This document shows positions 1 through 64,000 of a stretch of DNA of 64,000 bases, piece by piece (within the stretch, counting starts at the first letter, position 1; every line of letters begins with the position of its first letter). This stretch comes from Glutinoglossum americanum. Lineage: Eukaryota; Ascomycota; Geoglossomycetes; Geoglossales; Geoglossaceae. The translations under genes were made by a program, and so were the position numbers. The notes beneath the pieces were generated by a model, which was not told where the DNA came from, searched no databases, and worked only from the letters and a program-made list of their open reading frames with translations. Where the stretch lies: assembly GCA_020080175.1 (NCBI GenBank), contig JAGHQL010000006.1, forward strand, positions 186,001 to 250,000, written 5' to 3'.

Positions 1-1625
1 CATTCGAACACCCGATTACTACCACGTGCTTAACGGCGGCACACGTGAGAAGTGCAACACTAGCGAGTTTGTCCACGGGAGGGACCCCGGTAATCCAACT
101 ATGTCGGAATTCTTCGTTTAGCGAATTACAGAGGAGGCGCAAGTATGCTGCTCGGCAGCATGCATGCATCTTCCCGCCGGAGTAGTCCTCGTATTGCACA
201 GGGGCTCTCCAGCCGCAGAGTCGTCGTTCGCTGAGCTTGTCTTATATAGAATGCATTTCTATGTATTCCGCTTATTCAATCGGGCCAATTCTACATGCCC
301 GCAGTCAGGCCATAGTAGCACGCTAGCCTCATCGCGTCTGGAAACCAAGGCATGAGACATGTCGTCATCAGGGATATATTGAAAAGAGGGCCTGATAGTT
401 TGAAATGGAGGTAGTCGGCTTGGTGGACTGCCTCTGTGCCTCGCTATATGAGAGGCTTGTGACTCGTAAAACCAAGCGATGGCAAGGGTATCCGCCGCTA
501 CAGCGGCAGCGTAGAGTACTCGGGAGAGCTTCTCAGCGTAACAGAGACACGTTGAGTCGAAAAGAAAAAGAATGCCGCTATGGTGGCACCCGAGACAGGG
601 CAGGGCTATCAGCTAGGCTTTGGGAGCTAGGCAGACATGCGGTCATTCCGAATCCCATTCATGTGCCTTTACCTAAGCTTACATCGGCATTCGTTTGTGG
701 GACATTCGGGCGAGCTGATCTGCAAGGTGACATCCGGCTTCGCCGGTGGACCAGCTTTCTAAATTAGCCAGCCGAGCTGCATAGCCCCCGCAGCATTGCC
801 CATTGGCTAGCTAGGCCGCAAGGATATTGGAGGTTTCATATATGCTGTTTTGAGTGCTGGGACATTTCCACTAGCTATCAGCTACTAGATAACGCGAGCT
901 ATGGAGTATATGGAGTTCATTTACTCTTCTCGGCTCCAGGATGGCTCCTCGTTTTACTTGTTTAGAAGCGCTAGATTTTTTCGGCTGAATAGTTTTGACC
1001 GGTGCGGGAGTAATACCTTAGAACCGGCCTGCCGGATCGGATGCACAACCTTCTTGTGGCACACTGTACAGGATCGAGGATCTACCCCTAGTCATTTTTT
1101 TGGTTAAGGATCGCAGGATTTTGAAATGGTTCGTCACTTTCATCCAAACAGAAGGGTTTATTTTCGATATAGCACGGTGCTTGACCACCTGCTGCTCATC
1201 GGAGTTTGAGATTTTTATGTTTTCTTTTTCAGGATCGCCGTGGTTCGTTTCGCTGCTTACGCTGCTTATCTCACCCTGTGGGTTGCAGCGAATCATTCTT
1301 GTCAATTGGAACTGGGCATGCCGGTGCCGCTGCGGGTTCGCGTAGAATAGTCCAAACAGATAAAGCGGGCTTGGCCGCTTGGCATGCATAGCCAGCAAGA
1401 CTCGCATGGTGCTTGCACCAATACGAGCATCTCTTCGTCGGCATAAACTGTATTGGAGAAGCTTAATCACGCATGAGCGTAATTGTGGAGCTGAAAATGT
1501 ACTCAGCTGGAAGGCATAAGAACCGTTCCTCCCCCGCTCCATTTCCGAAGTTGGTCGAGAATATTCACCCCGAAATCTAACGGTGAGCTAACGAAACAAC
1601 AGCAAAACATTTACACTTCATCCAA
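1..1625. other. Gene-poor leading stretch
   Basis: No convincing coding region was found. The short ORFs on both strands look like chance ORFs: no recognisable domains and no splice structure joining them. The only structured feature is a diverged repeat at about 104-212, listed separately. The last 60 bases before the alpha-dioxygenase start are A/C-rich, as is usual for a fungal 5' leader. Confidence 0.5.
104..212 (+). repeat. Diverged dispersed repeat, copy A
   Basis: A block containing GAATTCTTCGTTTA, then a purine-rich run, a CCCGC..G core and a CCTCGT(A/G)TTGCA(C/T)AGGG end, recurs at about 5159-5244 in the same orientation. Several differences are transitions (for example CGGAATTC versus CGAAATTC). 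This looks like a decayed transposon fragment; the family was not identified. The two copies flank the alpha-dioxygenase and the TPR relic. Confidence 0.55.
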
Positions 1626-3488
1626 ATGGCTCCGCCATCTTTCGGCCAACGCATCCTTATTTGGATTTTTAAAGTCGTTAATAAAATAATCCCTTGGCAT
1701 CGCCTTCCAAGCTTGATCGGGGTCCTCAACCTCTCTGCCTACCGCGACGAGCTTCGCTCTGAGAACCTCTACGATACTTATCCCTCCGCCGACTTCCAAG
1801 GTACGGCCTCTTCGGCTCCCATGGATGACCCTCGCTTCCTCACTGCGCGAAACTCCGATGGAAAATTCAATTCGCTGGAGCAGCCGCTGATGGGATGCAC
1901 GGGTATGCGATTCGGGCGAAACGTGCCGCGGGAATTCACCGCGCATCCGACGCAAGAGGAACTCCTAACGCCGAACCCGCGAGTCGTTAGCGAGCGGTTA
2001 TTAGCGCGCCAGCCGGGTGGTTTTAAACCAGCAACGTCGTTGAATTTGCTTGCTGCCGCCTGGATCCAATTCCAAGTTCACGATTGGTTCGCACACGAAA
2101 ACAGCACGGATGAAAAGGAGGTCGTGGATATCCCGCTACCGGAAGGCGACAGCTGGCCCCAACCCTGTATGAAAGTCCCCCGAACCCAGCCGGAGATCCC
2201 ACTCGACGAGACCGACAAGCGGTATCCTGCATACAAAAATACAAATACTGCCTGGTGGGACGGCTCGCAGATCTATGGTTCTGACGAAGGGCGCACGAAG
2301 GACCTCCGCGGGAAATCTGAAGACGGGAAGCTGATTCTTGATACTAGCCACCCAGACGTGTTCCTGCCCCGCGATGGATCCGGTATTCCCAAGACCGGCT
2401 TCTCCCAGAACTGGTGGCTGGGCCTGGAAATTCTACACACGCTCTTCGCACTCGAACACAACGCCATCTGCACGGAGCTCCGCGCGCACAACCCGACCTG
2501 GACCAGCGACAAGATCTTTGACACCGCTCGGCTCATCAATTGCGCATTGATGGCCAAGATCCATACCGTTGAATGGACGCCAGGGATCCTTGCGCACCCG
2601 ACACTCAAGATCGCCATGAACGCTAATTGGTGGGGTCTCTTGGGGAAAAGACTTCATAAACTCCTAGGCCGGGTTTCAAAGAGCGAGGGACTAAGCGGGA
2701 TCCCTGGGTCCGGCGCCGAGCAATTCGCGGCGCCGTATTCGCTGACGGAGGAATTTGTTAGCGTGTATAGATTGCACCCATTGATACCGGACGACATTGT
2801 ATTGTTCGATGTGACAACCGGTGAGCAGAGGGCCAAGCTCTCCATGCACGATGTCGCGTTCGAGAATGCGAGGAAGCCGATGGACGACGGGCTGGGGTTC
2901 AAGGATGTAATTTATTCGTTCGGGATCAATCACCCCGGCGCGATTACGTTGCGTAATACTCCTGATTTTTTGAGGGGCTTGAAGCTTCCGGACGGGCAGA
3001 GGTTGGATATTGCCGCTGTGGACATCCTCCGGGATAGGGAACGCGGTGTCCCGAGGTACAATCAATTCAGGCGACTCCTCCACCTTAAACCGGTGCGATC
3101 CTTTGAGGAACTAACGGGCAACGACATCCCCCTCGCCCTTGAAATAAGCGATATCTACAACGGCGACATTGAGACCGTCGATCTCCTCGTGGGGATGTTC
3201 GCCGAGCCCTTGCCTAAGGGGTTCGGGTTTAGCGATACGGCGTTTAGGGTTTTTATTTTGATGGCTTCGAGGAGACTAAAGAGTGACCGGTTTATTGCGA
3301 CGGATTGGAATGAGGGGGTTTATACGAAGGAGGGGTTGGAGTGGGTGGAGGGGAACGGGATGAAGGATGTGCTTGGGAGGCATTTCCCCGAGTTGAGGGA
3401 TGTGATTAAGGACGTGGAGAATGTGTTTGCGCCATGGAGGGAAGTGGGGGTGTCCGGGGAGCACGTGGGGCAGCAGACAAAAGCGTGA
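1626..3488 (+). CDS. Alpha-dioxygenase-like fatty-acid heme oxygenase
   Basis: A single 620-residue ORF, close to the length of plant alpha-dioxygenases (about 640). The family belongs to the heme peroxidase-cyclooxygenase superfamily and adds O2 to the alpha carbon of fatty acids, giving 2-hydroperoxides that break down to aldehydes. The distal heme histidine is His152 in QFQVHDWFAHEN. The catalytic tyrosine and proximal histidine are Tyr381 and His384 in EEFVSVYRLHPLIPDD. Other family segments are AWWDGSQIYGS, LEILHTLFALEHNAIC, AKIHTVEWTP, ANWWGLLGKRLH and RDRERGVPRYNQFRR. The ORF ends soon after the peroxidase fold and has no P450 domain, so it is not a Ppo/linoleate diol synthase fusion. 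The start is the first in-frame ATG, in a good context (TCCAAATGG). There is no signal peptide; N-terminal hydrophobic residues may aid membrane association. No introns are seen. It appears intact. The family call is strong; the substrate is inferred. Confidence 0.9.
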   Translation: MAPPSFGQRILIWIFKVVNKIIPWHRLPSLIGVLNLSAYRDELRSENLYDTYPSADFQGTASSAPMDDPRFLTARNSDGKFNSLEQPLMGCTGMRFGRNVPREFTAHPTQEELLTPNPRVVSERLLARQPGGFKPATSLNLLAAAWIQFQVHDWFAHENSTDEKEVVDIPLPEGDSWPQPCMKVPRTQPEIPLDETDKRYPAYKNTNTAWWDGSQIYGSDEGRTKDLRGKSEDGKLILDTSHPDVFLPRDGSGIPKTGFSQNWWLGLEILHTLFALEHNAICTELRAHNPTWTSDKIFDTARLINCALMAKIHTVEWTPGILAHPTLKIAMNANWWGLLGKRLHKLLGRVSKSEGLSGIPGSGAEQFAAPYSLTEEFVSVYRLHPLIPDDIVLFDVTTGEQRAKLSMHDVAFENARKPMDDGLGFKDVIYSFGINHPGAITLRNTPDFLRGLKLPDGQRLDIAAVDILRDRERGVPRYNQFRRLLHLKPVRSFEELTGNDIPLALEISDIYNGDIETVDLLVGMFAEPLPKGFGFSDTAFRVFILMASRRLKSDRFIATDWNEGVYTKEGLEWVEGNGMKDVLGRHFPELRDVIKDVENVFAPWREVGVSGEHVGQQTKA

Positions 3489-4013
3489 CTGGCGAGAGAG
3501 GGGACTTTGGTTGGTTTGTCTGAGGTAGGTGTAGGCGGATGGGATAGTTAGTTGGGTTTAACTGGAAGTAAGGTGGCGGTGTGCTTGGGTAAGGTAATAT
3601 TGATGTGGTATTAAGTGTCTCCCTAATTAGTTTCTAGCTATGGAAGTGAGTTGAAATTTGAGCTTATTGAGCACTTAGTAAAGCGATATCCTGGGTTAGC
3701 GATAGATAGTCCTAGGAGCACACTATTAGCCTATTTACAACATCCGTCACATCTGTCTATAGATGGTGCTCCCCTTCAATCCGGCACCAGAAAATCCGTT
3801 ACGTTGTGGATATGTAATTGGCACTTTAGCAAACAATCCAACTTGTATGCTCCCATCGTGGAAGTGGTGCCACGTGATTTTGGTGTTGCAGGGATCCGCT
3901 TGGCGGAATGACCTCTGGGAGAGGACGGGAAGATACGGATCAAGGCTAAAATCATAACTTGTCCGGCTCTCAGGGTACATAGCTCGCGCTCTCTCTTAGC
4001 TCTCCTGGCAGCG
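3489..4013. other. Spacer after alpha-dioxygenase
   Basis: Probable 3' untranslated region followed by sequence with only short overlapping ORFs (up to 104 codons) and no recognisable domains. It may hold decayed upstream parts of the TPR/NLR relic that starts near 4014, but I cannot see a nucleotide-binding motif in it. Confidence 0.4.
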
Positions 4014-5047
4014 ATGGAGAATTTGCTTCGGAAAGCCAAAAGGTCAAAGCGCAATCCGTCAGCAGCTGCGCGGCTTGTACAACTGTGCACCCAAGATTGG
4101 CTTGAACTACAGAAAACGAAAGAAACGTATCAAGAAGAGGCTGTTAGACTATTCTCGGGAAACTTTCCAATCGGCGAGTATGGCAACTGGAAAATATGTG
4201 AAGCTCTGTATCCATATTCACAAGTGGCGCTGGCGTGACACTATACAAACAAGTCAAGCTTGCTTCATCGCGCAACACCTTCACATGACGTAAGCCAATA
4301 TGAGCTTCGACAGGGTAGATATGAGACTGCATATAGGAGCAGTACGGAAGCCTACAAAATACTAGAAAGCTTTCTAGAGAATAACCCAAGAGTATTGGAG
4401 AGCTTAGAGAGGCTAGCGATAGTAGCCTGGTGTCGGAGCATGCATATGGAGGCCGAAAAGATGGCCCGTCGGGTGCTCAATGCAAGGGAGAAGGTTCTGG
4501 TGGGGGAGCACCCCGGTACACTCACGAGTGTCCACTGCCTGGGCTGGGTATTAAGGGGTCAGAGCAAGAATGGGGAAGCTGAGGAGATGGTTCGGCAAGC
4601 GCTCAATGGGAGGGAGAAGGCGCTGGGGAAGGAACACCATGATACTCTCTTGAGTGCTCTTTGCCTGGCTATAGTACTAGGGTGTTGCGGCAAGCACGGT
4701 GAGGCCGGGAGATGACTCAGCAAATGCTCGACGGAGAAGAGAAGGTGCTGGGGAAGGAATACCCTCATACTTCTTTGGCTGTCCAACGGTTTGCTTACTT
4801 CCTTAGCCGCCAAAGGTACGATGATGCCTCCGAACCATACCAGAGAGCCTATGCAGGCTACGAAAAGGCCCTTGAGCCAAGCCACCCTGATGCCGTGCAT
4901 TGCTACAAGAATTACACGCTCATGCTAGAAGAAATGGGATACCACAATGAAACCAGCAGTCATGCGAACAAACATGCACCATCGAATGCATGGTCTGGTC
5001 TTTCCTATTCTGGTCACTTTATCTATCCTGTCAAACGAAGACACTAA
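4014..5047 (+). pseudogene. TPR-domain relic of an NLR-type (NB-ARC/TPR) gene
   Basis: The C-terminal half of a tetratricopeptide protein of the kinesin-light-chain type that follows NB-ARC or NACHT domains in fungal NLR-like receptors. The opening part includes LFPIGEYGNWKICEALYP-like sequence (here FPIGEYGNWKICEALYPYSQ) and then YELRQGRYETAYRSSTEAY. About four repeats of roughly 42 residues follow, each with the pattern AEKM.R..L..REKVLG.EHP.TL.S. The reading frame is interrupted by an in-frame TGA at 4239-4241. Near 4712 a frameshift moves the last repeats to another frame, where they continue as DGEEKVLGKEYPHTSLA. No nucleotide-binding domain lies immediately upstream, so the gene is truncated as well as broken. 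Identification as a TPR array is solid; descent from an NLR is inferred from the characteristic linker. Confidence 0.75.
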
Positions 5048-6034
5048 GTGAGAGAGAGAAGAGAGTATATCAACCGTATTCAATTGCATTGAGCGGAAGG
5101 AAGCGAGGTGGGTATTAAGACCGGAGCGGGGCCGGAGGCCTAAGGCGTCATTACCACGGTCGAAATTCTTCGTTTAAGCAACTGCAAAGAAGATGCGGGT
5201 ATACTAGGCACGCTCCCGCGGAAGCGGCCCTCGTGTTGCATAGGGATATCCCTGATCCTAGGACTGCCGTTTACCGTGCTTACCTTGAAGGTCTTCCCAC
5301 GTATCTAGCTCTGTTAGCCGAGTCTATTTTACCGCGTCGCGCTCATCTATACTATCTTTGCTATACTATCTCGGCTACTAGCAACAGGCCATCTCGCGGC
5401 CGCGAGATATTGGGGGCGCGTGGCTAAGGGGGACAACGAATGGTGGAGATATATTTTCGGATTCAATGAAGACCATGCACGCCTATATATTGGGAGATGC
5501 TCTACTAGCGCCACTGGCGCGCCCAACCCTGGCACTGCTGTTGTGAAATCACTTTCTTTTTCGGTTATATACTACAAGCAACTTGCTATTAACGACCCAT
5601 ACTGCGAATTAAAACTTATTATAATCTAAAATCATTTTCATTTAACCCACTTATTATAACAACATAAATAAAAAACCCATTACTTAATCTAATTTAATAT
5701 ATTCTCACTTTCTGAAGCTTTCCAAGACCTTTTTTTTAACAATTTCAATTCTGCTAATCAAGTCGTAATTTTTGCATCGGTGCAACAACGCCTTCGTTGC
5801 ATTTGGACTACCGCGCTTGGGAAATCCATCATGATTTGTCATCAAATCCAAGCCCGTCAAAAACAATCTTTGTTCATTACCTATCCCAAACTGACGATCC
5901 CGACCGGAAGCGACCCCCCTACTCTTTAAGCAGAACTTCTATCGGCCAGAGCTGGCTGTAACACTGGCTCGCAACGGTAATCACCGCTTGCTGTCCAAAC
6001 CGCTTGCAGGCCCGTCACTTCCTTCAACACCTTC
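5048..6034. other. Noncoding stretch with AT-rich part
   Basis: No gene was recognised. Repeat copy B lies at about 5159-5244. From about 5590 to 5720 the sequence is markedly AT-rich with few GC runs. The remainder carries only short ORFs without recognisable content. Confidence 0.45.
5159..5244 (+). repeat. Diverged dispersed repeat, copy B
   Basis: Direct partner of the block at 104-212, sharing AATTCTTCGTTTA near its start and CCTCGTGTTGCATAGGG near its end, with small indels and many transitions between them. It is part of an unidentified old element. Confidence 0.55.
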
Positions 6035-6517
6035 CTACTCTTCGGCGATGTGCTCGCGGAGACCCTCTCTGAGATTTTGGACATCATATCTCAAGTCCTG
6101 AATCAGGTCCTCCACTCTCTCCGACTCCCGTTGGATTGCCGTGTTGATTCCGTCCTTGAGCCGCTCTTCCACGCGTGCCGCCAACCTCTCCACGAATTCA
6201 TCCTTCATTCGCTCTTCGGCGGCCGCGGCCATTCTCTCCATCAATTCACCGAAGCCTCTTCCCTTTGGTGTGGCGGCATTTGCGGGGCCAGGCGTGGGAG
6301 TTCCGGGGAGCCGGGTGGACTTGTCTAGGCCGAGTGTATCCCGGAACCCAGATGCGGACCCGATGAGTTCGCTGTCGTCTCCGCCGTCCTTGACAGGGCC
6401 ATGGGCCGAAGAGCTATCGGATGGTACCCTCTTCCTCATGTCGTATTTGTTGGCGTGAAGCCGAATCAAGATCAGATACTGCTCGAGAGTGTAGTACAAA
6501 CTAGACCGTTCAGACAT
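6035..6517 (-). CDS. Hypothetical coiled-coil protein
   Basis: A 160-codon ORF not recognised as a named family. The N-terminus (SSLYYTLEQYLILIRLHANKY) looks like an amphipathic helix. A Ser/Pro/Gly-rich middle follows. From about residue 90 to the end there is a long charged helix (GELMERMAAAAEERMKDEF, then RLAARVEERLKDG and VEDLIQDLRYDVQNLREGL) with heptad-like spacing, so a coiled coil is likely. It lies 55 bp downstream of another small ORF on the same strand. The gap contains a GTAAGT donor-like site and a CTGATCAG acceptor-like site just before its ATG, so a spliced 5' leader is possible. Coding status rests on composition and the coherent coiled coil only. Confidence 0.5.
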   Translation of the reverse strand: MSERSSLYYTLEQYLILIRLHANKYDMRKRVPSDSSSAHGPVKDGGDDSELIGSASGFRDTLGLDKSTRLPGTPTPGPANAATPKGRGFGELMERMAAAAEERMKDEFVERLAARVEERLKDGINTAIQRESERVEDLIQDLRYDVQNLREGLREHIAEE

Positions 6518-6572
6518 GACTGATCAGTATCCACTATACCGGCTAGAGGCGAAGCTCGTTCGCGAGGACTTA

Positions 6573-6857
6573 CTACTCCTTCGATTCTAGGTCCGGCCAA
6601 TACTTGGCTGCCAGCTCATCACCCAGCATTTCCACTTCCATCTTCCAGTTCTTTGCCCTCTTCCCTTCAGCATACCAGCTCCCCCGTCCCTTCACATATT
6701 GCTTTACATACTCCCTAACATTCCTCTCATCTACCTCTCCAAAAATTGACTGGAACGCTCTGTAGGTGGTCATCTGGGCTGATATCCTCCACGGACCCGG
6801 GCTCGGTGGTTGGTAGATGGTTCCGGATGAGTTGGCTATTGGTTCTGGAGAAGTCAT
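6573..6857 (-). CDS. Small hypothetical protein
   Basis: A 94-codon ORF directly upstream of the coiled-coil ORF on the same strand. The first 30 residues are Ser/Pro-rich and probably disordered. The rest is a compact, aromatic and charged stretch (YRAFQSIFGEVDERNVREYV, then GRGSWYAEGKRAKNW, ending AAKYWPDLESKE) that looks like a small helical fold. No family was recognised. It could be a separate gene or a 5' exon of the downstream ORF. The frames do not join cleanly across the visible splice-like sites, so I list them separately. Confidence 0.45.
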   Translation of the reverse strand: MTSPEPIANSSGTIYQPPSPGPWRISAQMTTYRAFQSIFGEVDERNVREYVKQYVKGRGSWYAEGKRAKNWKMEVEMLGDELAAKYWPDLESKE

Positions 6858-7741
6858 GCTGCTGCTGAGTTACTGGGAGTAAGTGTTGTCGAGCACGAAA
6901 GGCGTGGGGATCGTCGGGTCCGACACGACAAATACCGAGGGTACGGGGGAGGAAGTGAGGCAATCTGAACACGGTACGGCTGGTGTGCGGGGGCTAAGGG
7001 TCTGTAAGATATCCTATTGACACCCAGAGCCACAGATGGATAATTTGGATAGCTAACCTGGATGTATAGCGGTGGGCGGTGTTGGGTACTGTGTCCGTTC
7101 TGGTTGTGGTAGAAGTTAAGAAGAGTCAGATGCGAGAAATGAGAAGAAATAGGACCAGTGTTAACCAGCTATATATCACCGCAGACGAAGTCACACTAGC
7201 CGAGCGAGCCTGGTCCCCGCGGGTAACAACGTTGGGAGTCAGTCCCTGGGTAAACTTGAACAAACAAGTGAACCACGGTGAACCCCGATATACATGCCGT
7301 TGCGACATATCACAACGCCGCAACGACGCCTCGATTCGGGGTGGCCAAGGCTGGGATAGTGATATAGGTTAAGGATGGGATGCTCTATGGCAGCCGCTGA
7401 CGGCTAATTTCCATGAGCTAGTAAACCGACTCGGGCGATTTCGCTGCACAAATGCATCATAATTATCCACGAATGGGGTTTGGACCGGTATGGCCAATGC
7501 TTGCATTCGAGACGTTGCCTGTGTTGAGGGACAAGGCTAACTCTCCTAACGATATAGTACTGGTGTTAAGACCAGTCGTGTTAAACCCGCGCCGAAGCGC
7601 CAAATTTCTAATAGTGGGATGAAATTTCTATAGTCTAAATAAACCTATCGCGATAACAACGAATGTCTAGTTTGACATTTGGCAGCTGCTGAGATTTCGG
7701 GGGCCGGTCCGCACCAGGCGTGACTTCAACCCACCAACTTT
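6858..7741. other. Intergenic region with old repeat
   Basis: No gene was recognised. A repeat at about 7497-7620 is shared with 18694-19275 and listed separately. The last 40 bases before 7742 are the probable 3' untranslated region of the nitric oxide synthase gene. Confidence 0.45.
7497..7620 (+). repeat. Dispersed repeat, uninterrupted copy
   Basis: AATGCTTGCATTCGAGACGT and, further on, TAGTACTGGTGTTAA and GCCGAAGC recur in the same order at 18694-18754 plus 19195-19275. There the two halves are separated by a 440-bp inverted-repeat element, so this copy serves as the related empty site. The family of the older repeat is unknown. Confidence 0.65.
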
Positions 7742-10700
7742 TTAGAACACCTCTTGTATGTATCTCTTCCCCATCGCTTCCACCACATCCTCATTCATAA
7801 TAGCGCTCAGCCTCTCACATACCCCGCGCACCATCGCTTTGCTTCCGCAAACATACGCCCACCCTTCTCTCATCCGCTCCCTCAAACTCTCCTCCCCTCC
7901 CGCTCCTATCAAGCAATCTTGCACTCTCAACTTCCCCCCATTGCTCGGCACGACTACGAGAGCCTCCACTAACCCTAATGCCATAGCCTCGCCTCCTATC
8001 ACATCTCTCACGATCCAGCAATCTCCTTTTTTCAACCCGACGATGAGCGTGATCTGAGAGTCCGCGAAGGGACTTCGCTCCCCTGCGATGTTAGCTGCGC
8101 GGGTGGCATGGAGGCGGTATTGCAGTAGACTCTGCAGGGGCGCAACGCCACTGCCGGTGGCGACCGCGAGGATCGGTTTGTTGTGGAGCGAGAGCAATGG
8201 CTGACCCGGGAAGCTTGGGATCGGCGAGATCAGGAGGGCGGAGGCGGGAGTGTGCTTAGAAAGGAATGTGGAGCTGAAACGGCCGTGGGGGTGGATCTTG
8301 ATTAGGAGGTCCACTGTGGAGATGGAACTACTTGAGGGAGCCGCTGACGCTACGGAGAAGGATCGAGGACGGAGGAGCGGCATCGCGAGACAGATGTCGA
8401 GTCGTAGCGCGTCCGAAGTCGCCACTGCTTCTCCGCCTTTCAGCTCTGTAAGCCTCTCTAACATGTCGAATACTGGGTATCCGCCACCGCCCTCCCGTTC
8501 CGGCTGCCCGTTTGTGGCGTCGGCTCTACGCTTGATGTGGAACCCGCCGCGCTCTAGCCATGTGAGCTCCTTAAACTCCCCTTCGAGGTCCACAAATTCT
8601 CTCAAAAATTCGCTCCACGAAGGCTGCAGACCCTTTGTAGCAAACGGCACGGGTTGTTGCCCGTCGGCGATCCCGAGCATGTGGAGTGTGCGATTGACTT
8701 TGGAGGGATGGTTCGTGGGGAGGATGCGGAGGTGCGACATCGGTCGGTAGGTGGCGCCGAGCAGGTCTAGCGTGATTGTAGCAATGCGATCGTTTTCCAT
8801 GTGGGAAGAATACTTGGAGAGAAGCATCGACTTGCGGAAAGTTTGAAGCATCCGAGATTGCGCGGCGAAGGCGTCTTCGGGGCTCTCCATTTCTGGGGCC
8901 GTATCCGCACTCACATCGCCACTCAGGGTGGCCTTGAGATTCCTCCACCACCGGTTGAACGCGCTCAACGGCATTGCCTCCACCGAAACATCCGTCATCA
9001 CCACCCCGCCTTTCACGAACTTCGCTCCCACATCCTTCCAAAAACTTTCTATGATCTTCGCTGCTCCGTTGAATGTCGCCGCATACCCAACATCTCCCAC
9101 ACCGAAAATCGCTACGTTGATATGACTGAGGTTGTTTCCCTTAGAGTATTTTTCGCGGAGGGTGTCAAGCTGTGCGGAGAAGCTCTTGCCGTTGGCAGGG
9201 ATATCACCGGTTCCGGTTGTGGAGACTAAGAGGAGGAGCGTGGAGTTGCGTGGGAGGGAGGGGATTTGCAGGGTGTTCAGGTTGCCGATGGTGCAGGGTA
9301 TTTTGAGCTGTTTTTGCACGCGCTGATGGAGCTTCTCAGCGAGCGTGACAGCAGTGGTGCCAGTGCTGCAGTAATGGATGTAGATGTTGGGGTTGACGCT
9401 CATTGAGAGGGCCTTGGGTACAGTCATCCCAGTCCGGGATACCATACTTGGGGCGGCCAGCTCTTTGCAGACCTGAAATACGTCAGAACACGCCCGGTAA
9501 CTTTTACCAAATGCGGCACTCACTATTGCCCCTCCCTCCCCAATGCTCACCCATGTCCCCCTCTTCCTTCCACCCCTCACCCAAGTCTTTACAGGGTCAA
9601 ACCGATGCCTTGTGATCATAGGCTTGGGTTGATAATTCGGCGCTCCTCCGCGATGCCAGATGGGCACGATGGAACCCTGTGGAGGCGCTAGCCAATACGG
9701 ATCGGCGTTCAGCCTGTAGCCGTGGACGCGGACGTGCTCTTCGTCGAAACGGCAATAGTCGTTTGAGGCCGCAAGGGTGCCGCTACAGGAGACACCAGCA
9801 ACGATGAATGAATACCGGACGGCGTAATTGAGTTCGTTTTGCGCACGTGACTTGGAGGGAAGAGTCAGCATTGGTTTGTGCGCAGAGCTTGGGATGCAAG
9901 AAGGGGAGGGGAGGAGCTACCATCCAGAGGAGTTGCTCATGGTCCGGAAGGTCCTCCAAGCTCTCAACTTCCTTGTACTCTTCTCTCTGCCGGTAGCTCT
10001 CCATATCTAATCCGATCGCCTGCGCCACCCTAAAGAGCGCATCATACCTCGACCCATCCGCCAAATTTCTCACACCGATCTCTGCATCCATATACCTATC
10101 CCCAGTCGAGGGAATTAGCCAATGAAGGAGCATAATGCAATAGCAGTGGCAGTAGCAACAGCAACTGTAGTAACAGCAGTAGGACTTACCACCCAACAAA
10201 TGGCGCGGCCGTGTATTGCACCCCACCGATATCGAACCCCAGCCTAGACAGCGCGGGAAAGCGATACCACTTCAACCCGAGCGATTCGAAGGCGGTTTCG
10301 TATTGTGGATGACGTATATCTATCAGTTCGCGCAGCTTCTCAGGTAGTTCTCCGAGAGCCGGGGCGTCGTTCTCAGCCATCGCGACTAGGGGGAGGATGT
10401 CCCATTGGGTTTTGGGCTGAGGCGGCTTCCAGCCGAGGGCCATGATGTCGGTGGTTAGCTCCACGTTGCTAGGGTCACCGAGGATAGTGCCGTCCGGTTG
10501 GAGATACTGCCGGATTTGCGTGTTGTGTTAGCATGAATTTCGTGTTGGAAAGGGCCGCCGGCTCCACCGAGGACAACTCACGCCAGCGAAGTTAAGGAGT
10601 TGCTTGCTCCAGAACATTGGGCCCATGCCCTGGGTGGACCGGGGCGGGAATACCATCACTATGCATCACGATATTAGAACGACCGCCACGAAATTTCTTT

Positions 10701-11501
10701 TTTCATAGTGGGGCTCGGTTGCACCTGTTGGCTGGATCTTGCCATCATTATATGCCTTCTCCGTGTGTTCGATGACGGCTGCGATCATTCCGGCGCTGGT
10801 TTTCACATGCCTCAGATCACAGAGCCTTTTGTTTGTATGGTCAGCGACTTTCCCAGCATGCGTCAAGGGACCCAAGCAGGGTCAGGGGGTTTGGTGGCGT
10901 ACCTTAGCTCCAGGTAATGGGAGCGCATAATGCACTTCCGAGAGTTCTTCCATGCAAGGCGCAGGCCGTGGAGAAGCTCTTCGGAATTCTGCGTCCAGGT
11001 GGCTGTTATTCCCGGGGTTTTCTTGCCGTTAATCCAGACGGTTCCTTGGACAGCGTCGGCGTCCAGCTTTTGGAGCACCTCTTCAAGCCGGTGGTTGTAC
11101 TGATCCTCGGTATAGACACCATCCTTCCACATCTCCCACAGAAATCCAGAAGCTTCAGCCTTGATTGTCTCAAGCGGACGGTTTTCTCCGTTACGTGGCT
11201 CATCTATATGGGTCGCACGCCCGGCTTGACAGAATTGGGGCGTGCATCCTGTGGAGGCCAGAACTTTGTTGTTTTGGAGAATGTTCGCGAACTCCTCTAT
11301 TGGCTTCGCAGCGATAGGGTCTTCTGGGCTATGCGAGATGCCACTCAGAAATGGACAGGCGGTCGAGGGCAAATTTGGGGCCGCTCCACTGTGGACACTA
11401 TTGAGGATGCCGTTAGACGTTGGCAGTTCTGAGGTCTTCTCATTGGTGACGCCTTTTATCGGCGGGCTGTAGTCGGCAGGCGGGTTGATCAGGATGGCCA
11501 T
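7742..11501 (-). CDS. Nitric oxide synthase, full length, seven exons
   Basis: Converts arginine to citrulline and NO. Exons: 11501-10903, 10825-10725, 10658-10582, 10506-10190, 10095-9921, 9850-9524, 9472-7742. This gives 1108 residues in frame, near iNOS length. The oxygenase domain has a zinc-type CxxxxC (Cys86, Cys91 in GCTPQFCQAGR), the heme-thiolate Cys190 in AWKNSRKCIMRSH, and the substrate loop GLKWYRFPA...PFVGWYMDAEIGVR with its conserved Glu. The reductase half starts near residue 560. It has an FMN site (YCSTGTTA, VSTTGTGDIPANG), an FAD motif (RPRSFSVAS), an NADPH site (ATGSGVAPLQSLLQYR) and YVCGSKAM near the end. The linker between halves is short, with a basic patch (RGGRKRG) but no clear calmodulin helix. 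The 51-bp intron 9473-9523 is a multiple of three and can be misread as coding. NOS-like genes are reported from some Pezizomycotina. The start ATG is followed by a disordered region as in animal NOS. Confidence 0.93.
10140..10183 (+). repeat. Imperfect trinucleotide run inside NOS intron
   Basis: A short run of CAG, GTA and related triplets lies within the 94-bp intron 10096-10189 of the NOS gene. Its pattern resembles the larger triplet array at 62465-62715 in the MULE element, but simple repeats of this kind also arise independently. Confidence 0.6.
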
Positions 11502-14447
11502 GATGGTCTCTAGCGTCGTTGGAAGTGGAATGTAGGATGCAGTGACTGCGAGGAAAGGAAGAGGGAACGAGGTGGTCTTTTATCGCCGGGGCTGTGCGGC
11601 CGAACGGGGTTGGCCCTAAGGCTTGGCAATAGTGCAAGTGTTAATACCACCCCACATGCCTACCCATCATTGCGGGGCAGCTTCCAGACTCCCTAGCTCG
11701 TAGCTGTACCATACCCGAAATCACCGCCACCATGTCACTCCCTGGTTGCTTTCGGGTGTGATAAGTTGGTGCATCTTGGGTACCTGGATTATCTTGGTGG
11801 CATTTGCAGCGGGACACTGCATGTGTGCTTCCACACCCCAATTCCAATGTAGATCTTATTGACGCCAGGCAGCAAGGCTTCGAAGGCGCCGGTGAGCGTT
11901 GCGCTCTCGTGACTCGCCATGCATGGTAGGCGTTTGACCGCAATCACGGGTGGCTTTGGGGCTTTGGGCCAGGATAAAGATTGTGAGAGTCTGTGCGTTG
12001 CCCCAGGAACTCGACGCCCCGGTCATTGCTCACGTGATGGCTATTGCTAAGCCGAATAGCGAGGAATAAGAATGTTTTTTTCCCGTCCCTGTAGATGAAA
12101 CAGGTTTCCCAATTCAGTTACACCCGATATGCCCGGCCGGTAAACAGTAGACTACGGGCCCGACAGCAAGGGCAATAGCAATGGCCAGAGCCGATTCTTA
12201 TTTTAGAGTCCCTTGGGATCGCCCTATCTGTGCGATCTGCCAACAATAACTGCCAGCAGCAAGGCTAAAAATTTGACACCTTATCTGACGTCCGCCTTTT
12301 CCCGAAGCGAGACTTGTTATCCTCACCTTGAAGTGCTACAACCGCTCGCTACGTAGTATCCCTATCTACTGAGCACCGTGTGTAAGGGCTAATATATTCT
12401 AACCACCGTGCGGGGCAAAGTGAGAGTTCTTCATCACCAGCCAAATCCCTCTCCACGAGGGAACCTCCAAAATTTGTATATTGCTGGTTTGGCACTCTTG
12501 GCCAGGCGTCACATTAATTGGACATCCGTCAGCTAGCAAAGACCACCCCTACATATTCCAGTTTGTCACCAATACGTGACAGCTAAAATGCCAATTTATG
12601 CTCACTCGAGCGGGCCAGCGGCGAAGATGGAAGCTAAGATACCCGGAGGGACCGCCCAGCGTTGCTCTTGGTCGTCTCAGAATTTCCTGACTTTCATGCT
12701 ACTGTCTCCCTGTATCACATAGCATGTTCGCGGGCGCCTGAGTCAAGATTATCAGATACACAACTTGTCTTTCATTTAGGATTTTCCGCGTGCCAAGAGC
12801 CACGGGGTTGTGGGCGAGGGAGTCCTCAAACCCCCCGGTGGTTTGGAAACGGAATTACCGTCCAGCAAGGCCACTGGCACGACCAATTTCCCACTATCTC
12901 TTCTTCCCCTACTAGCTCTTCTCCTCGTCGCCGTTGTCTCCACTAGTCCTCCGGATGATAGCAAAGCCCCTCCTACAACCTACCGTCGTCGAGGACACAA
13001 GCGCCCACTCCGCAGCTAGCAGGAGCGGTCCTTGGTGGAGGAGCGTTGTCGCGGTCGGCCACACAGTCGCCATCTAAGCTCTATGAACCGCAAAACAAAA
13101 CGCAGGCGTTGTCGAGCCCAAAGAACCACCGCAGACGTCTAGATCCATGAAGGAAGAAAGGGACGTGCGTGTGGACGTCGGTACGGAAGGCCGAGCGATT
13201 GTACGTATGCTCTATCTGCAGCCGGCGGCAGCATACTAGGCGGGAACACAATATCCGCCTCCATCCCTCGTCACAGCTACTACCGGTACTGGATAAACAA
13301 CCGCCCGGTCGTCCGGCGGTCTCAGCTGCTCCCTATCGTTATTCCATATTAAGTAAGTAGGGATAGGCATAGGATAAACTCGATAGCAGCATATCCACCT
13401 CGGTAGTTACGATCTCCACAGCCAGGTACACCTAATTAACTCTAGAACACCTTATCCCAAAATGGGAACCCTTAGCGAAACCGCCCTGCGACAGATTAAT
13501 TCGTTCAGCTCCACATGCGACCTCGCTCTCCTCCAGCGCACCTGCCGTTCCACCTGCTCCAGCCCATCTCCCCAGAATCTAAATCGGACACCACCGGAAA
13601 TTAATGAACGCATGGCAATCTCCCCCCGAGAAAGGGGAGCGAACCATCGGTTATTCGCCACAGGCTCTCCTCGCCTCTCGCTCGTCTGCCTCGCACGTGG
13701 CGTCGGAGGAACCAACCCGCCGAGTTGCTGACCGGACGCTGCAGGCGAAGGGCCGTTCTTGGCGCGTCGTGGGCGGACGACTGGACGATTGCCGAATCCC
13801 CCCGATGCGGTCGTACCCCATCCACTTCCAGCCCATTCGCTCCCTCAAAATGAAACAATCACCCTATCTATTTACGAGAGTCGGGGCACTCAGCTCGAAA
13901 ATCGTCGGGGAGCCAATCCCGCCGAGGAACGCACCTGAATTTTGCCCTTTTTCCGTTTTTTAATTTTCTTGGCAGGGCGCGCGAGGGGCCTCCTGCTCGC
14001 CGCGGAACGTTCTTTTCTTCGAAGACGCCTCTGGGCGTTTCTAGGCTCGTGGAGGATCCTGCCCCCCCCTGAGCTGAAGGCCGTTGCGCGAAAAGCGTGA
14101 GAGCGAGTCGTGTGGCGGTCCGCGTTCCTGAGTTATTGTCTAGATCGGTCTATGCCCGACTTGGCGCATTTGACGGCTGATGCCAAGGGATCGTGTGAAG
14201 CCAATCCCGTGAGGCTCTTTCGTTCGTTCCATTTCTAGGACCGTTGGGGTTAATTTCACGATCCGTCATGTGGGTTGCGATGGCCTGTCGGTTTGTCCAA
14301 GATGCGCAAACAGGATCCAGCTGCGAAGGTCTCCTGAGCGGAGGAGGCAGATTGCGCATGACGTGAGAATAACCAAATTTGGAAGAGATGACCCCTTTGG
14401 CCTTATTCTCAGGATATTTCCTGTGTCCTTCACTGGCCGAACTAGAA
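11502..14447. other. Long gene-free stretch
   Basis: About 2.9 kb upstream of NOS with only short ORFs on both strands that lack domains, splice continuity or signal peptides. The part around 13450-13960 is more GC-rich and carries overlapping ORFs on both strands, typical of chance ORFs. I see no tRNA and no terminal repeats. Confidence 0.4.
11577..11584 (-). promoter_or_regulatory. TATA-like box of NOS gene
   Basis: GATAAAAG on the minus strand, about 80 bp upstream of the NOS start codon, is the only TATA-like word in the proximal region. The assignment is by position only. Confidence 0.35.
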
Positions 14448-14455
14448 GATAAAAG
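14448..14455 (+). promoter_or_regulatory. TATA-like box of secreted protein gene
   Basis: GATAAAAG lies about 140 bp upstream of the start codon of the small secreted protein. It is followed by a C/T- and A-rich leader typical of fungal 5' untranslated regions. Confidence 0.4.
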
Positions 14456-14595
14456 GGCCCTGTGCGTTCTGCTCCTCCGTTTTCCTTCGCTCGCAGACTT
14501 TCTACCATAAAGCAATATCTTTCGTTACCGCCTTCACTCGTTTCTTAACACGCAAAACAACGCACTCGTTAGATTACGCAAATACCACTGTCACT

Positions 14596-15050
14596 ATGAA
14601 GTTCACCACAACCCTCCTTGCCCTCCTGCTTCCCCTCGCCATCACTGCCGCTCCCGCTGCTGATGGCGGCCACGACCACCACAAAGACTACCACATCAGC
14701 TGCAGGGTCTACGATGAAGACGCGCGCTACCGCACCTGCCCAAGGACGTCTTGCGATCTGAAGGGACAGTACCATAAGGGGCATTGGGAAGACTTTTACT
14801 GCTATTCTTGGGGTGACTATGTCCACGGGAATAAGTACGCTCCTGTCCTTGTTGTCGCTTATTTGGCTTTCACTGATGGTTTTGTGTTTTATAGTAAGTG
14901 GTACAGGAACTACGATGGATATTATAGCAACGCTTATTGGTGGGATGGCTGCTCTCACAATGGTACGCCTCCGTTTTGTCTCCTGAAATAAACACCGCCC
15001 ATCGCCCTTCTAACTGACGATATATAGGATGGCTCGAAGAATGCCATTAA
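14596..15050 (+). CDS. Small cysteine-rich secreted protein, SH3b-like
   Basis: Three exons: 14596-14834, 14895-14962 and 15028-15050, giving 109 residues. The introns (60 and 65 bp) have GTACGC donors, CTGA-type branch sites and TATAG acceptors. Without splicing the ORF runs on to a misleading end. Residues 1-19 are a clear signal peptide (KFTTTLLALLLPLAITAAPA, cleavage near APA). The mature part starts with a His/Asp run and has six cysteines. Its layout C.VYDED..YRTCPRTSCDLKG, then GHWEDFYC, GDYVHGN, KWYR..DGYY and GWLEEC resembles secreted SH3b-like domains of fungi and bacteria. Small size, secretion and cysteines make an effector or cell-wall-binding role possible; no function is shown. 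The fold assignment is from pattern only. Confidence 0.75.
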
Positions 15051-16168
15051 ACCGGCTTATAGTGAGGGAAGAATGTATCGGCAGCGTAGGGACTATTGTT
15101 GGGTTGGGGGAGGGTTGGGTTCATCGATATGGGGGAGATATGCGCTGAGGATTCTCTTTTAGGCGCGACTATTGTGCTATACTGTCAAACGTATAACCTT
15201 CAATGCATAGCTAGCCTATTTTAATCGCGAGCGTTCTGTAGTTGCGTGAGGTTGAACAATGTTGGTGTTACTATAAAATATTCTATTCGTCTAGACTAAC
15301 TATACCCCTGATCCCTGTGAGTGCTGCGCCAAAACATGAGAGATTGACTTTAGTGGGGACAACTATTTTGGGCGTCAAGATAATGTAAACACACCATATT
15401 CTGGCCATTCACACCCGATCTACCTAGACTCTTTCTCCCTCCTGTGGTTCTACTTTGGGTTTAACCTTCAACCTTCAACTTTGGTTCCTATGGCTAATAA
15501 AGTATATTTTTCTCCATCTCCGCCTTACCCTACTGGACGAACTAATCCTTGATTAGGCCAGGCAGCTATCATTAAACAAACAAGGACTCAATTCGGGAGA
15601 TGGGTGCCCTTCGGGTTTCGCTGCTTTGAGCTATTTAAAACCGGGGATGGTTTGAGCATGTATGCACCTGAATGGGTTCTTTCTCTCTCGCCAGGTTTAT
15701 CCATATTTACCTACTTGCTGCTTTTTACGTCCAGTTATCCCTTTCACTATCTAAATATCGATCCTAATCCCTGAACCTCAAGTCAGGTCGACAGCGCCGC
15801 CCTCGCTTCCACGACTCCTTCCATACCATAGAGCTTCTCTCCACAACTCTAGCCGAACCTTTAGCCGCCAGACACACCGGGAGCACCGTCCGCCAACCCG
15901 GGTCGACATCGTGAGTCACACTTTTGCCGCATGCCATAGTACACGGCTACCGGATTGCTCCTTCGTTAGACTGCTTGTTGGGGGTGCAAGGGCAATGTTC
16001 AGATAGCTGGGCTGTCCAGTCGTGTGTGACTGACCGAGTGGCGGAGAACATAAGGACATAAGAAGGGGGAGAGTAGCTGCATGGTTGACACACGAGGGTT
16101 ATGAATCGTCATCGTCATTAAACTAAGACTAAACAAAAGACTAGAACCAAGACTAGACCCTGACTATA
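15051..16168. other. Intergenic stretch
   Basis: No gene was recognised in about 1.1 kb. Near 16110-16190 there is a purine-rich degenerate run built on AAGACTA-like words. The rest has no visible repeat structure. Confidence 0.4.
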
Positions 16169-16774
16169 CTAAGATAAGATTAAGACAAAACCAAGGCCAG
16201 GCTTACTAGATGCTAGAATACCTATTACCAAAAACAAAGCGGATGCCCGTTGTTTGTGTGTTGAACACAAACAATTACCATTGGGAAATCTAGTGCGTGC
16301 GGTTCCTAGACTAGCCGTCCGCCGAACCCTTGCAACCGCCCCATCCCCCTCCTGGCTCTGGCGGAGAACCTTGTGTATTTCGTCCGGTGTGGCGGTAGAC
16401 TCTAAGTCCACAAGTACGGTTGCCAGCATCCCCCTGCCCTCTTCCCTGGGAGATGGGTGGTTGGTTGACACCGGTCTGTCTTTGTTTATGTGGACTTGCG
16501 GGTCGTGTTCACCGCTAGAGGTTGTCTGCAGTAGATATATGAGAGTCAGTAGACCTGGCTTAGCCATGTGGGTAGGGATGCTATAAAACGTAGTCATAGG
16601 CTACAGCAATGAGAACAAGGGGGGGGGGGTACTTTGGTTACTAACTTTTCGCATTTCAAGGCGCAGGGACTTGTTCATGTAGCTGGTTCCCTTTTCTGTG
16701 GGAAAGTATTTGGGCTTGTGGTCTGGGGTCTCATCAACAAAGTCGGAAACGGTATTATCGATACCGGTGGGCAT
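16169..16774 (-). CDS. Putative small two-exon hypothetical protein
   Basis: Proposed exons are 16774-16646 and 16525-16169, joined in phase 0 across a 120-bp intron with a GTTAGT donor, a CTGAC branch site and a TACTGCAG acceptor. The product is 161 residues. The first exon begins MPTGIDNTVSDFVDETPDHK and is acidic. The second has a Ser/Thr/Pro-rich part and then TVLVDLESTATPDEIHKVLR, which looks like a small folded helix-containing segment. The C-terminal 40 residues are less convincing and could be intronic or past the true end. The intron holds a run of ten G/C pairs. No family was recognised. Confidence 0.4.
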
Positions 16775-18754
16775 GGTGGGTAGCGATTAATTTATTGACT
16801 AACGCTGGGGTGAATTTGAAATTAGGGGGGGGTATTTCAATACAGTGGCTCGCCAGGCGCTGGCTATGCAGATAGGAGGTATACCTGAGCCCTAAACAAG
16901 GGGTTATTTCGGCGCATGGGGTTTAACAGAGTTTAACGGCACTGTCCGCTAATCAATTACTATTCACGGTGATTCCATTGGGCCATCTGTGATGCTATAT
17001 CGCTTGAGGCTCCGGTAGGCTTGGTTAAGTGCACCACCACTATCAACCGGGTTACTACCACGCACACTCAGGGACCCCCGTTGCTGCGATGAGTTCCCGG
17101 GCTATCCCAATACCTGGCAATCGTTGGGGACTCCATTTGGTTAGCCGAGCAAAGTATTCATTGGTTCGATTTGGTTCGTCCGGTCAGGTTTGGCCTGGCT
17201 CACTTTGGTTGGACTTGGTCCCGCTTGAATTAGTTTGGTCCGACTAGCCTTGGTCTAGTTTGCTTCGGTTTAACTTGCTTTGGTCCCACCCGGTTCAGCC
17301 TAACTCGCTCTGGTCCGGCTCGGTTTGGTTTGGTCTGACTGGCTTTGGTCCCTCTCGGCTTGGCCTGACAGGGTCTTGACTCGGTTTTGTTTGACTCTGG
17401 TTTGTTTTCCCTCCCGGCTAGCCGTCTGGACACCTGCCATCTGCCTTATAAAAAATGCTCCGCAGAACCCCGCCCTTACCATCACTATTCCTAGGTGATT
17501 CACCGGCTATGTATGCAAGGGCCCAATGCCCGCAGACTGCGCTTTAAGTTTGAGAGTTATTCTATTGGGTAGGACTATCAAGATATCAAGATGACTTTGT
17601 GTTGCGGAATGCTTAGACACCGCTTTGTGGCACCCCTGTTGGGCTTAGGGGGTGTCCCCTTAGTAGCTGAGCGGTGGCGCCACCTTAGCTACTATGGCGT
17701 GATCAATATCGGTGGGACTGATATGTTTTCGGGCCGGCTGAAAGAAGGCCGGGGCAGCCGCGGGCTGGCCAAAAGGGGCTGCAGAGCAGCCGAGCATTTA
17801 TGTAACTTCATGTCGCGTAGCTAGCATTAAGACAGCTGCGAGCAATTTAATTTATTTACCCCTATCCATCGTTTACATAATCTAGCTACCCTTTCCGCGT
17901 ATCGAGCACAGCCTCCAACACTTCAGAATTTGTCATTCCCTGTGAACATAGTCGCACCCCAACTCCCACAGCACGAGTAAGTAGCGGGTTTGCTATGTTT
18001 ACCAAAAAAATCATTGTCAAGTGCGAAACTCGCCTCCTAGTAATGATGTAGGTAATTACGCTATTGCCTGCATATGTCGTTATGTGACCGTTACCCCCTC
18101 CCGCCGGACCGCACAGCCTCCAATAAAACCCACTAACGACTCCCCCCTCCCTACGGATATGAGCTAACGAGAGGGGACCTACAGATCCCGCTAAAATCCC
18201 CCAGAGTATCCGCACCGACCCGCGCGTGCGATGCTTGCCCAATCCCCAATAATTTTACCTCGCTGGCGGCCCCACTGAACCCTTCGAATGCCTCTCGTCC
18301 CCCGGTTAGAATTAGTTACAGCTGCGATAGCGACCGATCCCGTATATTACCCGGGCGCACCCAGTTACTATTGACCCATAAAAATGCTAGCTAATCCATG
18401 TAGTAAGAATAACGTCGGCATAACTGCGGAATAGAGGTTGGAGGCCTCCAAGTACACCCTACATGGCTCGTTGTGGGCCTCCGTAGACCAGAAGCGGCAT
18501 ACTAACAATAGGGCGCCCCTTGCAACGACCTATCACCCGCCGAAAATCCATCCTGGCCACAAAGCAATCCCCTACTATCCTACACAGGGCTGATCCGGGT
18601 CCGCTACAGCGTTGTGAGCGGGTCGGTGGAAATCAGAACTCCAGCTCCGAGGTTTCGTCAATCGGTGCCGCTTCGTTGTTGAACAAGCATGATTAATGCT
18701 TGCATTCGAGACGTCGCCCGTATCGAGGACCGGGACTAACTAACGAGCAGGGAG
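16775..18754. other. Gene-free stretch with minisatellite
   Basis: No coding region was recognised. It contains the degenerate TTTGGTC minisatellite at about 17158-17410 and the left half of the interrupted repeat from 18694. Confidence 0.4.
17158..17410 (+). repeat. Degenerate minisatellite (TTTGGTC-type)
   Basis: About 250 bp made of imperfect copies of a 10- to 15-bp motif such as CGGTTTGGTC and TGGCTTTGGTCC, strongly strand-biased for G and T. Any protein read from it on the minus strand is low-complexity Pro/Lys/Arg sequence and not credible. Confidence 0.75.
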
Positions 18755-19275
18755 GGCTCCCGATACCGGCACACCCCATTTTGGTTCAACCACACCCCAT
18801 AAACGTCATAGTTATAACCAACTCTAGTCAAGCACACATCTATGCCTCACCTAGAAGGCCTATCAACGCAACCTGGAGCGCACTAAATTTTCAACCGCGG
18901 CTGCATGTGCCACCAAGCAAGATTCTATGCTGTTCCGGCCCAAATTTGCAATGGGCTTTATCTCAAGCACGCCTTTTTCGGGCTAGTGCTGGTATGGCCG
19001 GTTGTGGTGCTGCGATCAGCTTGATAGTTAATCTTTCAACTCAATCTTGGGCATTTCCTTAACTAGGCTTGCCTAACACATCGCTCATTGAGGGTGGCTG
19101 CCTTAGAGTTTAGGTGTGCATGACCCAAGCTTATCTAATTCTGGTTAGTAGGGGTATGGTCGAATCAAAATGGGGTGTGCCCGTACCAGGAGCCAGAAGG
19201 TAGTGCTGGTGTTAACACTAGCCGCATTAAAGCAATACCGTGCCGAAGCCCCAGTTTCCAACACCCGTTTGCTCA
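18694..19275 (+). repeat. Dispersed repeat, copy interrupted by a MITE
   Basis: Left part 18694-18754 and right part 19195-19275 align in order with 7497-7620. The 440 bp between them is an inverted-repeat element absent from the other copy, showing an insertion into an older repeat. Confidence 0.6.
18755..19194 (+). mobile_element. MITE-like DNA element, 440 bp, 38-bp terminal inverted repeats
   Basis: Ends are 18755-18792 and 19157-19194, matching at 33 of 38 positions with a shared GGCACACCCCATTTTG core. The flanking nonamers AGCAGGGAG and AGAAGGTAG agree at 7 of 9 positions, which fits a decayed 9-bp target duplication of the Mutator superfamily. There is no coding capacity. It sits inside a repeat whose uninterrupted relative is at 7497-7620. 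Confidence 0.7.
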
Positions 19276-19853
19276 GCTTCAACTCCTATATATATGCCGC
19301 ACTAAACCGGATCTGATCTGCGATCTATGGTTCCATCAAAACCACCTCCGGTCTGCTCCTCTCCACATCGGTTCCCATCTGACTGACCGCTAACATATTC
19401 TGTGATGATACTAAGGCAGCTACTACCTTAGCTCGTTCCTAAGCGGTTCGTCGATCAGGCCGTCCATATACTCTACATGCCGCGTTCTAATTCCTCGAAT
19501 AGCCAAGCATCGACCTAATCGCGGACACACTGGCTGGGGTAGGGATCAAGCACTTGATCTAAATTAGCCGGTGAAGATTGGCCGTCATCTAGAGTGATGT
19601 CGCCGCATTTTTTCTGTTTTACTCTATCTACTAATTTACCAAACCACTCTTAACGGCGCTACGTATCCGTGCGTGGAACTCCACCGTATTGGCAATACCC
19701 GCTCCCGCTCTGTTTGCAGTGATGCTGGCTAGACTAATGCAATTTAGAATACTGGATAACCCTTGGTAAATAAGTTTCCTTGCCCGTACCCTCTTTGGCT
19801 CAGCACCCTAACTCTCCCAGACCCTCCCCTGAATCACTTCCGGAGATTGGTAA
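19276..19853. other. Intergenic stretch
   Basis: No gene was recognised. Only short ORFs without domains are present between the repeat and the 3' end of the DUF6601-like gene. Confidence 0.4.
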
Positions 19854-20935
19854 TCATATCCCGCTATATAGAGGGTTGCCCCGGCGGAACTCCTCGCGCT
19901 GCTGTCTTAAATCCATCTCCTTCCGGTAGTTCTTCGATAGCCGCCATAGAAGGTATCCGCCTGATGTGAACCCAATCCCGAGGAGTGCTGCTCCACATGT
20001 CACCAAGCAAAACACACTGAACCCGAATGATGCGCGCCGAAAGTCTTCCGTTACATACTGTGGTGACAACGCAAGCACTACCTGCATGGATGTCAATACC
20101 ACAGTTAAATAGACAAATACAACGAGCAGCCACCCGAAGTAATCGTTTAACGCTGTCCTGTAGGTCTTGTCCCAGGGCAAGTAGCGCTTCAGCGTGAGAT
20201 GCCGCAGCCGATATACACTATTGATCCGTAAGCTTTGAAGTTCCCCATACCGCCACCGTCCCTCCAGCCCTAGTTCCGGCACATTTTCATACACGTCCCG
20301 CGCAAACCGACTCCACATCTCCCAGGTAATGTTGCACGTATTGGGGAGAAGTCCGAGCCCCTTCGCGATTCCTAAGTCCGCCTCACACTGGATCAACTTG
20401 GCGTAAGACAATAGGAAGCCGAGCGTAGCGCCGTAGGTTTGAGAGGGTAACCCGCTATCGCTGCTACTAATCCGCTTTTCGAAGAACGCGTGGTCGAGAA
20501 TGAAGAGTGGGAGTGGCTTGATATAGATGATAGATTTCCGCCACACCAAATGAAGTTGTGGATTATCCGTTATGAGGATTTCGCGCTGCATCGTTTTCTG
20601 CCTGTGTAAGGGGCGGATCGTGTACGGCCAGCCGGCGAACCAGAGCCAGTTAGCCATGTCATCGATGCGGGAGAAGTCAAGCTGTTGGGTGATGTAGTCG
20701 TCTTCGCTCAGGCCAGGAAGGATTAGCGGGTGGCCAGGGAATGTGCCCTGCGGTTCGCAATAAGGTATACGGTTGGCCAGCCGCTCTCTTAACTCGCAAG
20801 TGATAGTTTTGTTTAACTTACCGGATTCGCTTCGTAGCCAGAGGCCAACGCATTCTCTTTCGAGAAAGGCACGCGATTGGGCGCAACAGTGGGGGTCACG
20901 GGAGTCATCCCACGTACTGAGGTCGCTTCTGACAT
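19854..20935 (-). CDS. DUF6601-like membrane protein with N-terminal frame break
   Basis: The main ORF (20823-19854 region) encodes RERLANRIPYCEPQGTFPGH, DDYITQQLDFSRIDDMANWL and WFAGWPYTIRPLHRQKTMQR, which I associate with a widespread fungal family of unknown function (DUF6601). Two transmembrane helices lie near the C-terminus (DYFGWLLVVFVYLTVVLTSM and VFCLVTCGAALLGIGFTSGG), followed by a basic tail. An upstream start at 20935 gives MSEATSVRGMTPVTPTVAP... but is in a different frame from the body. The two can be joined only by a 29-bp gap with GTAAGT...GAG ends, too short for a normal intron, or by a one-base frame shift near 20815-20825. The gene may therefore be a recent pseudogene, carry a sequencing error, or start elsewhere. 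Its role is unknown; the family name is from memory of sequence patterns. Confidence 0.7.
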
Positions 20936-21275
20936 TTGCGGCAAAATCGGTAGAGGTGAGGTCAGCCTTGCGGCTGAGAGCAGGTTGCGATGCGGATGGA
21001 AAAACCGCTTAAGCGGAGTAACCTAGAGAACGGCATACGGTAAGCCGTCACGAGGCGAGCCTATCGACAATACTAAATAATCAATTGCCATTTTGCGGAA
21101 AGAATACTGAGACGCCCTATCATAGTAGTTTTATGCATCTGTGGTTAATTATGCTGCAGCCCGACACTTGTTACTCACGTGACGATATTTGACGAGGCTT
21201 CACATGAGGCTTAATATGGGGCTATGGGTGAGGCTTACATCTTTCTGTGCCTCATAGGTAGGCCGCATAGGAAGG
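20936..21275. other. Intergenic region
   Basis: Divergent spacer between the DUF6601-like gene and the 2EXR-like gene. No additional feature was seen apart from the TATA box listed next. Confidence 0.4.
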
Positions 21276-21281
21276 TATAAA
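21276..21281 (+). promoter_or_regulatory. TATA box of two-unit 2EXR-like gene
   Basis: TATAAA 50 bp upstream of the start codon at 21331, in the context GGTATAAACCCCACCC. The 2EXR-like gene at 47242 also has a TATAAA at a similar distance. Confidence 0.5.
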
Positions 21282-21330
21282 CCCCACCCTCGGAACTTTT
21301 AAACGCTATTACCCCCAGATTTTCGCAGAT

Positions 21331-22848
21331 ATGAGAGCCAGGATGGCTATGAGTGGAGTATTAGCGATGCGTTCCGGCTGCACCCGCCAAGACAACGACG
21401 TATACATTGATGAGGGGTTTCGCCCCGCCCCAGGCCCGTCGGCGATGATAGAACCGATCGGGTATTGCAACTCCCCTCTCTACACTCCAAGCCGGGTGGG
21501 GCTTCTAGATATGCCCCCGGAGGTCCGTAGGAAGATCTATGGCTATCTTCTTCACTGCCGTTCTCTAGTATACTATGGTGGCTCTGGCACTTACAAGAAA
21601 TGGCTGCGACCGTTTCCACTGCTTCTGCTGTCCCGCCGTATCAACAGCGAAGCGGCGGAGGTTCTATATGGGACAAACACGTTCCACCTTGAGAGGAATA
21701 TTAAGGTATTTATCAATAAGATCGGCAAAGCAAACACGGACTTCCTTCGGTCAATCAAGCTTCACTGGGACCGCCCGGACTTGTTCGGCCGGGTGGTAAG
21801 GCAGCTTTCGCCACTGCGACTACGTCTTCGTAAAGTCACCATTACCGTCCCAGAGAGTATGGCGCATTACGTTGTATGCCTTGCACATATGGCCTACAAA
21901 TTTGGATTTGCACATACGGCTGAGCTGACGTTCAGAATGGTTGACAAAACCAGCGACTTCCAAATAGACGTCGCTGCATGGCTTGCAGACAAGGGCCGTT
22001 CGATTTTGGTATGGCATATTCTCTCCCATAAGGCACCGTATCTGACCACCTTTCCATAGCATTTGAGCGACTGCAAGGGTTGCTGCGGCATCCGCAGCTG
22101 GCCAGAATATCGTGCGGGTCCGTCGTTGAACAGGGGCCTCGGTTTTCTTTCATTGCCCTTGGAAATCCGTAACATCATTTATGAGGAATTCTTAGCCTTG
22201 CCTCACCCTATCTGGGTCGAAGAGCATTGGGGTACCCCCCAGCGGCGGTCTTGGAATCCTCGCCGCGGCCCCTGGCAAGGGCTAAGTCTCCTTCTCGTTA
22301 GCCGGCAGGTCAATCTCGAGGCCACCACAATCCTATACGGTAGAAACAACATTACACTATTTCACCAAGATCCGAGCCTCTTCTTCGATCAAATCGGCAC
22401 CACTAATATGTTCTCACTCCGCACCCTCGAGTTCAACTACAACATTCGGCTTAGGGACTACATCTCCCCTCTCCGGACAGCTCTTCGGCGCATCGCGCTC
22501 CTTCCTAACCTCCAACAAGTGCGACTCCGCCTTGCGCACAGAGGGGTGCCCCATCTGCACCGCATCGCCGCGAGTGCACGTGAACTGCGCGATGCGAAGA
22601 GAGCAGGAGGCTTCACGATTATGACGGGAGCTTGCGACTTCTGCCCCTGCCCGGGGGACGAGGACATTACGTGGATAATCGATAGGGAAGCGCCGTGGGG
22701 ATGGGATTACGATCACAGCATCTGGTGTCCTTTCGAGGAAATCATGACGTGGAAGCTCATCAATGAACGCGGGGGCCATGAACCTAGGCTGGATAATCAC
22801 GGGTGGCACTGCTTTAGGCCCTGTGAGTTCCTAGCTACCATAGGTTAG
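21331..22848 (+). CDS. Two-unit 2EXR/F-box-like protein
   Basis: Two homologous ORFs follow each other. The first (to 22059) has the family hallmark LLDMPPEVRRKIYGYLL and later INSEAAEVLYGTNTF. The second has FLSLPLEIRNIIYEEFLALP and VNLEATTILYGRNNITLF. The second lacks an ATG before the middle of its domain. A 51-bp intron (22009-22059) with donor GTATGG, branch CTGAC and acceptor CATAG removes the first stop. It joins the frames exactly in phase 0, giving 488 residues in exons 21331-22008 and 22060-22848. I therefore read one gene with two tandem units. Such proteins are a large, rapidly duplicating family in Pezizomycotina, often annotated F-box or 2EXR; the substrate is unknown. The alternative is an intact first gene followed by a start-less pseudogene. 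Confidence 0.7.
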
Positions 22849-24688
22849 ATTGCTAGTACCGCGGGGTTTTCCCGGTAACGATACACGGTTAACTCGGTAC
22901 ATGGCGGGTACCCGCGAGGGGTACGGAGAAGGATGTTCTAATTTCCGCCCAACACACGGCTCGGTAGTGGGGGTATAGCTATGGACACTTGTTTTCAAGC
23001 AAATTTGGCGTAGCGGGTGGGTGCTCGGCGGTGTCACAAACAGGGGTGGATTTCCTTTACCAATTTCTAATACGCCTTCGTTTCCTCACTCACTAGCCTC
23101 TCCAGGCGGAGCCTTTCCTTTTTTAAGAGCAGTCCCATTAGCTGTACGAACGGACAGGTCACCTTTTGTTTAATTTCTACTGCAGGGAGTCAGGGGACCC
23201 ACCTATCTAAAACAAAATTGACAGCTATTATGCCGCTAAGTGAAGTTCGAGGACTGCGTTCCTTTGAGCAACAGTTCGTTGGTATGACACCATACATTGC
23301 CGGTTCAGCATCACCAACTAACACCCATATCTGATACCCCATTCTCCATCAGATTGAAGCTCCGTACACGGTACTTCTATTCGCAAAGCTTAGGGCCCGC
23401 ATCGCCTGAACTACCACCAGGGAAGCTCCAATAGCAACCCCTATCCAGGAATCCCTTACTGCATCTTCACCTAATGGGTCGGCCATCAGGCCTTCTAAAA
23501 ACTAAGTTTAAGCTAGGAGAGGTGGTCAAGCCGATGGAGGTGCTGAAAGGATCCAAGTTTAGAGATTTCACTTAGTGCTGCTGTTCGTTCCAAAAGGGCC
23601 CGGTTTTCGAAAGAATCTGTGCTAAGCTTCTTCAAAGCCATCTCGCATCGCCGGCCTATATCCCTCCGTGTGGCCAGTTGGAACTCTCCTTTTTCGCGCA
23701 GATATTAGCTCAGAAAATTTTATGTGATGCTTTCGTATCCCTTGGGTATTTATCTTAGCGTAAGACTGTAGTACTGCATAAGAACTCAGCAACCATAAGA
23801 AGGCTGAGAGCAGCCACAGGCTCTGGTAGGGTTCCACGCCCGCAACTCGGCGTGCCAGGGTAAGTGCTACCCATCCGGCTAGAGTGGCCCTAAGCATGGC
23901 GCTAGAGGATCCGGCCCCGAAAAGACATTCTCGAACTCGCTTCTCCATTAGGGATCCTTGGGAGTGATCTTCCGAAGTTACGCTACATGAGACTCGTATC
24001 CCGCGAGCTTCAAGATAATCTTTTACCAAATCGTTTCCTCTTGTTTTTTCTTTCCGCCCCTTCTCTCCCCATTTCCCCAATAACAACTTTACCCCTTAGC
24101 CTTTGACCCGAACTGTCTCTCGGCAGTCTCAAGAACTCTATCTCTTCTGTAAGCCTCTTCCATCCTTCTTAGTCGTTGTCTCAACACCTTGAGAGTAGCA
24201 GTTCCCCTCAGCAGCATATGGCGATCCGCCAGCTTTCCCTGGACCCCCGACTAGCAGCCATATCAAGGACCACAATGCGTATTTCCAGCCCTCTTGGAAA
24301 ATGCCATCCCGCCCTGGCTGTATGGTCCAGAAGGGATCAACTCCTTCGCAATCATTTGCAATTCCCCAAACACGCAGCCTTAGTTAAACGGTTCTCAAAT
24401 TATCGCCAAGTATTTCTTCATTCAGGAACATCTCATCCATCTCTTCAATTATATCCTCTTTGATTAATCTATTAAGCTAGTTCCCAGATATGATGATCCC
24501 AGAAATGCAATGAACGACCATGGTCAAACTAAAACTCGTAAAGAAGCACCGCCTACACATACGCCATCCAACCAATGCTAACCATGAGAAAGACAGGCCG
24601 GGTCAAAGAGAAAACCCAAAAATCTAGAGGAGCCAAACCATTCCTCCATTCTAAACGCGCGGAAGGGAAAGTATGCCACGCCAACCAA
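22849..24688. other. Mostly noncoding stretch
   Basis: About 1.8 kb without a recognised gene, apart from the doubtful membrane ORF at 23622-24086 described separately. No repeats with visible ends. Confidence 0.35.
23622..24086 (-). CDS. Doubtful small membrane protein
   Basis: A 154-codon ORF with a basic N-terminus and a hydrophobic middle (MLRATLAGWVALTLARRVAG, then SLWLLSAFLWLLSSYAVLQS) that could form two membrane helices, followed by a basic tail. No family was recognised and there is no supporting splice structure. It is listed because the hydropathy pattern is coherent; it may be a chance ORF. Confidence 0.25.
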   Translation of the reverse strand: MLLGKWGEKGRKEKTRGNDLVKDYLEARGIRVSCSVTSEDHSQGSLMEKRVRECLFGAGSSSAMLRATLAGWVALTLARRVAGVEPYQSLWLLSAFLWLLSSYAVLQSYAKINTQGIRKHHIKFSELISARKRRVPTGHTEGYRPAMRDGFEEA

Positions 24689-25267
24689 CTAGGAGTACAC
24701 ACGGATCTGAGGACCCTCTGTGTATACATCCCACTCAACATGGTCCGAATCCCCAGTCGGCACCATCTCAGCAGTTAAGATCTTCCCCGCGGGACACGGG
24801 AAAGTCGACTTATCCACAAAGGCCATCACAACCTCCGCCGGGCCTCCGATAACGGCCTTAATCCTCGCAAGATCCCCATCTCGCGTGCTCTCCCTGGGCC
24901 AATCCGTCGTATCTCTCGTCGGGTTCCCCTTGGTAGTGAAGATATCCATCTCCCCCGTCCCCGAGACGGTCGCCCAACCACCCTCCTCATGGCTCCTAAG
25001 GTGGAATGAGAACTCGCACTGGCGCCCCTCGGTCCAGGCGGGGAAGTTGAAGGTAATGAGTGTGCTGATGTCGGAGGTGACTTGGTCCTTGAAGACGAGC
25101 CCGTTAGGCGTGCCGTAGTCTAGTGCACCGGACGAGACCGAGTACTGGGATGTGGCATAGGGGTAGAGGAGTGAACCGTCGGCCGGAGGCTCGCGGTGGG
25201 TTAGGTCTGCGGTGGCAAGGGAGGCGGTGAGGAGGGTGAGTAGGGTAGCAGCGGAGAAGGTCTTCAT
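24689..25267 (-). CDS. Secreted But2-domain-like protein
   Basis: A single 192-residue ORF with a clear signal peptide (MKTFSAATLLTLLTASLATA). The body matches the pattern of fungal But2 C-terminal-like secreted proteins. It has a beta-rich core LITFNFPAWTEGRQCEFSFH, a glycine-rich turn TVSGTGEMDIFTT, a PCPAG motif and a closing VEWDVYTEGPQIRVYS. Two cysteines (RQCEF and FPCPAG) are placed as in the family. The name comes from yeast But2, which binds a ubiquitin-like protein, but the secreted fungal versions have no established role. They are abundant surface or cell-wall proteins. There are no introns. The start is the first ATG, directly at the signal peptide. Confidence 0.8.
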   Translation of the reverse strand: MKTFSAATLLTLLTASLATADLTHREPPADGSLLYPYATSQYSVSSGALDYGTPNGLVFKDQVTSDISTLITFNFPAWTEGRQCEFSFHLRSHEEGGWATVSGTGEMDIFTTKGNPTRDTTDWPRESTRDGDLARIKAVIGGPAEVVMAFVDKSTFPCPAGKILTAEMVPTGDSDHVEWDVYTEGPQIRVYS

Positions 25268-26902
25268 TTTGGTTGACTGAGAAGGATTGTTCTAATGTAG
25301 AGAAAAGCGAAGGGCTGCGTGTTCGAGAGTCCGTCGGATACGGTTGTTGACGATTTTTTCAACGAAAATTGTAGGAAAATAACAGATGCAGCGATCGACT
25401 GTAAGAAAAACAGCAACGAATGCAGACAGCGAAAGTTGTAGAGGAAGTGAACGGATGCGATGGTTGTAGTAGATAGGGAAGGGAATATCCAACGCAGGAT
25501 GAGCTCTTCTTTTATAATACATTTCTCTCCTCCACCGCCTACCTTTTGCCCGCCAGCTCATGCGATCAGCCCCGCCCAGCCCCAACCACGAATAGCACAC
25601 AAGCTAAGGCTTCCCGTCCCAGTCCCGAAGTGGATAGAGGAACGATCTACTAAGTCTCTTGGTATCTTGGCTCTGCCCTAAACAAGCCTAGGGCAATCGA
25701 CCGACCGACCCATCCGGCAGTGCGCACATAGCATAACAGATGGATTCGGTTAGTCGCCAGCAAGGCTGAAGGGCTGAGGATGTTCATTGGGGAGTCTAAA
25801 TTTACGCGACCGCAGCAACTTCGGTGCGTTGTTCCGCCGGTCTCACGTGCCAAGCGATTGAGCCGACCCAGGACTCAGCTACGGAAGGGCTGATTTGTTT
25901 AATCCTACAGCAGCCGTCCTCCGCACGCAGGGCAACTTGTCGTTGTACTGGCGCAACGGCACGGCAAATTGCGGTGGGCTTTCCCGTCTCGCAGGTGAAG
26001 GGTTAACGCCAGGGTTATTCGGCCCTTATAGCCACCGCCAAAACCTAAAATTAAAGCGGACCGCAATACAGCTGCTCAGCCTGTAGATGACATCGTTTTA
26101 AGGGAAAAAAAAAGGGTGGAGTTGTGCGGCTATCTAACCGTGCTGGTAATCTTAGCGGTCGACCTGGCCGTGAGAGATTAAACACTCCGTAGATATATGT
26201 ATATATAGATGACATTTCGAGAAATAAGAGGAGGCTGATGGCATATTGGATCGCTCTACTCGGCAAAATAAGAAAACTAGCTCCAGGACTTGGGCCGAAG
26301 AGCGTTAGTCGCGCCTTATCTAGTCAGCACTCAAACCTCCTCCGGGCCCAGCATCTTAGGCTCAGGACCATCAACCTGGCCGCGCGCACCGTGCCGCTTT
26401 GCGCGTATTATCGTAGGTTATAGTTCGAGGAGGAAAGTAGTAACGGCCTAGAAATAGTATGAGGCGTGTGAGTGACGCAAACAGAATGTGTCGTATGCTG
26501 TATCGAGAAGACCATGTAACATGAGCGTCCCGCTAATATCCCGGCACGCTGGCACGCTGACACATGCAAGCACAAACAGGCAATCATCGCTGTCGTGGCC
26601 GACGTCATGATGTCATCACCCCTGATGCATGTCAGCACGGCGTCGTCATGACCGGCAACACGCCGTCATGGGCTCCCTTCACATGTCAAATGTGCAGATA
26701 AGAGGTGGTTTTGACATATGACAACACGTATCGTGACCCCGACCCCCAGACGAGAACCCCAGGCTTGAGCGGATATTATGCAATGGCAGGCGGGATATCA
26801 CCGGAAGTCGTATATTGGTTTAGCTAGTCTGTAGGGGGAACTCGGGGAAGCGGGAGGAGCTATATCTATATCCTACTTACCCTAAAGCGCTAGGACCAGG
26901 AG
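25268..26902. other. Intergenic stretch
   Basis: A TATAAAA (minus strand, 25510-25516) lies about 245 bp upstream of the secreted-protein gene and may be its TATA box. Otherwise no gene was recognised. Around 26590-26680 there are several CGTCATG-type words, which may be chance. Confidence 0.35.
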
Positions 26903-27964
26903 TCATGTACCCTTCAGCCCCAACACCACCTCTAAAACAGCTCCATGAGCTCCCTCGTGCGCCACCACCCATCCGAAATTCTCTTCCAGCTTCCTGCCCG
27001 TCCCAAAATCGATCCTCTTCCCCCACGCATCCGTAAACTTAACCCCCACCTCCTCCGCGATCAGCACCCCACCCGCGTAATCCCATATCCAATCCCTCCT
27101 TTCCCTGCTGTGCGGGATGCGGATCATGGCGTCGCACCGGCCCAGGGCCAAGGCCACGCATCTCAGCTGGAGGGAGTCGAGATCGCGGGGTGGCCAGGGG
27201 GCGCCGAGCGCCTGGACGATAGCGGCGTGGAGGGAGAGCGAAGTGGTGGGGCTGCTGAAGCTGTCGACGAAGCGGAGGCTGGCGGGGAGAGGAGGCGGGT
27301 CTGGCAGCGAGGGGAGCCGGCGAGGCGGGAGCAGCGCGCCGCTGGGAGACATGGGACGGACCGCCGCGCCTTGGCCAGCCACAGCGGAGACGACCACGCC
27401 GGGCCGGGGGCCCCCGCACGGGCCATCGAAAAACCCCGCCGCCTCCGCATCAAGATTCGGACACCCCACCACGCCGACCCTCTGCACGCCGTCCTCGAGC
27501 AGGGCGAGGCTCACCGCGTACTGGCCCCCGCGCATAAAATCCGCAGTCCCATCCACCGGATCCAGGACCCACACCCTCCCCTCCCGGCTGCGGGTCGAGA
27601 CGCCCAGATCGATCGCGTCGAGCATCTCGTCCTGCGATTCCAGCGCGGGGAGCAGCCCCGCGCTCTCCGCGTCGCCGTCGAGGTGCACGGAGCATACTAG
27701 CTCCCAGACGCGCTCGCGCAGTCGCGCGTCCCCGCGTAGAACCGAGGCGTTTTCCTCGCCCACGAAAGTGTCGTCGGGGAAGCTGTGGTGGATGGCGCTG
27801 ATGAGGAGGGCTTGGGAGCCGAAGTCAGCGATCGTTACGGGGGACTTGTCGGGTTTGGAGAGGTGGCCTTGGTCGAGGGTTTTGAGGACGATTTGGGTTA
27901 GGAGGGAGGCGCGATGGACGGCCAAGATGGCTATTTGGTGTTCTGTGGCGTAGGGACGGTCCAT
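26903..27964 (-). CDS. 3'(2'),5'-bisphosphate nucleotidase (HAL2/MET22 type)
   Basis: A 353-residue ORF, the size of yeast Hal2 (357). The enzyme hydrolyses 3'-phosphoadenosine 5'-phosphate to AMP in sulfate assimilation and is a target of Li+ and Na+ inhibition. All metal-binding motifs of the inositol monophosphatase fold are present: SPVTIADFGSQ (Asp47), FPDDTFVGEE (Glu70 and Glu71), WVLDPVDGTADFMRGGQYAV (Asp135 and Asp138) and WDYAGGVLIAEEVG (Asp295). The Hal2-like N-terminus KPDKSPVT, rather than the inositol phosphatase pattern, favours the nucleotidase assignment. A Pro/Leu-rich insertion around residues 207-232 is longer than in yeast. The gene is strongly GC-rich, which creates long antisense ORFs. 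No introns are seen. Confidence 0.88.
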   Translation of the reverse strand: MDRPYATEHQIAILAVHRASLLTQIVLKTLDQGHLSKPDKSPVTIADFGSQALLISAIHHSFPDDTFVGEENASVLRGDARLRERVWELVCSVHLDGDAESAGLLPALESQDEMLDAIDLGVSTRSREGRVWVLDPVDGTADFMRGGQYAVSLALLEDGVQRVGVVGCPNLDAEAAGFFDGPCGGPRPGVVVSAVAGQGAAVRPMSPSGALLPPRRLPSLPDPPPLPASLRFVDSFSSPTTSLSLHAAIVQALGAPWPPRDLDSLQLRCVALALGRCDAMIRIPHSRERRDWIWDYAGGVLIAEEVGVKFTDAWGKRIDFGTGRKLEENFGWVVAHEGAHGAVLEVVLGLKGT

Positions 27965-28760
27965 TTTGAAGACTCAGTATGGTGACTGGTGGTCTTGGTT
28001 TGCGGTTCGAGTCTGTCGGGTGTATAATGGGTTGCCTGTGGTCGTTTGAAGATAGCATTTGGTCAAGAAGGATCCGTAGAGGCCTGGTTAAGAGTTCTGA
28101 TCGCTTGCTTGCCCCGTAGCATGAGGCTGCCACGTGTCGAGCTGCTAATGCTACATCGGAGGAGATATTCGCCTGGCGTCCCCCATCAATGGCGCTTCTC
28201 GTTTAGGCCTCGGCAAGCACAGCCACCGCCGGCTTGCTCTGGCCTCAAACGCAGGCCGATCGCTGGAAGGAAGCTGGAAATCGAGGCTTAAATCGCTATC
28301 GCCCTCATATCGGGATACCGGTTATCGGGGTACTGGTTGTAGGGCTGACGGGCTATCTCAACTGGGGTTTTTTAGATAGTTGCTGCATATTTCGCCTTAG
28401 CTTTTAGAACGCGTAAAGCAAGCACCACCAATTCATCTTCCATCCCATTCTCTTATCTAGTGTGGATTGGCTATTTATATTAATTAACCCCCACTACGCT
28501 CTCCCCCCGCCTCATTTCAACTCCTTTATTGAAGGTACTTCACCTATCTAGTAGCATGAAAATATAGCAACCAGTTAGCAAACTCTCGGCCTAAAACATC
28601 CACTCGGCGGGTTGTTGACCCACAAGGAGTGGTAGAAGGCAACAGCCGACCAGCCACACCCGACTTTTGCGACAGAGTTGACCCCTGTTTCGTGGTTCCT
28701 ATTTGGTTGTGACTTAACGCGTAGATAGGCATATATACAGATGGGAGAGGCCGAGATGGC
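27965..28760. other. Intergenic stretch
   Basis: No gene was recognised between the nucleotidase gene and the inverted-repeat element. The short ORFs on the minus strand at 28544-28820 overlap the element end and have no recognisable content. Confidence 0.4.
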
Positions 28761-29198
28761 CGCTTTGGCGAACCCCACCAAAATTGTATGGCAAACAAGA
28801 CCGCGACCACAATTTTTCATAGGCTTATACTATTTTTATCAGTTCTCAGGCACTCTCCAAAACTGCAGGTTCACTAACTATCCTAGTTCCTTATTTGATG
28901 GAAATTGTATTCTAGTTACTCGGTCCAAGTTATGCTGCTCTAAGTCAAAATTTGAATTCTATCGATTTCCTATACTGATTTTGCTAGTAATTTTGCTGGC
29001 AAAATATTAGCTTATCTGCATCATCCAATATCTTAAATTTTTCTCAAAATTGTATCTACTAATGAAATAAGTCATCTACGTAGCAGCATTTTCTATCTTA
29101 CAAAAAATTTAAATATTGTTGGCAGGTTTGATGGAGCATTCTATTTTTCATAGTTGGTGGACATTCGCCATACAATTTTGGTGGAGTTCGCGAAAGCG
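28761..29198 (+). mobile_element. MITE-like DNA element, 438 bp
   Basis: Terminal inverted repeats 28761-28792 and 29167-29198 agree at 30 of 32 positions and share CCACCAAAATTGTATGGC. The interior is AT-rich with no coding capacity. No convincing target-site duplication was seen directly outside the repeats, so the superfamily is undetermined. The ends differ from those of the 18755-19194 element. Confidence 0.7.
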
Positions 29199-29893
29199 TT
29201 GTAACCGCTCTACGGTAAGTAACCTTTTTACGATTTCTACAGCAAATCACGGCACCTTATCGATATAAGCTAAAAATTTCCATGAAGAACAATCTCCTGG
29301 TGCGCTTCCATAGAATAACAAAAATGGCTTGGAGTTTTTTTCCTTCATTCGTCACCTCTTTTTACGTGGCACTGTGCATCCAACCGGCCACCGGCACGCG
29401 TTGGGCGGGTTTCATGTAAAATCTACCGCTCCATATCCGCATGCTGGAATTGAGAGATGTTTTATTTTACCCACAAAATTTTCCGCCAGCTCAAATTCCA
29501 GGTCCCAACGCCAAGTCTAGATCACGTGGGTTGGGCTCTGTATGACTCTATGTAACGGGTAGATAATCTTGCGTTTATCTGCTTGCACTTCCAGCGCGCG
29601 AAAGGTTTGGCGCAACCCTTGGGGTATTCGCAGCACCTAATGCAAGACATGGAATTACTGGAGCATAGCACGTGTGCTCTGCGGCCGCCGCCGCTAGAGG
29701 GATACGCACGATAGTCGACTGCATAGATAGAGGGGCGGGGCAGCTATGTGTGGTATCTCCTGGGCCTCGGGCACTGCAGGCCAGAGCCCTTAGTTCTCCC
29801 AACTGGGGAGTAGGCATCACTATTTCACAGCATCCCTGTATAGCACATCCCGTCACATTACCGTAATTACACAAACGTCACGAAACGAACACC
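29199..29893. other. Intergenic stretch
   Basis: No gene was recognised between the MITE and the 3' end of the helicase gene. Confidence 0.4.
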
Positions 29894-32800
29894 TTAACCC
29901 AGCCTCTCAAGCACCTCCTCAACGTCTCTAACCTTCCTCTCCACCCCCCGAACACACACCATCCCATCCTCCAATCTCCTCCGTACCTTTTCCGCCACCC
30001 CACCCGCAACTAGCCTCCCCAAATCCGCAACTCCCATCCCCGCCCTCGCGGCCCCCAGCCTCTCTTCCGCCTCCCTTAACTCCTCAAACACCCCATCGAT
30101 AACCACCATCTCCCCTACATCCATCTCATAATTTTCGAGCATGCCCGCGGCGCGGACTCGGAGTTTTGTGATCTGGTCCTCGAGGGCTGAGAGCTTGAGG
30201 TGGAGCTTGACACCCGAGGTGACGAGGAGGGAGCGGATTTCAACGGTTTGGTGGAGGGATGTGGGAACGGGCGGTTGGCTCAGGGCGATGAAGTGGCTGA
30301 CGGCGACTGCTTCGGCGGTTTGTTTCCAGGAGCGATAGTCTTTGAGGTGGGGGGAATAGCGGCGCCAGAATCGCTGGATGCGTAATGCGGATTCGACGTC
30401 GCGGTCTGTATATTTCTCACTTTCGTCGCCGTCGGTGGTGGTGGCGGCAGTGGGTGCGGGATCGCTCGAGGGTGAGGTACCGGTTGGCTGCTGGCTATAC
30501 CGGGGGCTCATTAATTGCTCGAGGGGGATGGCCTTGATGCCCAGTCTTTCTAAGTTAGCAAAGGCGGGCGGATAGCCGCTTGTTTGGCCTCTGTCGGTGC
30601 TGAGGGTGGCTATAACAAGGGAGTTCTTGTTGCGGTATGCCGCAAAGGAGTGAGCCAGTTGTTCGGCAAGCTTCGGGACTGTGGGGTGGACAAGATGGCG
30701 GTCCCCTAACAGGCGGAGTTTGAAAATCTAGTTTTATCACGTTATTAGGCAGAATACGTTTTCTGGCTATTTGGGATTATGGGAATGCGGCTTACATCCT
30801 GTACTTTTTGCCGCCCCTCCATGAAGCCGCGAATATGAGGTTTAATATTGTCGAGATTTACCAGGATGATTGCTAGAAGCTCTGTGTTTCGCCTTAGAAG
30901 TATGGTTTGTGGATACGCCCGACCGGCGAAAACGAAACCGAAGTGGCCATGGTGCGTTGCTTTGGCAAACGTCTTCTCAAGCAGTTGGAGGATATTACAG
31001 ATTTTCATGAGAAGACGAAGAAGTGATCGCCGGTACGTGTATATATCGAATTCCGTTAAGTTATCGCGACGCGTGAAGTTTGACACTAGCGGAAGATGAA
31101 GGTCGATCCATGATTGTGGAATCAGAAATGAGTTTCGACATACTAGGGATATCTAGAAACTATTAGTTTAGTCGATAATTAAGTGAAGAGGACTGCGCAC
31201 CAAGTATGTAGCGATATATTCAAATACAGAGGTTACAGCGTGGAAGGAGGCTAGCTCTCGCGGATCAGTCCGCTCAAGGTCCTCAAGCATGGTCGCCAAG
31301 CTATTATTCTATTCGTTGTGTTAGCACAGGGGCTTTCCGCGTCATCAAGATATAGAAAACATACAAAACAAAATGCGTCCTGGCGCCACATTTCGCGTTT
31401 CACCGCCTCGAGGTGAGATATCACCGTCCCAGCGTGAATGAGTTGTTGGTCTGGGAGCGTATTACCGTGTAAGTGGGAGCTCAATTTATGGAATAAGGCC
31501 CTAGTGAAACGGCGGTCCACATCTACACAAGCCCAATTAGCTTTCGTGGCGGAATTTAGGGAAGCCTATCCTCACGTAGGGTTTGTGCTAGTTGAATCTG
31601 TTCCAGTAAAGAGGATAGGTTCTTCCTTATATCCCATTCCCTACCCAGCCTGTGGAATAGTAAATCTTCAAGACTAGAAGCAACAGTTGCCAATTTGCGG
31701 TCCCGGAGTAGACCTGTTTGTGCTTCAATTACTGGCTTCGAGTGGTGTCCGAAGGAGGACAGATATGTTAGCGATTCAAGCAGCCGCTCGAGCCAAGTCC
31801 GTTCTAAATTAATTAGATGCGGTGTATCTTTGAGGAGTAGTGCAGATAGATAAGCTTACTACTAGGCCGATATATTCTCTGAAACTCTTCTGCCATTGCT
31901 TGGTGGCGGTAAACCGTCATCAGATCCCCGAACACTGAATTGACTCGCAGCAGATCCTAGAAGCGCGGTCAGGTATCAAAAATTTAGGCTGAAAGGCTTC
32001 CTTTTATCTTGTACCTTGATCATGTATTCGCAATCCGGTGGCGTGATGTTTTTATGCAAAAGAGTGCATCTCCCCACATTGGCTTTTCCACACCCACCTG
32101 CTCACAGTTAGTCCCCGCACTTTTATTAGCTTCCTTGGTGTTCTAAAATCACCTCGAGTCAAAAACCAGGAACACCGCCTTGGCCAATCTCTCTTCCATG
32201 TATCTTTTAGCTGCTCATCCAGAATGAGGATCGACGAAGAGACGCGGTTGAGGATCCATGACTTTGCCAATTGAAGGCATTCTGCCACGCCAGTGTTCGG
32301 GTTCCATTCCTCGCGCGTTCCCCTGAGAGGGGACCAGGGCATGAGAAAATGAACCGCAGGTAGCGAGCGCGGACGGTAAACTCCACATATTAGAAGCACA
32401 GCCGACCATGCGGGGCATTCAGCGTCCTTCATGAGAATATCTCTTATCACAGAAATAGCCTCCCTGACAGCTTCAAGGGGCAGGTTCGCTATCGGTAGCG
32501 ACCTGTTAAAATATCTAGCCGGGTCGACAGTGACCTAGAAACGTTAGCGCCCGGCCGCATAGGAAGTTATAGGGGCCGTATGCTTACATGAAGACAAAGC
32601 GCCCGTTTTATGAGAGCAGTCTCTATATCTGAAATCTGATTGAGAACCCTGATGTTTTCCCGGTCGTTGGTAGCGTTTCTCGCTATCCCCCAATCCGTTT
32701 CTGCCTTTGAAATCTCTAGATTGTACGGGCTATTAATGACGCCGACCGTTGAGGTGTTATGATTGCCGAAGATTTGACCGGCGCGGACATAGTTGAGAGT

Positions 32801-35800
32801 ATTTATTAGGATAGCTGGGTCGATATCGTCAAGCAGCCCCTTGGTGACTGCCACCTCCAATGCGGATTCTACGAACCCTCTGCCGATATCCAAGTGGAAG
32901 AGATCTCTATATCTCTTCCTCAATGTGTAGAAGCCAGCTAGCTCCTCTTTCATGTCGAACTCTTTGAAGAATGCCTCCTGATCATCTTCAGAGCCAAGAA
33001 GTCCTATAGCACGACTTCGGAGTCTGGAAGGGATTCTCCCCTGCTTGAGGAGAAGGTTACAGAGCCGGCTGAAGGTCCTGCTATCTTTGACACTGAGGTG
33101 ATGACAGTTCCTTTGGTATCCCGAACAGTGAGCGTGATCGCCTTTGTAATGGCAGGCTCGAGGTAACTTACAGAACAAGATATTCAACTAATTCATCGAA
33201 ACGGCCGCCTTGGCGTAAAGCGGCAGCAGCTTCGTTATGCTTGCCGATGAGATCAAAATGATTCGCTGCCTGCCTGAAAAAGCCAGCCTTCAGGAATAGA
33301 GGCGCCGATTTCTCGTACTTCCCTGCATCCGACCACAAAGCTATTTCTGTTAGCGGGTCGGCTAGCTCTCTTTGGGTGGTGACTTACTGGCGGCTTCTTC
33401 AAATCTGTTCAAAAGTTCAAGGCCCCCAGCAGCGCTGCCGATCAACCCAACTTGTTTAAACGCATCTACTGCAGCTTCGATGTTGCTTTCAAAACCTTCA
33501 TTGTCACCAGTTGCCTTACACCGACGTCCATTCTCCTCGAAGATATAGGCGTTTGCGATATGCTGACCCTTGATATCTCCAGCCTTTTTATAACAAAAGA
33601 GCGCCTGGTGCAAATTAGAACTTTCCTTAGGAGGCACGAATAGATATGGATTGCACCCACATCTTCGAAGCTTTTCTGCCGAATGAGCTGCTGACCCTTT
33701 AGGGACCATCGCGTGGGGTCGATGGATTCTCCAGATCGTAAACTTTTCACTTTTTCCGCAGCCTGGTTTACCAAGGTAAGCCTCATAAAGCAAGACCCTA
33801 ACAATGAGATATCTACATTCACATCACCTGGGTGGACGACATCTACCAACGGCCCCGGAATGCTCTGTGTAAAGATCCTAGTGGCCTCTAAAACGCCACT
33901 GCTTCTTTCACTTTCAATTAAGGAGAGCGTGATACGGGCTCTTGTAACCGCGACATAGAGATGCTAAATTAGTAGTTTTAGCTTCTCTCTGAGGCTGGGG
34001 TGGGTAGGGGAAGGAGGATTTGATTACCTTGAGCTCAGAGCATAGTACCTATTTTCGTTCGTTAGCCGGTGGACAATATGCGCCACAAGCAGGGTGGGGA
34101 GGCTCACGATGTGCTTCCTCGCATCAAAGACTGTGCCTCCAGTCAAACCAACGAGAGAGCCCAAGCACCTCAAACTTGACGGGCACGAACTTTCTGTAAA
34201 GAAATTATAAAGTAGCACGTCGTCGAATTCCATGCCCTTGCTCTGGAGTATAGTTAGGACTAATGCGATATCCCCAATCTTGGCCTGTAGATTCTTCTTA
34301 GCCTCTTCGTCCCGGACAAGGATGACCTGCTCTGCGCCGAAGTCTGCAATCCGTTCGTTTAGCTTCACTAAGCCCACCATCTGAGCCGAGAGAATCTGGG
34401 CGGTGAAACCGACTGCAAGAGGTTAGTGGGTCATGGCTCGACGCTGGGTCACTATTGGGAGTCTTGGAGGTATACCAAAGAGCGTAGGTCTCGGTCCGCT
34501 GAGTTGGCCAATTTCAGGCTCCAATCTATCGACCGTATCCGGAAACCCTTTTATAGGATGTTAATATGCTCACCATCAAGATCAAATCGCGAAAAGGTAA
34601 GGCTAACCTGTCGACAGCATCTTCATGATCAAGGAAGCCAGGGACAAAATCCCCTGATGAGAGCGGTAGTTCCTGGAAAGAGTGAATTGTATTGGCTTCG
34701 CGAGGCTAGCCTGGTTAGCCGCTTTGCTCGCGGAGGAAAAGTGGTCGTAAAAGAGGGCTTTTATGTCCGCGAAACGAAAGGTTGAGTCTTTGGAGATTGA
34801 CTGCGCAGTATCTCCAGCTAAAGGCATGCGAGTTTAGCTATATTCCTTGAAAGTTTCACAAGTTAGGACCCACCAAGGTGAAAACCACGCGCATCTTTTA
34901 CGACGCTAAGCAGCAGTTCAATGTCGAGGCATCGTTGATCTTGAACCTCTACAAAACCAACACGATATCAGTAATCATAAACGACGACATGTATCAAGTA
35001 CCTCACCGTCAACATAAACCTCGTCGAATGCAACGCCAAACCGCTCCCGAAGCCTTTCATCTCCCCGAATTGCCTGTAGAAGATTCACAACGCGATCGAT
35101 ATAATCCACATCCCCAAATCCCCTTTTGACTCCCTCATACGCCTCATAGAGGTTGTAAACACTAGTTCGCTCGGATTCTAATGTGAAAAAAGGTGCTTGA
35201 CGGTAGCCCCTAGACATATACTCCTGGCGGGATAGCGGTGATAGAGACTCTCGCGAGGACGCTGAGCCTTTGATCACACCCATTATTTCAGCAAAGACCA
35301 GTTCTATGGGCAGGCATCGCGTGCCAGGCAACTGCCCCCAGTAATCAACCTTGAATGTGTAGAAGTCAACGGTTTGGGGTTTCCGTTGGTATGCACGTGT
35401 CATCGTTTGCGGGGATTGTGGGTCGTTGACGAGTACCCTTGGGGAAGAAAAATCCTTCCTATTCGCCGTTCTGTTAATCACCGTTAGTGAGCATAGCCCC
35501 TCCCCTAAGGCTAAGTGACCTACTTCACCGTATTCTCCAATATTCGTAGAAACTGATCGAAGGTGCAAATGAGGGGAAAAACATCATCTCTCAAAGTCGA
35601 GATAGAATCTACCGCAAGGTCATCTTCAGTTTCAAGAAGAATATCATCAGGTGGCTGAGATCCATCTAGCTGTAGTGCTCTTGATGTTTGAGTTTCTATC
35701 AATCTCTTTGTGTATAGCCGTAGCTTCGCCGACAGAAAGGCTGACCGCGTAAGAAGAACCTGGGAGCAAGAACAAATTAATTTACCACAAAACAAAGCGT

Positions 35801-37879
35801 TTCTCAGAGACTATAATGCAGCTGCGGGTTTTGGACCACAAACCTGCCGCAATGGCTTCTCCCCGGGTATGGAATTTCTAGCTAAGTATTTGCTCAATAG
35901 CTTGTACACAAGACATGTCGTCTTTCCCGTGCCGCTTCTCCCTAATATCAGACTCGCAGAGCCAAAATGGCGGATAATCCCAACCTCTTCCTCTGAGATA
36001 TCGAAAGGGAATTCGGCCTCCAAATTGTTTGACAAGATCGAATTTATTACTGGTTCGGTGAGAGAATAGAATTTGTCTACAGGAATTTCGACGTCAGAAA
36101 ACACTTGGAGGACGGTGGAAAAGGAGACGAACTAGACATTTCGATGACTTCTTTGTCTGTCCTCCTAATATCCATCTGCGCCGCCGGCTCAGTCGTTGTG
36201 GCGGCCCCCGAACCCCTCGTAAATTTCGCAGGGATGTATTTTCCATCCGCATCTGTCAGTGGTCTGAATTTGCATTGCTGTATGAATTCATCGCTGTAGC
36301 ACCTCTGTAGGACAGCTACCCGGCTGATAGCCCGGGATACCTAATATCTAGGTTAGATCGCAAAGGAAGAGAGGGGAACAGTTTAATATCGCAATTCCGG
36401 GAAAAGTCGTACGAACCTCGTCATCTGTATCGACTTTCCAAACTAGATAACCGCCGGCGAGATGTGAGTATCCTCATTTAATTAATGCAAGGTGACATGC
36501 TAGGGGCAGATAACGTACCTCTGACTAGCTGCTGGACACATGAGGTAACCTCATCAAACCCTACTTCGATCTGCCAGAGAATATACAATTTCTTGGATGC
36601 CGATGCACGGAGCAAGTGAACCTTGAGTTGGCTCCGCTGGTGCTGGCTTCCTGCGAGATTGGACAGCCCCCTCCAGTTCCCAGATCCCATATCCCTAAGC
36701 TTCGCTTCGGCCAACCCGAAGGCACCTGTTTCCTTTCGTTAGAAAAAGGGAATATAAGGGTGGTAGAAACCAAGGATGAAAGAATGTGAAGGACTTCAAG
36801 GGCTGGGAGGCTAACTCACCATCACCTGATGCCCTAAGCCTCCTCAGATCCTTGAGCGCGGTTGCCGACAAGGAAACCTTCCAGACTCCGATCCGCTTCT
36901 CGTGGAGGCCGACTCTCGGCTGTTCCATCGGATGCGGACCTTGTTCTTTCGGAGGTATCTGCGATGCCTCGGAGAGGCGACTTGCGGCATCGTAGCACGG
37001 TTTGCAAGGGTAGGTCTCAATCACCGTGAGTAGTATAGAGAGGGTCTCATCTTTTTCCAGCGATTCGATCAGGGTACGGAGTGCACGTTTAGAGGTCGGC
37101 ACGGCCTTGCCAAATGCTCTCACTGCATCTGCGATATTTGGGGGGATATCGAAAACACGCTCAGGCTGCACCCGCGGCCGACGCGCCCTGTTGTTCTTTT
37201 TGTCACCCTCTGCCAACTGCCTCATGCCCGCAAGCAGCGGTAGATCATTCGACCTGGACGCTCGCCCCTCTTGGCCAGATTGTCCCATCACTCCCACCAG
37301 TGTCGCCTTCAGCGCGACCAGCGACCTCCACCGTGCCGTTTGATCGGCCACCCCATGGTCGCATCTGTCGCATAGTGCAACGATCCTATCGGTCCACTCC
37401 TCTAGTGAATGCAGGTCCCTGATCGTTGTGGCGAAGGTAGAAGACCAGTCTTGAAGACGCAGGCCGCCGGCCTGGTCTGACACTAGCTTTTCGAGGATGC
37501 TGGGTGTATCTGCCAACACGGTTGCGAATGTACTTAGGATAGGAGGAGGGGCGATGCGGAGGGCCGAGACTAAGAGCTTAATCAGTGCGTCGCTATCTAA
37601 CTCTTTCCACTCTTTCATTATTGGCAAGATGAGCTCAAGCCATAATTCTGTCGCCACTCTAACGTCTGCCGGTCTAACAACATCGAGGAATTCGGCGAGG
37701 CGGGCGGCACGGGCACTAAAATCGATAAGGAACTGGTCCTTCCTATCGACATCGCGCATTAAGGTAGAGATCTGCCCGATATCCGAAGAAACGCATTCAT
37801 AGAGAGTTACCCTTTGGGCACGACCCGAGGGTTTATTACTGAAGACGAACTGGAGGAAGAGATCCGGCGGCCCGGGCAT
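29894..37879 (-). CDS. Large UvrD-like (TRANK1-like) SF1 helicase, multi-exon
   Basis: Consecutive exon-sized ORFs across 8 kb form one protein of roughly 2,000 or more residues. Helicase motifs occur in order. Walker A is GRSGTGKTT (35916-35942). Motif II DEVQD is split by the 58-bp intron 34949-35006. Motif III is AGDTAQSI, also created by splicing (near 34816). Then come NYRSHQGIL (about 34670), LQSKGMEFDDVLLYNFF (about 34220) and YVAVTRARITL (about 33950). Helical TPR-like repeats follow (QALFCYKKAGDIKGQHIANA and similar). The end contains an IQ-like helix (RIQRFWRRYSPHL) and a coiled coil. Other checked introns are 36726-36829 and 30728-30795. Fungal members are annotated UvrD-like or TPR/ankyrin-containing protein 1; the role is unknown, with nucleic-acid translocation inferred. 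The frame appears open throughout, but I did not fix every exon edge. Confidence 0.82.
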
Positions 37880-40158
37880 CGTTGACTGCTAGGGACAAGT
37901 GTATGATCGTTAGGGGTGGAGGTGCGCTGCGACGTGTTTACCTTGTTGCCGTCGCGTGGGCGATTTGTGTTGTTAGCTTCACCGCACGCGACGCAGAAAG
38001 CGGTGACCTTTCTGCTTACCTTTTAGGAGGAGGCACTTCAACTTTTCGCGGCGCCTCACTTTGCGTCAGCACCGAAGAAAGAGGCTCCAGAACCCTAGAA
38101 TCTCTGAGCGAGATATCTCCTCAAATTAGGGATCGCCAACCCCACCGATAACGACAAACACACCAGAGGGGAAATGACTGGTTTCGCCGCTGCGCATTCC
38201 CGGCCTCGCTCGGAATAGCCTAATCAAGCAATACTCACAAAGAAGACGCCAAACAGCATTCAGCGGTGTGCCAGCGACCGTGTATTAAACAAGTTTCTCA
38301 GGATGGAGAGTAGGGAGGTGGGGAAGGCGAGCGGGGATGCGCATTTTGTGCAACGTGAGATGGGAGACCCAACCACTGGAGGATATTTGCATAGCCGCAT
38401 AATCAGGTTTCGCGTTTGTCGTGGCTTGTGGTTAGTGGCTACATAACTCTAGAGCTTTCTGCCCAACCAGAATGTCGAATTCCCATCTCTCATCATGCCG
38501 TTTACACTCAAAGGGGCGTGATTCCCAGGGGGGTTGGGACGAACCAGTGTCAATCTCTCAACTATGCCGGTGTCTCAATCAAGCACAGGCGGCACCTCCC
38601 TTGAAGCTATCTCCTATCGCCCAACCCACCAGGTCATCTACTACACTAGTGCAGCTGCACGATACCTCAATGCCCGCATGAAGCAACAACCCCCGGCACT
38701 TCCATACCAGTAAGAAATGGCAAACGAAAGCTAGAGTCGCTTTGTTGCCTCAGCCGGTGTCCTAAAGGGGCTAGCACCCCCTCCCTCCTAATAGCCGCTC
38801 AGGGCCCACCTCTGCCGGGAACCGAGACCCTTCCGCTCCTCCCGCCCGTTCCTCACCACGACTAGACTAGGCTACCTAGTCAACACTCACTCAGATCTTA
38901 CCCTGCATCGCGTTGTAATCTAATGCGGCTACTGCCCCCTATTACCTCCGTCGGGGTGAAACCCTGGCTATATCCGCTCTAGGACCGGGTTAGAGTAAAT
39001 TTACAACAGATAGCCAAACCTGACCCGCGAATCCCGTTTACGATACATCCAAGAAACCCGGTTAATGGCCCGCACCCTGTCCTTCCGAGAATAGCAGCCC
39101 AAGTTATTCAGCCATACCCTTGCTAAATGTCACCGGATCTAGTTCCTCGCATTCCAGTTACCGGGGAGCACTACAATGACGGCTAAATTCCCAAGCAGAT
39201 ACACCAACAACGTAGGTGTGTTCTGTAGATCCGTAGAACGCCCGCAAAGCCATTGAATCGCAAATATTGAAGGGCCTATCTACGACAAACTAAGGGCCAC
39301 TAGAGGCGTCCAGGAGGTCACGCCAGGAACAGCACGCATCCCATATCCACTCACGCCAGATTTGTTCAGCAGCTTCCCACTAACCTTCCCGGGTATCTAG
39401 CCGAGAATTTATTCGGCGTCCATAGCGTTCTCCGCTATCTACATCTACGCGGATCGTAAAAGTATCGAACCAAGCTCCGCTCCAACGCGCGGGCGAGCCG
39501 CTACCGGGGCTCGAGATAGTGTAGCTATATGCTGGGGTACCGCCCCGGTAAGATTCTAGGTGTTTACCCCTTTCCTATGAGCCAGCCTATGAGCATATAG
39601 ATCGGGCTTCACCCTCGCCCATCACTCTTCATCTCTTCATGCCTCCAATACCGTAATCCTAGCCGGCTAGGCTGGGCAGCTCCTCCCACATGCAGCTAGC
39701 CCTTTGTCGTCACGGATACGCTCGGATTCCCATATACAAGTGCTGAACCGAGACACCTTCCAGCTACAGCCCGCAGGAAGATCCCATCACCAATGCAACA
39801 ACAGTACAAGCACAGAACTAACCTATAAGTCTTAGAAAGCGTTTCTAGTTGTTATGTATAAGTGGTTGCATCACTAGGTAGATACCGATACCGATGGTTG
39901 ATGTCACGTGATGTAGATTACCTGTAGGCAGGGGTTTTGTGTTCCAAGGGTGCCACGAGGGCCTTGAGATATCCGCCGCATACTCGATTCGATTCGCCAT
40001 TGTACTGGTGTTGAGACCTCCGTTGTAGCAGAAATACGAAAATGTCCCCGTTCCCGGTGAGCACCCATCAGAATTAGAAAATGCGAACAATTGATGTTTA
40101 GGGGTTTGTGCACATAGTGTGTGTCATGTCCGTGCTTGCACAATTCCCCTAAATCGGT
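37880..40158. other. Gene-free stretch
   Basis: About 2.3 kb upstream of the helicase gene. Short ORFs only, without domains. No terminal repeats or tandem arrays were noticed. Confidence 0.4.
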
Positions 40159-41788
40159 CTAGGCACCCAGGGCTTGGGACCGCCCCCCAAGGCGTAAACC
40201 GAATAGCCTACTGCTGCCCTTCAAGATGGCCATGGAGCTATCCGCGAATCGTCTGACCTCACTCGTGCCTGGCGTAGCGTCCCTGAATACCTCCAATACC
40301 GCAAAAAAGACATTAGATCCCGGCCAACCACAGGGCGCGAATATCCCGCCCACCCCCAAACGGCCAAAAGGAAGATACAAAACGAAGCTCCAAATGCAAG
40401 CAGCAGGAAGACCATAAAAAAAGTGCTGCCAAATTTTACGGGGAATTGCCCGACATGGAGATTGGGGATAACGAAGTTGGTATTGAAGAAGAGTCGGTAA
40501 ATAACGTAGGGGCTGAGAAATGAGTCGACGTTTTAAACCCACTACTAAGGTGGGTATGAGGGAGGGCACTGACCGCTGCAGGAAGAGCGCTTAGTACAAG
40601 AAAAACCAAGGGCAGTATCCTGAGCGACGAGAGGAGGGCGCCGCACTTTACCGCTAAAAGGTTCCAGCAGTGAAGAGAATAGATACGAGAGCAAAGTAGT
40701 CCTAGCCGTTCAGCAAACCATGATAAACGCCAGTTCCGAGATTAGCCTTCGGGTGGAGAAATAGCGAGAAATGTTGCCAATGCAGTAGAGTAGAATACTT
40801 AGCTCCGAGGCCACGGAACACAGAATCGAGGCGCAGGTTGATGGATAACACCAAGTAGGTTTTTGTAAAGAGATACTAGCAAACCTTGGTTTAGGGGTTG
40901 GACCATCTGGAGGGGGCTTTTCACCGGGATGGAATTCGCTCTCGGACACGTAACCTTTGCCAATTTGATGGAAGCGTATTGCAACCTTGGGCGGATCCCC
41001 AGAGGAACGAAGCATGCCCAGAGGGTCCCTGAGCGACTCGGGAATCGGAGGGAGCAGGATGATCGCGAGCACCTCCAGCATTATGCCGATTCCCATAACC
41101 CACCGCCCGCGCGCTTCGTCCCTACGGCCACTCCCGGCCCAACATAACGCTATCCCCATACACAGCCTTAACCCTAATAGTTGCGAGTATCGCCACTAAA
41201 TACCCAAATGGCCACGCGGAATATAGGGCATAAACCTATCCCTCATTCGCGACTGCAGCCCCAAGGCAAGCCCAGCCGTGATCACAGCACTAAGCAGACA
41301 TGTCCCGCCGATCCCAATGCCCACGATCAACTGCCAGACGACCAGCCAGTTGGTGAGTAAGGCGGGATTTGCAAGTCTAGCGGAGAATACCGCCCAAAAT
41401 TGCAGCAAGTGAGAAAACCAGTAGCCCCACCTCATACTCTCTTCGACACCCGTAAGCATCCTCTAAGATACCGAAGCTAATGTATCCGGCGACCGCACGG
41501 CGGAGATCGAGGTGCGCATGACTATATCGAGGCGCGAGGGCAGCCCACCGCAGACATATGCGATCATTGGGATGGCCACGTTAAAGGCAAATACCTATGC
41601 CTAAGATAGATCCGAGCTAGGGACGGTAGCTGATATTCAATTAGAAAGACGCATGTTATATGCCACTGTAAGAGCATGTTATATGCCTCTGTAAGAGCAC
41701 CGCACAAGCCAAAACCTACTTCCAGCTGAGGGACAATACCGTTGCCCCACCAAAGGCAGCCCCATTCTTGAAGGGTAATATAGGGCAA
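40159..41788 (-). pseudogene. Decayed PHO84-like phosphate transporter (MFS)
   Basis: Scattered minus-strand frames, read from 41788 downward, follow the order of a phosphate:H+ symporter. VGFGLCGALTEAYNM corresponds to the first helix. FNVAIPMIAYVCGGLPSRLD (about 41560-41500) comes next. The best motif is VVWQLIVGIGIGGTCLLSAV (41196-41459 frame), where the family has VGIGGDYPLSAVI. LEVLAIILLPPIPESLRD (41159-40710 frame) follows. Hydrophobic segments near 40415-40220 may be late helices. The pieces lie in different frames with several stops, and the conserved Asp of the signature is lost, so the gene is dead. A 23-bp tandem duplication (41652-41697) lies inside the first segment. The family call rests mainly on the signature segment and the order of fragments. 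Confidence 0.5.
41652..41697 (+). repeat. 23-bp tandem duplication
   Basis: Two adjacent copies of a 23-bp unit starting CATGTTATATGCC and ending CTGTAAGAG, differing at one position, inside the decayed transporter gene. Confidence 0.85.
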
Positions 41789-43442
41789 TCAGTTAGGCAA
41801 GGCCATCATCTAAAAGCCATTGTGCTTACCGATTTGTGCGGTCGAACTCATCGGTGAGACAGCTTGCCCTTTTCCATTAGCGCGGCCAAGCCAGAGTAGC
41901 TTTTTCTAACGAGTTCTCAAGCAGTAGCAAGGGTAATAAGGTGTCCCATGCGCCAGCTATTCATAGGCTATAACTAAGGAGAATGAGAAAGCTGAGACGC
42001 GTCGCTCTCGGAGCAAGGGAACTCGATTGATAGTTAGATAAGGGAGATGATGCTCGCTTCCCAATGGAGAGGCGCAGCAAGCTTCTTGGCGGCGAGACGT
42101 ATAGGTTACGTAATTGAGCTTTGCGACAAACCCACGTGAAACCCCAAAAGCGCTATAAGTCTACGTGGCAAAATATGTAATAGACCGGGTCGGAATGGCA
42201 ATGGATTGGGTACGGGGGTGGGGGGATAGCACCAGGACTGTGAAAACCGGCTTCACTAACTGTTCTACCGCACCCCGCAGTAGAGCACCGCTGGGGGCCA
42301 TTAGATGTGGACGGAGGTGGCTTAGAATAGATGCCTTAGTGCATAGTGGCCTACATCAGCATCGATCCGGGCCTCATTGCGTACTCGTTGCTCCTATAAA
42401 CTTCGTTGTGGCTTCTCGCCGGCTCTCGAAAAGTGTCGGGCCGGATCGGATCGGGTGGGCCAACCCGACACGACCCGCACCCATATCGTCAACCTGGTTC
42501 AACCTTCAACCTTCACCTGTCAGAGCCAAGGGTATCCTTTTTGGTAACCAATTACCTCCCCTTGCGGACGCCGGGTAAGTACAGGATAGACATCTCAAGA
42601 TAAGATGAACGCAGGACCTTGAAGGCAACCACCAGGGTGATCGGTCCACAACTTTAGTGGGTGCGATAGCGACGAAAACCTATGCTACCCAAACGGCAAG
42701 CAAGCCACGCCGGGTACCATGGATTTTCGGGCGCAGTGGCGTGGTCGCAATCCAGTCGGCTAAAAGAGAGAGATGATGCAACCTCGAGAGTGACCGGGGT
42801 GGTCTGGAGCAGAACTTCCAGTTACTTTATTATCTATCGTAAGTTTTATAGCCAAGGATAGCAGCCGGCTCGACCCCTAAACAACCCTAGACAACCCTAA
42901 ACAACCGACCCAACTCAGCCTAAACTCACATCCCAACACGGCGGACACAGAGCAGAACAAGCTAGTCTAGTCGAGGCGCTGTAAGGTTGGGTACAGGCCC
43001 GAGGATCGGGTAGTGGAGCAGGAGGCTGCGGATCAGCACGCAAAACGCAAAGGTACATGTAGTCTACGAATGAGTCACCGGCCCACTCACCAAAGAACTC
43101 GCCTCCGGGGCTCCATCTCGAAACACACGACCACCTCGAGCCAGCCACGCCTCTCAAGCCCCATCCCGCGAGCCGAGAACGCGCGAAGCCAGTCAGCCAC
43201 GACGGCCTGCCGACTCGACGCGACGTTCCAGATATATAGTCTGATGTTTCTAGGCACCGCGGGCGATTGAGATTATGTCAGGGAGCTGTTCGCCCTAGAT
43301 TTCGGATCTGCAGCCAAGACCATCAGAAGACCCAGGCGAGGCTGAGAGGCCGCGCCAGCCAATCAAGCGCCGTTCGCCCACCCACCCGTCTCCCACACAC
43401 GGGTGCAGGAACCACGTGCCGCGCTATTTATTTTCCTCGGTC
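41789..43442. other. Gene-free stretch
   Basis: No gene was recognised. Near 42875-42905 there is a short run of CCCTA(A/G)ACAA words. The last 200 bp form the upstream region of the Gly/Tyr-rich gene. Confidence 0.4.
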
Positions 43443-43448
43443 TATAAA
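43443..43448 (+). promoter_or_regulatory. TATA box of Gly/Arg/Tyr-rich gene
   Basis: TATAAA in CGGTCTATAAAGTGGCGG, about 240 bp upstream of the start codon, followed by a C/T-rich leader. This implies a 5' untranslated region of roughly 200 bp. Confidence 0.5.
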
Positions 43449-43687
43449 GTGGCGGGGTTTCCCTTTCGCCTCGTTCTTAGGCTGAAAATTTCATCGAAAC
43501 GTCAACTCTCTCTCCGAAGCCATTTGAACGTCCTCGCAACCCGCATCTGGGCAACGACAACGTCCTGATTTCTGGCGAATCCGGATAAACTCGTGCGTCT
43601 GCGGCCCTCGGCGTGCGTGTTTTGCGACTCGGTTTCAGTTAGCCGACCGACAATCTCTCAGCTGGAGGCTCGTGCCCAACCGCCACG

Positions 43688-44669
43688 ATGACTAGTGGAA
43701 GCCGGGGAGGCTACGGCTACCCTTACGACAGCAGTTACCGGACAGGTCCCGAAGCTGGCAGGGGTCGCGGTGGGTACAACGATACGGCGAGATACGGCGC
43801 TGCTCCGCGACCGCCAGGCGATCGGTGTAGGTTGAACTTGCACACGCTCCCCCTTTGCGTCAAAAGCCTTCCCATAGAAGCTACGCCTGCTAACCAACCC
43901 CTTGGGTAGACGTCCCAGACTACAGCTCCAGCGGCGGCGGCTACGACCAGTACGGCAGGGGCAGCAGGGACGGCAGAGACGGCAGGGACGGCAGAGACGG
44001 CAGGGACTACGCTTACGACTCTGCGCCCCCTCCCAGGGATCCACGCGATGCACGCCCTACATACCCTCCATACGGTTCGCTAGCGGACCGGCCACATGAT
44101 AGCAGATGTGGGTTAACCCATATGTATTCTTTCACTTACTATCTCGCATAAAATGATCGCTCCACGGACATCGCACGTCTCCTAACGCGCTTATCACATA
44201 CAGATGCCCCGGGACCAGGATATGGCCGTGGAGGTGGCAGTGGATATGATCCCCGGTACGATGCCCCTTACAGCTCCTACGCCCCTCCGGATTCGGGTAG
44301 ATATGGGCCAGATATGGGATACGGCCGCGGTGGACCTCCCCCTACTGGTCTACCGCTTCCGGGGGATGGAAGATGTAGGTTACCCACGCAACCCCTACCG
44401 GAGCTACAATCCAACCTTGCCAAAAGAACCACAACTAACAGCAAACCCCAGACCCCACATACCCTCCAGCCCCCCGCCCCGGCGGCCCCCCAGACCCGCG
44501 CCTCCCCCCGGACCCCCGCGACCCGCGACTCCCCCCAGGCTACTACCCCCCGCGCGACGCCTACCCACCAGACCCACGAGGAGGAGGCGGCGGCGGCAGC
44601 AGCGGCGGAGGAGGCGCCTACCCGCCGGGCAACGGCCGCGCGGGCTACACCGGGCCGGGGCCATACTAG
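43688..44669 (+). CDS. Gly/Arg/Tyr/Pro-rich low-complexity protein, four exons
   Basis: Exons 43688-43826, 43910-44107, 44204-44374 and 44452-44669 give 241 residues, ending GYTGPGPY. The introns are 83, 96 and 77 bp with clear CTAAC branch sites. All three are phase 1 and split a tyrosine codon that follows an arginine (GDR|Y, DSR|Y, DGR|Y). Their donors are nearly alike (GTAGGTTGA, GTGGGTTAA, GTAGGTTAC). The protein is almost entirely disordered: RGGYGYPYDSS, GRGRGGYNDT, a GRD tandem repeat, YGRGGGSGYDPRYD and a proline/glycine-rich tail. Tyr-, Arg- and Gly-rich composition is typical of RNA-binding or condensate-forming proteins, but no folded RNA-binding domain is present and the role is unknown. 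Unspliced reading gives long misleading ORFs. The start has a good context (CCGCCACGATGA). Confidence 0.8.
43970..44012 (+). repeat. In-frame 9-bp tandem repeat (Gly-Arg-Asp)
   Basis: About five copies of GGCAG(A/G)GAC inside exon 2 encode Gly-Arg-Asp repeats. The copies are nearly identical, so their number may vary between strains. Confidence 0.8.
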
Positions 44670-47157
44670 CACGCAGCGGGCCCGCCCACCACTTCCACCA
44701 GTCCTCTCAGTCGGGAAGAACGGCGTTGCGGTTATTCCACTTATTTTCTTTCCCCTTCTATTCTCTCCATGTCCCCTTCACGAAACCCCAAAAAAGAAAA
44801 AAAAAACCAAAGCTTCACGCAGCGCAGTGCATCAAAGACAGGCAGGCGTATGGCGAAAACAGCACGCGCGCGCCTCGGCTCTGGGGGGCGTGTGCGCGGT
44901 GATAGTGCCTGGAGAGAAAAAACTACCCGTGCGAAGGGGAAGAAGGGGAAAAAAAATGTTGGGTTGCGTTTGTTACACGCCCGCTCTGTTGCATTTTCCT
45001 TTCGCTTTCCTTTTCTTCGTTCCCCCCGGGGCAACCCCATTCGGTGGTAGTCCCGAATTCTCTTTTTTTTTTCTTTTTCCCGCCTCTCGGTCAATCTTTC
45101 GATCGATCAGATTCCAGGAAAGCATCATCATTGGGGGTTTTTTGGAAATTATTGTTTTTTTTTTTTATCTGTTTATCTGTTCGCTCGTTCCGTTTGTTAA
45201 CCCCCATCCCCTTTTCTTTTTGGGTTTTTTTTTGGATCCCGGGCCTAAAGTAGCTACTGCTGAAAAATCAAAACCTATTTATAGACGCGTTGTGGTGTGG
45301 TCGTCTATGGGTCGTGTATATGGGCTGGTTTTGCGTGCGCGCGGTGGTGGTCTAGTGCCGGTGCTGTTTTTTTTTTTCGCTCTGTCGTTGGTTCTTGGTG
45401 CGATGGTATACGGCTTTTCAGGAAATTCGGTTCGTGCGACTAACCGGCCTGCTGACTTCTTTCTTGGGCTTTGGTCTGCTTTAACTGTCTCGGGGTATTC
45501 AGTTTTTAAAATGCGAGAATTTTATGCTGAGATGAACTAACTCAAATAGATGGGATATTCTACATTCAACCCGGCTGCCCCTTCGTGTACAACCTTGCGC
45601 AGGAGCCTAACAAGAGTGGGGGACACTGCTTCGGCCCAGATAGGAACACCCGTTATAACCTGGCTCTTCCCAGGGATGGTGCCCCGGCGATGAGCGATCT
45701 TGGTTATGGGGTGTGTGGTCCGCGGGGCCGGCTTTATTAAGCTGAGGGTGAGATGGCAGGTCTCGCGGCGGGATCAAGTTTAGGGAGCTTGATATTAGGT
45801 AATGTTAGCAGAGGGCCGCCTACTTGCTAACCCTTGGATATCTTGGTTCAGTGTGTGATCCCTGTAGTTGGCTTGTCAGGTTAACGCTAAGCCGGTTTCC
45901 CGATTTATTGCTCCCTGTAGGTGCGTAGATAAGGTCATGTAGATAGCCGCTGTGTAGGGGAAGAGAAGGTCCTGCAACGCTTGCTCTAGCCACACAAGAT
46001 TTACCCAGGAGTCCAGGACGCAGAGGCATCGCTAAGTGGCCTCAGCGAGCGACGAAGGGCCCCGTCTCTCTCAATACCACTCTTAAGCGAATCCAACCCG
46101 ATATCTAGATATTCCTAACTGGATAGTAGGTGTTAAAGTAGAGTACAAATCACCCGGATCAATTCTGAGAAAATTAAAAATGCGTGTTAAAGATACCCTA
46201 GAGTCGCGGCTAGTACTATGCGTGGCATGCGTGGTCGGGTACCCAAGCCGTTTTGGGGTGGAGTGGCCGGTTTGGTCATGTAAGTGTGTGGACGGAGTAC
46301 ATGTAGCAGGACACGCCCCACACTATAGCAAGCTATGCGGGCAAAATGTAGCATATGCCAACACCGCAAAATGAGAATTACAGACTGGCTTGTGGACTGT
46401 GGGCGGCTGCGTCTTCCTTGCATATAGTGTCCGGCTCCTCCGGCTCCTCCGGCTCCCAACACTCGAGAAAGATCGCTCATGGGCAAGCCGGAAATCGCTG
46501 GTGGTCCAAACCAGACCAGAAATAAGCAAGCAGATAACCCGCCCTACGCCATATCTATTCTCCACTACAGACTCTCCGGTAATTGCCCCACCCGGATGAG
46601 TATCTAGCTAACCAACTTAGCTGTAATCGACCTATGACGTAATCGATCCCAAATCTCAAATCAACCGTACCCACTTTATAAACCATACCTACTTTAGAAA
46701 GCGTACCCACCTTGGAAACCATACTCGCCTAGTTACCCAACGAATCCCCGGCGCCTGGGATGTTTTCCCAGTTCGGATGAACCCGGGTGTGGGCCTGAGC
46801 TAATATAGAAGACCCACCCGCCTATTAGCCTGTCGTTTCCCTTCTAATTACTCCCTCAACCCGCTCCCTCTTGCCTCGTTTAGCATGGATAGCCTCGCTT
46901 CTACCCATATGGTTCGGATAAATGCCTTGGCGTTGACCGCTGAGCAGCTGGCGTCGCATGCTCATCCGTTTAGGGTGGAATACCCGAATTTAATGCTGGT
47001 AGAGCCCCTGCAGAGCCATATTGTCTAGCGTCTCGCTCCCGCTATACACAGATTGGCTGTAATAGGCGCTTGCGACCCGGGAAATGCTCCTAGAAAGGAC
47101 CAAGGGTGCCTTTTCCCCTCACTCTTCGGCTGCTCTGAGGCCTGTGTTCGCATGGGG
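44670..47157. other. 3' region with homopolymer tracts, then gene-free DNA
   Basis: From 44750 to 45240 there are many A and T tracts of 8-11 bases, consistent with the 3' untranslated and downstream region of the preceding gene. The long ORF crossing it is not credible. A three-copy CCGGCTCCT run lies at about 46431-46457 and an 18-bp tandem repeat at 46666-46737. No gene was recognised. Confidence 0.4.
46666..46737 (+). repeat. Four-copy 18-bp tandem repeat
   Basis: Units start at 46666, 46684, 46702 and 46720 and follow the pattern (C)(G/A)TAC(C/T)(C/T)(A/G)C(T/C)T(T/A)...AA(C/G). The first three are well conserved; the fourth is diverged. Confidence 0.75.
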
Positions 47158-47163
47158 TATAAA
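47158..47163 (+). promoter_or_regulatory. TATA box of 2EXR-like gene
   Basis: TATAAA 79 bp upstream of the ATG at 47242. It places the transcription start inside the upstream in-frame extension, so it argues for the 47242 start rather than 47053. Confidence 0.5.
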
Positions 47164-47241
47164 TCCTTCCCTCTAGTCTTCTTTTCCGGACGCTTCCTGC
47201 TTCTTGTTCTCTACGCATCCTTAATCCCCGGCTCAAACACA

Positions 47242-48165
47242 ATGACCGCACAGCCCCCAAGACAGACCACCGCCTCGGTCTTCGACAAGCAACGCCTATC
47301 GGTAACAACGGCTCCGTCGATACTTTTTAAACTCCCCCGCGAAGTCCGCGACGAGATATACTGCCATGTGCTTGGCCTTCCCACATTTACCAGTCCGCGT
47401 GGTCGTACAATCTGCCATGTCATCTGGTCCGGCAAAAACATAATATCCCGCTTCTCCCCGGGGGACCGCCACCCCGAGTGTGACAACGAAACGGAGGTAT
47501 GCACTGAGATCCTTCGCACCTGCCGAACCGTGTCTGAAGAATGTCTGTCTTTGCTTTACTCCCGTATGGCATTTAGCTTCTTGCCCATGAGCCAAGATTT
47601 CATGTGGGGCGAGCTCTTGTGGTTCCTTGACATGATCGGGGAAAAAAATCGCCAGTGTCTGGGAGAGATTAGTGTGGAAGCACCTTGGGTGGCGCCACTG
47701 GTAGAAAGCCCATATACCAGAAAACCCACACTAGAAGGTATATCGTGGTTGCGAATAAACCCAGATAAGCACATAGAGTGGGATAAAGCGCTGGGATGGG
47801 AGGCGAGCCCCATGGCAGAGGTCGCGTCGAAGCGCCTCGCTGGACTGACGCCTGGACTCCGCAAATTCGAATTAGTGGCGACAGCCGAGCTGATTGACAT
47901 GTTGTGGGAGGAGGAGGGATCCGAAGCAGCGAACAAGGCTCAGTTCGAGGCTCTAGAGAAGGTTGCGGAGGCGTTCCGTGGGACGGCCGTCGAAGTGACC
48001 TTTAATATCGAGCAGCTCTCCTGCCCCAAGGTTGATCCCGTTATCCAGAGGATAGTTAAGAAATTCGGCTGGAAGACAATCAATCAACGTGAGTACGCGC
48101 CACTATTGGATGAAAATGAAGAGGATAAGTGGGTTGTTTCTATCCCAGATAACTCGTGGTGGTAG
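47242..48165 (+). CDS. 2EXR/F-box-like protein
   Basis: The frame is open from 47053, but I choose the ATG at 47242 (context ACACAATGA), giving 307 residues, because a TATA box lies at 47158 and the extra residues are unlike the family. The N-terminal hallmark is ILFKLPREVRDEIYCHVLGL, followed by the second helix SEECLSLLYSRMAFSF. A mid region LTPGLRKFELVATAELIDML precedes a C-terminal alpha/beta-like segment (FEALEKVAEAFRGTAVEVTF, then KKFGWKT). The same C-terminal pattern appears in the partial gene at the right window edge, so the two are paralogs about 16 kb apart. Function unknown. No introns are visible. Confidence 0.75.
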   Translation: MTAQPPRQTTASVFDKQRLSVTTAPSILFKLPREVRDEIYCHVLGLPTFTSPRGRTICHVIWSGKNIISRFSPGDRHPECDNETEVCTEILRTCRTVSEECLSLLYSRMAFSFLPMSQDFMWGELLWFLDMIGEKNRQCLGEISVEAPWVAPLVESPYTRKPTLEGISWLRINPDKHIEWDKALGWEASPMAEVASKRLAGLTPGLRKFELVATAELIDMLWEEEGSEAANKAQFEALEKVAEAFRGTAVEVTFNIEQLSCPKVDPVIQRIVKKFGWKTINQREYAPLLDENEEDKWVVSIPDNSWW

Positions 48166-49618
48166 CTTCCGAATTGTTTTCCGCGTACAGAAAAAGCGAC
48201 TGGGTTAATTCATCGATTTCGCAGGAACTATGACAAATCGTAGGTCGGATTCGTCAGGCGCATAGGTTTGGCTGGATAGGTTTAGGCTAGTTTGCATAGG
48301 TTAGATCGCATTGGACGGATTGCATGGGGGTCGAATCGCATTGGTCGGATTGGAAGGAATAGGTTGGGCGGCGTAACTTCCTTAGAGTAACAAATGCTAA
48401 AATAAATTAAGTAACGACCAAAGTTAGACGTGACAATGGAAGCTATTCTAGAACGCCTCTTAGTGCGAGAATTTTTATAACGATTGCTTGTAAATGTGCT
48501 GCGATGATGCGTGGATGTGAATGCCCTGCGCATGCCAAGCCGCTAATCACCCCAGGATTAGCTGATGGGTCTAACCCCATTCTCTTAAGGCGATCATCGC
48601 CTACCACAACCAACACTCTTGTATGTGTGAGCGGGGGCAAAAGTGTTGTTGTCCTAGGATTCAACACACCTTTAAGATCCGCTAGCCTAACGCATAGAAC
48701 CTTATCCACTCTATAATCCCCGACTCGACTCAGCTTACCCCTCAGCTAAAGAGGGTAGCCAAGATAGATAATAGCCGTTCAATCCCATCCAACCCACCCG
48801 TTTTACGACGCTCCACCGAAGAAAAGCGCCCACGAATGACTCAAGCCCCCAAACCCCAGATCCTGGACTCTAGCTGCCCAGTCTCACTCAGCCTTGCATC
48901 GCAGTCCCCCCGCCGGAACCCTTCCCATTCCCGCAAGTCGCTTAACCGCCGCCCAGCCTTTTCTCCAAAACTAGGCAGACGGTTTCACCATCTCCACCGC
49001 GAGGCTGCCGTCTGCCTCGCCTCGGCTAGCCACGGGGGCTAGGCTAACAGGGCGAAACGCACGGCTGATTCGTGTTCGGTGCAAGAGCTCGGAATCGCCA
49101 GATTGAGTAAGTTGGGTGCTGAGCGGGTTTCTGGGAAAGAGAGCTCAGTTTGGTTTTTAGGGCGTATATCTTATGTAAGCTTGGTGAGGCAGGGTTGATA
49201 GGTGGTTTCCTTTCGAGCTGGGGATTCTGTTAGGCGCGAGGTGGGATATGAGGTGCCTTGGCCGGCGGTGTGGGGTTCAAATTATAGCTGTTGGTAGGCA
49301 ATCGCCGGTTGCGTGTTGCCCGTGGCGCGATCACTCTGGGCTTTGGTTAGATAACCCTCCGTTAAGAATGACGTCATGCATCACCGCTGTAGCTATTGGC
49401 CTGACTGGCATGGCAAAAAGCGAATTTCGGTGTTTTTCTCCGGTCTCTCGCTTACTTTCTACGTACTCACTCCGGTCACCATTGTTACTGGCTCACATTA
49501 CGCTCACTTGATAGTCAGTTGAACTCCATTCCTTTAGCTACCTTATTTCACACGTCGAAACTCGCTTCAATATATCTTTAACCCTGCATTCACACCATAT
49601 TCGGAGGCTGGGTGTCCC
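48166..49618. other. Gene-free stretch
   Basis: Around 48303-48352 ATCGCATTGG(A/T)CGGATTG occurs twice with a short spacer, among other GGATAGG/GGATTG-type words. An 88-codon ORF at 48443-48709 (minus) has no recognised domain. No other feature was seen. Confidence 0.4.
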
Positions 49619-51608
49619 CTATATTGACTCGAAGTTCCGCAGTGCTTTCTCGAGCGGGCGGACGACCTCACTATATACCGCATCCCTAAACTCATGATCC
49701 TCCAGGTTCGTGCTCCTTGGCCCAAACGCGCAAAAGATACATCTTCTAATAGCGTTGTCGTATTCGGGCCCACCCTCTCCAAGGGCTTGTTCATACCATT
49801 TCGACGCGGTGGCGAAGTCCGTGTTATCGTTGGGCTTGCCGTCGGGACCAAGATAGTTCTTCCGGATAGGTTGCTCCTCGAGCGCTTGGCCGAAGCAGAG
49901 TTCGAGAAGCAGGATCCCGAGCGCCTGGATGCTTTTGCGGCATGAGTTGTGAGTCGGAGTGTCTCGTGTCATGGTGGACGTAGCGTCTCGAGACACGTAG
50001 GGTCGCTCGAATATGACGGGCCCTGAGGAGCCCTCATTAGCCCGTAGGAATAATATGTCCCTTTTGCTCCACCTCTCGCTGAGCCAGGGAGTCGTGTGGA
50101 GCAGTAGTAAAGAAGACGCTAGTGTCACCGCGACGGCTAATCTCTCTAGCCTAGAGAGCGCCATGCGCTCTCCCGTATCTGAGAGCCCACTGGCATTGCC
50201 GTGTCGCAATAGCAGGCTTTCTAAGCTCACCAATTCCCAAGAATCAAGAACCTCCCGCGATTCTTTAACCTGGGCGAATGTGAATCGCCGATTCTGGCTG
50301 TCTGACAGGAATCCAAGATGTGGTTTCCCCATCTGGGCCTCTTGGATGGTTGAGCAGAGGTCGACGATCTCGGCCATTCCGGGAGTCTTGTGGTTCGGAG
50401 GCTGTCCTTTTTGTGGCATCGAAACCGTGCACGTCTCCTGCGAAAAGCTGACCTTTTTTTTGTTGGATTTGATAGCCAGGCTGCCGTAGTGTTAGCTGAC
50501 GGCGAGAATCTTCTGTTGAATTACAGCCTTGGCTAGGAGCGACATATACCTCATAGTAGTGCTTGTCAATGAGGATGACCTAGAGCTTTCCGAAACCTCC
50601 GTCAATACAACTTGAGATCTGAAGTCATGCTTGGGGTTAGTAATAAACCCCGCCGTTGGGGGTGGTTGAAACGTTGACTGCGTCTTTGGAAGATCTGAGT
50701 CGACTTCCACCACACTGATCTCCAACTCATGCCAGTCCCACGGCCTCGGCTGGGGTTGGGCCGGATTCACCTCATAGCAGAACAGAACCTTGAACGCGGA
50801 ATATGGCAAATCGGTGCCTCCTAGATCGGTCCCGGGATCTGTGGCGGTTCGCTTCTCCAACAGCAGGTTTGCCCCATGTGACAGCTGACAGCTACACCGC
50901 CACCCCGACGTGAGAACGGCATGTAAGTCACGGGCGTGCTCCCGAGCACGCTGAAAGGACATGGTGGGCGGGGACTTTCGGTAACGCCGGGAGGGTGCCA
51001 GTTCGTCGCTTGACTGCAAAAGCTTCCGGAGCTCCTCGTTGTGCCGGTCCAGTGCCTTCGCCAGCTTCTCTCTCTTCTTCTTCGAGAGTGTGAATTTGAT
51101 TCGACGGAACTCGTATTCCCACCTCACCCTACTCAGGGCGCTTGTTTCGTTGTCGGCCCATCCGGTCTAGATGCCGACGATTGTTAGGATATGACTGAGG
51201 GAAAGGTGGCCAACTACACACCTCTCCATCTTTAACTCCCAGCTTGTTTTTCAGTTTCTCCATATCAGTTATCATACTATTAACGGTGTTCATGTACCAG
51301 TCGTAAGACTTTGGCAACCTATCTCTAAGCTTGTCCTCGAGGCCTGGTTTGCTCCATGATTGCCCTCCAGGATCCTTCAGTAGATCATTCATTTCGGCAT
51401 CGGATTCAATTATATCTGCCAGAAGTCTCTCAAGGTTCTCATCGAACCTTATAGACTGAAAACCGATGGCGTGGACGAAACCCATATACTCCGTGCGGAA
51501 GCCCCACCAGTCCTTTAGAGCCTCGAAACCTTCTTGGTAGTGCTCTAAAGCAGATAGGACCAGCGGGAATGTTGCAAGGACAAACCCAGCCGCTTCGACT
51601 CCGCTCAT
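49619..51608 (-). CDS. DUF7580-like protein with N-terminal HeLo-like region
   Basis: Exons 51608-51222, 51166-50550 and 50480-49619 give 621 residues in frame, with 55- and 69-bp introns (donors GTGTGT and GTATAT; CTAAC branch sites). The N-terminus MSGVEAAGFVLATFPLVLSA, then HYQEGFEALKDWWGFRTEY, is typical of a fungal helical domain that opens many DUF7580 and NLR-associated proteins. A charged coiled segment follows (LSKKKREKLAKALDRHNEEL). The C-terminal part (LERLAVAVTLASSLLLLHTT, KRDILFLR, SIQALGILLLELCFGQ, YDNAIRRCIFCAFGP) resembles the helical half of a protein kinase without catalytic residues, as in DUF7580. Relatives are linked to heterokaryon incompatibility and prion-like signalling; a role here is inferred. 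It is divergent from the fusion gene at 51873, 264 bp away. Confidence 0.78.
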
Positions 51609-51799
51609 GACGATAAAAACTGACAGAATGTATTTTCATCCGACGTCGGTGCGGACACTTGGTGGAGCGAAACGGCTATGGGGGAGGAAGCCGGTCGCTG
51701 AAGGCAAAATGTTTCGCTTTTTCTAAATGAGGGGTAAAAGTGGGGTAAGATAGCAAATCTATGGCATTGCGCCAAGAATCTTCTAACTTCCCCGCACAC

Positions 51800-51845
51800 A
51801 ACCATCACCATCACCAACCATCACCATCACAATCATCACCATAGC
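51800..51845 (+). repeat. CATCAC microsatellite in divergent promoter
   Basis: An imperfect run of ACCATC/CATCAC words in the 264-bp gap between two divergent genes, ending about 28 bp before the start codon of the fusion gene. Confidence 0.8.
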
Positions 51846-51872
51846 CGTTACATTCACTTCTGGGAATTCAAG

Positions 51873-54800
51873 ATGGCGTCTAAGCCCGCGGCTATTGCCT
51901 TAGAAGCAAACCTTTGTAGGGAATCCTTTTATCACCTCTGCTCTTTACTAACGGAACCGGAATGTGTATTTATCGACCAGATATCCCACTCTGCTGTGAT
52001 GGACGAACTCGGACGGTTCGGGGTCTGGGTGGGGAATATTGGGGCCCTCCAGGATGGCCCGAGCTCCCTTGACTATCGGTTAAGGGAGGCTTCTCATATC
52101 CGTCAAATGGTACTAAAACTCCTTGGGGATCTAAACGATACGCTTCAAGAGGGTCAGTAGACAATTTGTCAGTGTTTCACATTGGGACTCTATCTGATAG
52201 TGTCATAGCGATATCGATCGTTTCGTGTAAGCGGCCTCAAAAGGATTTTCAACCCCCAGACGATGAATTCGCTTCCGAATTTTCTGGCGATGGAAGCTCG
52301 ACAGATTCGGACGCCCAAGACCCCTCGAACGACTTGATGCCAACAACGGAGATCCAGCAGCTCTTCCTAGCCATTGTTGAAACTATCACTAGCCTTTTAA
52401 AGCTATCAATTACGATCCGTAACCCTGCGCCGCGAGATAGACATGCCAAGTCCGCATCTTTTAGTCCTTACGACGACCGCTATGATATCGGCCATGTTTG
52501 GCAGAAATTCCCCCATGCACGCAAATCCTCATGGCTTATAGATCGCCTGGGCAAGGCGAACTCCCGGCGCCGCCTCTATCTCCGATACCGTGAAAAGCAC
52601 CGTGAGAAGCTATCGAAGGAGCCCAAATCTCTAGGGAATGCGAAGATAGGGGCCAAAACCGAGGTCGTTCAAGGCGACGGAGCAGACCGTCTTACGCAGA
52701 GACAGTCCAGCCGTGAGGCCAAAAGTCGTGCTACAAACCCAACCGCAACAACCACTCTTGTCCAGACAATAGCCTCGTCGCTATATAACCCAGATAAAGT
52801 GGAAGAAAACTCTGATGCAGATCAGTCAGTTACTTCCTACGCAACCTCCATCGGTGAGGGCGATAATACCACTATCCGCGTACCTCCGCCGCCGGAAGCC
52901 TCCGCAGATGAAATGCCGTTTGAGTGTCCCTACTGCTTCACCATCCAGACATTGAAAGGAACTCATTCTTGGAAGTAAGGATAATCCGCGCTCTCAAATC
53001 CCATGTGGTGTTAACATTTCATTTTCAGGAAACATGTGTTTAACGATCTCGAGCCATACATTTGTACCTTCAAGGATTGTTCTTTAAGGACTTTTCCAAC
53101 CCGGCGTTCTTGGTTCGATCACGAACTCCAAGCCCACCGGAGGGATTGGTGTTGCAGCATCTGTGAAACCCGCTTCCATTCTGCTGGGGCCTTTGAGAAC
53201 CACATGAGGCAACTACATTCTGCGTCATTTGTGGAATCTCAGCTATCAGCCATTATTAGTCTGGGCGAAACACCTGTTGATAAGATCCTCGCCACCGATT
53301 GTCCTTTTTGCGATGACTGGGATACCGTCCTGAAGGGGCGGATGGCCCTTACCGACCCGGAAATCTCCACTGAAAGACTTGTCGTCACGCCTGAGCAGTT
53401 TCGTAGACACGTCGGACGGCATATGGAGCAGCTTGCTCTGTTTGTGCTGCCTAGGAATTACTACGATGACGAAGGGATGGACTTCGGCTCAGATGCGGTC
53501 GCAGTTCACGATAATTCAGATAGCACTAATGTTGATAGGAGAATTTACCAAGTGGTTATGGGTGGAGATGAAACGGTACTAGCCCAACTACTCGACACTG
53601 GGACTGATGCCGAAGCAGCGCTCCTTCTAGCCGCTTTGAATGGACGAAATACGGTAGTAAAGCTGCTAATTCAGATGGGCGTCTACCCAGATGCGAAGTC
53701 AAGCAGCGGGGAAACTGCGTTGTACAATGCGGCAGCCATGGGACATGTCGAGGTTGTCCGTGACTTGGCCGGGTACGGAGCCTATATTGACGCAAGGGAT
53801 AACGATGGCGTGACAGCGCTACAGGCAGCGGCCGCTAGAGGGCACTACTCAGTTGTGGAATTACTAGTTAACGAGCTTGGGGCAAACGTCACCAACAGGG
53901 ACAATGATGGGCGGACCGTACTGCACTGGGCAGCGGTACATGGGTTGGCATCATTAGCTGATTTCCTATCGAGATTTGGACTGGAAGGCATGAGAGATGA
54001 CAGCGGCCAGACAGCGCTACATGTGGCAGCCTCAAGCGGGTGTGAAGACTTTTTACGGGTGATCGCCAAAGCTGGACCTGTACTTGAATCACGAGATATT
54101 CATGGCCTGAAAGCGTTGCATTTTGCAGCCAGAAGCGGCAGCACAAAGTCCCTAGAAGTATTAATCAAGGCTGGGGCGGAAGATTTCCGAGGTAACACAG
54201 CGCTACTCTTAGCAGCGGGCAGCGGGCATCTGGATGCAGTGCGTCTGCTCATCGAGGCGGGGGCGGAACCCAAATTTAAAGCACTGTCCGAAGCCGCGCA
54301 GAACGGGCACGAACAAGTAGTGTGTCTACTTCTCGACAAGGGGGTCCTACCTGACCCGAAACCTCACTCTGGACTCACGTACCGGCCCCCCGCGCCGCTA
54401 GCTGAGGCAGCAGGAAACGGGCATCTAGAAGTAGTGCGTCTACTTCTCAAAGCAGGGGCCGATGCTGAACTGAGGTCTTCCAACGGACGCAAAGCACTCC
54501 ACGAAGCTGCAGCAAACGGGCACCATGAAGTAGCACGTCTGCTGATCGAATCAAAAGCCGATATCAACTCAAGAAATACACTTGGACTTGCACCCGTGCC
54601 GCTGGCTGAGGCTGCAAAAAACGGTCATTTAGAGGTAGTGCGTCTCTTTATCGAAAAAGGGGCCAGCCTTGAGCTAGACGATTCCAATGGATGCACAGCG
54701 CTCTACGAAGCGGCGGCGAATGGCCACTTAGAAGTAGTGCGCCTACTTCTCGAATCGGGAGCCCATCCCAATCCGAGAGATGCCTCTGGGCGCGCGTCCT

Positions 54801-57280
54801 TGCCGCTATTCGTAGCGGCGAAAAACGGTCACCTAGGAGTAGTGCGTCTGCTTGCTGAGGTAGGGGTCGACCTCGAACTGAAGGCTCCCAATGCACATAC
54901 TGCATTGCATGAAGCTGGAATAAACGGACATGTACAGGTAGTGCGTCTGCTTCTCAAAATGAGGGCCAAATTCGACTCGGAAGCACTGTACGAAACTGCG
55001 TCGATTGGGCGCCTTGATGTGGTGAGCCTACTTAGAGAGGCGGGAGCAGATATCGGCGTTGATGCGGCGGCTGTAATTGCTGAGTTGGATGAGCAAGGAG
55101 TGGTAGGCAGCCTGGCGACATCCCCCCCACCGCCCCCTTCCCAGGAACCCCATCTCCAATGTAAATACTGCGATTATATCCCAAAGCCTCACCCCGATTA
55201 CAACTACCGCGTATCTAATCTCCGCCTTCACGAGCGTACCTTACACCGCCAATCCTACGAGCAGACAATCCCTTCTAAAATCCTAGATTCGAACGAACAA
55301 TCTCGCCCTGAGACGACGACTATTGCTAAGGAGCTCACTTTCGCAGAGGTTTCGGTCCACAATAAGAGGGGCGATTTATATATTGTGATTCACGACCAGG
55401 TCTACGATGTCTCAAGTTTTGCGGATATCCACCCGTACGTTAAAATTTCCCTTCTATTCCGGTTGTGAGCGGAACTTTACCCCGTGTGGGCAGCTTCTAT
55501 TACGGCCGTACTGCCCGCCCCCGCTTATCGGTCTTTTACTCTCCCAGAAAAATAGAATTTAGAGGGCGTGCCTTTTCTTCCCTACCGCTTTTTCACAGAT
55601 TGGGTCATGTTCCGAGGCTCGGTATGCTGATTTCTAGGGATGTTTACGAATGCCCAGTGGCGGTGTTAATGCCCTCCTTGATATGGGCGGAAAGGACGCT
55701 ACCAAGGCTTTTGAGGGTGTCGGACATTCCCCTGAGGCACGAGAGATACTCGCGGGTCTATTCGTTGCAAAGTTGGAGCAAAAGGTGAGATATGGAAAAT
55801 AGTACTTCCTTACAGCAACTTATACACCCCCCAATCTAACCATCCTACACATTCCAAACTGCTAGCCCAAGCACCGCTAACCCTCCTCTCCCCCGCCATA
55901 GATTAGTGACTTAGCACCCATAGCTGCCACCCCGAGGAGTGAAGAGAATGACTGGGCAGATTGGACTACATCTTTCTATGATCACGTTCCGCGTCATTTG
56001 GTCCCGGATTTGGTGCTTACACTCCGACGCGATAGCCCTATTAATGCCATAAAGTTTAGTCCCAATGGCAAGCTCGTAGCTATTGGGTCCAGCGCCTCGG
56101 CTCAGATATTTGATGCCAAGACGGGTGAAGAAGTCATGCAAATGAGAGATGGCACTGACGGTGGAGTTCACAGAGAGGTTATCTTCGCAGTATGTTTTAG
56201 CCCTGATGGCGAGTACCTTGCGGCTGGCGGGCGAGATGGGACTACTAGAGTAAGTGATCTCAACATTGACGGCCTGTCAACGCTCTTCCCAACTATAGTG
56301 GCCTTCATCCATTCGCTGATATTTTTGTTTGCTACTCCCCATGTTGTAAACTCCAACTAATAGCTGGCCCAATGCAGGTATGGGATACCGAAACGGGGGC
56401 CCTCAAATACCAATTCCATCACCGCCAAGTAAGCGTACTGTGTCTGGACTACGCTAGCAATGGCCGTTATATTGCCTCAGGCTGTGCTACTAATGTAGTT
56501 CTAGTGTGGGACACTGAGACTGGGCTACTAGATAAAATTATGCCCGAACCTTCACCTGCGGGCAGTTACATACTAGCTGTCGCGATATCCCCAGATTGTG
56601 GTTACATCGCTGGAGGCTCGTTCAGTGGAGCCATTACCCTGTGGAAGAGAGCTACAGGCGACCGTTTTGCACGGGTTGAGGGCCATACTGGACCCGTTAG
56701 CTCAATCTCATTCCTACAGAAAGGCAGTTTACAGCTTATCAGCGGAGGCTGGGACGGCAAAATAAGAGCCTGGGAGCTAATTTCCCAAGGGGGTGAGCCC
56801 GATCAGCTGCCCTTACTTGGGGCGCCTCTTCGAACGTTCGAATGGTCAGTAATGGGCCAGCCATCCCGTGTGCGAGGCTTTGCTGTGGCCCCAGATGGTC
56901 GATGGGTATTCAATGGTTTGGACAACGGTTCGCTGCAATTCTGGGACTTCATAACCGCCGACACCCACGGGTTGTTCGTTCACAAGCACCCTGAGAGTAA
57001 AGCCCTCCGCTTTCGTTCGTAGTTCATGGCGCAAACCTATTTGATCAATATCGGCAGGCTGACCCTAGCTTCTGACCCCCTAGCCCCTGATACTCTCGCA
57101 ATTGCAGCTAGTCCGACTGGTCAACTTTTCGCTATAGCTTCCGGGCGTAAAGCGACAATCTTTAGGTCTGCGCTCCCCAAACCGCAACTCCAGTGTTACC
57201 CACCAGAGCTTCTGCTGACGCGTACTGTCCCAAAATCCAGCTACAGCTCCGAAGAGCCTCCAAAAGGCGAGCTACGATGA
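51873..57280 (+). CDS. Zinc finger-ankyrin-cytochrome b5-WD40 fusion protein
   Basis: Exons 51873-52152, 52209-52974, 53029-55434, 55658-55784, 55902-56249, 56378-56996 and 57069-57280 keep frame throughout (1585 residues). Residues 1-350 are a helical region common to fungal zinc-finger/ankyrin proteins. C2H2 fingers lie at about 361-480 (CTFKDC...HELQAH, CSICETRF...HMRQLH, CPFC...HVGRH). About 15 ankyrin repeats follow (520-1035; ALHEAAANGHHEVARLLIES). A CKYC...HERTLH segment is near 1060. Cytochrome b5 (1116-1193) has both heme ligands: IHPGG, restored by splicing, and VGHSPEAREIL. A Tup1-like seven-bladed WD40 closes the protein (VPDLVLTLRRDSPINAIKFS, SASAQIFDAKTGEEV, RTFEWSVMGQPSRV). The last intron (72 bp) removes a TAG at 57020 and completes blade 7 (SPTGQLFAIASGRKATIF); its branch site is weak, so an end at 57022 is possible. 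Function unknown; the architecture suggests a heme-sensing regulator. Confidence 0.82.
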
Positions 57281-58588
57281 CAGATCATCGAGCAGAGATC
57301 CCCAGCCACACACGCTAACTAGATACACATTTCTAGTTGGTTTAGTTGTATGAGATGGGTTCTAGTTGATCGGTGGAACTCATATTGCTACGGGCAGGAC
57401 GGAATAGCTTTTTAGACGGTCTTCCAGAAGTAAGTTTGGAATAGATGATTAGCCTTGCCAAACCGGGTAACAGCTCAACCGCCACTGAAGCTCTCAGCGT
57501 CAGCACTGGTCCCCACTCGTCATGCGCACTCACTCCAGGATGGTCTTCTACACAAGGACGAAACAGCCGCGCCGGCGGGCAAGTCAGGAGACACCTGACT
57601 AGCCGGACGATGTGGCCAATGGTCTAGCCCGTCTAGCCCAAAGATTCTAAGTTGGACTGGAGCCATGAAATGGAAGGTTTGACTAAACTGGACCCAATCT
57701 AGTCGCCTACCCTTCGATCTTTATTGGAAGTAATTGGAACGGTGGAGGCAATGTAGCATAGAATTTAACTAATTGACTTAATGGAATGCTCGATTGATAG
57801 CGAACAAAGTAGGATAACTAGCTAGCTATATAGACAAAGAGGAAACGGCCCCATGGTCCGGCCGCATGCCCGAAGTTCAAAACAGGAATAGAAGTTCTAT
57901 TCTAGCAGCTCGTTTCTATTGCTAATGGATACCAGGTGCTGTAGTGAAACGCACTGCAGGAACCCGCAACGGGGACTAAGGAGATTATCTAACAAAAACA
58001 CGTTTGCACGCAAATATCGCCTAAGGGAACGACAAGAAAACACCCACTACATAGGCTAACACTACTATAAGCAAGGCCAAGCGATGCTGTAGCAATTAAA
58101 TTCAGTCTATTCGTTAGTTCCATGCAAGCTACTCCTAACACAAATTGCCGTTCACGCAGAAGCTCCCACCTCACGCACTACGAGGACGGCTAGTCTACGC
58201 ATGGACTATCAGTTTCAGCCTCCATGTAGTCCAGAGCATTTGAATAATTTATGCTAACAGCTCAACATCGATACTATTAAAATGGCAGGGGTTGCGAGTG
58301 GGATAAGCGGGCCAAGCACGCGGCGAGGGCAAAGAGGCACCCTAACTCGACCAAGCTGGCGAGGCTGCCATGACCTGTATTGAGGATATGGCTGCAGAGA
58401 AGACAGCGAGTATAACGACTAAGATACCAGGCTGAGGGAGCGAGATCATTAATTAATGTTATCGCGCGGGCAGTATACCACCGAACCACGCCCAGACGAA
58501 CTTAAGAAGGTAGTATACCAGAGGGGGCGATAGCTGTTAGTAGTTAGGCTGATGCAGAGGCCAGGAAAGTAGTAGTGCATATATAGAA
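57281..58588. other. Gene-free flank of the MULE element
   Basis: No gene was recognised between the fusion gene and the transposon. The left target-site duplication of the MULE lies at 58580-58588. Confidence 0.45.
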
Positions 58589-58869
58589 GGGTTATTTACC
58601 GAAATACCCTCATTTTCAATTTTAATTACTCGGCTACCCCAAAAATTTAACAAATTACTGAAATACCCTATTGTAAGTCATGTGATGGCCACCAAAGCTC
58701 GCGTCCAGCTGCGCGTTTTCGCGGCCACAAGCTTTTGTGACCACAGCCTCTTACCCAGCTACTTAGCTACTTATATAGTTATAGTTACTTATATAACTGT
58801 CCACCTAGCTGCCTATGTAGCTGCCCACTTAACTGTCTGCACAACTGTCTACTTAGCTGCCTATATATA

Positions 58870-58920
58870 AGAACTCTCAATGTCAAGGCGACCCGAAGGC
58901 ATTTTGACATTAAGAGCTCT
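58870..58920 (+). repeat. Hairpin-forming inverted repeat
   Basis: AGAACTCTCAATGTCAA (58870-58886) pairs with TTGACATTAAGAGCTCT (58904-58920) at 15 of 17 positions around a 17-base loop, inside the left arm of the MULE. It may be a subterminal protein-binding site or a remnant of a tiny nested element. Confidence 0.6.
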
Positions 58921-59818
58921 AATGAAGTTTGGTAACAGTGTGACATTGCACCTTGCAGTGATAATGCTGGCTAGCCATCTGGTCTACGTGTAGATAAGAC
59001 TTAGGTATATAAAGACTAATAGATTGACTTAATGGTTCTAAAATAACTATACATTGGTCCGACTTAGAATATATGGCAGATGGGATAGACTCAATTTTAA
59101 TAAGCTGGAAATATAAAAGACTGATAGCTGACCTCCAAGCAGGAGGCCAGTGAATTATATATATATATATAATAGGGAATACAAACTTTCCATATTGATT
59201 TCGGAAAGTATACTTCTGGAATCCTTATCACTATGTAGATAAAATGTTGCGGACATTATGTGAGTTAGTTACCTGACCGCAGAGGCTCAATGGCCACTAC
59301 CAAGTAACTGACCACAGGTCATGATATTATACAACTGCTCATATAGTTGCTCACGTAACTACTTATTGAACTACTACTTAACTACTTATATAGCTACTTA
59401 TTTAACTGTTCTACTTAACTATCAATAGCATTTCGACAACTTCTGCAATTATGCCCTTGTATACCACAATAATTACAAACATTTCACTGTTTGTCTACCT
59501 TGTCCTTATACCTATACTGCTACTCTTTAGACTGTCTATGAAGCTTGGCTATAATCAAAGCCTTGATATTATTAAACTCTTCTACTAGATCTTCCTCCCG
59601 TATCAGATACATATGTAAAGTATATGTATTAGAATGATATTTTATAGAATATTATTCATGGATATAGTTATAGGGATCATAATTCCACCAGAGACAAACA
59701 GTTACAGCATGTTAGTATAATATAAGAAACTTTTGGAACTTGCTACAAGAACATTTTCTGTCAACTAAATTGACAATATGTGATGTACCATTTGATACAA
59801 ATACTTGTGCAAGACCAT

Positions 59819-60501
59819 TGTGATGGTTGCTTATATAAGCTAGGCTGTGAAGGTCGGGTGCTGCAGGCATTAAGACCGAGCTAGCCCTAAAGGGCTAGTT
59901 ATAACAGAGTAAGGGAGGCCAACTGTGTGGTATGACAGGAGGATAGGCCTAATGGTCCTTAATAGTCTATCTAACGTGATTATGGTATTAACCAATGAGG
60001 TTTCCTTCTAGACCCTCTTTAGCTTTTTATATATACTAATAGCCCTAAAGGGCCTACAGGTAGGGACCTGCCCGGTTCTCTTTATGGACACATATGGACC
60101 CCTTGCCTACGACTGTACTTCTATTGGGAAGTTCTTATGATACTTATGTAGTTTCTTATGATACTTATGTAGTTTTCTCATCACTGGCCATGCCTTTCGC
60201 TGCCGCCTATGCTCCTATATAGAGTTTCTATAATACCCGTATGGTTTCTTCACTAATAGCCATGTTCCTATGTGGAGTTCTTATAATGTTTGTGCAGTTT
60301 CTTCACCAGCCATGCTCCCATATAGAGTTCCTATAATGACGTCATTGGTGGGACCTTGTAGGCCCCCTTCGTGTATCACCGGCTTAATGTATTACATTTG
60401 GGGTAGTCCCCCCTATATTCCACCAGTCTTCCTTAAGACTAGCCCTCCTTCTTAGCCTGTTTAGTGGTCTACCGAGCCCTTACCTGGTGGCCACCATAAC
60501 A
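59819..60501 (+). mobile_element. Solo LTR of an LTR retrotransposon, copy 1
   Basis: Runs from TGTGATGG to CCATAACA (TG...CA ends), 683 bp. It matches the second copy at 61149-61810 in opposite orientation over its full length, at roughly 80% identity by eye. The flanking five bases are ACCAT and ATCAT, a near-perfect target duplication. There is no internal coding region. Superfamily is not determinable from an LTR alone. It is younger than the MULE it interrupts. Confidence 0.8.
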
Positions 60502-61148
60502 ATCATCTCTTGATAATTTGACATGGTAATAACATGCTTACTGATAGCTATTATCTAGTTTAGCTACAGCAAAGTCAGTAACTCTTAAGAACTGATGGTT
60601 TCTAAAATAGCATTGGTATATTATTAACATAATACTAGTTTAAATTGCAACTAGTAGTCCTATAATAGGAAGATTGCGATATTTGTTTCAGAATGAATTC
60701 AATGATTCAGCAATATTAGAGGTAATATGCCCAAAACACGATGCTGGAAATACACATTGTACTCAAGATTCCTTCAGAATAGTTACCAGATACTCATAAG
60801 CTTATGTATTAAAAGCTTTAAGTTTATTTATTGCTATACTAAAGTTATGCTTATTTGCTGCATATACAATCTTCCAAAATGCTGTTTGACATACCAAACT
60901 AAAATGCTTTTGAATATTGTCTCTGAGGTGTTGACAGCAGTGAGAATGATATGACTCAGGAAAGGTGTTGGTAACTGCAGCATGTAATTCATTATCTCGA
61001 TCACTGATAAAAACTATTTCTATTCAGTCTATACCTACAAAGTAATCTTTAATACTTTGTAAGAACTAGAGCTAATTATCACTATCTTCAATTGGAACAA
61101 TAGCCTAAACTAATGGAAAGATCTCATTGTTTCTATCAAGTATGCATG

Positions 61149-61810
61149 TGTTATGGTAGCTACTGGGTAAGGGCCCAGTGGGCCACCAAACAAGCTGAGA
61201 AGGAGAGCTAGCCCTGAGGAAGGCTGGCAGAGCATAGAGAAGACCACCCTATACATAATACACTAAGCCGGTGACATACGAGAGGGGCCTACAAGGCCCC
61301 ACCAATGATGTTATCATAGGAACTTCATATGGGAGTACAGCTGATGAAGGAACTGTACGAACATCATAGAAACTCTACATGAGAGCATGGCCGGTAACGA
61401 AGAAACTGCACCGGCATCATAGGAACTTTACATAGAAGTATGGGCAGCAGCGGAAGGCATGGCTGGTGGTGAGGGAACCACATGAGCATTATAAGGACTT
61501 CCCAATAGAAGTATGGCCAGAGGCAAGGGGTCTGTACGCGTCCATAGAGAGAACCAGGCAGGTTCCTACCTGTAGGCCTCTCAAGGTCATTAGTATATAT
61601 AGAAGGCTAAGGAGAGTCTAGAAGAGAACCTCATTGGTCAATACTATAATCACATTAGATAAACTATTAAAGACTATTAGGCTTACCCTCCTCTTGTGCC
61701 ACACAGCCGGCCTCCCTTGCTTCATCGTAACTAGCTTTTTAGAGCTAGCTCGGCTTCGATGCCTGTAGCACTCAACCTTTGCGATCCAGCTTATATAAGC
61801 AGCCGTCACA
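61149..61810 (-). mobile_element. Solo LTR of the same family, copy 2
   Basis: A 662-bp element with TGT...ACA ends, read on the minus strand from TGTGACGG to CCATAACA. It is flanked by a perfect 5-bp target-site duplication, GCATG, at 61144-61148 and 61811-61815. It interrupts the MULE transposase just before its first catalytic aspartate. No internal region remains, so it arose by LTR-LTR recombination. Confidence 0.88.
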
Positions 61811-62464
61811 GCATGCTGTAAAAAGTATCATTCGAAAGCAAGACTTTGTATAATATTCATTTAATGCAACAAATGGATAGTAGGATTTGAATGCAACTTA
61901 GGTTGCTGCAGGAATAATAAGACATCACTGAAAACACTCTCCATTTGTATTAATATAAACATAGTTGTACTTTTGATTTGTCGTAAGGAGATCGACTAGT
62001 CCTAGTAATTGTTTGAAGTATTTTACTTCATTGACTTTCAACTCTTATCTAATTGCCTCTTGAGTTTACCATGCCTGTTAATAGCTAACATGAGTATTTC
62101 TATAAAGAATCCATTTAGTACTCTATATCTGTTTTGGTAGTATCTCTCTATTGTCAACTACAGCTGTACAATGATGAGAAGCAAGAAAAGTAACAGAATG
62201 TGCTTGACTAAAATTCTGATACACGATTGGACTACAGAAATAAGGAACATAATATGTAATATAATAGATAAGACCTTTAAGTAAAGTAATATGAATACTA
62301 AAGTAACAGAACTCATTATGGCAAGTTAGAACATAACGCTTACAATTAGACTGATAGACACGATAGGATTCTTCTTAATTAATAATATAAGAGCGAATAG
62401 TATTACAAGTTATACCTAATAAGGAAAAGTTAGAAGTAAGAGGTGTTGGAATAGATTGTAAAGA

Positions 62465-62715
62465 TGTCATAATAGTAATAGTAATAAGAGTAGTAGCGAC
62501 AGCAGTGACAGTAGTAACAGTAGTAGTAATAGAGGTAGTAGTAACAGTAGCAATAGTAGTGACAGCAGTAGTGATGGAGGCAGCAGTGACAGTAGTAGTG
62601 ATAGAAGCAGCAGCAATAGCAGTAACAGCAGTGGCAGCAGTAGTAACAGAAGTAGTAACAACAGTGGCAACAGCAGCAACAGCAGCAGTGATGGAGGCAG
62701 TAGCATCAGCAGTAG
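62465..62715 (+). repeat. Imperfect trinucleotide array (GTA/CAG/GTG)
   Basis: About 250 bp of mixed GTA, ACA/GCA and GTG triplets directly inside the right terminal repeat of the MULE. On the minus strand it can be read as a Thr/Ala/Val/Ile run, but this is simple-repeat coding and not a gene. Confidence 0.85.
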
Positions 62716-62869
62716 TGATGGTGGCCGCGAAAACGCGTGGCTGGACGCGAGCTTTCGTGGCCATCACATGACTTACAATAGGGTATTTCAGTAATTTGTT
62801 AAATTTTTGGGGTAGCCGAGTAATTAAAATTGAAAATGAGGGTATTTCGGTAAATAACCCTATATAGAA

Positions 62870-63666
62870 TCGGGAACAATTGAATTTCAATTCAACCGCA
62901 ACTACTTTACCTAGTCACAATTTCTAAGCTTTTATTACGCCTATGGGTTCTCTGTGCGGACTCTCCATTCAGGGGTTCAAGGGCAGCCAGCTACCCCGAC
63001 CAACGCACTCTAGTTCAGAGGTGAGTGGCCATAATGCAGTAGCGTCTAGACACATCACAGCGGCGGTCCTGTGCCTGTTAAACCCAAGGCGAGCTCTAAG
63101 GCATCCCGAACCATCGGAATACGTTTTCCCGTAGGTTGCTAACAGAGCGCTGGGAATGCTAATTGCTTGAGACGAGCTATGGGAGCTGTGAGAGCCGTTA
63201 GTTGGAGCAGTTCACACGAAGAAGTACAAAAATGCCAGGAGAGAATGACAGCGGTGGGATCAGCCAATTCTAACGAGCTTCAGGCAGAAACTGGCATGCC
63301 CTGACTATACTCGAGGCGGCCCAACACCAAGGAATGCTCTCAGCCCTTTGTGGCGCATCCTCAGTGGCAATAACATACTATAACATATGAGGCGTTCTAA
63401 CAGGAGAAGCCCGAAAGGGATTGGTAGCTCGGCATACATTCAGATTTTCCACATGGTCTGATTTACGTAGATTATAAGGACATTCTCGAAGAGAGTGGAC
63501 GAAGTTTGAATTGGGTAGGCGGTACGAGAATTTACGTGCATAGCGCTAATATTATACCCGACGTCGAAGCGGCCTCCAGTAGACGTTGGAGGCGATCATA
63601 ACAAATTTATCTTACATTGCAGCTCCGTTGCTGCAACCACTCCCACTTTATCTAAACCTTATGCCA
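62870..63666. other. Gene-free stretch
   Basis: No gene was recognised between the MULE and the partial 2EXR-like gene at the window edge. Confidence 0.45.
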
Positions 63667-64000
63667 TTAGTTGGGGCTAGCAGCCAACTCTGACTCCAAG
63701 AGTTGGCTCTGCGAGCTGCCTGCCCCGAAAGATGCCAAGCCGTTAGCATTTAGCTCCCACCCAAACTCAGTCGCAATTCGATCGAAGACGGGCTTAAGCC
63801 CCTGGTAGCAGAGGCCTTGAAGGTCTAGAACCACTTTCACACCCGTCCCGCTGAATGCCTTCGCGATTTTCCTTAATACCTCGAGTTGAGCCTCGCTCGC
63901 TGATCCCGAGCCATCTTCTTCCTTAAGCATATAACACAATTGGACTGATGCCGTCAACTCAAATTTCCGGAGTCCTGGAGTGAGTTTGCTCAGTTGGAGC
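63667..64000 (-). CDS. 2EXR/F-box-like protein, C-terminal part (cut by window edge)
   Basis: The frame continues past the right edge: LSKLTPGLRKFELTASVQLC is read from the last bases of the window. The visible 110 residues match the C-terminus of the gene at 47242-48165: LTPGLRKFEL, then LEVLRKIAKAFSGTGVKVVL against FEALEKVAEAFRGTAVEVTF, then EFGWELN against KFGWKTI. The N-terminal LP.EVR..IY motif would lie beyond the window. This is the third 2EXR-like gene here. No break is visible in the part shown. Confidence 0.7.
   Translation of the reverse strand, partial: LQLSKLTPGLRKFELTASVQLCYMLKEEDGSGSASEAQLEVLRKIAKAFSGTGVKVVLDLQGLCYQGLKPVFDRIATEFGWELNANGLASFGAGSSQSQLLESELAASPN

Follow-up and report, generated by a model that had tools for sequence, protein, structure and literature searches.

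A predicted fungal gene linking C2H2-like motifs and ankyrin repeats to a cytochrome b5 domain and a Tup1-like WD40 propeller

Our analysis of a 64,000-nt window (the whole stretch of DNA examined) indicates that one gene very probably encodes, in this order, an N-terminal segment, four C2H2-like motifs, 16 ankyrin repeats, a fifth C2H2-like motif, a cytochrome b5 domain, and a seven-bladed WD40 propeller. The features of the gene are as follows.

51873..57280, + strand: whole gene, start codon to stop codon; 7 exons, 1585 aa; spliced translation
51873-52152, 52209-52974, 53029-55434, 55658-55784, 55902-56249, 56378-56996, 57069-57280, + strand: exons 1-7
51873..52151, + strand: N-terminal segment, aa 1-93; no Pfam match
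52153..52208, + strand: intron 1; 56 nt, GTCAGT...ATAG
52925..53422, + strand: four C2H2-like motifs, aa 333-480; Cys/His spacing by eye, Pfam below cut-off
52975..53028, + strand: intron 2; 54 nt, GTAAGG...CAG
53531..55060, + strand: 16 ankyrin repeats, aa 517-1026; count by eye, Pfam, repeat list
55160..55246, + strand: fifth C2H2-like motif, aa 1060-1088; Cys/His spacing by eye
55334..55781, + strand: cytochrome b5 domain, aa 1118-1192, interrupted by intron 3; contains HPGG and VGHS; Pfam Cyt-b5 and PDB matches
55435..55657, + strand: intron 3, within the b5 domain (HP|GG); 223 nt, GTACGT...CAG
55785..55901, + strand: intron 4, at the junction of b5 and propeller; 117 nt, GTGAGA...ATAG
55959..56030, + strand: Tup1-type lead segment ahead of blade 1, aa 1213-1236; PDB sequence match
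56031..57169, + strand: seven WD40 blades, aa 1237-1549; boundaries by eye, Pfam and PDB matches
56250..56377, + strand: intron 5, within blade 2; 128 nt, GTAAGT...CAG; removal restores RVWDTETG
56997..57068, + strand: intron 6; 72 nt, GTAAAG...CTAG; removal restores blade 7

The spliced translation and the Pfam matches agree with the coordinates, the intron count of six, and the domain order of the original prediction. The 4758 coding bases contain no internal stop in the spliced translation, each of the seven exons has a coding-like GC content by codon position, with position 1 highest, and all six introns are GT–AG. The introns had been described as short, which does not hold for the third; the donor of intron 6 is the least regular and weakest of the six. 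Intron size and the gene families present point to a fungus as the source. The ankyrin array and the start of the b5 domain lie in one unspliced frame. Specifically, a single stop-free frame of 817 codons (53015-55468) extends from the first C2H2-like motif across the ankyrin repeats as far as the HP of the b5 domain, and the last in-frame Met upstream of b5, at 54959, is within the ankyrin array. Joining exon 3 to exon 4 gives HPGG, as claimed for this heme motif, and removal of intron 5 gives a canonical WD repeat. In the surroundings of the gene, a divergent ORF group with a Pfam match to DUF7580 lies upstream, inverted repeats lie downstream at 58588-62861, a tblastn search with the protein as query and positions 51801-57400 masked detected nothing further in the window at E 1e-3, and ARAGORN found no tRNA.

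The zinc fingers proposed for this protein are recognisable by eye from their Cys/His spacing, and Cys/His pairs are present, but the best Pfam score for zinc fingers in aa 1-525 (zf-C2H2_4, 15.1 bits) falls below the cut-off of 27. Among the motifs of aa 333-480, spacing is irregular in most, and the first is split by intron 2. The ankyrin array is matched by several Pfam ankyrin families, including Ank_2 (E 2.5e-86). C2H2-ankyrin proteins are a common family in Pezizomycotina, and we take the N-terminal segment, the C2H2-like block, and the ankyrin array to resemble them. The difference lies in the b5 and Tup1-like C-terminus found here, and we know of no described C2H2-ankyrin protein that carries one.

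The cytochrome b5 domain is essentially full length. Pfam Cyt-b5 (PF00173) matches residues 1119-1190 over model positions 1-73 of 74, with a score of 74.7 bits against a cut-off of 23.7 (E 5.9e-21). The histidines in the HPGG and VGHS contexts, the second of which sits in exon 4, align with the axial histidines of cytochrome b5 structures in the PDB (for example, 3ozz and 2ibj), and we take them to be the two heme ligands. Because both axial histidines are present, heme binding is plausible, and the module probably binds heme. The domain thus shares its full length and both heme histidines with 3ozz and 2ibj, but differs in being lodged between the ankyrin/C2H2-like and WD40 parts, with the propeller downstream. 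Free cytochrome b5 carries a membrane tail where the propeller stands here.

The WD40 family of Pfam matches the C-terminal region with 113.5 bits. The seven blades of the original prediction can be counted by eye, but only three WD40 stretches pass individually in Pfam, and blade 7 depends on intron 6. The highest single-stretch PDB score among the five matches listed is that of chain 5afu_3 (100.9 bits; next, 86.6). This chain is labelled DYNEIN TAIL in its entry, but the part of it that matches has the yeast Tup1 sequence found in 1erj, missing loops aside. When whole chains are scored, three repetitive WD40 chains outrank it among the matches listed. The lead segment is covered by a single stretch (query 10-68) that matches 1erj (E 1.2e-7) and 5afu_3 (7e-8). 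Among the matches listed, the best colinear PDB match of the propeller is yeast Tup1, with 69 of 218 residues identical (31.7%), and the label of a Tup1-like propeller is therefore retained.

The likeness to Tup1 does not extend to the features associated with corepression. Tup_N, the Pfam name for the Tup1 N-terminal oligomerisation and Ssn6-binding domain, finds no match when aa 1-525 and about 1020-1236 are scanned separately, and is also absent from the best 25 of 49 families in a whole-protein scan covering the ankyrin stretch. At the top-face R1 positions, taken for blades 1-5 from the PDB alignment and for blades 6-7 by eye, following a rule in the accessible text of PMC3419727, none of seven residues is shared with yeast Tup1. 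According to the same accessible text, five of the seven R1 residues of S. japonicus Tup11 are needed for binding of the iron regulator Fep1, while Cys337 and Thr467 have little effect on this binding (PMC3419727). Because the separately scanned stretches show no Tup_N match and the R1 match is zero of seven, classical corepressor action, the role suggested by the original prediction, is not supported. Accordingly, the protein has in common with Tup1, Tup11, and Tup12 (1erj) the seven-bladed WD40 propeller and its lead segment, but differs from them in its ankyrin repeats and b5 domain preceding the propeller, as well as in Tup_N and R1.

These results bear directly on a heme- or redox-responsive transcriptional regulator, in which zinc fingers would bind DNA and the propeller would recruit repression machinery in a heme-dependent manner. 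The C2H2-like motifs, the b5 domain with both heme ligands, and the rank of Tup1 as best colinear propeller match among those listed are all consistent with such a protein. However, the motifs are mostly irregular and under the Pfam cut-off, the two separately scanned stretches yield no Tup_N, and the propeller retains none of the R1 residues of yeast Tup1, most of which are required in Tup11 for Fep1 binding (accessible text of PMC3419727). We consider this regulator unlikely.

Slightly less likely still is a receptor for nonself recognition (allorecognition) that resembles fungal NLRs and acts with a divergently transcribed partner gene. The accessible text of PMC4986451 gives ankyrin and WD repeats as repeat types of fungal NLRs, and that of PMC12258605 reports zinc fingers in 57 Sordariales NLRs; the protein shares these repeat types and modular shuffling with NLRs of the HET-E/HNWD type, and its C2H2-like motifs parallel the zinc fingers of some. 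The divergent DUF7580 group upstream would supply a partner, but we found no literature on DUF7580 among open-licence papers. In contrast to these NLRs, no NACHT/NB-ARC match is seen in aa 1-525 or among the best 25 of 49 whole-protein families, and the repeats are not internally homogenised. Specifically, ungapped self-identity over 100 aa reaches at most 63% in the ankyrin array and 18% in the WD40 part, versus a criterion for homogenised NLR repeats of over 85% across 100 aa (PMC4986451, accessible text). This is weak negative evidence, because most NLR repeats also fall short of that level, which is reached by 10% of ankyrin and 21.6% of WD repeats in NLRs (PMC4986451, accessible text). 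The receptor role, considered conceivable at the outset, is thus not supported by the scanned families or by the repeats.

The junction between b5 and propeller is strongly inferred from splicing, and it is here that two adjacent genes, a C2H2-ankyrin gene that ends near 55468 or has a b5 tail and an independent gene for the Tup1-like WD40 propeller, would have to be divided. That the junction depends on an inferred intron speaks for such a division, as does the fact that retention of intron 3 would stop the frame at 55468 and leave b5 broken. The argument that a restored frame proves splicing is weak alone: with donors at 55300-55468 and introns of up to 300 nt, 1218 two-intron GT-AG models connect the frame of exon 3 with that of the propeller and meet no stop, and 25 models with a single intron are likewise possible. 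Splice patterns alone are not diagnostic, because so many other stop-free joins exist. Only 13 of the 1218 keep HPGG and GHS, and it is the complete b5 together with the Tup1-type lead that singles out the chosen model. For a separate propeller gene, 103 mechanical one-intron models starting from ATGs at 55435-56000 reach the propeller frame, but no ATG in this interval opens that frame without an intron, which favours the link between b5 and propeller. Four of the 103 start between 55784 and 55902 (ATG 55792) and would have to begin with an exon of 10 nt and use a non-consensus GTACTT donor; two others (ATGs 55650 and 55683) use the proposed intron 55785-55901 and yield the propeller with the second half of b5 only. 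Starts other than ATG 55792 lie in intron 3 or the b5 exon and would share sequence with a complete, already accounted-for b5. We regard two genes as improbable. That the gene is a non-functional chimera, whether decaying or misassembled, is very improbable: the inverted repeats mean that the neighbourhood is not repeat-free, but the uninterrupted coding sequence, the complete b5 with seven blades, and the coding-like composition of every exon argue against it.

We give an even chance to a domain-shuffled fungal gene whose product is a heme-binding scaffold, with a C-terminal cytochrome b5 and Tup1-related propeller on a C2H2-like/ankyrin base. Domain shuffling would have added the b5 module and the propeller at the C-terminus of the C2H2-like/ankyrin scaffold; the ankyrin array may bind a partner protein, heme would be held by the two histidines of the b5 module, and its occupancy or the redox state might alter the binding partner of the propeller, or electrons might pass to that partner. 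The protein would then be not a classical corepressor of the Tup1 type but a scaffold that contains heme. Control of partner binding by heme is itself rather doubtful. It is less likely again that b5, placed directly between the ankyrin array and the Tup1-derived propeller, switches partner binding as a heme gate, which would make the protein a new class of fungal heme sensor.

The domain combination appears unusual. In keeping with the earlier statement that no protein with this domain order had been described, the matches listed from open-licence papers contained no description of an ankyrin–b5–Tup1-like WD40 architecture, and a text search of the accessible parts of PMC9815663, PMC12258605, and PMC4986451 found no mention of cytochrome. 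A scan of genome contigs gave three loci from 42 matched stretches, all in prokaryotic MAG records with 24-27% identity to the WD40 part, which are taken as generic WD40 matches. Against viral contigs, the b5–WD40 part matched no pattern, and three stretches matched a pattern for the N-terminal part, none of which was confirmed. An NCBIfam scan gave one match, below its cut-off.

If the gene is a lineage-specific shuffle, it would be a curiosity of protein evolution. If transcription follows the proposed exon structure, a b5 module for electron transfer or heme sensing would be physically coupled to a protein-recognition array and a corepressor-type propeller; the fusion would show the reach of domain shuffling among ankyrin proteins and would allow heme-linked control of protein assembly to be tested in fungi.

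The fusion gene (51873-57280, + strand) comprises seven exons and six GT-AG introns, and its spliced translation yields 1585 codons with no internal stop and a stop codon at 57278-57280, confirming the gene coordinates and intron number of the original prediction. The introns are, in order, 56, 54, 223, 117, 128, and 72 nt long and have the donors GTCAGT, GTAAGG, GTACGT, GTGAGA, GTAAGT, and GTAAAG; GC content per codon position is coding-like in all seven exons, with position 1 highest. A Pfam scan of the whole protein (49 families with E ≤ 0.1; domain calls from the best 25 of the 49) reveals strong matches to ankyrin, cytochrome b5 (full-length domain at residues 1119-1190, with 74.7 bits versus a cut-off of 23.7), and WD40 (113.5 bits). 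Counted by eye, the ankyrin repeats number 16 and the WD40 blades seven. The zinc fingers proposed from the sequence correspond to C2H2-like Cys/His motifs, four N-terminal and one C-terminal to the ankyrin array, but spacing is irregular in most of the five and the best C2H2-family score in aa 1-525 is 15.1 bits, below the Pfam cut-off of 27. The first 93 residues have no Pfam match.

Intron 3 (55435-55657) splits the b5 motif between HP and GG, so the exon 3-exon 4 join is fixed by homology and splicing does restore HPGG. Comparison with solved cytochromes b5 identifies 52 distinct sequences at E ≤ 0.001 (best 5.5e-18), and the alignment shows that both heme histidines are kept, in HPGG and VGHS. 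Judging from these ligands, the predicted b5 module probably binds heme.

The ankyrin-b5 link is independent of splicing. In particular, a single open frame (53015-55468) carries the ankyrin array together with the fifth C2H2-like motif and continues through the first half of b5, and the last in-frame Met ahead of b5 (54959) lies within the ankyrin array. The b5-propeller link depends on removal of intron 4 (55785-55901). Splice patterns alone prove little here, because GT-AG rules allow 1218 two-intron models, with HPGG and GHS both retained in 13, as well as 25 models in which a single intron removes exon 4. A separate propeller gene is possible but awkward: 103 one-intron models from ATGs at 55435-56000 reach the propeller frame, but no intron-free model does, and the four that start at 55792, past the b5 exon and ahead of the propeller, require a GTACTT donor and a first exon of 10 nt. 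The start codons of the other 99 lie in intron 3 (55607-55650) or in the b5 exon (55669, 55683); two models (ATGs 55650 and 55683) share the proposed intron 55785-55901, are compatible with the sequence, and would give a product with half a b5. We consider it likely that the fusion architecture resides in one gene.

The suggestion that the protein is an allorecognition receptor is weakened. NACHT and NB-ARC were not seen in aa 1-525 or among the best 25 of the 49 whole-protein families (Pfam), and the best ungapped self-identity is 63% for the ankyrin array and 18% for the propeller, versus >85% across 100 residues for high internal repeat conservation; eight copies of the ankyrin core DNA share 60-78% identity with the reference copy. 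The low self-identity is weak counter-evidence, since most NLR repeats also fall short of >85% (PMC4986451, also the source of the >85% criterion).

The propeller is Tup1-like, as proposed. Whole-chain PDB scores favor repetitive WD40 proteins, with 2ymu at the top (173 bits). Among the five PDB matches listed, the top single-register score is that of 5afu_3 (100.9 bits; next 86.6), which is annotated DYNEIN TAIL and which, over the region matched, has the sequence of yeast Tup1 (1erj) minus missing loops; identity to Tup1 is 69/218 (31.7%). With the lead segment (the Tup1-type stretch ahead of blade 1) alone, query residues 10-68 are matched in one stretch by 5afu_3 and 1erj, and among the best 60 of 275 sequences the best stretch of the others starts at residue 28 at least. 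The sequence comparison thus gives the label "Tup1-like" fair support, limited by the PDB, which probably covers few fungal WD40 proteins. In Schizosaccharomyces japonicus Tup11, five of seven top-face propeller residues (R1) are needed for Fep1 binding and two have little effect (PMC3419727). The R1 counterparts differ between yeast Tup1 and the fusion protein in all seven blades (five placed by alignment, two by eye), so conservation does not extend to a partner surface of the Tup1 type. With R1 changed and the Tup1 N-terminal domain not found by Pfam in two stretches scanned apart, the fusion gene is not classed as a Tup1 member.

Neighboring features of the window are as follows.
1587-3488 (+): ORF of the animal haem peroxidase family (An_peroxidase, E 1.1e-113), presumably of the fatty-acid oxygenase type
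4239-4715 (+): short ORF with TPR_12/TPR_10 repeats, possibly part of a larger gene
7742-11579 (-): putative nitric-oxide-synthase-like gene; two ORFs with NO_synthase (28.5 and 26.7 bits; cut-off 22.7), plus Flavodoxin_1 (57.5) and NAD_binding_1 (24.5 versus 22) in the first ORF
21271-22848 and 47029-48165 (+): three ORFs with DUF7730 above cut-off, two in tandem
49619-51635 (-): divergent group of three ORFs upstream of the fusion gene; DUF7580 in one (E 2.4e-30, Pfam), no Pfam match in the other two
58588-62861: inverted repeats (141 nt, 98% complementary, spaced 3992 nt) enclosing a second pair (59819-60153 / 61476-61810, 335 nt, 80%); a possible transposable element
62469-62725: simple-repeat array adjoining these inverted repeats

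By reading, the first ATG of the divergent group (51608) lies 264 bp from the fusion-gene start codon. A name search of the literature for DUF7580 returned no paper.

Scans of viral and prokaryotic sequences found no relatives with the fusion architecture, and no description of it was found among the matches listed in the open-licence literature. Pezizomycotina have many C2H2–ankyrin proteins, in which domain shuffling is common, and this makes the architecture less surprising. The best reading is that the fusion protein would be a shuffled scaffold carrying a heme module, in which heme might, as a tentative guess, control partner binding.
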